Source of the DNA: a virus
DNA length: 36,404 bases
IMG/VR virus record: IMGVR_UViG_3300037796_000167
Coordinates: 1 to 36,404 of that record
Reading direction: 5' to 3' (one strand)
The first letter of the stretch is position 1; each line of letters starts with the position of its first letter. Below are positions 1-36,404 of the stretch, piece by piece. The notes under the pieces are model-generated. The model saw nothing but the letters and a program-made list of their open reading frames with translations. It was not told where the DNA came from and did no database searches. A program made the position numbers and the translations under genes.

Positions 1-23
1 TATAAGGGGTACATTTAAAGAAT

Positions 24-296
24 ATGAAAGTCGTACGTAGAAAAAACTTTGAAGTAGGTAAAATTTATAAACCATATAAAGACCAATATCGTAGAAACCC
101 TCAACATTGGCACAACAGTTATTTTATACCTTTGAAAAGTTTAGGCAAAAGTAATTTTTTAGTAGTTGTCGTGAATGAAATAAGTGGCCCAGATGTTGGA
201 GAATCGAAGAACTGGAGTTCTTTTGTAGGGAAGAGCTTATTCCAAACTAAAGATGATTACAAACATGAGACTGTAATAAAGTGGATATTTAGTTAA
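24..296 (+). CDS. Hypothetical protein, 90 aa
   Basis: I do not recognise this small basic protein. It starts at ATG with only a weak purine-rich site (AAAG) upstream and ends two bases before the next gene. It has a Tyr/His/Trp-rich N-terminal half and a Val-rich strand near the middle (FLVVVVNEI), so a small beta-rich fold is likely. No signal peptide, membrane segment or Cys cluster is visible. It is the first of four short tandem genes that precede the iteron region. The 23 bases before it hold no complete gene. Confidence 0.6.
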   Translation: MKVVRRKNFEVGKIYKPYKDQYRRNPQHWHNSYFIPLKSLGKSNFLVVVVNEISGPDVGESKNWSSFVGKSLFQTKDDYKHETVIKWIFS

Positions 297-298
297 TA

Positions 299-544
299 AT
301 GCTAGAGAAAAACAGATTATACATACAAATGGCTGAAAGTTTATCTAAAAGTAGAACAGCTGACTTATTTATAGTCAAAAGTCAGTCTGAATTAGGTAAC
401 TATAAAGTAGATATCATAGCTAATAAATGGGTTAGTGAAGTGCCATTTGAAATGGAAATTTATAATAAAGATTATATCAAAAGAAGTACTTTAGCGATAG
501 AAAAGCCCAAAGAAACATTTGATTTGATATTTTGGAGGAAATAG
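299..544 (+). CDS. Hypothetical protein, 81 aa
   Basis: Unrecognised short protein with mixed charge and no membrane segment. The ATG follows the previous stop by two bases and has no clear SD, so translation is probably coupled to the upstream gene. Its last codons carry the GGAGGA site that serves the next gene, and its TAG stop shares one base with that gene's GTG start. Confidence 0.55.
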   Translation: MLEKNRLYIQMAESLSKSRTADLFIVKSQSELGNYKVDIIANKWVSEVPFEMEIYNKDYIKRSTLAIEKPKETFDLIFWRK

Positions 545-885
545 TGGCATCTATATATGAAAAGAATCAGCTAGAAATAGGAGAATTTTATATTTATGCC
601 CCACCATGGAGATATATGATATTCAAGCCATTAGAGTTAATAGACAGAACCTCTAGAATTGAAGGTGAAAATATACATGCTAAGTTAAAATATTTAGAAG
701 ATTATAAAATAGATGTCTTAGTTGATCTAGTTAATAAAAAGCATGTTCGTGGGCAACATCTTAAGCCAAGTACTGGAATTTCAAAATTGAGAGATACTGA
801 TACTATATTAGATAGTGTTAAAATAGAAGACAATTGGGCATTAGTGTTTATTCCGATTTTCGATAAACACAGGAACTGGAAATGA
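544..885 (+). CDS. Hypothetical protein, 113 aa, GTG start
   Basis: Unrecognised protein. I place the start at the GTG at 544, because a strong SD (GGAGGA, 534-539) lies five bases upstream; an in-frame TTG at 532 would place that SD inside the gene. The sequence has an aromatic N-terminal stretch (YAPPWRYMIF) and alternating hydrophobic residues that suggest beta strands. It overlaps the next start by four bases. Confidence 0.55.
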   Translation: MASIYEKNQLEIGEFYIYAPPWRYMIFKPLELIDRTSRIEGENIHAKLKYLEDYKIDVLVDLVNKKHVRGQHLKPSTGISKLRDTDTILDSVKIEDNWALVFIPIFDKHRNWK

Positions 886-1139
886 GAAAAGTAAAGTCTA
901 AGAAACTAGGGCAATGGTTTACTCATAAATTCTCATACGAATTTAAGGGGTCAACTCATATAATGCCTTTAGAGATAATAGAGACTAGCCCAGCATATCA
1001 CAAAGTGGCTATAATTAACTCAAAAGGTAAGACTGAAGAATTGCGAGTAGAAGCTAATTGGCTATATAAAGACTTAAAACCAATCGAATATAGAAGTACA
1101 CTAGACAAAGATTGTATAAAAGGAACATTTGGAGATTAA
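882..1139 (+). CDS. Hypothetical protein, 85 aa
   Basis: Unrecognised small basic protein that starts in an ATGA overlap with the previous stop and has AGGAA upstream. It is the last of four short tandem genes. Its TAA stop is followed at once by the AT-rich repeat element, in the same way that the stop codon of the radical SAM gene at the other end of the window abuts the inverted copy of that element. Confidence 0.55.
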   Translation: MRKVKSKKLGQWFTHKFSYEFKGSTHIMPLEIIETSPAYHKVAIINSKGKTEELRVEANWLYKDLKPIEYRSTLDKDCIKGTFGD

Positions 1140-1147
1140 TAATATTG

Positions 1148-1175
1148 TTTATGTTTAGTTATTTATGTTTAATTA
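1148..1175 (+). repeat. AT-rich 14-bp tandem repeat
   Basis: Two adjacent copies of TTTATGTTTARTTA (1148-1161 and 1162-1175) differ at one base. They lie directly next to the GC-rich iterons. A single copy of the same sequence occurs on the minus strand at about 32803-32819, again beside an iteron-like unit. An AT-rich block beside iterons is the usual arrangement of a replication origin, but that role is inference here. Confidence 0.75.
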
Positions 1176-1177
1176 TA

Positions 1178-1240
1178 GGCGGGAAATTTGCGGGCTCCGG
1201 GCGGGAAATTTGCGGGCTCCGGGCGGGAAATTTGCGGGCC
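1178..1240 (+). repeat. Three GC-rich 22-bp iterons
   Basis: Three head-to-tail copies with a 22-bp period start at 1178, 1200 and 1222. The shared core is GGCGGGAAATTTGCGGGC. The first two copies are identical and the third diverges at its end, running into the SD of the next gene. The block stands out sharply as GC-rich in an AT-rich genome. The stretch 1140-1255 holds no gene. Possible roles are origin iterons, a partition site, or operators for a phage regulator. Confidence 0.9.
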
Positions 1241-1255
1241 CTGGAGAGGTTATAA

Positions 1256-1588
1256 ATGAAAAAAAGTTATTTAGAAATATTCAAAAGAGGATTGATAGAT
1301 AATTTAACCATAAAAGCTGTATTCTCTGACAAAAGCTTGGACAACGCTGCTGTAAAATTAGAAAAGGGTGACTTGAATAAGATCGTAAAAGATATACTGC
1401 CAGAATATGTATATAATGAAACTAAAATGTTAATACTTAACGTTGAAGAAAATAATTTCATTATAAAGTTTCAAAAACTAGTCGCGACTGGTAACGATCC
1501 AAACATTAGTGGTTTCATGACAGAAATCTTTAGAATTATTATAGACTTAGAAACTATGACTGTAAAACTGCAGAGAGTAGGAAGATAA
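1256..1588 (+). CDS. Hypothetical protein, 110 aa
   Basis: Unrecognised. It is the first gene after the iteron block and has a good SD (GGAGAGG, 1243-1249). Part of that SD can pair with the end of iteron 2 in the RNA, so the gene may be structurally regulated. The protein has a basic N-terminus and a beta-rich C-terminal half that ends IDLETMTVKLQRVGR. It leads the virion morphogenesis cluster, which makes a structural or assembly role possible but unproven. Confidence 0.6.
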   Translation: MKKSYLEIFKRGLIDNLTIKAVFSDKSLDNAAVKLEKGDLNKIVKDILPEYVYNETKMLILNVEENNFIIKFQKLVATGNDPNISGFMTEIFRIIIDLETMTVKLQRVGR

Positions 1589-1589
1589 C

Positions 1590-1844
1590 ATGAAATTAGA
1601 AGAAGTATTAGATACTAAAATGGGTAACGAAATAGAAATACCTTCAGAAGAACCCAAGAAGAAATTTGACAAATTAGTAGATGCTATTAAAGAGGACGAT
1701 AGTCTAAAAATGACTTATATTATTAATCAATTTCCTAGAATCAAAATCGCCAGCGTATTAGACAAATTGAAGAGACAAAAGTACAAAAAATATCCTGGAA
1801 TTGATACAGCTATAAGTAAGCTTAAGTGGCGTAGAAGTCATTAA
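1590..1844 (+). CDS. Hypothetical protein, 84 aa
   Basis: Unrecognised small helical, highly charged protein: the first third is acidic and the C-terminus is very basic (KLKWRRSH). It begins one base after the previous stop. It lies just upstream of probable neck genes, so it may be a small assembly factor. Confidence 0.55.
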   Translation: MKLEEVLDTKMGNEIEIPSEEPKKKFDKLVDAIKEDDSLKMTYIINQFPRIKIASVLDKLKRQKYKKYPGIDTAISKLKWRRSH

Positions 1845-1873
1845 TATACTCAAGATAAAATAAAGAGGAAAAT

Positions 1874-2386
1874 ATGTCTAGTCCTTTCGAATTATATGAT
1901 GAATATGACAAAGTTGAAATGGATCTCTTCAATAAAATAGATAAAGAAAAAATTCATATTGAGGGTGCACCTTTTACTATATGGCTCTTCAATTTAGAAG
2001 AGACAAAGAAAACAAACGATTCTATTCCTGATGATGGATTAGATCTAAACGAATTATATGGAGAAGCACTTCCAGAAAATATGGTTTATGATGGGCCAGT
2101 TGGGCCATTAAAAGGAAGTTATTTAGAACCCACATGGACTCAAGACTTAATGGCTTTCGGTATTACTGAACCAGAAGAAATAAACATTAAATTTAATAAA
2201 GAAGAAGTCGTCGAGCTTTTTGGAAGAGGTTTTGTCATAGGTGATGTTTTAAAAACATTTCATCAAAAATTTTACATTGTAGAAGATGCTTATGTCAGTG
2301 AAGAGACGGCACTGTGGGAATTTATACATATTAACGTGATAGCTAGAAAAGTAGATGAGACACAATTAGATTTAGAAGGTATATAA
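1874..2386 (+). CDS. Probable neck / head-tail connector protein (gp14-like)
   Basis: The 170-aa product carries features I associate with T4-like neck or head-closure proteins: an acidic N-terminal half containing a DLNELYGE motif, a hydrophobic segment around TQDLMAFGITEP, and a C-terminal GDVLKTFHQKFYIVEDAY to W/I/V pattern. These proteins join the portal end of the head to the tail. Position supports this, because the gene lies before a gp15-like tail completion gene and the sheath, matching T4 gene order 13-14-15-18-19. The SD AGAGGA lies directly upstream. The family assignment is tentative; it could be an unrelated connector. Confidence 0.45.
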   Translation: MSSPFELYDEYDKVEMDLFNKIDKEKIHIEGAPFTIWLFNLEETKKTNDSIPDDGLDLNELYGEALPENMVYDGPVGPLKGSYLEPTWTQDLMAFGITEPEEINIKFNKEEVVELFGRGFVIGDVLKTFHQKFYIVEDAYVSEETALWEFIHINVIARKVDETQLDLEGI

Positions 2387-2388
2387 TT

Positions 2389-2790
2389 ATGACAATAACT
2401 ATAGGAGAAGGCTCTGATATAAAGAAGACTAAAAAGAAAATAAAAAAGTTCTTCAATAGTCAAGATGATAGAATGAAAGAATTTTTGTTTGTGAAAAGCA
2501 CTGCTGGTAGAGGTGATAACCAAACACCCACTAGTTTTAAGAAAGAAGCTGGACTGTTTACATCAGCTGTAATAGAATCAGCAGTTAAAAAGAGTGGAGA
2601 AAATCGAGTCAAAATAGATTATAATCCCAGTCGGGGGAAAGAATATATTGACGTGAAAACGCGAATGAGTGAAAACCAAGTAAAAGAGTATAAAGATGAC
2701 CCAGTTGGTCGTATAGTAAAAGAAATGGCTAATATAGACCCTCACAGAGCTTCTGAGATATTTAAAAATGCTATAGGAGAGCTCGAATAG
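2389..2790 (+). CDS. Hypothetical protein in neck/tail cluster, 133 aa
   Basis: I do not recognise this protein. It has a very basic N-terminal helix (KKTKKKIKKF), a polar middle and an amphipathic C-terminal segment. It follows the probable neck gene by two bases and precedes the gp15-like gene by two, so a role in head-tail joining or tail completion is the reasonable guess from context alone. Confidence 0.55.
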   Translation: MTITIGEGSDIKKTKKKIKKFFNSQDDRMKEFLFVKSTAGRGDNQTPTSFKKEAGLFTSAVIESAVKKSGENRVKIDYNPSRGKEYIDVKTRMSENQVKEYKDDPVGRIVKEMANIDPHRASEIFKNAIGELE

Positions 2791-2792
2791 TT

Positions 2793-3503
2793 ATGCTTAA
2801 TGAATATCCTATTTTCGCAGAATATCATTTTTTTATGAAATGTTGGCTTAAGAGATTAATGGAGCTACCACGTATAAATAAATTAGATAAAAAGATACCG
2901 GTAGTTTATAGTACACCAAGAAGAGCTTTTGCTTTAGGTTCATCTAGTGAACAACTTGGTGATGCAGGTGGAGAACCTTATTATGCTCCACCTAATCAAG
3001 GTAATAACTGGTTACCGATATTAACTTTTCATTATACAAATGCTACTCCACAGACTGGAAAAATTATCCCTTACGAACATGTTTTGAAGTCAAAAGTGAA
3101 AGATAATAATAATAATGTAGTTGGTGAAAGACGAGGTAAACCATTTCTTGTCTACGAAATAAACTATACAGCTACATTATATACTGGTCTTATGCAAGAC
3201 ATGGACATATTAGTTTATAGGTTCATGACGGAATTTAGGCCACAACATCATTTATGGATAGGTCAGCCAGGCACTGAAGGAGATGGAACTAAGGGAGTCT
3301 GGGCACATATGATCTTAGATGGTGTTACAGATGCTACCGAATACGAACCGGGAGATATTGGTGAAAGAGTAGTAAGGAAAGATTTTTCTTGGACAGTGAC
3401 TGAAGCTTATGTACCAACGGTAGCAGCACAAATTGATGACAATATCATCGAAGAAGTATATGCTGATATCAATGAATTTCCTGGCGGAGGTAGAATGATA
3501 TAA
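2793..3503 (+). CDS. Tail completion / sheath-stabilising protein (gp15-like)
   Basis: The 236-aa protein resembles T4 gp15, the terminator that caps the tube and sheath and binds the neck. Visible signatures are an N-terminal helix followed by an IPVVYSTPRRAF strand (T4 has PITYAS at the same place), an LPILTFHYTNA segment, then a block reading VYEINYTATLYT with DMDILVYRFMTEFRPQHH. T4 has a matching block that ends in PYFQPHF. It lies directly upstream of sheath and tube as expected. T4 gp15 is about 270 aa, so the length is close. The ATG has GGAG 13 bases upstream. Confidence 0.65.
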   Translation: MLNEYPIFAEYHFFMKCWLKRLMELPRINKLDKKIPVVYSTPRRAFALGSSSEQLGDAGGEPYYAPPNQGNNWLPILTFHYTNATPQTGKIIPYEHVLKSKVKDNNNNVVGERRGKPFLVYEINYTATLYTGLMQDMDILVYRFMTEFRPQHHLWIGQPGTEGDGTKGVWAHMILDGVTDATEYEPGDIGERVVRKDFSWTVTEAYVPTVAAQIDDNIIEEVYADINEFPGGGRMI

Positions 3504-3685
3504 TGTATTTAATTAAGAATAAGACTATAAAAAACATAGTCTTAGCAATAGATGGTCATACTCAGTATTTATATCCTAAAGGAGATAAATATAACAGGGA
3601 CCAAGTAAAAGTGCACTCTTTGAACGGACAGTTGAAGAATGCTAAAAAATTAAAATTTATTCAGATAACAAGGATAGAAAAATAA
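3503..3685 (+). CDS. Hypothetical protein, 60 aa
   Basis: Unrecognised small, very basic beta-rich protein that overlaps the previous stop by one base. A GGAGG at 3486-3490 can serve as its SD. It sits between the tail-completion gene and the sheath; comparable small proteins in that position in other myoviruses are often virion components, but nothing in the sequence proves this. Confidence 0.55.
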   Translation: MYLIKNKTIKNIVLAIDGHTQYLYPKGDKYNRDQVKVHSLNGQLKNAKKLKFIQITRIEK

Positions 3686-3700
3686 AGAGGAGGCTAATAA

Positions 3701-6442
3701 ATGGCTCATAACATTTTAAGTCCGGGTGTATCGGTCCAAATAAAAGATAATACATCTTATGCAGCAGCTGCTGGCGGAACGATGGCAGCTACCGCAGGAT
3801 TCGCAGAAAAAGGACCTATAGGAGAACCGACCTTAATAATATCAAAAGAAAATTATATACAAACATTTGGAGAACCAATAGAAGACAATTATTATATGGG
3901 AATGTTTGCTGACAAATTCTTAGATGTTAGCAACGCATATTTCACGAGAGTAGCAAAAGAAAAGGATTACGAAGCTGTAGTAAGTACAGTAGCTCCAGAT
4001 CTTGACTTCACTTCTAAACCAACTCCAGAATTTTGGATTGAATTAGCTGATTTCCCAGTACCTAATAATGGTATGTTTAGAATCAGCTTTGCTGGTGGAA
4101 GTGAATTAGCTGACTTAGATGCTTTAATCACAGAATTAAATAATGCATTTAGCTCTGTTACACTTCCAGATGGAACAAGCACTTTAGATTCTTACTTAAC
4201 AGCAGAAAAAGATGAAGATGATGAAACATTACTTTCTATAAGAAGTGATTTTCATAAGAACGTAAGAATCACAATTCATGCTTCACAAGACACTACTAAC
4301 AATGCAGTTGGAACAACCGGCACTGGAATTATAGGAATTGAAGATGGGAGCTCTTCAGAGGATGTTGGAGCATATGCATATGCATTCAACAGAATTCCAG
4401 TAAATCCTGTAGAAGCAACTAACGCAAGTATCACATCAAGCTCTGCAATCACTCAAGAACAACTAAATCAAATAAGTGCTTTTAATTTAATCAATTTAAA
4501 AATCGATGGGGATACGACCAATCCTTTTAGAGAATATGAAGATTTAGATATAACACCAGCTGAAGGAACTGCAGCAACTTTTCCTGAAGTACAAGCACCT
4601 AACACTCCAAACTTGAGTGCTGATTTAAGTGTATCAGCAATAACAATAACGATTTCTGGGTTCTATGATTTCGTCTCTGGAGATGGCAGTACTGATATCA
4701 ATACATCATTTACTATCACTTCGACTCTAACTGGTACCCAAACTTCAGCATCTGACATAGTATCTGACTTAAATACACAACTAGCTGGAGTTACGACTAC
4801 TGGAGGGACATTAGACCAATACATACAGTTCGCTGTATATGATACTGACAAAATTACTTTAGTAAATGGAACAGACGGTCTAGCAAACTTTGGCTCTCAA
4901 TGCCAAATAGAAATTTCGGGGACTATCGTTACTGAAATCGGGTATACTGATCCAACTTCTGCAACCGGTGGCGACTCAACTTACTCGGTTTCAGGAGTCG
5001 CAGAAAAGCTAAACTTACTAGTAGTTGAAGCACAAATAACAGCTTCAACAGATTTACTTACTTTTGAAAGTAACACTTTAGGTGGCACTAGCTTTATAGA
5101 AATAAACGAAGCAACTACAGCAGTAGAATCGGCTCTAGCAATACTAAATTTCACCGATGGAGATAGTGACACAGGTGATAACGCTTCAAATGATGGAGTA
5201 GTAAATATAGTATGTAAAGATCCTGGTACGTGGGGAAATAGGATAAAAGTTAGAACTTATACCACAACTAACCCAGTTACTAGCAATACTATTTATAATT
5301 TAGAAGTCTATGAAGACGATGAAAGCGTAGAAGTCTTCAATAATATAAATTGGATAGATTCTAGTAGCGATAATTTCATTGTAAACCTCTTAGAAGACTC
5401 TGACTACATTAGAGTAGATTTTGGAGAAACATTACAATATCCAAATGCTGATACTGCAAGTGCACCAACTTCTAATCCACCTAGTAACTCAGATCCAAGC
5501 ATGCCAGAATATTGGGTTCTTTCTAATGGCAGCGATGGAATACCAACCAACAGCACTGAAATTGATGCACTAGTCACAGAAGCATTAGATGACTATAATG
5601 ACAAAGAACAATATATAATAGATTTAATATTAGCCCCTGGATTTACGGGAACTCCGGTAGTTTCAAAATTAGTAAGTATTGGAGAAGCTAGGAGAGATTT
5701 ACTAGCTCTTGTAGATCCGCCATCGTTCTTAACATGGCAAGAAATAATTCAGTGGCACAATGGAGAATACTCAATGGGAATGGGCACATCAGTTGCTTTA
5801 AACTCATCTTACACAGTAGCCACTTGGGGATGGCAAAAAGACTTTGATCCATACAATGCTAACTACGTTGATTTGCCACCTTCTATATATGAAGCTGTAG
5901 CAATTGCTTCTACAGCTGCTAACTACGAGCTCTGGGAAGCACCAGCTGGACCACTAAGAGGAGTAGTGAATTCTATATCTTCTTATACTAAACCGAACCA
6001 AGAGAAAAGAGAATATCTATACAACGATGTAGATCCAGCTTGTATAAATCCTATAGTTCAGTTCCCTAATAAGGGTACATTGATTTACGGACAGAAAACA
6101 TGCTTACGATTAAATAAAGCAATGAATAGAATTAACGTCGTAAGATTAGTAAACCACATAAGCAGGAATGTACAAAATATAGCAGATGGTTATATTTTTG
6201 AATTAAATAATGCAAGTACATGGGCTGCTGTTTCTAGGAACTTAAATGCTTTCTTAGGAAATATAGCAGAAAGAGGTGGTTTACAAGATTATCAAGTTAT
6301 ATTTGATGCAAGTACTAATACACCTGATAGAATTGATCAAGGCATTATGTACGGTCAAGTATATATTCAACCAGTAAAGGTTGCAGAAAGAATCTTTATA
6401 GATATTACTATCCAAAGAACTGGAGCTTCAGTCAGCGTTTAA
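3701..6442 (+). CDS. 18: Contractile tail sheath protein
   Basis: The 913-aa product is the tail sheath subunit, which polymerises round the tube and contracts at infection. The N-terminus (ILSPGVSVQIKD, then GFAEKGPIGEP) and the C-terminus (GIMYGQVYIQPVKVAERI, ending in an IDITIQRTG strand) are typical of gp18 proteins. The core also resumes at about residue 499 (VVNIVCKDPGTWGNRIKV). It is much longer than T4 gp18 (659 aa). The extra length lies at about residues 110-490 and contains degenerate repeats of a Ser/Thr/Asp-rich module (see findings). A strong SD (AGAGGAGG) precedes the ATG. Two hairpins follow the gene. The family call is secure; the insert function is unknown, perhaps surface decoration of the sheath. 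Confidence 0.95.
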   Translation: MAHNILSPGVSVQIKDNTSYAAAAGGTMAATAGFAEKGPIGEPTLIISKENYIQTFGEPIEDNYYMGMFADKFLDVSNAYFTRVAKEKDYEAVVSTVAPDLDFTSKPTPEFWIELADFPVPNNGMFRISFAGGSELADLDALITELNNAFSSVTLPDGTSTLDSYLTAEKDEDDETLLSIRSDFHKNVRITIHASQDTTNNAVGTTGTGIIGIEDGSSSEDVGAYAYAFNRIPVNPVEATNASITSSSAITQEQLNQISAFNLINLKIDGDTTNPFREYEDLDITPAEGTAATFPEVQAPNTPNLSADLSVSAITITISGFYDFVSGDGSTDINTSFTITSTLTGTQTSASDIVSDLNTQLAGVTTTGGTLDQYIQFAVYDTDKITLVNGTDGLANFGSQCQIEISGTIVTEIGYTDPTSATGGDSTYSVSGVAEKLNLLVVEAQITASTDLLTFESNTLGGTSFIEINEATTAVESALAILNFTDGDSDTGDNASNDGVVNIVCKDPGTWGNRIKVRTYTTTNPVTSNTIYNLEVYEDDESVEVFNNINWIDSSSDNFIVNLLEDSDYIRVDFGETLQYPNADTASAPTSNPPSNSDPSMPEYWVLSNGSDGIPTNSTEIDALVTEALDDYNDKEQYIIDLILAPGFTGTPVVSKLVSIGEARRDLLALVDPPSFLTWQEIIQWHNGEYSMGMGTSVALNSSYTVATWGWQKDFDPYNANYVDLPPSIYEAVAIASTAANYELWEAPAGPLRGVVNSISSYTKPNQEKREYLYNDVDPACINPIVQFPNKGTLIYGQKTCLRLNKAMNRINVVRLVNHISRNVQNIADGYIFELNNASTWAAVSRNLNAFLGNIAERGGLQDYQVIFDASTNTPDRIDQGIMYGQVYIQPVKVAERIFIDITIQRTGASVSV

Positions 6443-6450
6443 TACGCTGA
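6432..6450 (+). other. Hairpin over the sheath stop codon
   Basis: TCAGCG (6432-6437) and CGCTGA (6445-6450) form a perfect 6-bp stem with a 7-base loop that contains the TAA stop. It is followed six bases later by the main terminator. It may protect the 3' end of the sheath mRNA or assist termination. Confidence 0.6.
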
Positions 6451-6455
6451 TTGAG

Positions 6456-6487
6456 CTCTAAAAACAAAAAGTTTTTGGAGTTTTCTC
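6456..6487 (+). terminator. Rho-independent terminator after tail sheath
   Basis: CTCTAAAAAC (6456-6465) pairs with GTTTTTGGAG (6471-6480) over a 5-base A loop, giving a 10-bp stem with one G-U pair, followed by TTTTCTC. This is a classic intrinsic terminator layout. It separates sheath from tube transcription, and a late promoter follows immediately. Confidence 0.8.
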
Positions 6488-6493
6488 TAAAGA

Positions 6494-6501
6494 TATAAAT
6501 A
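6494..6501 (+). promoter_or_regulatory. Late promoter, T4-type TATAAATA
   Basis: An exact TATAAATA lies just after the terminator and 31 bases before the tube ATG. In T4, late genes are read from promoters that consist of little more than this -10 box, recognised by the gp55 sigma factor with gp33 and the sliding clamp. Its place between a terminator and a virion gene makes a chance match unlikely. Other exact matches in the window fall inside genes. Confidence 0.7.
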
Positions 6502-6524
6502 ACAAATGAAATTGGAGGAAACAA

Positions 6525-7163
6525 ATGGCTATAAGTCTTAGTAATGCTGCATCAGGCAAAAAAGAACCGAAAAGAGCCAATAGATGGATATTGAAATTTG
6601 AATCAGTCCCTGTGATTACCAGAGATTCGAATGTAGAAGAACTAAATATGTCAGCTACAGATAGGTCAGAACAGTTAGCTATTGATTTGCAATCCGCTAG
6701 TAGGCCAACATTAAACGTTAATGCTGACTCAAGTATATCGCGATTAAATGAAAAATGGAAGTTCGCTGTTAACCCTACTTGGGAACCAATAACAGTAACT
6801 TTCTATGACTTTGAAGCTGGCGCAGGCTCAGCGACACAAATTTTATGGCGATGGATGCAAACTATCTACGACGTACTTAATGGTACAATGGGATATGCTG
6901 CTACTTATAAAGTTGATGCTTCATTGATACTATTGAACCCAGGTCAAACGGCCGATCTTGGAGGCAATCCAGTACCAGAAACAGGAATCGAAATAGTAGA
7001 AGCTTGGGATTTATTTGGTTGTTTTCCTGGAAATATGTCAACTGGTGACTTAAGTTACGAAAGCACTGATGTATTAACAGTAAGTGTAGAACTTAATTTT
7101 GATTATGCGAACTTACATACTGGTAGCGATAAAGGCACTCGAGGTTGGTACAAACAAAGCTAA
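6525..7163 (+). CDS. 19: Tail tube protein (gp19-like)
   Basis: The 212-aa product is the major tail tube subunit, through which DNA passes. Diagnostic features are the N-terminal NRWILKFESVP strand, the WRWMQTIYD segment, and the C-terminal block AWDLFGCFPGNMSTGDLSY, which closely matches the conserved end of T4-type tube proteins. It is near family length (T4 gp19 is 163 aa; many relatives are around 200). It follows the sheath gene, as in most myoviruses, and has its own SD (TTGGAGGAA) and probable late promoter. A tube should be made in numbers equal to sheath, so the separate promoter may tune dosage. Confidence 0.93.
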   Translation: MAISLSNAASGKKEPKRANRWILKFESVPVITRDSNVEELNMSATDRSEQLAIDLQSASRPTLNVNADSSISRLNEKWKFAVNPTWEPITVTFYDFEAGAGSATQILWRWMQTIYDVLNGTMGYAATYKVDASLILLNPGQTADLGGNPVPETGIEIVEAWDLFGCFPGNMSTGDLSYESTDVLTVSVELNFDYANLHTGSDKGTRGWYKQS

Positions 7164-7197
7164 AAATTCAACTTTACATCGCATATTAGAAATATAA

Positions 7198-7205
7198 TAT
7201 AAATT
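7198..7205 (+). promoter_or_regulatory. Possible second late promoter (TATAAATT)
   Basis: TATAAATT, one base from the TATAAATA consensus, lies in the short non-coding gap between tube and baseplate genes, 25 bases before the ATG at 7223. AT-richness makes chance matches common, so this is weak. Confidence 0.35.
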
Positions 7206-7222
7206 CGTAGAAAGGAGTAAAT

Positions 7223-8143
7223 ATGAGTGACAGTAATGAAATAAATATTCCTGAGCCAGTGAACAAACCACCTCAGGAAGAACAGAAAACTAAGGTAAAA
7301 CATCCTGAAAGTAAGGTGAATACCACAAATAAAATAGGCACACCTGTTAAGAACAAAAGAGCAGGTTCTAGATTTGAACCTGCTCCTGTTTCTGTCGAGG
7401 TACCTTCCCACGGCTTTCTTTATCAAGGAATTACGAACGATGAAGAAGTTGCAAAGGGAGTACTTAGAGTTAAACCTATCACAATGAGAGAAGAAGAAAT
7501 ACTCACCACTGACCGTCTAGTACAACAAGGAAAAGCACTAGATATGGTATTAGAAAATTGTATTAAGTCGGACATAGACCCTTATGACTTACTTTCTTCC
7601 GATAGGCTTTATATCTTATTTTACTTACGCGGAATGACATTTGGATTAGAATATGATTTTGATATCAGATGTTACCATTGTGGATATAACTTTGTACAAA
7701 CTGTAGAAATAGATAAGTTGCCAATCAAAGAATGGGAAAATAAAAAAGAAGCAGAAGAACCGGTGAAAATAGAATTACCTATTTCAGGTGCTACTATAGA
7801 AGCTCACTACATGAGGGGCCACGAAGAAAGAGAATTAACAAAAGTAGAACAAGAATCAAGGACTTTTGATCAACCAGATAGTAGTTCTAGCAGAACATTG
7901 TTAATGCTTATCGATAAAGTAACGATGCCAGATGAAGAAGTATTGAGCCCTCAAGACAAAGAGGATTTTATCTCAAATATGGTTGGATCTGATATAGATT
8001 ATTTCCGTGAAACTCTCAATGAGAATTCTCCTGGTATAAAACAATTAGAAAACATAAAATGCCCTCGATGTGATGGATGGCTAGAATTTAATGTACCTCT
8101 TGGGAGAAACTTTTTTCGTCGATCTCGACCCCGCCAGAAATAA
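7223..8143 (+). CDS. Baseplate hub assembly protein (T4 gp26/gp51-like)
   Basis: The 306-aa protein has a Pro/Lys-rich disordered N-terminus (about residues 1-50), then the pattern VEVPSHGFLYQG, an E-rich helix, a CIKSDIDPYDLL segment, and an R/G/L core (LYILFYLRGMTFGLEYDFD). This resembles the T4 base plate protein family, whose members act in hub assembly. It also has two CxxC pairs (RCYHCG near residue 152, KCPRCD near residue 280) that probably bind zinc. The gene follows the tube and has a strong SD (AAAGGAG). Its 3' end overlaps a +1-frame reading frame at a TTTTTTC run; see the next entry. Family call fairly good; exact T4 counterpart uncertain. Confidence 0.6.
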   Translation: MSDSNEINIPEPVNKPPQEEQKTKVKHPESKVNTTNKIGTPVKNKRAGSRFEPAPVSVEVPSHGFLYQGITNDEEVAKGVLRVKPITMREEEILTTDRLVQQGKALDMVLENCIKSDIDPYDLLSSDRLYILFYLRGMTFGLEYDFDIRCYHCGYNFVQTVEIDKLPIKEWENKKEAEEPVKIELPISGATIEAHYMRGHEERELTKVEQESRTFDQPDSSSSRTLLMLIDKVTMPDEEVLSPQDKEDFISNMVGSDIDYFRETLNENSPGIKQLENIKCPRCDGWLEFNVPLGRNFFRRSRPRQK

Positions 8144-8420
8144 TGCAAGATATAAGTCGCTCATGGCAGAGCGGTATCAGATAGCTTATGTCTCACAAGG
8201 CGCGGTCGAAATGAATTCAATCAAGGACATGACACGAGAAGATCGCGAAACTCTCGTGGAAATAATAACTGATATTAAGAAGAAAGAAGAGCGTGAAATG
8301 AAGAAGGGCACCTCACAAGAAGCCGCTCCTCCGCCAGGAAAAATGGGTAAACAAAATTACAATGCTTTAAAGGGTAAATTTAGTAGTAAGAATAAGGGTG
8401 TACCGAAAATTCCGAAATAA
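8091..8420 (+). CDS. +1-frame extension of the baseplate protein
   Basis: This 109-aa frame overlaps the previous gene by 53 bases and lies in its +1 frame. No good SD precedes its ATG at 8091 or the internal ATG at 8163. Both frames read Phe-Phe at the T6C run (8111-8117), so a ribosome on TTT (8114-8116) could slip forward onto TTC and continue as ...NFFVDLDPARNN. The segment QIAYVSQGAVEMNSIKDMT with ED RET resembles the small helical domain that often follows gp26-type proteins. The rest is Lys/Glu/Pro-rich and probably disordered. It is either a programmed-frameshift product of about 396 aa or a separate, poorly initiated gene. Confidence 0.6.
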   Translation: MYLLGETFFVDLDPARNNARYKSLMAERYQIAYVSQGAVEMNSIKDMTREDRETLVEIITDIKKKEEREMKKGTSQEAAPPPGKMGKQNYNALKGKFSSKNKGVPKIPK

Positions 8421-8438
8421 AAGCATATATTATTTTAT

Positions 8439-9464
8439 ATGAAAATATTAGTATACTCTGATCTGCATCTCCATAATCATCGTGGATTACTATATAATTC
8501 CGAAATAGCTTTAGACATACTATCTAAAATTAAAAATTATTGCTCAAAAAATAATATAGATAAGGTAGTATGCGCGGGCGACTTTTTTCATACTAAAGCT
8601 CGCGCATATGCACCCCATGTGGTACAAGCGCTATTAAGACTTAAAGATTTCAATAAAAATAATATAGAACAATTCATGTTGGTTGGCAACCATGATATGG
8701 CAACTCCAAATAACAGTATGAATTCTATATTATTTGTCTTTAGTGATTACGTAAAAGTAGTACCTGATTATTATTTCATAGACGTGGAAAGCACTAGAAT
8801 ACACTTCTTAAGCTATACTAATGAAGCATTTGATAATTTTATCCTTGCTGAGGATAAAAAGAATGTGCTGATTACTCATATAGACATTATAGGCTTTACT
8901 ATGTCGAATGGTTTTAGAGCCACTAATGGCTTCAAGCTATCAGATTTAAAAGATTTTGATTTAGTAATAAGCGGTCACTATCATAAACATCAAACAAAAG
9001 AAAATGTAGTCTACGTGGGCAGTCCGTATCAAACCAATTATGGAGAAAGAAATCAAGAACATGGTTTTTTGATATTTGATACTGATACTCTAGAGTGGCA
9101 TTTAGAGACTATTAATGATGTGCCTGAATATAAAGTATATGAAGTAGACAATATTAATCAACTAAAAGAAAAAGATGTAAATAATAATTTTCTTAGGATA
9201 AAATTATATAATCAAGATATAAGAAAGTCTTCTCTGAAAGAAAAGTTGTTTGAGATGGGCGCTTTAAGCGTAGAAATAATTCCATTTGAAGACATTCAAG
9301 AGATAGAAAAATATTATGACAAAGAATTAAGTGATGACCCATCAGATAGAGCTGCAGCTTATATAGAAAGCATAAATAATTTATCACTTAAAAAAGAAAA
9401 ATTATTAAAATATTTTGACAAAATACAAGATGTTGCTAACAATATAACAGATTATGAGATTTAA
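8439..9464 (+). CDS. 47: Recombination nuclease subunit gp47 (SbcD/Mre11)
   Basis: The 341-aa metallophosphoesterase is the nuclease half of the gp46/gp47 complex, which resects DNA ends for recombination-dependent replication and repair. All phosphoesterase motifs are visible: D8xH10 (SDLH), G47DFFH51, G83NHD86, H147 (LITHID) and G179HYH182. T4 gp47 is 339 aa, so length matches. No SD is evident upstream of the ATG, unlike most neighbours, so initiation may be weak. The gene overlaps gene 46 by 11 bases, which ties production of the two partners together. Confidence 0.93.
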   Translation: MKILVYSDLHLHNHRGLLYNSEIALDILSKIKNYCSKNNIDKVVCAGDFFHTKARAYAPHVVQALLRLKDFNKNNIEQFMLVGNHDMATPNNSMNSILFVFSDYVKVVPDYYFIDVESTRIHFLSYTNEAFDNFILAEDKKNVLITHIDIIGFTMSNGFRATNGFKLSDLKDFDLVISGHYHKHQTKENVVYVGSPYQTNYGERNQEHGFLIFDTDTLEWHLETINDVPEYKVYEVDNINQLKEKDVNNNFLRIKLYNQDIRKSSLKEKLFEMGALSVEIIPFEDIQEIEKYYDKELSDDPSDRAAAYIESINNLSLKKEKLLKYFDKIQDVANNITDYEI

Positions 9465-11301
9465 TTATATACGCTTCAAAAACTTCTTAAGCTATGGCGA
9501 TGAAATGCAAGAACTAAATTTTTCTGATAATGGTATAAATTTAGTTATCGGTAAAAATAATAAAGATGGCGGGAGTAATGGGTCTGGAAAGAGCTCAGGA
9601 GTCGTAGAGTCACTTGTCTATGGGTTGTTTGGCAAAACAACTAAAAAAATAAAAGCTGATGAAGTGACTAATAATAAAACTAAGAAAGATTGTTTTGTAG
9701 AAGTTTCTTTTTCAATAGGTAGAGATTCATTTAATATAATGAGGTACAGAAACCACACAGAATATGAAAATTCTTTAATATTATTTAAAAATAATAAAGA
9801 TATATCTGGCGAAAGTAAGAATGACACGCAGAAATACATTGAAAATATAATAAAAGTAAGCTTCCGTTCGTTTATATTAAGTATAGTACTTAGCCAAGAA
9901 AAAGTAGAAAATTTCGCAGAAAAAGACTCTCTAGAGAGGCGGAAAATAATAGAAAACTTACTTATGTATGATTTTATTTCTAAATATCATAAGGCAACTA
10001 AAGAGATACTAAGAACAATTAATCCTGAGCTTAATAACTTAGAATCTAAAATAAATGAGAAAAAAGAAAGCATAAACACTCTCACTGAAAATTTATTAAA
10101 TTATATAGAAAATAAAGAAGTCGAAGAGTCTCAGAAACAAAACAAAATAAAGAACTTAGAAGCCGAATTAGAAAAGCTTAGTAAAATTAACCCTGAATAT
10201 GAATTAGAAATAAGAGACACAATAAATAACTTCAAAAAAGACTTAAACAATCTAAACAGTAAAATCGAAGCTACTGAAGACGAAATAAGCCAACAGAGAT
10301 CTTACATTAAGAAATACGATAAATCAATAAAAACTAAAGAAAAAGAAATTGATGAAGTAAAAAACAATCCGAAATTATGCCCAATTATTGAACATAGACC
10401 CGTGTGTCCTTATTTAGAAAAAGACGAGACACTTGAAAATTTTTTGAATAAGAAGAAAAGTGAATTACAAGAAATTAATAGACTTAAAGAAGAATCAGAA
10501 GATAAACTTACTAAAATGGGCAATATTTTATCAGACTTAGAATCAAATTATAACAGTACAAAAAATAAGATCAACGAATTAAGTAGTAACTTAAGTAGTG
10601 ATTTGGATTACGAAGAAGTGAAAAATGCTCATGAAGAGATACCCCGCATAAAATCTGAAATATCTATATTGAAAAAATCTAATTTCGATTTATCTCAAGA
10701 TACATATGTAGAAAAATGTAATACACAAATTGAAGAGCTAAAAAGTGCACTGAATAAATTAAAAAAGAAGTGGAGGAGATTAGAAAAAGAGAAGACTTAT
10801 TACGAATGGTGGAAAGGTGCACTAAGCAATTCACCAAATTCTATTAAGTCTTATTGCATTAATCATATCTTGACGTCACTTAACAAGTATATTAACTATT
10901 ATTTAGAATATTTTAAGTACGATTTTTCTTATTTCTTAAACAACGAGCTTGAAGATTCGATAGAAAAAGACGGTGAAGATATATCGTTTGGTAATCTAAG
11001 TGGTGGTGAAAAGAGAGCTTTAGAAATTAGTTTAGTATTTGCTTTATTTGAAATAGTGAGAATGAAAATACCCGATGACATTAATATCGTAGTCTTAGAT
11101 GAACTTTTATCAACTAATTTAGATGACGTTAGAGTGTCTAGTGTAATAGAAATATTATCTGAACTAGAAGAAAGGGGCTTAAACGTATTCGTTATAGACC
11201 ATAAAAGTTATTTGAAGGACAATTTAGATTGTAGAAAAGTTATTGAAGTTAGCAAAGACAAGAAAGGGTTTTCTAGGTTAGCTGAAAATGGTACACAATA
11301 G
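9454..11301 (+). CDS. 46: Recombination ATPase subunit gp46 (SbcC/Rad50)
   Basis: The 615-aa SMC-like ATPase partners gp47. In order it has a P-loop (about 33-48, ending SNGSGKSS, with a few extra residues in the loop), a Q-loop (VVLSQEK region), two long Lys/Glu/Asn-rich coiled-coil arms (about 190-300 and 330-450), a hook region, the ABC signature LSGGEKRALE (about 514) and Walker B NIVVLDE (about 545-551). The zinc hook is odd: instead of CxxC there is a pair spaced C-x8-C (Cys309 and Cys318). T4 gp46 is about 560 aa. Start taken at the ATG that overlaps gene 47. Confidence 0.93.
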   Translation: MRFNYIRFKNFLSYGDEMQELNFSDNGINLVIGKNNKDGGSNGSGKSSGVVESLVYGLFGKTTKKIKADEVTNNKTKKDCFVEVSFSIGRDSFNIMRYRNHTEYENSLILFKNNKDISGESKNDTQKYIENIIKVSFRSFILSIVLSQEKVENFAEKDSLERRKIIENLLMYDFISKYHKATKEILRTINPELNNLESKINEKKESINTLTENLLNYIENKEVEESQKQNKIKNLEAELEKLSKINPEYELEIRDTINNFKKDLNNLNSKIEATEDEISQQRSYIKKYDKSIKTKEKEIDEVKNNPKLCPIIEHRPVCPYLEKDETLENFLNKKKSELQEINRLKEESEDKLTKMGNILSDLESNYNSTKNKINELSSNLSSDLDYEEVKNAHEEIPRIKSEISILKKSNFDLSQDTYVEKCNTQIEELKSALNKLKKKWRRLEKEKTYYEWWKGALSNSPNSIKSYCINHILTSLNKYINYYLEYFKYDFSYFLNNELEDSIEKDGEDISFGNLSGGEKRALEISLVFALFEIVRMKIPDDINIVVLDELLSTNLDDVRVSSVIEILSELEERGLNVFVIDHKSYLKDNLDCRKVIEVSKDKKGFSRLAENGTQ

Positions 11302-11314
11302 AAAGATAAATAAA

Positions 11315-11785
11315 ATGGAAGAAGAAACTTTCGTACAACATTTTGTAATTGAAAAATCTAATGTTGAAACTATAAGGCTTCTATTAAAAGATGGGTGGAT
11401 TAAAAAAGAGACTAATGTTTTTATAAGAGAACGAGAAAATTATAAGCTCATTTTTGAGGGAAAAACTCATCCAATATGGAAGTTAAAAATAAAACCTAAG
11501 AATGAAAAATTTTCGAACCAAGACTGGAAACTTAAAAAAGACTTAAATAGTATTACTAACCTGGGTCAGAAAAAGTCTAATAAATTATTTCTTAACGATA
11601 AAAATAGAGAAGAAGTAGCAGCCTTAATAGAGTCTATGATCGAAAATGGGTTTCAATTAGTATATAATAACAATTATATAATATTTAGAGATAAAAATAG
11701 GTTGAATATATTTAAGATAGCAGCTAAATTAACGTTACAAGCCCAACCAGATGGATGGTATATAGGTCAAAAGAGGATATTATAA
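11315..11785 (+). CDS. Hypothetical protein, 156 aa
   Basis: Unrecognised basic protein between the gp46/47 pair and uvsX. I prefer the ATG at 11315 (MEEETF, with AGAAAG upstream); an in-frame ATG at 11288 would overlap gene 46 by 14 bases. Charged helices alternate with short strands, and there are no Cys motifs or membrane segments. The stop overlaps the next start as TAATG. Position among recombination genes suggests, but does not show, a DNA-related role. Confidence 0.6.
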   Translation: MEEETFVQHFVIEKSNVETIRLLLKDGWIKKETNVFIRERENYKLIFEGKTHPIWKLKIKPKNEKFSNQDWKLKKDLNSITNLGQKKSNKLFLNDKNREEVAALIESMIENGFQLVYNNNYIIFRDKNRLNIFKIAAKLTLQAQPDGWYIGQKRIL

Positions 11786-12153
11786 TGGAAGTAAAATTAG
11801 GAAGTATTGTAGACATGACTAGTGACTTTGCTAAAAAAGTAACTAGCAATATTGACAATACTAAATTTTTAGTAACAGCAGTGACAGATTTTTCTATAAG
11901 CATAAAAAGCTTATTAAATAGGAACAATTATTCGGTAAGTACTGATTATTTTGTTAAGAATTTTAAGTGGACAAACGATTCGCTTAATTCGACTAATTCT
12001 AAAGTAAAGAAAACGCCTAAAAAAGATACAACTGAAAAGAGCGATTATTCATATATGAGTAGTAAGTCAGCCAGCGTAAAGGGGAGTGCTTTGACATCAA
12101 TAACGACTAGCGATGATTTTGACCCATACGGAGGAGGCGGCGTATATGGCTAG
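11785..12153 (+). CDS. Hypothetical protein with acidic-glycine tail, 122 aa
   Basis: Start set at the ATG at 11785, which has a good SD (AAGAGGA); a longer in-frame start at 11755 lacks one. The N-terminal half looks helical (SIVDMTSDFAKKV), the middle is Ser/Thr/Lys-rich and probably disordered, and the end reads TSDDFDPYGGGGVYG. Acidic-aromatic tails occur in phage DNA-binding proteins as protein docking tails, but no such domain is recognisable here. Confidence 0.6.
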   Translation: MEVKLGSIVDMTSDFAKKVTSNIDNTKFLVTAVTDFSISIKSLLNRNNYSVSTDYFVKNFKWTNDSLNSTNSKVKKTPKKDTTEKSDYSYMSSKSASVKGSALTSITTSDDFDPYGGGGVYG

Positions 12154-12484
12154 AAAAAAGCGAAGCTTCCCAAAAGTGAGAAAACAGATAGACAAAATGA
12201 AAGAGACATATGAAGATATTAAGCAGAACGAGTCAAACAGCAAAACAACAGATGAAAAAGATTATGAATATTGGGTCATAAATATAGTAGATTCTATAGA
12301 AAACAAAAACAGCTTTAATAGAGAATTCTATAATAAAATGATCGAAAAGTATCCGCAAACTAGAGCTATCCTCGACGAGCTCATAGGACAAGTCCAGTTA
12401 TTTTCTATATATGATTTAGAACCTTCCACAATAAATTTCAATTATAGTGCATATTTACTAAAGATTAAAAACTTAATAGAATAG
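12146..12484 (+). CDS. Hypothetical helical protein, 112 aa
   Basis: Start chosen at the ATG at 12146 because GGAGGAGG lies just upstream, inside the Gly codons of the previous gene's tail. The product begins with a very basic stretch (MARKKRSFPKVRKQ) and continues as an alpha-helical, charged protein. Function unknown. It lies 15 bases upstream of uvsX and may belong to the same transcript. Confidence 0.6.
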   Translation: MARKKRSFPKVRKQIDKMKETYEDIKQNESNSKTTDEKDYEYWVINIVDSIENKNSFNREFYNKMIEKYPQTRAILDELIGQVQLFSIYDLEPSTINFNYSAYLLKIKNLIE

Positions 12485-12499
12485 AGAGGTAATTACTCT

Positions 12500-13642
12500 A
12501 TGGTAAGAGAGTTAACTGCGTTAGAGCAAAGTTTGCTCAAGAATATAAATAACAAATTTGGGGAAGAAAACCCTATGGTACAATTAGGTGAGAATGAGGA
12601 TTTTGGTAAGGTAAAAGATTGGATTGACACTGGTAATTTAGCACTTAATTGGTTGATCTCAGGACAATTAAGCGGTGGATATCCAGTTGGAAGGATTTCA
12701 GAATTAGATGGCGACCCAAGTACTGGCAAATCATTACTATGTCAACTAGCTATGAAAGACCCTACTATCGACTTGATAGTTGTATTAGATACAGAAGCTG
12801 CGTTTAATATAGAATTTATTAAATTTTTGGGTGTTGACCCAGATAAGATCTTGTATATGCCAATAGATACTGTTGAGCAAATAACATCAGCTGCTCAAGA
12901 AGTATTAGATACAATAAAGATGAATAAATCTAATAAGAAAGTACTATTCATAATAGACTCCATCGCTCTAGCTACTACAGAAAAAGAAGCAGATCCTGAT
13001 TCTGGTAAAGATATGGGCAATAAAGCTCAATTATTAAGGACATTCTTTAGAGTCTATGCTCGCAAAATAGAACGATATAATATAGGATTGCTGGTTACTA
13101 ACCATTATACTCAAAAAATTGGAGTAACGTATGGCTCTAATAAAACTACTACAGGTGGTACAGCTCTACCTTATGCAGCTTCAGTAAGGATTGACTTAAA
13201 AATTGGGGAAATGGATATTGATAAGAAGAGTGAAAGTATAGGCGCACATTCTGTAACAATCAAAGCTACTACTAAAAAGAACAGATGCTTTTCTCCTCAT
13301 AGAAAGATCAGTTTCTTACTTGATTTTGAACGTGGAGTTAATAAATACTCTGGTCTTTTTGGAATATTAAAAGACATGGGGATAGGTGAAAAGAATGGTC
13401 CTTGGTGTAAAATACCCAGTTGGAACCCAGATGAGAAATTCTTTGAAAAAGATTTTCCAGAACTTTGCGAGAAACACAATTTGCTCCCCTTTATACAAGA
13501 GAAGATGGATGAGTTTAGACAGAAAGAACTTGAAGAAGACCCTGAAATAAGTGAAGAAGCAATTGCTGAAGATGAAAAGAAAAAAGATAAAAAGAAAAAA
13601 GTCGCAAAAGTAGCACAAGAATCTCTTGAAAACGGAGAATAA
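12500..13642 (+). CDS. uvsX: UvsX recombinase (RecA family)
   Basis: The 380-aa ATPase is the strand-exchange protein of phage recombination and of recombination-primed replication. Walker A is G71DPSTGKS78 and Walker B VLFIIDS is at about 148-154. The catalytic Glu region (LDTEAAF, 97-103) and the DNA-binding loop region (VTNHYTQKIGVTYGS then TTGGTALPY) are all in RecA/UvsX order. The C-terminus is acidic then Lys-rich (residues about 340-380), a usual disordered tail. T4 UvsX is about 390 aa. The SD is AGAGGTAA. It works with gp46/47 and UvsW encoded nearby. Confidence 0.93.
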   Translation: MVRELTALEQSLLKNINNKFGEENPMVQLGENEDFGKVKDWIDTGNLALNWLISGQLSGGYPVGRISELDGDPSTGKSLLCQLAMKDPTIDLIVVLDTEAAFNIEFIKFLGVDPDKILYMPIDTVEQITSAAQEVLDTIKMNKSNKKVLFIIDSIALATTEKEADPDSGKDMGNKAQLLRTFFRVYARKIERYNIGLLVTNHYTQKIGVTYGSNKTTTGGTALPYAASVRIDLKIGEMDIDKKSESIGAHSVTIKATTKKNRCFSPHRKISFLLDFERGVNKYSGLFGILKDMGIGEKNGPWCKIPSWNPDEKFFEKDFPELCEKHNLLPFIQEKMDEFRQKELEEDPEISEEAIAEDEKKKDKKKKVAKVAQESLENGE

Positions 13643-13644
13643 GT

Positions 13645-14016
13645 ATGAGTGATATGAATGAATATAAAGCTAAAATCGAATCAGTTGCCAATGATGTCGC
13701 AGGCATACGTAGCACTTCTGGTAATACTTCAACTACTTTAATGTTTGGACTGTTAGCTTTAATGAGAGCTAAAAATAAAATTACCGACAAAGATTTAGAT
13801 ATAGTATTCGAGATAGAAAAAAGTCAAGCATCTTCTACATTAGATAGTTATTTTGAAAAAAACTATGGTGATCCAAATTTTAGTATACAGAATGAGTCAG
13901 AACTAAAAGATGCAGAAAAATTACTGCATTCTTATGTAGATAATATGAAAAACTACGTTACTGAAGCAGCTAAAGAGATTAATCCACCAAGAGAAAAAAA
14001 GCCCAAAGAAAAGTAA
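13645..14016 (+). CDS. Hypothetical protein, 123 aa
   Basis: Unrecognised. It begins two bases after uvsX stops, with SD ACGGAGAA. A short hydrophobic run (TTLMFGLLALMRA) lies at about residues 30-42, too short and too near charged residues for a confident membrane helix; the rest is helical with a Lys/Pro-rich end (PPREKKPKEK). Co-transcription with uvsX suggests a DNA metabolism role such as a mediator, but no uvsY-like signature is recognisable. Confidence 0.6.
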   Translation: MSDMNEYKAKIESVANDVAGIRSTSGNTSTTLMFGLLALMRAKNKITDKDLDIVFEIEKSQASSTLDSYFEKNYGDPNFSIQNESELKDAEKLLHSYVDNMKNYVTEAAKEINPPREKKPKEK

Positions 14017-14025
14017 GGAGAAAAT

Positions 14026-14406
14026 ATGTTAGTAAAGAATTTTAAATACCAAAAGAAAAAAGATAATGAGATTAAAAACTATTTAGTAATGATTTTAGAA
14101 GAAGATGAAAAGCATTACGAGGGCTTAGATTTAACTAAATTAGAAGACAAAGAAATTGAAGACGCAAAAAACTTAGTAGTACAATTTGAAATGAAAGATG
14201 CTAAATGGCGAAGAGAAGCTAATAACAATGGCCAAGATATTAAAAATTACATCGAAGAAAATGAAGATATACAAAAAGAGATTGATGAATATAAAGAGAA
14301 TTTAAAGCCATATGTTAAAAAAGCATACAGGAAATACTTGAAAGAAAATATAGTCGAAGATGAAAACAATTTTAATACTGAAGAACAGCTACTTAACGTT
14401 GAGTAG
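14026..14406 (+). CDS. Hypothetical acidic helical protein, 126 aa
   Basis: Unrecognised protein rich in Glu, Asp, Lys and Asn, predicted largely alpha-helical and perhaps coiled coil (about residues 60-110). It has a strong SD (AAGGAGAA). Its last 47 bases overlap the start of the helicase gene in another frame, which ties the two translationally. In T4 the uvsY mediator lies beside uvsW; similar size and position make a mediator role conceivable but not shown. Confidence 0.6.
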   Translation: MLVKNFKYQKKKDNEIKNYLVMILEEDEKHYEGLDLTKLEDKEIEDAKNLVVQFEMKDAKWRREANNNGQDIKNYIEENEDIQKEIDEYKENLKPYVKKAYRKYLKENIVEDENNFNTEEQLLNVE

Positions 14407-15736
14407 TGAAAATAAACAGTTAATAAATACTATCTATGACACATTAACATTCAATGACACTTCTAAAGCTTTTATAAATGGTAGATTTGATAAGAATAGA
14501 GTCACTAAGGTTAGAATAGCTAAAGTCGTTGAAGACACAGAATTGCCGACACTAAAAATACCAATTGGTTTTCGTCAGTTCATAGAGTCTGTCTTAAACA
14601 ATTATGATTATTCGTTAATAGACGATAGGCCGACTCTGAAGAAAGTGGAAGATATAGATAAGAATGTTTTTGATGGAATTGAGCTTCATGAACATCAATT
14701 AGAAGCTCTGAAGAAGGCCTTACATGAGAGACGTGGCATAGTAAAGAGCCCCCCAGGAACAGGGAAAACCGAAATTTTTCTAGCAATTCTTAAGTTATTA
14801 AACGAGCCGACATTAGTGTTATTCAACAGAACTCAATTAACTCATCAAACCATGAAAAGAGCAAAAGATCGCGGAATTGATGCAGGAATAGTACAAGGTA
14901 AAAATGTTGATGAAAAGTTTGTCAGTATGGCAACAATACAAAGTATAGAGAAAGCAGAGGACATCAAACGGTATAAAAATCTCATAATAGATGAAGTGCA
15001 CTATGCTTCTTCGAAGTCTTATCAAAGAGTCTTAAGACTAAATCATTGGCGTAGAGTCTATGGTTTTTCAGCAACCCCAGTAGATCCTGAAAAGATGGAT
15101 TTAAATTCTGCTAAGATAATAGCAAACGTAGGCCCAGTTATATATTCTGCTAATACTGATCAACTCATAGAAAAGAAGATAATTGCTAAGCCTAAGATAT
15201 TCATGATTAAAGTTGATAAACCTTATAATTTAGAAGATTCAGACTATAGGACAGCTGAATTATTAGGGATTGTACACAACAAACAAAGAAATAAATTAGT
15301 AAAAGCTATAGCGGATATGTATAGTGAAGATAAAGTATTAATTTTGACTAAATATGTTAAACAGGGTGAAGAAATAAAGAAGCTAATTCCAGAAGCGCCT
15401 TTTATATGGAATAAAACAAAACTAGAAAAAAGAATAGAGATCGTGGACAAATTTGATAATGGTGATAGTAACATCTTAATAGCTTCACGTATATTAGATG
15501 AAGGTATAGACATCAAAAATTTTAAAATTTTAATAGTCGCTAGTGCAGGAAATAAATTTACTAAAACGATACAAAGACTTGGAAGGGGTTTACGAGTAAC
15601 GGAAGATAAGAAAGAAGTTAAAGTCTTTGATTTTATAGACGACACGCATAATACTTTATACAAGCATTCAAAAAATAGGATTAAGATTTATAAATCATTT
15701 GGATACGATGATATAACGACTTTGGAGGACTTTTAA
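14360..15736 (+). CDS. uvsW: UvsW-like SF2 DNA helicase
   Basis: The 458-aa SF2 helicase carries Walker A S130PPGTGKT137, DEVH box 211-214, motif III SATP 237-240 and motif VI QRLGRGLR 405-412. UvsW unwinds branched DNA and drives fork regression and branch migration. The first 100 residues carry the extra UvsW-type N-terminal domain (AFINGRFDKN region) seen in T4, where the protein is about 500 aa. The exact start is uncertain: the ATG at 14360 has no clear SD, and an in-frame TTG lies at 14399. It sits in the recombination cluster with uvsX and 46/47. Confidence 0.9.
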   Translation: MKTILILKNSYLTLSSENKQLINTIYDTLTFNDTSKAFINGRFDKNRVTKVRIAKVVEDTELPTLKIPIGFRQFIESVLNNYDYSLIDDRPTLKKVEDIDKNVFDGIELHEHQLEALKKALHERRGIVKSPPGTGKTEIFLAILKLLNEPTLVLFNRTQLTHQTMKRAKDRGIDAGIVQGKNVDEKFVSMATIQSIEKAEDIKRYKNLIIDEVHYASSKSYQRVLRLNHWRRVYGFSATPVDPEKMDLNSAKIIANVGPVIYSANTDQLIEKKIIAKPKIFMIKVDKPYNLEDSDYRTAELLGIVHNKQRNKLVKAIADMYSEDKVLILTKYVKQGEEIKKLIPEAPFIWNKTKLEKRIEIVDKFDNGDSNILIASRILDEGIDIKNFKILIVASAGNKFTKTIQRLGRGLRVTEDKKEVKVFDFIDDTHNTLYKHSKNRIKIYKSFGYDDITTLEDF

Positions 15737-16006
15737 ATGGTATATATATACTATGACCCAGAAACTGGTGAAGAAATGGAAGTGGAACACCCTATGAATG
15801 AAGACCCAATTGTGACGAATAAGAAGACAGGGAACATAATGAAAAAGAAAATTACAGGTGGGGTAGGAGTGATCTATAAAGCTGGTGGATTTAGCAAATC
15901 AACAAAACGAGATAATGAATACCAGATCGATAAAAGGAAAGACGAAATACGGGGAGGTATTAAAGAAGATCCCTACAAGAAATGGAGGGGAGATGAGCCT
16001 ATATGA
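15737..16006 (+). CDS. FmdB-like small protein lacking zinc cysteines
   Basis: The 89-aa protein has an N-terminus MVYIYYDPETGEEMEV and a middle ITGGVGVIYKAGGFSKST, which match the overall plan of FmdB-type zinc ribbon proteins (aromatic start, then GGTGF-like loop with a GGF or GSGW motif). In that family two CxxC pairs bind zinc; here there is no cysteine at all, so the fold must be kept without metal or the resemblance is superficial. The C-terminus is charged. SD GGAGG is at 15725-15729. Function unknown; FmdB-like proteins are common in phages. Confidence 0.55.
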   Translation: MVYIYYDPETGEEMEVEHPMNEDPIVTNKKTGNIMKKKITGGVGVIYKAGGFSKSTKRDNEYQIDKRKDEIRGGIKEDPYKKWRGDEPI

Positions 16007-16197
16007 GTGTAACTAAAATCAGAATAGCAAATACAGCTATATATGAAATAGACGAATCTATTGTAGAAGATCTAGTGAATTGGCTAGAAGAAAATGGTGG
16101 CACTTGCGTCGAAAGATTTGATGAGGATGATGATATAGTAATAGATATTGAACCGACAGAGTCACTAAATACAAAAAGAGAATCTAACAATGAGTAA
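16003..16197 (+). CDS. Hypothetical acidic protein, 64 aa
   Basis: Unrecognised acidic mini-protein with a WLEENGGTCVERFDEDDD core, suggesting a small alpha/beta fold. GGAGGGGAG lies upstream within the previous gene, and the start overlaps that gene's stop. It overlaps the next tiny gene as well. Such small acidic phage proteins often bind host proteins or mimic DNA, but this is speculation. Confidence 0.55.
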   Translation: MSVTKIRIANTAIYEIDESIVEDLVNWLEENGGTCVERFDEDDDIVIDIEPTESLNTKRESNNE

Positions 16198-16312
16198 TAA
16201 AGTTGACATATTTATTTATGAAAATTTGGAAGATGAACTAGATAAGAAAGACACTAAAAAAGAGATTAAAAAGAAAAAACACAAGCAAATTAAACGTTTA
16301 GTAAAAAGATAG
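16190..16312 (+). CDS. Very small basic protein, 40 aa
   Basis: A 40-codon reading frame fills the gap between two genes exactly: its ATG overlaps the previous stop by eight bases and its TAG forms the start of the next gene's SD region. The N-terminus is acidic (ENLEDELD) and the C-terminus strongly basic (KKKKHKQIKRLVKR). The tight fit and even codon use support a real gene. No function is recognised. Confidence 0.5.
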   Translation: MSNKVDIFIYENLEDELDKKDTKKEIKKKKHKQIKRLVKR

Positions 16313-16320
16313 AGGTTTTT

Positions 16321-17388
16321 ATGGCAAGAAAAAGAGCAATAATAGGAGCTGGTCAATGTGGGATGAAACTAGCAAACGAATTCATCCGCACATACAAAAG
16401 CAATGATGAAATTTATAATTTAAGTACTAGCGTAGAAGATTCAGTAGGTATACCTTCTAAAAGGCTAATACAAGTTAGTACTGGTGGAAGTGGCAAGAAA
16501 TTTAGCAATGGTTCTAAAATATGGGAAGAAAGCATACCGTCATTAAAAAAGCAGTTAAACAACATTTTTGATAAAGATGTAATATACTTTACTTCTGCAG
16601 GTGGAGGCAGTGGCAGTAGTTCGATACGATATATAACTGACATATTATTAGAAAATAATAATAGAATATTTCTAGTATTAATACTGCCTTTTGGTTATGA
16701 GGCTTTACCATTCAAGCCAAATACGCTACAAACATTAAGCCGGCTACAAGATGATAAACTGTTAAATAAAATCAGTGTGATGTTATTCGATAACGACAAA
16801 CTGAGTAAGAAATTTTCTGATGTCGAAGTCTATGACGACAAAGAAGTATTAATACCTAACTTAGAAAAAATTAACAATTACATCTTAAAGAGTACTAGTA
16901 TAACTCTAGACTTAGTTAATTTGTACCACGTAGATGGCAATTATTCTCCTTTTACTATTGATGCTTTAGAGCATGACTCGGTAATATTCTCTAAAGGTTT
17001 TATTGGGATAGATTTTGCTTCGTACAAAAAAGGAGCAATCAGTCCGAAATTCGATTATGGTAAGATTTCTGATTGCAAAAATGTAATTCTAGCTAAAGCA
17101 ATACGGTTAAAAGAGTCTGATTACATAATTGACCAACAATCTGGTGAATTTATGGACGCTGTAAAGAAGCTTTCTAGAAAAGCAAAAAATGCTAGAGTAA
17201 TGTATGGTATAATGAGAACTAACGATATAGACCATGGGACGTTCATTATTATTGGTAATAATTTAGATATTACTAAATACATTACGAAAATAAAGAATAA
17301 AGTTGGTGTTACTATAGAGAACTATCGAAGAGAAGATGAAAGAGAGAAAGTGCTCCAAGATGATGAAGTCGAAAACTACGACATTTAA
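16321..17388 (+). CDS. Tubulin/FtsZ-family GTPase (PhuZ/TubZ-like)
   Basis: The 355-aa protein has the tubulin-superfamily nucleotide site: an N-terminal strand with G9AGQCG14 (compare GQCGNQ of tubulin) and the G-box FTSAGGGSGSSS (91-101), the equivalent of GGGTGSG. A following VLILPFGYE strand and a guanine-binding-like FDND (about 158-161) fit the same fold, and a TIDALEHD segment (about 216-223) may be the T7 catalytic loop. Phage tubulins position replicating phage DNA or virions (PhuZ) or segregate plasmid-like genomes (TubZ). The C-terminus is acidic (KVLQDDEVENYDI), as in tubulin tails. SD GAGG is present. The superfamily is clear; the exact subgroup is not. Confidence 0.82.
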   Translation: MARKRAIIGAGQCGMKLANEFIRTYKSNDEIYNLSTSVEDSVGIPSKRLIQVSTGGSGKKFSNGSKIWEESIPSLKKQLNNIFDKDVIYFTSAGGGSGSSSIRYITDILLENNNRIFLVLILPFGYEALPFKPNTLQTLSRLQDDKLLNKISVMLFDNDKLSKKFSDVEVYDDKEVLIPNLEKINNYILKSTSITLDLVNLYHVDGNYSPFTIDALEHDSVIFSKGFIGIDFASYKKGAISPKFDYGKISDCKNVILAKAIRLKESDYIIDQQSGEFMDAVKKLSRKAKNARVMYGIMRTNDIDHGTFIIIGNNLDITKYITKIKNKVGVTIENYRREDEREKVLQDDEVENYDI

Positions 17389-17809
17389 TTTCTTCGAAGA
17401 ACAGCAGCAAAAGATAAAAACACTAACTGAAATCCTCGAAAGTAAAAAAGAATTTATAGAAGCTTCTAATAGAGCTTTAAATAATTTGAATGACGAAGAA
17501 AAATTAGCTGTCATTCTATGGAAACTAGATAGTTCTTCGAATTGTAGCGACTTTTGTGAAGAAATAGTACATATCCCAGATTGGTTGTTACAAGTAAGTG
17601 ATTATGCACAAAATAAGGCTAAATATTCTTTAAGAGAAGGCAATGTATGGTCACGTAATTCACATGGAAGATATTTAAATTTCGCGAAGAAAATACTTAA
17701 GCATATTTCTCTTCAACAAGCAATTAATTTAATAGAAGAAACTAATTATGGAATCATAAATTTACTACAACAAGAAGAGACCAATGACGAAAATCAAATA
17801 CCCTTTTAA
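17360..17809 (+). CDS. Hypothetical protein, 149 aa
   Basis: Unrecognised helical protein. I prefer the ATG at 17360 (tandem ATGATG with AGAGAAAG upstream); an in-frame ATG at 17336 is also possible. The start overlaps the tubulin gene, and the end overlaps the primase gene by 26 bases. A WLLQVSDYAQNKAKYSLREG segment and two cysteines are the only distinctive points. Close coupling to the tubulin gene raises the possibility of a filament adaptor, but the primase is equally close. Confidence 0.6.
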   Translation: MMKSKTTTFNFFEEQQQKIKTLTEILESKKEFIEASNRALNNLNDEEKLAVILWKLDSSSNCSDFCEEIVHIPDWLLQVSDYAQNKAKYSLREGNVWSRNSHGRYLNFAKKILKHISLQQAINLIEETNYGIINLLQQEETNDENQIPF

Positions 17810-18812
17810 TACTGTCGAGCGAGTAATTAGAAACTATGTGGGTGACGACTACAAAGTCATGGATGATGGCGAAATAGCAATTAACTCGCCATTCATGGAA
17901 GACACAACATATGATTGCAGAATAAATATAGACAAACAGTGTTGGCACGACTTCGAATCAGACGAAGGCGGAAACATAGAAGAGTTAGTAGCTGAATTAG
18001 CAGACGTTGATGTAGACAAAGCTAAAAACATTCTTATAAAGAATATTACTGGCAAAGCTACTATAGAAAAATCTGATTATAATCGAGCAGCTGAAGTAAT
18101 ACCAACAAACACAATAGAATTACCACCAGGGACTATAACTTTTAACAAAAAAGAAAAGAAAGGTTATATTTCTAATAAAAGAAAAGCAATACAATTCTTA
18201 GCTGACAAAATGGTAGACTATAAATTAGTTGAAAAATATAACTTGCTATGGACTGAAAACTGCTTAGTATCATATGGTGAAAAAAGAATTAATTTAAGTA
18301 ACAGAATTATAATACCCACATATGAAAATGGAAATTTAATATATTATCAAGCTAGAGATTACACGGGAAAGGATGAAGTATTAAGGTATAAAAATCCACC
18401 CAAAGAAATGCAAAAGAAAGTAGTAGTCGTACCATTTTATGATAAACTAAAAAAGAATAAAGAGTTATTTATTTCAGAAGGGCCATGGGAGGCAATACAG
18501 TATTCTGGAACTTACATGTTAGGTCCTGGATTAACTGATAGACAACTATTAAAAATTAAAGAAAAGTCGCCCAAAGCTATTTATATAATACCAGATAATG
18601 ATGCTACTGGTAGACACAAGCTTATTAAGAACATTCAAGCAATTAAAAGATTTTTAGATTGTCCAATTTTTATAGTAAAATGGTGGGAAAACCATAGAGA
18701 ATATAAAGATCCAATTGATGCGAAAATAGATTTTGATACATTACTGGAATCTGAAGTCATAGAAGCAACTAAGCAAATAGAATTAAAAATTCAGTTAGGA
18801 GCTATTGAATGA
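17784..18812 (+). CDS. Toprim DNA primase (gp61/DnaG-type)
   Basis: The 342-aa product is the likely replication primase, which makes RNA primers for the lagging strand with the helicase encoded next. The Toprim fold shows as FISEGPWEAI (catalytic Glu232) and IIPDNDATGR (Asp271, Asp273). The N-terminal domain has the layout of a DnaG/CHC2 zinc finger (WHDFESDEGGNIEELVAE resembles the loop after the finger), but only two cysteines (45 and 53) remain, so zinc binding looks lost. T4 gp61 has the same length, 342 aa. Start overlaps the previous gene. Confidence 0.85.
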   Translation: MTKIKYPFNTVERVIRNYVGDDYKVMDDGEIAINSPFMEDTTYDCRINIDKQCWHDFESDEGGNIEELVAELADVDVDKAKNILIKNITGKATIEKSDYNRAAEVIPTNTIELPPGTITFNKKEKKGYISNKRKAIQFLADKMVDYKLVEKYNLLWTENCLVSYGEKRINLSNRIIIPTYENGNLIYYQARDYTGKDEVLRYKNPPKEMQKKVVVVPFYDKLKKNKELFISEGPWEAIQYSGTYMLGPGLTDRQLLKIKEKSPKAIYIIPDNDATGRHKLIKNIQAIKRFLDCPIFIVKWWENHREYKDPIDAKIDFDTLLESEVIEATKQIELKIQLGAIE

Positions 18813-19057
18813 GCATTCCTTTAAAGACGAAAAGAAAATTATTAAAAGCTTTACTAGCAGATTCTGAGGCTGAAATAGTAGCAGATATGCCAATAATAAC
18901 TAGTTTTTCATTTGAGCATCAATCGCCAATGAACCCTGGAGATTTAGTCACTATAGATTTTAGAGCAGTAGTAGAACCAACTAAAGCTAACGAGTTGCAC
19001 AAACTATTTTCTGAAGGTACTATGGGCAACGCAGAATATGTAATAGTGAGGCTATAA
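18809..19057 (+). CDS. Hypothetical protein, 82 aa
   Basis: Unrecognised small protein coupled to the primase by an ATGA overlap and to the next gene by a one-base overlap. AGGAG precedes it. The second half is beta-rich (DLVTIDFRAVVE). It sits between primase and helicase genes and may belong to the replication set; a helicase-loader role is possible only by position. Confidence 0.6.
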   Translation: MSIPLKTKRKLLKALLADSEAEIVADMPIITSFSFEHQSPMNPGDLVTIDFRAVVEPTKANELHKLFSEGTMGNAEYVIVRL

Positions 19058-19548
19058 TGACATTTAATTGGGTTGGCAGTGCTTTCCATTACGGGAAACT
19101 GATAAGATATTTTTCTATAACGTATGATGATGTCGAATTAGTCTTCATAATATATAGAACAGAAGATGAAGAGTCTGACTCAGTATTCGAGATACAAAGA
19201 GTAACAAAAAAGGATTGTAGATCGGTAAGAAAAGACAATCAAATTTACGAAGAAATAAATGAAGTATTTTACATACATACAGATGATGACTTTAGGAAAA
19301 AGTATAAACATAGTTATGATATACTAAAGTTCGTATGCGAATCAACTGTTGTAACTATAGGCGCATATAATGATTCTAAAGTCAAAATGGATCGTGGTAA
19401 TCCATATTTAGTATGTACAATAGATTTCATTAACATTTTAGCTGAAAGCGTTAAAATAACAGATGAACAACAATTAAAAGATACATCTTTTGATAAATTA
19501 CGGTGTATCTTTTCGAAAAGAGAATTAGCTAAGGAGCTACTAAGATAA
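19057..19548 (+). CDS. Hypothetical protein, 163 aa
   Basis: Unrecognised alpha/beta protein directly upstream of the replicative helicase. N-terminal strands (SITYDDVELVFIIYRTED) are followed by charged helices and a basic end. In T4 the helicase loader gp59 is of comparable size (217 aa) but no gp59 signature is visible. AAGGAG near its end is the SD for the helicase gene, which starts immediately after its stop. Confidence 0.6.
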   Translation: MTFNWVGSAFHYGKLIRYFSITYDDVELVFIIYRTEDEESDSVFEIQRVTKKDCRSVRKDNQIYEEINEVFYIHTDDDFRKKYKHSYDILKFVCESTVVTIGAYNDSKVKMDRGNPYLVCTIDFINILAESVKITDEQQLKDTSFDKLRCIFSKRELAKELLR

Positions 19549-21279
19549 ATGTCGGAAAGTTTAAAATTAGGCAACTTAGAACATTTAATATTGAAATATT
19601 CATTGATAGATAGATCATTTTGGCTTAAAGCGTATCAATATATAAAAGCTAAATATTTTGAAAAAGATGAAAACCAGCAAATATTCAGTCTGTTTAAAAG
19701 ACATTTTGAAGAATATAATGAATTACCTGATTATGAAATAGCAGTTAATGAGCTGCGTTCTATTGACCAAAACACTTTAAGAAGTATATTTACGCAAATA
19801 GACCCTGAAGATTATGAAAAATATAAAGATTATATTTATCAGAACACATTTGACTTCATCAGAGAAAATCTAATAACTAATAGTATAAAAAAATCTGTTG
19901 ATTTACTCGAAGAAAAGAAGTACGAAGAGATTGGTGAGATAATTAAAGAAGCTGTAAAATTCAACTTCAATACTGATTTAGGACTTAAACTAAGTGATAT
20001 AGAAGAAAGATACGAACGAATAAAAGAATTAGAGAAAGATAGAGTGCCCACTGGGTTTCCCTTATTAGATGCTTTACTAAATGGTGGTTGGGGACAAAAA
20101 GAATTATATGCATGTGCAGCTCCGCCAGGTATTGGCAAATGTCAGTCTTATGATACAGAAATTGAAATAGAAGTAGATGAAAATAGTGAAATCTTTGAAA
20201 CCATAAAAAGATGTAGAAGTTTTCGTGAAAAAAGAATAAAGATAGGTGATTTAGTAGAAGCACTGGGAGCAACTAACGAAAAACAAGAAATTAATGTGAG
20301 TGACTATAATATTAAAGTAAACACTCCACAAGGGTTTAAGAGAATCAACGGAGTCATGAAGACAGAAGAGTTACCTATTATTAACATAAAGACACAAAGT
20401 ACAGAAATGAATTGTGCCTTCAAACACAGAGTGGAGTCAAAGAATGGTTTCGATTTCGTAGCGAATGTTAATGAAGTGCGTACCAAGAACGGCATCGAAA
20501 AATGTAAAGTTACAGATTTAGCTAGGAAAGAGAATTGTTATGATATACAAGTGGAAGATACTCATAGCTATTGGTCAAATGACATACACAGTCATAATTC
20601 TATATTTTTAGCGAATTGGGGGGTTGGTGCTTTAAAACAAGGTTATAACGTATTAGTATACACATTAGAAATTTCTGAAGAACGTCTCTCAATGAGATAT
20701 GACTCTATATTAACAAAGATACCTAATAGTGAACTAGTGTATGATATTGATAAACTTAAAAAGAAATATGAAATGTTTGCTAAGACTTCTAAAGCAAATT
20801 TGTGGATTAAGGAATTTCCTACAAAGGGGGCTTCTATAAACGACATGAAGTCTCACCAAGAGCAATTACGATTATATGAAAATTTTAATCCAGATTTAAT
20901 ACTAGTAGACTATGCTGGTTTAATGAGACCGTCACGAAAGGGGGCTGATGATTACGGAGAATTGAAAACTATATATGAGGATCTACGAGGTTGGGCTGTT
21001 GAATTATCTGTACCACTAGTAACAGCTGCACAGACTAACAGAAAATCATTAGATGAAAAAGGTGGCACTAAAGAAATAATTACTCAAGCTCAAGTGGCTG
21101 AATCTTTAGGTATTACACAAACATTGGATTTGTTTATGACAATTACTCAATCCAGAAATGAAAAAGAAGAAGGAATTATTAATCTCTACTTAGATAAACA
21201 CAGACATGGCGAATCTTCAAAGATTTTAAAATATGATATTGATTATAAAACTTTCTTATTAGAAGAGGTTGAAATATAA
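19549..21279 (+). CDS. 41: Replicative DNA helicase (gp41/DnaB) with intein
   Basis: The 576-aa precursor is a RecA-fold replicative helicase that moves along the lagging strand with the primase. The N-terminal helical domain covers about residues 1-160; the P-loop APPGIGK ends at residue 197 and is broken there by a 153-residue intein; the host sequence resumes at Ser351 (SIFLANWG). Removal gives a 423-aa protein with intact GIGKS, close to T4 gp41 (475 aa). Walker B is LILVDYAG, followed by VTAAQTNR and a basic DKHRHGESSK arginine-finger region. Activity therefore needs splicing. The SD is AAGGAG. Confidence 0.93.
   Translation: MSESLKLGNLEHLILKYSLIDRSFWLKAYQYIKAKYFEKDENQQIFSLFKRHFEEYNELPDYEIAVNELRSIDQNTLRSIFTQIDPEDYEKYKDYIYQNTFDFIRENLITNSIKKSVDLLEEKKYEEIGEIIKEAVKFNFNTDLGLKLSDIEERYERIKELEKDRVPTGFPLLDALLNGGWGQKELYACAAPPGIGKCQSYDTEIEIEVDENSEIFETIKRCRSFREKRIKIGDLVEALGATNEKQEINVSDYNIKVNTPQGFKRINGVMKTEELPIINIKTQSTEMNCAFKHRVESKNGFDFVANVNEVRTKNGIEKCKVTDLARKENCYDIQVEDTHSYWSNDIHSHNSIFLANWGVGALKQGYNVLVYTLEISEERLSMRYDSILTKIPNSELVYDIDKLKKKYEMFAKTSKANLWIKEFPTKGASINDMKSHQEQLRLYENFNPDLILVDYAGLMRPSRKGADDYGELKTIYEDLRGWAVELSVPLVTAAQTNRKSLDEKGGTKEIITQAQVAESLGITQTLDLFMTITQSRNEKEEGIINLYLDKHRHGESSKILKYDIDYKTFLLEEVEI
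20140..20598 (+). mobile_element. Mini-intein in the helicase P-loop (153 aa)
   Basis: The insert runs from Cys198 to Asn350 of the precursor. Splicing residues are present: Cys1 at the N-edge (CQSYDTEIEIE, block A), a block-B-like stretch with CAFKHRV holding the likely catalytic His, block F (CYDIQVEDTHSYWSNDI), terminal His-Asn (SHN) and Ser as the +1 residue. At 153 aa there is no room for a homing endonuclease, and no LAGLIDADG motif is seen, so it is a mini-intein that can no longer home by itself. Insertion within GIGK/S of DnaB-type helicases is a known favoured site. Confidence 0.92.
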
Positions 21280-21734
21280 TGGCAGCAGATTTAGCAATTC
21301 ATATTAGGACTAAAGATATTGATGATGATGTATTTGAAGTGTTTTTCTCAAATACATTAGGATCTAAATATTGTAAAGGCTTATTTTTTACTTTGAGTCT
21401 ACAAGAGTCACGACAGGCTGAAGAAAAAATAAAGAAAAAATATGGTAAAGAAACATATGAAATAATGGAAAACTTGCCTCATGTTTACATAGGAGAAGTG
21501 TCGTGGCTTAAAGCTGGTTTGACTGAAGATTATGAAACTTATATTCCAGATACGATAGATAAAATAAATGAAATATTTGAAGATCATCCGATTATAACAG
21601 ACGAAGTTATAGAACAAGTTAAAGCTGCTTATGAACTTAAGAATAAAACATCTTATGATGTAAGCTCAAGTAAAAATGTAATTAAATTCTTAGAAGAATA
21701 TAAAGGCTGCGAAGCGTTTACTATTAGTTGGTAA
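21279..21734 (+). CDS. Hypothetical protein, 151 aa
   Basis: Unrecognised. It overlaps the helicase stop by one base and has GAAGAGG as SD. The product is acidic with a mixed alpha/beta pattern; an amphipathic helix rich in Lys and Glu lies at about residues 45-62. No Cys cluster or membrane segment. It opens a run of small unknown genes. Confidence 0.6.
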   Translation: MAADLAIHIRTKDIDDDVFEVFFSNTLGSKYCKGLFFTLSLQESRQAEEKIKKKYGKETYEIMENLPHVYIGEVSWLKAGLTEDYETYIPDTIDKINEIFEDHPIITDEVIEQVKAAYELKNKTSYDVSSSKNVIKFLEEYKGCEAFTISW

Positions 21735-21744
21735 AGATAATTAC

Positions 21745-22035
21745 ATGAAGCTTATAGAATTCTTCGATAACGAAAACTGGTTAGGCGGATATATATTATT
21801 TGAACCTAAGAAGTATTTAATATACCTCAGGTGGCAATTGAATACTAACAAACAGTTTAGTGAATTTGACAGCCTTGACTACATTTCTATTAGTGATCCA
21901 AATTTCGATGAAATGGCTAATGAAATTACTAATGCTTTAGATGACCCAGAATACCCCTATGGTTATTTTAAAAAAATCTCACCGGATAAAGCAAAACAAA
22001 GACAAATAATAAAAATACTTTTTGATAATATTTGA
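21745..22035 (+). CDS. Hypothetical protein, 96 aa
   Basis: Unrecognised acidic protein rich in aromatic residues (LGGYILFEPKKYLIYLRWQL). The SD is weak. Gene spacing and the clean end before the Cys-rich genes support it as real. Confidence 0.55.
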   Translation: MKLIEFFDNENWLGGYILFEPKKYLIYLRWQLNTNKQFSEFDSLDYISISDPNFDEMANEITNALDDPEYPYGYFKKISPDKAKQRQIIKILFDNI

Positions 22036-22050
22036 GCATATTTATTTTTG

Positions 22051-22215
22051 ATGGATAGGCTAATTGTTAAAAATAAACTTCGCGATAAGACATGTGCACG
22101 AAGAGAGCTAGATCATGATCATGAGTGTTATCGCTTTCTTGGCGAAGCAGTAGGGTGGCAATGGTGGCCAATACCAAAAGAAAGAACTTGCGACTATTGG
22201 AAAGAAGATGTGTAA
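22051..22215 (+). CDS. Cys-rich small protein, copy 1 (54 aa)
   Basis: A 54-codon frame fills an otherwise empty gap. Its sequence shares the plan of the genes at 22453 and 22736: KNKLRDKTC near the start, a second Cys in the middle (HECY) and PKERTCDYW at the end. Here the first CxxC is reduced to one Cys, but His residues (DHDH) lie where the second ligand would be. The pattern suggests a small zinc-binding fold. There is no SD. Similarity to the neighbours is the main support for it being a real gene. Confidence 0.7.
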   Translation: MDRLIVKNKLRDKTCARRELDHDHECYRFLGEAVGWQWWPIPKERTCDYWKEDV

Positions 22216-22471
22216 ATGTGGGAATAAAAAGTTTTTTCATGTAACTGTACCGCATCCACAGAATCCGTCTTGGTATTTTCGTGAATATATTCCAAATAGA
22301 TTAACGGCAGATTTAACTTGTTTAGAATGTCATAATACATTTACAGTATATCGTGATGAAATTGATTTAAACGAAATTATGGAGACAGTGAAAATTCTTG
22401 CAAATTACGACATGGATAAATTGATGGATCACGACTACTTTGAGGCAGTTAAATGGATAGAAAATCTTTAA
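22208..22471 (+). CDS. Zinc-ribbon-like protein, 87 aa
   Basis: The protein begins MCKCGNKKFF and later has DLTCLECHNTF, so two Cys pairs (CxC and CxxC) are spaced like a zinc ribbon. The C-terminal third is an acidic helix. Such ribbons occur in phage transcription and replication factors, but the specific role is unknown. Its start overlaps the previous gene by eight bases, its end overlaps the next by nineteen. Confidence 0.6.
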   Translation: MCKCGNKKFFHVTVPHPQNPSWYFREYIPNRLTADLTCLECHNTFTVYRDEIDLNEIMETVKILANYDMDKLMDHDYFEAVKWIENL

Positions 22472-22743
22472 AAAATAGATTAGCTGGATATACATGTTTC
22501 ACGTGTATTTTTGTTGTAGAAAATAAATATTGTATCAATTCAGAAGTAATAAGAAAGCACGGCTCTGTAATGAGGAATAATACTGAGGCTTTGGCAGATT
22601 TACCGTCTGAAAGAACTTGTAGTTTTTATACGTGGAATCCAATCATGCTACTTGATAAGGGTACCGACTCACCGTATAATGTGAATCTAAAAAAGATTTT
22701 AAAAAATCAAGCAGAACACTTAAGGAATATGAAACATGAATAG
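22453..22743 (+). CDS. Cys-rich small protein, copy 2 (96 aa)
   Basis: It belongs to the same family as the genes at 22051 and 22736: LKNRLAGYTCFTC, then KYC, then PSERTCSFY. Four cysteines in that order suggest one zinc site. It is longer than the others by a C-terminal charged tail. SD GAGG lies 7 bases upstream. The three genes look like products of tandem duplication. Function unknown. Confidence 0.68.
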   Translation: MDRKSLKNRLAGYTCFTCIFVVENKYCINSEVIRKHGSVMRNNTEALADLPSERTCSFYTWNPIMLLDKGTDSPYNVNLKKILKNQAEHLRNMKHE

Positions 22744-22954
22744 AGGCGCTTTAAAAAACAGATTAGCTGATAAGACATGTCGTACATGCAATTTCTCTGT
22801 TAGCAATAACTTTTGTTGTAATTATGAAGTTGTAAAGAAGCTTGGTTATACGCCTAACAATAGAGGCGATAGATTTGCTAGAATACCTAAAGAAAAGACA
22901 TGTGGTATGTGGAGTCCAGACACAAGCACTACTGCTACATTAAAAGAGAGATAA
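22736..22954 (+). CDS. Cys-rich small protein, copy 3 (72 aa)
   Basis: Third paralogue, with LKNRLADKTCRTC, then NFCC, then PKEKTCGMW. It overlaps copy 2 by eight bases and has AGGAA as SD. Shared L-K-N-R-L-A and P-x-E-(R/K)-T-C blocks across copies 2 and 3 show recent common origin. A zinc-binding role is inferred from Cys spacing. Confidence 0.68.
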   Translation: MNRGALKNRLADKTCRTCNFSVSNNFCCNYEVVKKLGYTPNNRGDRFARIPKEKTCGMWSPDTSTTATLKER

Positions 22955-22955
22955 T

Positions 22956-23126
22956 ATGGATCGTAAGTGGATAGTATATTATGCAAATTATGATGGTATC
23001 GACGTAGAGTATGTAACTGGTTTTGATATTAGTGAAGCCATTAATGCTGCCTCAAACAGAAGTATACAAGTACAGTCAATAATCTGCATAAAACAGCAAG
23101 TCGTAGTAGAGTCGATAATAATATGA
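22956..23126 (+). CDS. Hypothetical protein, 56 aa
   Basis: A 56-codon frame begins one base after the previous stop and ends in an ATGA overlap with the next gene. The product starts MDRKWIVYYANYDG and is rich in Ile/Val, consistent with a small alpha/beta fold. The SD AGAGAG is upstream. Support comes from the perfect fit between neighbours. Confidence 0.55.
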   Translation: MDRKWIVYYANYDGIDVEYVTGFDISEAINAASNRSIQVQSIICIKQQVVVESIII

Positions 23127-23560
23127 AATTCTTTAAAAACACATTAGAAAGATCACAAAATGACTCAGAAGTATATATAGAATTACTTGAGATAGAGCAA
23201 CAACTACGTAACACAAAAACCTGTCTATATGATATGATTGTCCCACTAGATAACATCGAATTTTTCGTACCGGTAATGTATAAAAGCGATGAAATACAAA
23301 TCGAGTCTTTCAATATAAGACTTCACTCCAAGCCTTACACTTTAACTAATAGTTTTCTAACACTACTAAAAAAACTACGCAATACAGATGAGTGGAGTAT
23401 ATTAGGTATTTATAACGTCCAGCTTTCTGAAGACTTAATATTTGCCTCTTTAGCTGTACTAGACAATAGTAACGAGTTGCACAAGAGACTAATTTCTCTT
23501 TTAGAAAAAGAGCAAAATTATTTACTATATAAGGGTGAAGAAAAATGGCAAACCCTTTAA
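23123..23560 (+). CDS. Hypothetical protein, 145 aa
   Basis: Unrecognised alpha-helical protein with leucine-rich amphipathic segments (IELLEIEQQL and FLTLLKKLRN). It overlaps the methyltransferase gene by sixteen bases. No metal or nucleotide motif is seen. Confidence 0.6.
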   Translation: MKFFKNTLERSQNDSEVYIELLEIEQQLRNTKTCLYDMIVPLDNIEFFVPVMYKSDEIQIESFNIRLHSKPYTLTNSFLTLLKKLRNTDEWSILGIYNVQLSEDLIFASLAVLDNSNELHKRLISLLEKEQNYLLYKGEEKWQTL

Positions 23561-24252
23561 CGACTAAGAGAAACAAATATTACCAAAACCCTAAAGACTC
23601 AAGTGTCATGACACCGAAAGGAGTTGCTGATTTCTTATATTTACTTACTTATCACCTATTTGTAAATGTAGACGACTTCATAGTACTAGATCCATGCTGT
23701 GGTTCTGGTAATTTACTAGCACCTTTTAAACACAAAACAGAAACTATAGGAATTGATTTAGAAAGTCAACAATTTGAAGTACCACCTGATTTATTTGTTA
23801 AGCATAATTTCCTTGATATAGAAAAGGGTAAAGTATATCCTGCTATTGGTGAAGAAAGTGACTATGATCTCATATTAGACAAGCCGGGGTTAGTGCTTTG
23901 TAATCCTCCTTTTAATACGTATGAAGATAATCGCACTTGGATGAAAGAACACAATTTAGGAAAAGCTCTTTTACCAGAAGTCTTTGCTGATAAAATATTT
24001 GAACTATATGGAGACGATGTACGTTTGATATTGTTTGTACCGATGGGCATGCGATTAAACCAAAGGACATTTTCTAAACGTTGGAGAAAGATGAGAGACA
24101 AGTATCCGGATATAAGTTCTATCATCTCTTTACCGTTAAACATATTTCCAAATGTCGAATTTCATAATGAGATTTTGATATTCAATATAGATGGTCTAAA
24201 GCCGCATTATTTTCTACCAGAAATGTATTTGGAGAATAGTTATGATATATGA
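23545..24252 (+). CDS. N6-adenine DNA methyltransferase-like protein
   Basis: The 235-aa Rossmann protein has motif I VLDPCCGSGNLL (AdoMet binding, D49-G55) and motif IV CNPPF (N120-F123), the catalytic set of N6-adenine or N4-cytosine methyltransferases of the HsdM-like kind. An acidic IGIDLE after motif I binds the ribose. No target recognition domain is evident and no restriction endonuclease lies beside it, so it is an orphan enzyme, probably protecting phage DNA from host restriction. SD AAGG is upstream. Confidence 0.85.
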   Translation: MANPLTTKRNKYYQNPKDSSVMTPKGVADFLYLLTYHLFVNVDDFIVLDPCCGSGNLLAPFKHKTETIGIDLESQQFEVPPDLFVKHNFLDIEKGKVYPAIGEESDYDLILDKPGLVLCNPPFNTYEDNRTWMKEHNLGKALLPEVFADKIFELYGDDVRLILFVPMGMRLNQRTFSKRWRKMRDKYPDISSIISLPLNIFPNVEFHNEILIFNIDGLKPHYFLPEMYLENSYDI

Positions 24253-24457
24253 TCCTGATAAAATTAAAGAACAATTAGATGCTGTAGATGCAGAAGAATT
24301 TGGAATTAGAGTCGCAAGACAAATCGCTGAAACTATGCATTCAAATGAATGGGGTATAGTTGCTAGAGCATTTAAACACATAGACCCCTTTGGACTTAGC
24401 TGGGAAGATACACAAGAATTAATAGAAAGAATAGCAAATAGGCAGATAGCTAGATAG
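24242..24457 (+). CDS. Hypothetical protein, 71 aa
   Basis: Unrecognised acidic helical protein that overlaps the methyltransferase end by eleven bases, with GGAG eight bases upstream of its ATG. It contains the pattern AVDAEEFGIRVARQIAET and could be a small partner of the methyltransferase, but this rests on position only. Confidence 0.55.
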   Translation: MIYDPDKIKEQLDAVDAEEFGIRVARQIAETMHSNEWGIVARAFKHIDPFGLSWEDTQELIERIANRQIAR

Positions 24458-24483
24458 AAAGAAAAATGTTTTAGGAGGCAGAT

Positions 24484-24783
24484 ATGATTTTAAAAATTAA
24501 AAGTAACAATAAATGGATTTATTACGATGAAATAGATAAAGTCGTAGATAATGGGATACATCCTATTGAGAGTAATAAGATTTATTACCCTGATACAAAT
24601 ATTGTAATGGAGAATGCGGATGCTACATATGTATGGGATTTGGATTCAGACGAATCAGGTTCATGTAAAATAATAGAAATTGTTAAATATAGAGGTGATG
24701 ACAAGTCATCTTCTAATAGAATTATTGCATTACAAAATGCTTATCTTCTTAATAATGAAGGTAAGACTATAGAGAGACTATAA
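24484..24783 (+). CDS. Hypothetical protein, 99 aa
   Basis: Unrecognised acidic beta-rich protein with an optimal SD (AGGAGG, six bases before the ATG), which suggests strong expression. It includes the acidic stretch WDLDSDESGSC. No known motif. Confidence 0.6.
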   Translation: MILKIKSNNKWIYYDEIDKVVDNGIHPIESNKIYYPDTNIVMENADATYVWDLDSDESGSCKIIEIVKYRGDDKSSSNRIIALQNAYLLNNEGKTIERL

Positions 24784-24822
24784 GAATTTTATGCTATCTG
24801 CCTTTATTAAAGAGAGTTAACA

Positions 24823-24978
24823 ATGGGAGTAGAAGTAATAGCTGAAAAACGTATCAAATGTCACGAATGTCATAAGAAAAAATTCATATTTCAAGTAATT
24901 AATAATAAATACATTTGCACTGATTGCATCATGAAGCTAGGCGGAGATGCTTTTATCGATGCATTCAGGGAACTGTAA
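24823..24978 (+). CDS. Small zinc-finger protein, 51 aa
   Basis: A 51-codon frame with two clean CxxC pairs (KCHECH and YICTDCI) 19 residues apart, a typical four-Cys zinc ribbon. AGAG lies upstream. Its stop is followed at once by the SD of the RNA ligase gene, so the two are likely translated from one message. Function unknown; could bind nucleic acid or protein. Confidence 0.68.
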   Translation: MGVEVIAEKRIKCHECHKKKFIFQVINNKYICTDCIMKLGGDAFIDAFREL

Positions 24979-24988
24979 GGAGATAATA

Positions 24989-26035
24989 ATGGAAAAAGAA
25001 AGAAAACTAGCTAGCATTCAAAGAATCAAAGAAATAAAACCCATCGAGAATGCTGATAACTTAGAGTTAGCTATTATAAAAGGTTGGCAATGTGTAATCA
25101 AAAAAGGAGAGTTCAAGTCTGGCGACTTTTGTATTTATTTTGAAGTAGACTCACTGTTACCAGTAAGACCAGAATTTGAATTTTTAAGAAAATCATCTTA
25201 TAACAAAAGACTAGATGGGTTTAGAATAAAAACCGTTAAACTAAGAGGACAAGTCTCACAGGGATTAGCGTTACCTGTAAAAACTTTTCCAGAAATATAC
25301 AATAAATCTCTTGAAGAAGGTCAAGATGTAACTGAAGACTTAGGGGTAAGGAAATATGAAAAAGAAATACCAGTGCAATTATCTGGGAAAGTACATGGTG
25401 CTTTTCCAAGTTTTATTCCTAAGACAGATGAAGAAAGGATACAAAATGTGCCAGAAATATTAACTGAATATCCTGGTATAACATTCTGTGTCACAGAAAA
25501 ACTAGATGGCACTTCGGCTACTTACTATGTTAAAGATGATCATTTTGGTGTATGTGGCCGGAATTGGGAATTTGAAGAAGATGAAAACATTATCTATAAC
25601 AAAATAGCAAATAAATATAACTTAAAAGAGAAAATGTTTGAAGCTGCTAAAGACATAGGAGATTTTGCTATACAAGGTGAAATTATAGGCCCAAGTATAC
25701 AAAAGAACAAATACAAACTAACTGATCATGAATTATACGTGTTTGATGTATTTATAATTGATGAATACGAATATTGTCACCCAATTGGTATAGAAGATGT
25801 CTGTTTAATACTTGGATTAAAACCAGTACCCCGCATAGAAAGAAACTTGTTCTTGGAAGATATAAATACTATTGATAAAGCCGTAGAATATTCTTATGGA
25901 AAATCTGCACTAAATAAAGACACACTTCGTGAAGGTATAGTAATTAGGTCACACTTGCAACTCAAAGACCCACGACTAGGAAGATTATCGTTTAAAGTCA
26001 TCAATCCTAAATTCCTGCTAAAGTATGATGAATAA
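24989..26035 (+). CDS. RNA ligase, DraRnl/Rnl5-like
   Basis: I set the start at ATG 24989 behind AAGGAG; a longer in-frame start at 24947 would overlap the previous gene. The 348-aa protein has an N-terminal OB-like domain (about 1-130) followed by a nucleotidyltransferase: motif I EKLDGT with the AMP-accepting Lys171, a GRNWEF motif, motif III IQGEIIGP, motif IV REGIVIRS and motif V FKVINPKF. That N-terminal OB plus ligase order and length match the Deinococcus Rnl5 type, which seals nicks with an RNA 3' end. A phage role may be RNA repair, for example of tRNA cut by host anticodon nucleases. Confidence 0.88.
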   Translation: MEKERKLASIQRIKEIKPIENADNLELAIIKGWQCVIKKGEFKSGDFCIYFEVDSLLPVRPEFEFLRKSSYNKRLDGFRIKTVKLRGQVSQGLALPVKTFPEIYNKSLEEGQDVTEDLGVRKYEKEIPVQLSGKVHGAFPSFIPKTDEERIQNVPEILTEYPGITFCVTEKLDGTSATYYVKDDHFGVCGRNWEFEEDENIIYNKIANKYNLKEKMFEAAKDIGDFAIQGEIIGPSIQKNKYKLTDHELYVFDVFIIDEYEYCHPIGIEDVCLILGLKPVPRIERNLFLEDINTIDKAVEYSYGKSALNKDTLREGIVIRSHLQLKDPRLGRLSFKVINPKFLLKYDE

Positions 26036-26052
26036 TCGAGAGGGTAATATAA

Positions 26053-26071
26053 TATTCTCAACAGGAGAATA
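26053..26071 (+). promoter_or_regulatory. Hairpin that sequesters the pncB ribosome site
   Basis: TATTCTC (26053-26059) pairs with GAGAATA (26065-26071) over an AACAG loop. The SD AGGAGA of pncB lies in the loop and 3' arm, two bases before the ATG. Such a structure could lower translation until melted or could be a binding site for a translational repressor of the RegA kind. Confidence 0.5.
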
Positions 26072-26073
26072 AT

Positions 26074-27231
26074 ATGATTATAAGGTCTTTGTTAGACAAT
26101 GATTTATATAAGTTCACCATGATGCAAGGGGTGTTACATAATTTCCCTGATGTCCATGTAAAATATAAATTTGCTTGTCGTTCAGACGTGTCTCTAACAC
26201 CTTACTTAGAGGAAATAAAAAGTGAAATAAGCCAATTAGAAAGCCTTACTTTTACACAAAACGAATTAGATTATTTATCTAAACTAAGGTTTATTAAATC
26301 TGATTTTGTAGATTTCCTCAGCCTGTTCAAATTAAAAAGCAAATACGTAAATGCGTACATAAAAGATGACGAATTTCATCTAGAAATAGAGGGTCCATGG
26401 TTACATACTATATTATTTGAAGTGCCAATATTAGCAATAATAAATGAAGTTTATTTTAAGTACCACCCTTCTGATTTAGAATTAAGTTTTAATGCTCTAA
26501 AAAACGAAATGAATATAATAGAAGATACTAACTTAAAATTTGCTGATTTTGGCACTAGAAGAAGATATTCACTTTCATGGCATGATTATTTGATAAAAGT
26601 CTTAAGTAATCATCCCAATTTAGTTGGAACAAGTAATGTAAAATTAGCAAAAGAGACTGGTTTAAATCCAATCGGAACAATGGCTCATGAGTGGATTGAA
26701 GCTGGACAAGCTGTAGGGCCTAGACTCAGAGAAAGTCAAGAATTCATGCTAGACAAATGGGTACATGAATATAGAGGAGATCTTGGTATTGCTCTTACTG
26801 ATACTATTGGCATAGATGCTTTCTTAAAAGATTTCGATTTATATTTCGCTAAGCTTTATGATGGTTTACGACACGACTCAGGGAGTCCAGACGACTTCGC
26901 TGATAAAGTAATAGACCACTACAAGAGCTTGAGAATTGAACCAAAGACGAAGACTATAGTATTCAGTGATGGATTAACTTTTCACGAAGCTTTACGGCTA
27001 TATAATAAATATAAAGACAAAATTAATATTAGTTTTGGTATAGGTACTAATTTCACTAACAAAATGTATGATAATGAATCTATACAAATTGTTATTAAGA
27101 TGGTTGAATGTAATGGACAGCCGGTAGCTAAAATTAGTGATAATCCAAAAAAGAACATGTGTGAAGACAAAGAATATATTACACATCTTAAAAAAGTATT
27201 TGATATCAACAACGGATGGGAGTTACATTAA
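26074..27231 (+). CDS. pncB: Nicotinate phosphoribosyltransferase
   Basis: The 385-aa enzyme makes nicotinate mononucleotide from nicotinate and PRPP, the entry step of NAD salvage. It is clearly of the enterobacterial PncB type: LLDNDLYKFTMMQGV at the start, FGTRRR (159-164), GTSN (185-188), GTMAHEW (201-207, with His205 at the place of the phosphorylated His in the family), LRHDSGSP, VFSDGL and VECNGQPVAKISDNP near the end. Length fits E. coli PncB (400 aa). The next-but-one gene is a PARP that consumes NAD, so local NAD supply is a likely purpose; countering NAD-depleting host defences is another. Confidence 0.95.
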   Translation: MIIRSLLDNDLYKFTMMQGVLHNFPDVHVKYKFACRSDVSLTPYLEEIKSEISQLESLTFTQNELDYLSKLRFIKSDFVDFLSLFKLKSKYVNAYIKDDEFHLEIEGPWLHTILFEVPILAIINEVYFKYHPSDLELSFNALKNEMNIIEDTNLKFADFGTRRRYSLSWHDYLIKVLSNHPNLVGTSNVKLAKETGLNPIGTMAHEWIEAGQAVGPRLRESQEFMLDKWVHEYRGDLGIALTDTIGIDAFLKDFDLYFAKLYDGLRHDSGSPDDFADKVIDHYKSLRIEPKTKTIVFSDGLTFHEALRLYNKYKDKINISFGIGTNFTNKMYDNESIQIVIKMVECNGQPVAKISDNPKKNMCEDKEYITHLKKVFDINNGWELH

Positions 27232-27675
27232 ATGGAAATAGAAATTTATACATTCTTAAAGAACCCTTTTGCTTTGGGCAACGCGGTAACACCAATAAAA
27301 ACTAAAGTAAAAGAATATGAAGTAATTGATCTTGGCTATGAGAAGTCTGGTATCGTTGTTACTAATCCGTATAAATGTTTATACCACGTCGTCGAGCCTG
27401 AATGTGGTGCTATTGTTGGAACCAGCCATGATAAAGCTGAAATTATTGATAAAGTACGAAAAGATGTAGAAGCTAGCGATGAAGAGATATTGAAACAACA
27501 AATAGAGCAAGGTAAAAAAGACCGCGACGATGCTAAGCTTGAAGATAACAAAAATTTCTTTACTCGTTTTAACGGTGAATATCATGAATGGGGTATTGAC
27601 AGTCAGCACAGCAATGAGTACTGTAAAAATTGCTATGCCAATAAGCCAGTAGGAGTAATAAGCGATGGAGACTAA
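27232..27675 (+). CDS. Hypothetical protein with C-terminal CxxC, 147 aa
   Basis: I do not recognise this protein. It lies between pncB and the PARP with no gaps, so it may act in the same NAD-linked process. The N-terminal half is beta-rich (YEVIDLGYEKSGIVVTNP), followed by a charged helix (about 80-110) and a C-terminal HxxxYCKNCYANK segment that may hold a metal. SD GGGAG is upstream, and its end overlaps the PARP start by eleven bases. Confidence 0.6.
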   Translation: MEIEIYTFLKNPFALGNAVTPIKTKVKEYEVIDLGYEKSGIVVTNPYKCLYHVVEPECGAIVGTSHDKAEIIDKVRKDVEASDEEILKQQIEQGKKDRDDAKLEDNKNFFTRFNGEYHEWGIDSQHSNEYCKNCYANKPVGVISDGD

Positions 27676-28867
27676 AGGTGACAAGAAGCTTATTATGGTG
27701 ACTCAAGAGAATAACAACAAGTTCTATAATATGCACGATAATGGTGATGATTCTTTTACTGTAGAATGGGGAAGAGTAGGACAGCCCGGCAAAAAGACGA
27801 CATATCCTATAAAAATATGGGACCGTAAATTACGCGAAAAAACTAAGAAAGGCTATAAAGACGTAACAGAAATTTATGTCGACAGTCAAGAGCAAGAAGA
27901 TTTTTTCGATATTAAAGACCATAAAATATCTAATCTAGTAAAAGATTTACAGCGATATGCTAATACTTCTGTTTCTAGAAATTACACTGTCACTTCCGAA
28001 GCAGTAACAGAAAAACAAGTTGAAGAAGCTCAGACAATCCTTAATCAATTAAGTTCAACGAAAGCAAAAAACGAAGAACCATTAAATGAACTACTAATAG
28101 AACTATATACGATAATCCCACGTAAAATGAATAATGTAAAACGTCACTTATTTGGTAGTGGTTATCAATTGACACTAGAGAACTTAAATAGAATAATTTC
28201 TGAAGAGCAGAGTACTCTAGATGTCATGCGAGGTCAAGTTAATACTAATCAAAAGACAAAAGGTGCCGATAAAAAACAGACTTTATTAGATGCTATGGGA
28301 TTATCTATAGATCATGCAAATGACGATGATTTAGCTAATATAGAATTATTGATGGGTCGCAACTGGGGCCAGTTTAAAAATGCTTTCAGAGTGACCAATT
28401 TAAGCCGTAGAGAGCAATTAAATGAATTCATTAAGAATAAGACTAATAAAACTACTAAGCTGTTCTGGCATGGGTCTAGAAATGAGAATTGGTGGTCAAT
28501 ATTAGACAGTGGATTAGTATTAAGACCTACAAATGCAATTATAACTGGTAAAATGTTTGGCGATGGAATTTACTTTGCCGATAAAGCTCAGAAGTCTTTA
28601 GGTTATTCGTCATTACGTGGAAGTTATTGGGCTTCTGGCTCAGATAATAAAGGTTATTTAGCACTGTATGAAGTACATACTGGTAACTGGTTACATGTTA
28701 AAAAACATGAATACTGGATGTATGATTTGACTGAAAAGAGACTTAAGAAGAGGGGCAATTATGATTCTTTATTCGCTGAAGGGGGAGTAGATCTTCGTAA
28801 TAACGAATATATTATCTACAATCAAAAACAATGCACAATAAAATATCTTATTGAGGTGGCAATATGA
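27665..28867 (+). CDS. Poly(ADP-ribose) polymerase with WGR domain
   Basis: The 400-aa protein has an N-terminal WGR domain (about 8-75; W35GR37 inside VEWGRVGQPG), a helical PARP regulatory-like region (about 85-255, with NELLIELYTIIPRKM) and a C-terminal ADP-ribosyltransferase domain. The catalytic triad is intact: His269 (FWHGSRNENW), Tyr303 (GIYFADKAQKS) and Glu381 (NNEYIIYN). WGR plus regulatory domain is the layout of DNA-break-activated PARP1-3, so DNA-dependent modification of protein or DNA is the best guess. It would use NAD, and PncB is encoded just upstream. SD AGGAG. PARPs are rare in phages. Confidence 0.93.
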   Translation: METKGDKKLIMVTQENNNKFYNMHDNGDDSFTVEWGRVGQPGKKTTYPIKIWDRKLREKTKKGYKDVTEIYVDSQEQEDFFDIKDHKISNLVKDLQRYANTSVSRNYTVTSEAVTEKQVEEAQTILNQLSSTKAKNEEPLNELLIELYTIIPRKMNNVKRHLFGSGYQLTLENLNRIISEEQSTLDVMRGQVNTNQKTKGADKKQTLLDAMGLSIDHANDDDLANIELLMGRNWGQFKNAFRVTNLSRREQLNEFIKNKTNKTTKLFWHGSRNENWWSILDSGLVLRPTNAIITGKMFGDGIYFADKAQKSLGYSSLRGSYWASGSDNKGYLALYEVHTGNWLHVKKHEYWMYDLTEKRLKKRGNYDSLFAEGGVDLRNNEYIIYNQKQCTIKYLIEVAI

Positions 28868-29214
28868 AAAAAAGAACAAAAATAGAAATTTCTATCATGA
28901 TAACTGTCTATGCTTTATCAATTATTTTTATAGCAGTATCACCACATTTCAAACAAGAAGATACAAAAGTTACAAAGGTTGAGTTTGAGACTAAACTTGA
29001 AGAGGTATTATATCTATTAGACAAAGATAAATCAATCACACGTACTTCAATATCATTTTATAATACTTTCGGGGGCGGCAGAAAATATTCAGTCTATATG
29101 ACTTATAAATTAAATGAAAATTCTAGCGTAGATTTGAGTTTTAATAATAAATCATTAGAGAAAGTGCTTAGCGAAGCGCTACAAGAGTATAATGAACTTG
29201 AAAGAACGAGGTAA
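28864..29214 (+). CDS. Single-pass membrane protein, 116 aa
   Basis: After a basic start (MKKRTKIE) there is one membrane helix (about residues 9-27, ISIMITVYALSIIFIAVSP), then a soluble domain of about 85 residues. By the positive-inside rule the soluble part faces out of the cytoplasm. It overlaps the PARP stop in an ATGA. Function unknown; superinfection exclusion or lysis timing are possibilities without direct support. Confidence 0.65.
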   Translation: MKKRTKIEISIMITVYALSIIFIAVSPHFKQEDTKVTKVEFETKLEEVLYLLDKDKSITRTSISFYNTFGGGRKYSVYMTYKLNENSSVDLSFNNKSLEKVLSEALQEYNELERTR

Positions 29215-29221
29215 AGATTTC

Positions 29222-29545
29222 ATGCCCATTATAGGGAAAGACTTGAATGAAAGTCCTGGACACAGTTTAAAAGAAGTAACAAACCTCATAAATAAGGGAA
29301 ATAGAGTAAGTAAAATTTGGGTCAAAAAGAGCGGTGTTACTATAATAGCATTTGAATCTGGATATTGGTATGAAGCTTCTAGCTTTAGCGTGGGACAGAA
29401 TAAAAAAGCATATGCCTTATATAAACTTATTAAGAAAATAGACCCTTTGTATACGAAAGACAGCTTCTCTGAGTCTGTGATATATTACCTTAATGATAAG
29501 CTGGACTATAAGTGGGAGCCGATTAAAGGATTTACACAATTATGA
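29222..29545 (+). CDS. Hypothetical protein, 107 aa
   Basis: Start placed at the ATG at 29222, which follows GAGG; a longer in-frame ATG at 29192 overlaps the previous gene. The product is a basic alpha/beta protein (KIWVKKSGVTIIAFESGYWYE). No motif recognised. Confidence 0.55.
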   Translation: MPIIGKDLNESPGHSLKEVTNLINKGNRVSKIWVKKSGVTIIAFESGYWYEASSFSVGQNKKAYALYKLIKKIDPLYTKDSFSESVIYYLNDKLDYKWEPIKGFTQL

Positions 29546-29832
29546 GATCAATATTTGAAAATTTAGAAATTTCCATACAAGACAAATGGCACTTCATGGA
29601 TTACAAAAATTACAAAGGATATATTTATTTAAAGCTCCTTAGATCTGCAGTAATATCTGGCAATGCTACTCTTATATTTTATTGGTACTATCCTAAAACC
29701 GAGAATGAAGATACATTCTACGTCCAAAAACTTAGGAAATTGTATAGCATGTTTCAAGCAGATACAACGAAAGATCCTGAATTCTTTAAAGAGCTTGATA
29801 GAAAATATCTGAAATATAGACTGCGGTCATGA
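29542..29832 (+). CDS. Hypothetical protein, 96 aa
   Basis: Unrecognised basic, aromatic-rich protein linked to both neighbours by ATGA-type overlaps, with AAAGGA upstream. The middle LIFYWYYPKTE stretch is too short for a membrane segment. Confidence 0.55.
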   Translation: MRSIFENLEISIQDKWHFMDYKNYKGYIYLKLLRSAVISGNATLIFYWYYPKTENEDTFYVQKLRKLYSMFQADTTKDPEFFKELDRKYLKYRLRS

Positions 29833-30005
29833 TTGAAAGAATACACCGTATAACGATGCCTTCTTACATGGCATTAAATGCTTATATACAAGAAGTAAAG
29901 AAAACAGAAAAGTCGAAGCGAGGAATCAAAGTAATTGACTATTACCACATAGACGCTAGAGATTTACCATCTCATTTGGGTAATAATATAGATATAGGAG
30001 TATAA
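29829..30005 (+). CDS. Hypothetical protein, 58 aa
   Basis: A 58-codon frame starts in an ATGA overlap and ends one base before the next ATG. The product starts MIERIHRITMPSYMALNAYI and is basic in its first half. TAGGAG at its 3' end forms the SD of the next gene. It fills the gap exactly, which is the chief support. Confidence 0.55.
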   Translation: MIERIHRITMPSYMALNAYIQEVKKTEKSKRGIKVIDYYHIDARDLPSHLGNNIDIGV

Positions 30006-30006
30006 T

Positions 30007-31323
30007 ATGAGAGCGGCTACTAATAATTATGGGCTAATCATAGAAGAGAATGAAGTAGTGGGGATTTCGTTAGGATATGACTTCACAGCTGAGCACGAGG
30101 GTGGGATCAGAACTCTGAAAGATCTACTGAATACTAAAGAAATCAATTTCGAGAAACAAAAGAAAAAAATAAACAAGAAATCACTCGGTATAGAAGCTCG
30201 AAGGATCAAGAGCACAGAGCATTTGTATACAGGAGAGTTTTCTTACAATAAAGAGAAATATTATTATTTCTTAATTGCTCAAATATATGGTCTTATAGAG
30301 GGTAATAGAATTAGTAATTTTGTCAAAAAAAGTATGAGCTCACAGTTAGAATCTATGATTGAAAAAGAGGGTGTCGCTACTGCTTGGTCAGACAGTGACT
30401 TGTGTTTTGTCGTAAAAGATAAAATTATAGTCGATCATTTTAAGACAGAAATGGAAAGGTCAAATTTGTTGATAGGGACTTTTGGATCTACTAATCCTTT
30501 TTCTAATAATTCATTAACTTTGCTTAGAGAAACGGGAGTTCCTCAAGAAATTAAAGACGAGTTACTACGAGTAGATGTAGAATCTATAGAATTAATGAAA
30601 GTTGATGATGCTACTGGAATAAAAAAAGAGCTGGAGGAAAAACAGAATCAATGGCATCAAGAACACCCACATTCATTTGATTCTCCATGGAATTACATTG
30701 CTCTAAGGCCTCATTTTACAGAAAAAAGGTCATTGATGTATTGGTTAAATCCAAGCAACCAGAAGCTAGTAAATTTTGGCTGGTATACTGTAGAACAATT
30801 ACGAGAATGGCTTAACGAAGAACCGAACGAAATAGTTTCTGAAGAAAACTGGCCAAAATTAAAATTCTTTTGTAGGCATACAAATATACATTCACTAATT
30901 TATTCGTACAAAGAATTCTTTTTAGGCATAAAGCCGGATTGCATGTTAGACAACTGTAACAAAAAAATAATAAGAAATACTCCTAAATATTACAACGAAG
31001 ATTTTAATAAAATAATCGCTCATATACTCTTTCTATATACGAGGGACTTAAAAGAACAAATCGATTATAGAGGTAAAACTATTGAAGAATTAGACAGTCC
31101 TCGGCGAGAAGTAGATGAAAGAGTATTTGGAATTTGTGAATCATTCGTTTTGCTTGGAATGGGTTATTTCGGTGCTTGCAACACGCCATGTGAAAAAGAA
31201 AATTTTTCTTGGTTGAGAGAAGTGCTACGACTTCAAGCTTGGTTTTTAATAGCCAAAGAAAAAGATTTTATTACTAGCGAAGAAGAAGAGAAATTTCTTA
31301 AATATTGCATACTTATTAATTAA
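30007..31323 (+). CDS. Hypothetical protein, 438 aa
   Basis: The largest protein here with no recognisable family. The first 180 residues are Lys-rich with strands (YGLIIEENEVVGISLGYDF) and helices; the middle has a Trp/His-rich segment (NQWHQEHPHSFDSPWNYIALR); the C-terminal part is helical with six Cys, including CMLDNC and ACNTPC. No P-loop, nuclease or transferase motif could be found by eye. SD TAGGAG is good. It ends with a 48-base gap before the next gene, so it may close an operon. A role against host defence or as an enzyme of nucleotide metabolism cannot be told apart. Confidence 0.65.
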   Translation: MRAATNNYGLIIEENEVVGISLGYDFTAEHEGGIRTLKDLLNTKEINFEKQKKKINKKSLGIEARRIKSTEHLYTGEFSYNKEKYYYFLIAQIYGLIEGNRISNFVKKSMSSQLESMIEKEGVATAWSDSDLCFVVKDKIIVDHFKTEMERSNLLIGTFGSTNPFSNNSLTLLRETGVPQEIKDELLRVDVESIELMKVDDATGIKKELEEKQNQWHQEHPHSFDSPWNYIALRPHFTEKRSLMYWLNPSNQKLVNFGWYTVEQLREWLNEEPNEIVSEENWPKLKFFCRHTNIHSLIYSYKEFFLGIKPDCMLDNCNKKIIRNTPKYYNEDFNKIIAHILFLYTRDLKEQIDYRGKTIEELDSPRREVDERVFGICESFVLLGMGYFGACNTPCEKENFSWLREVLRLQAWFLIAKEKDFITSEEEEKFLKYCILIN

Positions 31324-31371
31324 GTTAGTATTTGATTTATAGAAGAGGGTTAATAAGAATGAGGTGTAAAT

Positions 31372-31902
31372 ATGAAATTGTTAGTAGATGTCGATGGTAC
31401 TTTGAATTTACTACCATATGACATGGTTGAAGAAATGGAAAAATTAGGGTTTAAACCTAATGCAGAAAAAGTATATAAAACATGGAACATGCGTGATTGG
31501 TATGACGACAGAGAAGAAGCTGAAAAGAAAATTCACGAAATATTTATGCGCCCTAAATTCTTCGAAAATTTAACTGTTATTGATAATGCCATAGAAGTGT
31601 TAAGTAGTTTATCTTCTAAACACGAAGTATATATCGCTACTATGCCCTATTGGGGAAATAATAAATGTGTCAACGAGAAAATAAATTGGCTTCAAAAATA
31701 TTTTCCTTTTATAGATGAAAAGAAATACATATTCATGACCGATAAATGGCTTATTAACGCGGAAATTATTATCGATGATAAGCCATTATATATTGATAAA
31801 TGGCATTCTATTAGTATTTGTATGGATTGGCCATATAACCGAGAAGCTGAAGCAAGCCAAAGAGTTAATAGTTGGACTGAAGTATATGAGCTGCTAAAAT
31901 GA
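31372..31902 (+). CDS. 5'(3')-deoxyribonucleotidase-like HAD phosphatase
   Basis: The 176-aa protein has HAD motif I DVDGTL (nucleophile Asp6, acid Asp8), a cap region with WNMRDWYDDR, motif II at IATMP (Thr91 region) and motif IV IIIDDKP (about 134-140). These match the NT5C family, which removes phosphate from deoxynucleoside monophosphates. In a phage this would help recycle or limit host nucleotides. The SD is GAGGTG. An HAD with another small substrate cannot be excluded. Confidence 0.8.
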   Translation: MKLLVDVDGTLNLLPYDMVEEMEKLGFKPNAEKVYKTWNMRDWYDDREEAEKKIHEIFMRPKFFENLTVIDNAIEVLSSLSSKHEVYIATMPYWGNNKCVNEKINWLQKYFPFIDEKKYIFMTDKWLINAEIIIDDKPLYIDKWHSISICMDWPYNREAEASQRVNSWTEVYELLK

Positions 31903-32297
31903 GAGAAGCAATAAAAAATAAATTGCAAGAAAGATCATTATTGATTTTTTCTAGATCAGATCATCCTAAGGGTTATGGTTTTGGTGACACAGCGCATGGT
32001 TATGTTATAGTAGCAGTAGCATCTAAGCCCAGTCACAAAGAAAAAATCATTGAAATATTAGATAGAACTTATGGTTGGTCTGAAGAGATAGGTCAAGCTA
32101 TAGGATGGGAAGGTATTAACAAAGAATTAACAGACTGGTATGGTGGCCATTTTGATTTAGTTGCCGAATTTACAGGGATGTTTTCTTTAGTAAAAGAAGA
32201 ATACGATATATATCCTATAGTCAGGAGCTATGGTGATAATAGGTGCTTTGCATTCTATTATTCTGAAGATATTATAGAAGGAGATAAAAATGAATAG
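31899..32297 (+). CDS. Hypothetical protein, 132 aa
   Basis: Unrecognised. It overlaps the phosphatase gene in an ATGA and the next gene by eight bases. The sequence has a Gly-rich motif (HPKGYGFGDTAHGYVIVAVA) and several His and Trp residues that could form an active site, but no family is evident. Confidence 0.6.
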   Translation: MREAIKNKLQERSLLIFSRSDHPKGYGFGDTAHGYVIVAVASKPSHKEKIIEILDRTYGWSEEIGQAIGWEGINKELTDWYGGHFDLVAEFTGMFSLVKEEYDIYPIVRSYGDNRCFAFYYSEDIIEGDKNE

Positions 32298-32739
32298 TAT
32301 TAAACCAGTAGTCGAGAAAGAAGATGTAAAACAAGTATTCTTTGACTTACTAGAAGAGAACGAAGAAACTACTTCGTTAGACGTCAAAAATAAATTGAGA
32401 GAAATGGGGTTTTGGGCGACACAAGAAAGAGTGACAGGATTTATGAGAGAGATATCCGTTGAAGAAAATATCAACTTTGATTTCAACGGAGTTTATAGAA
32501 CTTATTTCAAAGAAGAACAAAAAACGCAGACACCACTCTTAAATATAATTAATGCCGCAGTCAAACATGTTGACCAATTAGACACGCCTGTCGAAGGGTG
32601 TTGGGAAGTTTCAGATGGTGATGATCCAGCAGTTATGTATTTCGATGGTAAAATGACTCCTGGCCAAGCAAAAGCAGCTTTTGTTAAACTATCTGGAACA
32701 GATTTTTTAGATGCTAGGGTTAAACGGTACAAAAGTTAG
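32290..32739 (+). CDS. Hypothetical protein, 149 aa, possible winged helix
   Basis: The first 75 residues (VKQVFFDLLEENEETTSLDV onward, then a second helix and strand ending VYRTYF) have the helix spacing of a small winged-helix domain; the rest contains an acidic WEVSDGDDPAVMYFDG segment and a helix (TPGQAKAAFVKLS). It could be a regulator, but the DNA-binding call is inference. SD AAGGAG is strong. It is the last + strand gene before the inverted repeat element and converges on the radical SAM gene. Confidence 0.6.
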   Translation: MNSIKPVVEKEDVKQVFFDLLEENEETTSLDVKNKLREMGFWATQERVTGFMREISVEENINFDFNGVYRTYFKEEQKTQTPLLNIINAAVKHVDQLDTPVEGCWEVSDGDDPAVMYFDGKMTPGQAKAAFVKLSGTDFLDARVKRYKS

Positions 32740-32755
32740 GGTCTGCAATATTACT

Positions 32756-32829
32756 GCTCCGGGCGAGAAATACCACTGCTCAGAGTTCGCAAATTTCCCG
32801 CTTATAATTAAACATAAACAATAATATTA
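32756..32829 (-). repeat. Inverted copy of the 1140-1240 repeat element
   Basis: Read on the minus strand from 32829, the sequence TTGTTTATGTTTAATTATA is followed by GCGGGAAATTTGCG, almost the same as 1146-1191. Beyond it, a more diverged unit lies in the opposite direction (32756-32781, GCTCCGGGCGAGAAATAC), so two units face each other and can form a 9-bp stem (GCGGGAAAT with ATTTCTCGC, one G-U). The element lies between convergent genes and starts right at the radical SAM stop codon. Confidence 0.85.
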
Positions 32830-33789
32830 GCTAGCATATTGGAATTCTAATTGTTGATTTTCACGATTAACTTTAGCTTGTACTATTGCACTCCAATAGC
32901 ATCCATCGCAATTAACACGTTTTCTAGTAGTATGCCACATCTTCTTAAATTCTTCATATTCTTCTTTTGTCATCTGGAGTACATTATAGTCGTCTGCTAA
33001 GTTTGTCCTATACTCATTACATAACATTAAACCACCATCAGCATCCACCCTAAGCTGGTATAAGTCGTCACAATTCCAATTGGAATGTATACCATATAAT
33101 GGAATGTCTCTTATATATTCATATGGGACAGTTAACTTGTAGTCTTTTTCTTTCATTTCTAATAAAGAATCTGATAAGTTTGTTAATTTAAATCTATCAT
33201 TCTTAGAAAAAACGTATTTGCTGTTATTGCGTACTTTAGAAAATTCTTTCTCATTCTGTGAAGTTGTCTGAACTGTACATAAATTGACATATACTCCATC
33301 ATTAGATAAATCTGCTGCTATTTGTGGCACATCATCAATGTTAAATTTATTAATTACCACATTGGCTCCTCTAAGAGGTAAGTCTAAATTTTTGAATATG
33401 TCTAAAATGTAATATCCTCGATTTGACTTTTTGACAGGGTCTTTTTCGTGTCTTATGTGTCTAAGACAATCTATACTAGCGAAATAACCATACAAGCCAG
33501 CATCTACTAACTTTTTGGCATACTCCTCGTTAAATGAAGAATTAGAAAGTAAAGCTGTTTTAATATCAGTTTCTTTATTGATATATTTAATTAAATCTGG
33601 TAACCAACTTTTAACAGTAGGCTCGCCACCCATTATTTTTACTGTTTTTATACCACGATAATGCATTATTTTAAAAGCATTCTTCCAATCTTCTAAAGTA
33701 AATTCATTTAATCGTCTTTGTGTCAATTTGCAATAGCCACAATTCATATTGCAATTCCTTGTCAAGAAAACTTGCGCTTCTGTTATCAT
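32827..33789 (-). CDS. Radical SAM protein with C-terminal Cys cluster
   Basis: The only convincing minus-strand gene. The 320-aa enzyme has the radical SAM motif C13NMNC17GYC20, a GGEP motif (MGGEPTV, about 53-59) for SAM binding, and a C-terminal region with LRVDADGGLMLC and later NCDGCYW, which looks like a SPASM/twitch domain holding a second iron-sulfur cluster. Such enzymes modify peptides, RNA or nucleotides; the substrate here is unknown. A very strong SD (AAAGGAGG) precedes the ATG. Upstream lies an intrinsic terminator on the same strand. Its lone orientation, flanking repeat and own control suggest a separately acquired module. Confidence 0.88.
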   Translation of the reverse strand: MITEAQVFLTRNCNMNCGYCKLTQRRLNEFTLEDWKNAFKIMHYRGIKTVKIMGGEPTVKSWLPDLIKYINKETDIKTALLSNSSFNEEYAKKLVDAGLYGYFASIDCLRHIRHEKDPVKKSNRGYYILDIFKNLDLPLRGANVVINKFNIDDVPQIAADLSNDGVYVNLCTVQTTSQNEKEFSKVRNNSKYVFSKNDRFKLTNLSDSLLEMKEKDYKLTVPYEYIRDIPLYGIHSNWNCDDLYQLRVDADGGLMLCNEYRTNLADDYNVLQMTKEEYEEFKKMWHTTRKRVNCDGCYWSAIVQAKVNRENQQLEFQYAS

Positions 33790-33816
33790 TTTTTATACCT
33801 CCTTTTTTGAAAGCGC

Positions 33817-33844
33817 AAAAAAAAGGGCATCAAACGATGCCCTT
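33817..33844 (-). terminator. Leader terminator upstream of radical SAM gene
   Basis: On the minus strand AAGGGCATC and GATGCCCTT form a perfect 9-bp stem with a 4-base loop, followed by a run of eight U (33824-33817 on the + strand as A). It stands 28 bases before the gene's start codon, just ahead of its SD. As a terminator it would stop messages begun further upstream, so it may be an attenuator or the end of a short RNA of at most about 130 bases. Confidence 0.75.
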
Positions 33845-33974
33845 AATTGCTACTTATATAAAATTTTAATTTGATTACTTCCATATTATATTTTATCTTT
33901 CGTAAAGTTACTATAAACTATGCGCATATATTTATCTTATATAGAAACATTCGACGGAGAGTTATAATTAACTC
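33845..33974. promoter_or_regulatory. Divergent AT-rich intergenic region
   Basis: This is the largest stretch without a gene, between the start of the radical SAM gene (minus) and the DNA ligase gene (plus). It must hold promoters for one or both directions. It is rich in TATA-like strings (TTATATAG, CTATAAAC, TTATAATT), but I cannot pick a single convincing -35/-10 pair. Confidence 0.4.
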
Positions 33975-35294
33975 ATGGAAGACTTAAAATACATTAAAAG
34001 ATTAATAAGAGAATTAAATAGGACTAATTCTTCAAACGAAAAAAAGAAGATATTAAAAAACCACCCTGAATGTAAAAAGATTTTACGTTATACATACGAC
34101 CCATTCAAACAATATTATGTGACTTCAACTAATCTCAAAAAGATGGCACATTTAGATCAACCAGTAAAAAGATATCACGATTTTTATCAGTTACTAGATG
34201 ACTTAGATGCTCGAAAAATAACTGGACATGAAGCTATAGCTACTGTTAATGGTTTTATCAAAGACAACCCAGCATATGCAGATGAGATATTAAGAGTAAT
34301 TGATCGCAACTTAAAAACGAGAACAGATGCTAAATTGATCAATAAAGTATGGCCTGGTACTGTACCAAGCTTTGATGTAGCATTGGCTCAAAAATATGAA
34401 GACTATGAGAATAAAATTGATTTCAAAAAGCAAAATTGGCTAGCTTCTCGTAAGCTTGATGGAGTAAGAGTCATAACTATTATCGATTCAAATAGAGATA
34501 TAAAATTCTATTCTCGGAAAGGAAAAGAATTTACTACTCTAGATAAAGTAAAAGAAGCAATTAAGAAACAACTTACTCAAAAGATTCAAGGTGGTCTAGT
34601 ACTTGATGGGGAAATGTGCATAGTTGATAAAAATGGCAACGAAGACTTCACTTCAATGATAAAGTTAATTCGTCGCAAAGACTTCACAGTTCCCAACCCT
34701 AAATATAAAATATTTGACATGATGCTTCAAGAAGTTTTTGAAGGCACAGCAGATCCTAAGCTTAATACCAAATTTTCTAGCAGATTAAAAGCTATAGATG
34801 CTATGAAATCACAGGGAATATTTGATGGGAACATTTTGGACCCAGTAGAACAGATCCCTATAGAATCAAAAGAACACTTAATCAAAATGACGAAAGAAGC
34901 TGTTGATTCTGGATGGGAAGGTTTGATTATCAGGCATGATGTACCTTATGAAGGTAAACGCACTAATAATATGCTGAAAGTAAAAAAGTTCCACGATGCA
35001 GAATATATTGTAAAAGATGTCGTTATGGGGCCAATAAGATTTATTGACAATGGTAAAGAAAAAGAAGAGGAAATGCTTTCAGCAATCGAAATAGAACACA
35101 AGGGTTATAAAGTATCGGTTGGTTCAGGATTTTCAATGGATCAAAGAAGATATTATTATAAACACCCTGAAGAACTGATAGGTTCTGAAGTGACTGTAGT
35201 ATACTTTGAAGAAACAACCAACAAACAAAATACAATCAGTCTACGATTCCCTACAGTAAAAGCGATTTATGGCAAAAATGGTCGGCAATGTTAA
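33975..35294 (+). CDS. 30: ATP-dependent DNA ligase (gp30-like)
   Basis: The 439-aa protein joins nicks in replication, repair and recombination. The AMP-accepting lysine is Lys160 in motif I (SRKLDGVR); motif III is LVLDGEMCI, motif IV WEGLIIRH and motif V MLKVKKF, followed by an OB domain. A helical N-terminal domain (about 1-140) fits T4 gp30 (487 aa). The SD (GGAGAG) stands about 15 bases from the ATG, longer than usual. It overlaps the HD gene by seven bases. It reads divergently from the radical SAM gene. Confidence 0.92.
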   Translation: MEDLKYIKRLIRELNRTNSSNEKKKILKNHPECKKILRYTYDPFKQYYVTSTNLKKMAHLDQPVKRYHDFYQLLDDLDARKITGHEAIATVNGFIKDNPAYADEILRVIDRNLKTRTDAKLINKVWPGTVPSFDVALAQKYEDYENKIDFKKQNWLASRKLDGVRVITIIDSNRDIKFYSRKGKEFTTLDKVKEAIKKQLTQKIQGGLVLDGEMCIVDKNGNEDFTSMIKLIRRKDFTVPNPKYKIFDMMLQEVFEGTADPKLNTKFSSRLKAIDAMKSQGIFDGNILDPVEQIPIESKEHLIKMTKEAVDSGWEGLIIRHDVPYEGKRTNNMLKVKKFHDAEYIVKDVVMGPIRFIDNGKEKEEEMLSAIEIEHKGYKVSVGSGFSMDQRRYYYKHPEELIGSEVTVVYFEETTNKQNTISLRFPTVKAIYGKNGRQC

Positions 35295-35836
35295 AAGAGA
35301 TAGTAAACAAAGCATATAATTACTCTAAAGATAAACATAAAGGCCAAGTAAGGTATTATACTAAATTAGAGTATTTTACACACCCTAAAGCTGTGGCTAG
35401 AATAATAGAAAGATTATTTAATGACGAAATAATGGTAGCTGCAGCTTTACTACATGATGTCTTAGAAGATACAGAGACTAGTTGCAAACAGCTACATAAC
35501 GAGTTTGGCCAAGAAGTAGCTGACTTAGTGGTAGAACTAACAAATAATAAAAACATCTTAAAAGAAAAAGGGAAAACCCAATATTTAATAGACAAAATAG
35601 ATAATATGTCAAGCAGAGCTAGATCAATAAAACTAGCTGACAGACTACATAATATAATGCATTTGAGAGAAGATATTGATAAATATCCTATTAAGTTTAT
35701 AGCTAAATTAGTTAAAGAAACTGAAAGTATACTTTTATCTATTGAAGAACACAATCTAGATTTAGCTCAACAAAGTCTTTACTATAAAATATTAAGTGAA
35801 GTAAAGGCAATAAAATTTATAAGAGGGTTAGGATAG
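35288..35836 (+). CDS. HD-domain (p)ppGpp hydrolase-like (SpoT/MESH1)
   Basis: The 182-aa protein has the complete HD signature of the RelA/SpoT hydrolase family: GQVRYYTKLEYFTHP (His32), HDVLEDT (His56, Asp57, Glu60-Asp61) and LADRLHN (Asp118 to Asn122). There is no synthetase domain, so it is a stand-alone hydrolase of the small MESH1 type. It would degrade the stringent-response alarmone and so block host starvation signalling, or act on another phosphorylated nucleotide. It starts inside the ligase gene end and is followed at once by a membrane protein gene. Confidence 0.88.
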   Translation: MLKEIVNKAYNYSKDKHKGQVRYYTKLEYFTHPKAVARIIERLFNDEIMVAAALLHDVLEDTETSCKQLHNEFGQEVADLVVELTNNKNILKEKGKTQYLIDKIDNMSSRARSIKLADRLHNIMHLREDIDKYPIKFIAKLVKETESILLSIEEHNLDLAQQSLYYKILSEVKAIKFIRGLG

Positions 35837-36046
35837 ATGGTTTTTTTACCAGCAATAATTATTTATTTCGTTTTTCTCCTTACTGATAGTGGATGGGGAG
35901 ATCTAGATTTCGGCAGTGTTAGTCTCATAGTAATATTGTTTTACGTAATTGGGATGTTAACTGGAAGTGCTTTAATACCGACTATAGTAGTAGCTATAAT
36001 TTATGTTGTATATTTGACTTTAGAGATAATAGAGGACCATAAATAA
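35837..36046 (+). CDS. Small membrane protein, 69 aa
   Basis: Two or three hydrophobic helices are seen (about residues 2-17, 26-44 and 46-62) with a short polar loop SGWGDLDFG and a charged end (EIIEDHK). Size and topology would suit a holin, but no lysis gene is nearby, so this is only one option. It follows the HD gene without a gap. Confidence 0.6.
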   Translation: MVFLPAIIIYFVFLLTDSGWGDLDFGSVSLIVILFYVIGMLTGSALIPTIVVAIIYVVYLTLEIIEDHK

Positions 36047-36064
36047 GAGGGGCATTTATAACTT

Positions 36065-36404
36065 TTGAAATTTGGATATAGTAGGAATACCATAGCAGCT
36101 AATATTCGAGCAGAAGTATTTGATAAAGAATTGTGGAGCTTGATTGCTCCACCTCAGACAATGATTAAGTTTATTACTTCTAGTATGTTGAATGCTAGAA
36201 ATATGTATTACCTTATGGAAAGAAATGTTTCTGAAAAAGTGAACTCTAGAGGAGGTAATCTAAAGAGCATACACGTCTTTAAAGGCAAAAGAAAATATAG
36301 AATGACTAAAGAGAATGCACATGAATTGATGTCGAAGATTTTATATGATAAAGAATGTAAAGTATTATTTAAAGTGAATATAAGGAATAAAACTTTCGAT
36401 TTTG
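36065..36404 (+). CDS. Hypothetical protein, 3' end outside window
   Basis: An open frame of at least 113 codons runs off the window edge. An in-frame stop at 36059 leaves TTG at 36065 as the first usable start, with GAGGGG about 13 bases upstream; the first internal ATG is about 100 bases later. The visible part is basic and mixed alpha/beta (RNTIAANIRAEVFDKELW). No family is recognised. Confidence 0.5.
   Translation, partial: MKFGYSRNTIAANIRAEVFDKELWSLIAPPQTMIKFITSSMLNARNMYYLMERNVSEKVNSRGGNLKSIHVFKGKRKYRMTKENAHELMSKILYDKECKVLFKVNIRNKTFDF

Follow-up and report, generated by a model that had tools for sequence, protein, structure and literature searches.

A nicotinate phosphoribosyltransferase gene beside a WGR-PARP gene in a tailed phage, with the genomic neighbours of both genes among viral relatives

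PARPs activated by DNA breaks, among them PARP1, PARP2 and PARP3 and bacterial WGR-PARPs such as CdPARP of C. difficile (PMC5966428), combine a WGR domain, a helical regulatory-like region and an ART domain with an H-Y-E triad. Human PARP3, which is also DNA-dependent, ADP-ribosylates DNA 5'-phosphates, and ligases can then join them (PMC5843604); terminal ADP-ribosylation of DNA can be reversed by several hydrolases, TARG1 among them (PMC5725667). That phages carry PARPs and genes for NAD+ salvage is already known (PMC7824862, PMC9503650, PMC12774641): the PARPs of the jumbo-phage survey and of the survey of viral NAD+ and ADP-ribose genes belong to the same enzyme family as the one described here and come from large phages (PMC7824862, PMC9503650), while NARP1 (Adps and Namat) and NadV with NadM or NadR are phage genes that rebuild NAD+. 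Here we describe a phage locus at which a WGR-PARP gene lies beside a gene for PncB, and ask what the neighbours of each gene in other viruses say about this pairing.

The window analysed, a whole virus record of 36,404 bases, is a fragment (36.4 kb) of the genome of a contractile-tailed phage; its other genes include those for tail sheath, tail tube and baseplate, SbcCD, RecA/UvsX, DnaB and a tubulin-like protein. In DnaB (19549-21279) an intein-like insertion of some 150 residues (about aa 199-350), absent in L013 and larger in L004, sits close to the Walker A motif, and the tubulin/FtsZ-like protein (16321-17388; Pfam Tubulin, E 2e-12) has a weak match to a PhuZ PHROG. On the minus strand, a radical SAM protein (32827-33789) matches the PADLOC prokaryotic-viperin model (E 9e-15) and could be another radical SAM enzyme; an HD-type phosphohydrolase lies at 35288-35836 (PHROG_990, E 2e-28).

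A sequence-only reading of the window had singled out three close-packed genes at 26074-28867, and their coordinates and identities are confirmed. PncB, a nicotinate phosphoribosyltransferase (26074-27231, 385 aa), an orphan protein termed X (27232-27675, 147 aa) and the WGR-PARP (27665-28867, 400 aa) are all on the plus strand, with an SD-like sequence, judged by eye, ahead of each start. The first base of X directly follows the PncB stop, its last 11 bases are shared with PARP, and PARP overlaps by 4 bases the next plus-strand gene of the run (28864-29214), an entry of the ORF list whose 116-aa product matches no Pfam family over cut-off and no PHROG. The run, which in this way extends beyond 28867, begins before PncB with an RNA ligase of the Rnl5/NgrRnl (Naegleria) type on the plus strand (24992-26035), in which an N-terminal OB domain (Pfam PHA02142 OB, E 8e-39) is joined to a nucleotidyltransferase domain (RNA_ligase, E 7e-24; PDB 5cot, E 3e-68); its ORF opens at 24947, and homology indicates 24992 as the likely start. 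Orthologues of this ligase lie 1.2-7.6 kb from PARP in L002, L003, L004 and L018. In L003, an RtcB-like RNA ligase (8685-9962), recognised by eye from the sequence, is immediately upstream of PARP. Promoter- and terminator-like sites between 22000 and 33000 are no commoner than in shuffled sequence, so it is the gene packing that suggests an operon.

The PncB had been described as complete, and it is: the N- and C-terminal domains are both present at full length (Pfam NAPRTase_N, E 4e-36; NAPRTase, E 2e-77), the score against NCBIfam TIGR01514 is 462 bits where the cut-off is 270, phmmer recovers 1yir at E 6e-120, and the GTMAHEW histidine, invariant in seven viral PncBs, is kept. Length and histidine are as in bacterial PncB (TIGR01514), from which the window gene differs in being phage-encoded, on a fragment where neither NadE nor PncA is matched within the 36 kb. 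Nor does the NAMPT model detect a Nampt/Namat-type gene in this fragment. Family and motif together suggest that the window PncB acts on nicotinic acid. PncB uses nicotinic acid and PARP frees nicotinamide, so recycling between the two requires a nicotinamidase, NadD and NadE, which, as far as the fragment was searched, would come from the host. In the PncB tree the window sequence is sister to that of L092 (support 97/99), a contig in which the PARP search has no match.

Elsewhere among viruses, PncB keeps company with other genes of NAD+ synthesis. A NadE, PncA-like or NadD-like gene lies within 10 kb of PncB in 61 of 72 viral PncB clusters (NadE in 45, PncA-like in 47, NadD-like in 24, all three in 16), counts that may include some other isochorismatases or nucleotidyltransferases, since the models for PncA and NadD were each built up iteratively from one seed. 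Clusters with PncA, PncB, NadD and NadE suggest that phages carry a deamidating (Preiss-Handler-type) route to NAD+. Two other lineages pack such genes near PARP. L311 (1-11227) has PncA, NadE, NadD and PncB consecutively, then DNA ligase, macrodomain and PARP genes, all within 11 kb; the island of L185 (IMGVR_UViG_3300029305_001655, 3088-13371) runs through PncA, Prs, a Nampt-type gene, a macrodomain, NadE and DHH to a TARG1-like macrodomain, PARP, a YqeY-like gene and an NAD-dependent DNA ligase (LigA). Single phages carrying pncB, nadD and nadE have been listed earlier (PMC13384950); as a recurrent phage cluster, the four-gene deamidating route is not described in the portions of the phage NAD+ and PARP literature accessible to us (PMC7824862, PMC9503650, PMC12774641). 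Unlike NARP1 and the NadV pathways, the window route takes nicotinic acid through PncB with no Nampt/Namat-type gene in the window, and viral relatives of this PncB are accompanied by PncA, NadD and NadE instead. Pfam NAPRTase occurs in 19 of the 33 PARP contigs of 100 kb or more, a frequency set here only against the NadV rates of a published survey, 22% (medium) and 33% (jumbo) (PMC9503650), and not against a matched control.

The third gene encodes, as had been read from its sequence, a PARP with an intact H-Y-E triad and a WGR domain. Pfam matches both WGR (E 5e-8, over cut-off) and PARP (E 3e-28), and the triad (H269, Y303, E381) and the G36/R37 of the WGR motif are invariant in the same 37 viral PARPs. 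The WGR domain spans about aa 6-70, the helical regulatory-like region about 86-200 and the ART catalytic domain about 210-400; the helical region is not matched by Pfam PARP_reg, and an AlphaFold2 model built from 37 viral sequences (pLDDT 89.4) places helices across aa 86-199, between WGR and ART. Among PDB structures, this model is closest to PARP1 and PARP2 bound to DNA double-strand breaks (E 5e-21), with a match that spans the WGR, helical and catalytic parts. As modelled, then, the window PARP is built like DNA-break-activated PARPs, in the order WGR, helical region and ART, a likeness drawn from sequence and model; it differs from them in being phage-borne and in lacking zinc fingers and BRCT. 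It is probably a DNA-end-activated ADP-ribosyltransferase.

A further difference from the cellular enzymes lies in the genes that surround the viral family. PARP relatives are present in more than 200 IMG/VR contigs, and among cultivable phages the family occurs in Cellulophaga phage phi17:2; 166 PARP loci, taken from scans and reference records, form 102 clusters when grouped at 90% identity. In 36 of these clusters an ATP-dependent DNA ligase lies less than 5 kb from PARP, and in three more the nearest one is 5-10 kb away; this proximity is significant by a binomial test (P 2e-8), though the clusters are not independent and the closeness, tested without a matched control gene, may merely mirror a common replication and repair gene region. 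In the window an ATP-dependent DNA ligase (33975-35294, plus strand; PHROG_114, E 3e-81) is found 5.1 kb downstream of PARP, and its 68.6% identical orthologue in L002 is about 2 kb from PARP. By comparison with these relatives, the window ligase is a possible functional partner of its PARP. In 47 of the 102 clusters a macrodomain gene lies within 1 kb of PARP, mostly just upstream. The macrodomain-linked PARPs group into a single clade (51 rows); the window PARP is outside this clade, and no macrodomain is matched anywhere in the window record. The one macrodomain compared, that of L072, matches human TARG1 (E 6e-30) and keeps GCGLDRL, and runs of DNA ligase, macrodomain and PARP recur in L073, L312, L324, L333 and L343. 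We considered a DarTG-type toxin-antitoxin pair and rejected it: the L185 macrodomain reaches 38 bits against the DarG NCBIfam model (cut-off 250), and that of L072 resembles TARG1. L008 carries a tandem pair of PARP genes (8062-11200). The surveys of phage PARPs, in the parts open to us, contain no description of the linkage of PARP with macrodomain and DNA ligase, or of a PncB neighbour (PMC7824862, PMC9503650).

Together, the fold, the ligase linkage and the chemistry of PARP3 and TARG1 point to a putative role at DNA ends as the most plausible one for the viral PARP. PARPs of WGR-helical-ART architecture modify proteins too, and for this reason DNA is put forward as a putative substrate only.

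Between PncB and PARP stands X, with a coding score of 0.27 bits per codon in frame against about -0.2 in each of the other two forward frames. The label 'CxxC protein' given to it earlier is fair, as it has a single CxxC (NEYCKNCY) near the C terminus. No homologue was found in phages (tblastn), in IMG/VR or GTDB contigs, or in Pfam, PHROGs and NCBIfam, and a single-sequence AlphaFold model is uninformative at a pLDDT of 34. A marginal PADLOC REase_II match (E 0.004, 42 aa) is taken as chance, and hhalign gives no support (probability 0.9%) for kinship between X and the small Cys-rich protein whose gene precedes PARP in loci of the L071 type. X is best read as an unexplained passenger beside PncB and PARP.

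Do the two flanking genes nevertheless form a unit? The sequence-only reading had proposed an NAD module, and in its favour one gene supplies NAD+, the other consumes it, and both look intact; the conserved adjacency of the three genes that it set as a test is not seen. With X an orphan, the comparison falls to PncB and PARP, and besides the window only one of the 102 PARP clusters, L004, has them within 1 kb. There they are 185 bp apart in the reverse order, PARP-PncB, and the L004 PncB groups elsewhere in the tree, not as sister to the window PncB. Conversely, just four of 50 other PncB contigs have a PARP match, one of them WGR-only. In 26 contigs with both genes (G030 was left out as a near-copy of G029, and gene coordinates were entered by hand from search outputs, some being approximate), the gap is under 500 bp in two against 0.20 expected (P=0.017), under 5 kb in four against 1.97 (P=0.125) and under 10 kb in five against 3.84 (P=0.33), the wider distances, up to 10 kb, fitting chance. 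Nor, across 10 kb, do NAD-synthesis genes cluster towards PARP. Such a gene does lie within 10 kb in three of five members of the window's PARP clade against six of 97 others (Fisher P=0.004), the clade (the window, L002, L003, L004 and L018) being a grouping chosen after the data were seen; the member L018 has NadE 2.1 kb from PARP. The pairs under 500 bp and the excess in this clade hint at more than independence. A dedicated unit, in which PncB, perhaps with X, and the host's nicotinamidase, NadD and NadE would refill the NAD+ spent by PARP, can draw on these two results, on the tight packing and common strand in the window, and on the other lineages, L185 and L311, that pack NAD+ synthesis near PARP. 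Set against the orphan X, the reversed order with non-sister PncBs, the few PncB contigs with PARP and the want of distance bias, it seems unlikely to us. The best reading is that PncB and PARP share an NAD+ pool and are not an obligate module; their functional cooperation is possible.

If the genes are separable, either might be explained without the other. PncB could be an anti-defence gene only, restoring NAD+ depleted by host TIR, SIR2 or similar defences, with PARP unrelated. Phages reconstitute NAD+ against such defences by NARP1 (PMC12774641), the same role has been proposed for pncB, nadD and nadE in a phage (PMC13384950), and the viral PncB loci rebuild the PncA-PncB-NadD-NadE route; in the window fragment, however, nicotinic acid and host NadD and NadE would be needed, and general metabolic support accounts for the gene equally well, so that we regard this explanation as distinctly improbable. 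PARP, for its part, might modify host proteins for takeover, like Alt and Mod of T4, and not DNA ends. Two surveys count PARP/PART as one of the commonest ART families in viruses and suggest a host-modifying role for jumbo-phage PARPs (PMC9503650, PMC7824862), but a WGR domain with invariant key residues followed by a helical domain, nearest folds that are DNA-break-bound PARPs, the linkage to DNA ligases and the lack of a head or portal gene adjoining the window PARP make this very improbable here.

We moderately favour, instead, a DNA-end-activated PARP beside an independently acquired NAD+-supply gene, the two being separately useful accessory genes that have come to lie side by side in the shuffled early-gene region of a large myophage. 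Through its WGR and helical domains PARP would detect ends or breaks in phage DNA; its ART domain would then spend NAD+ on marking these ends or the proteins bound to them, an aid to phage-encoded ligases in joining or protecting the ends. PncB would put phosphoribose on nicotinic acid and so raise NAD+ through the deamidating (Preiss-Handler) route, drawing on the host's NadD and NadE, a gain that would serve all NAD+ use and could offset host defences that deplete it. Against an independently acquired supply gene beside a DNA-end-activated PARP speak the window's lack of a macrodomain and the 5-kb distance of its ATP-dependent ligase. A more integrated scheme, a phage DNA-end ADP-ribosylation system in which PARP marks ends for ligases, a macrodomain erases the marks (in one clade) and PncB resupplies NAD+, we hold to be doubtful.

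If PARP acts on DNA ends, phages would be using break-sensing ADP-ribosylation, a chemistry best known from eukaryotic DNA repair, and would have it genomically linked to the ligases expected to act on the ends so marked. Separately from this, the recurrent clusters of PncA, PncB, NadD and NadE suggest that phages have an NAD+ route distinct from the Nampt-based ones.
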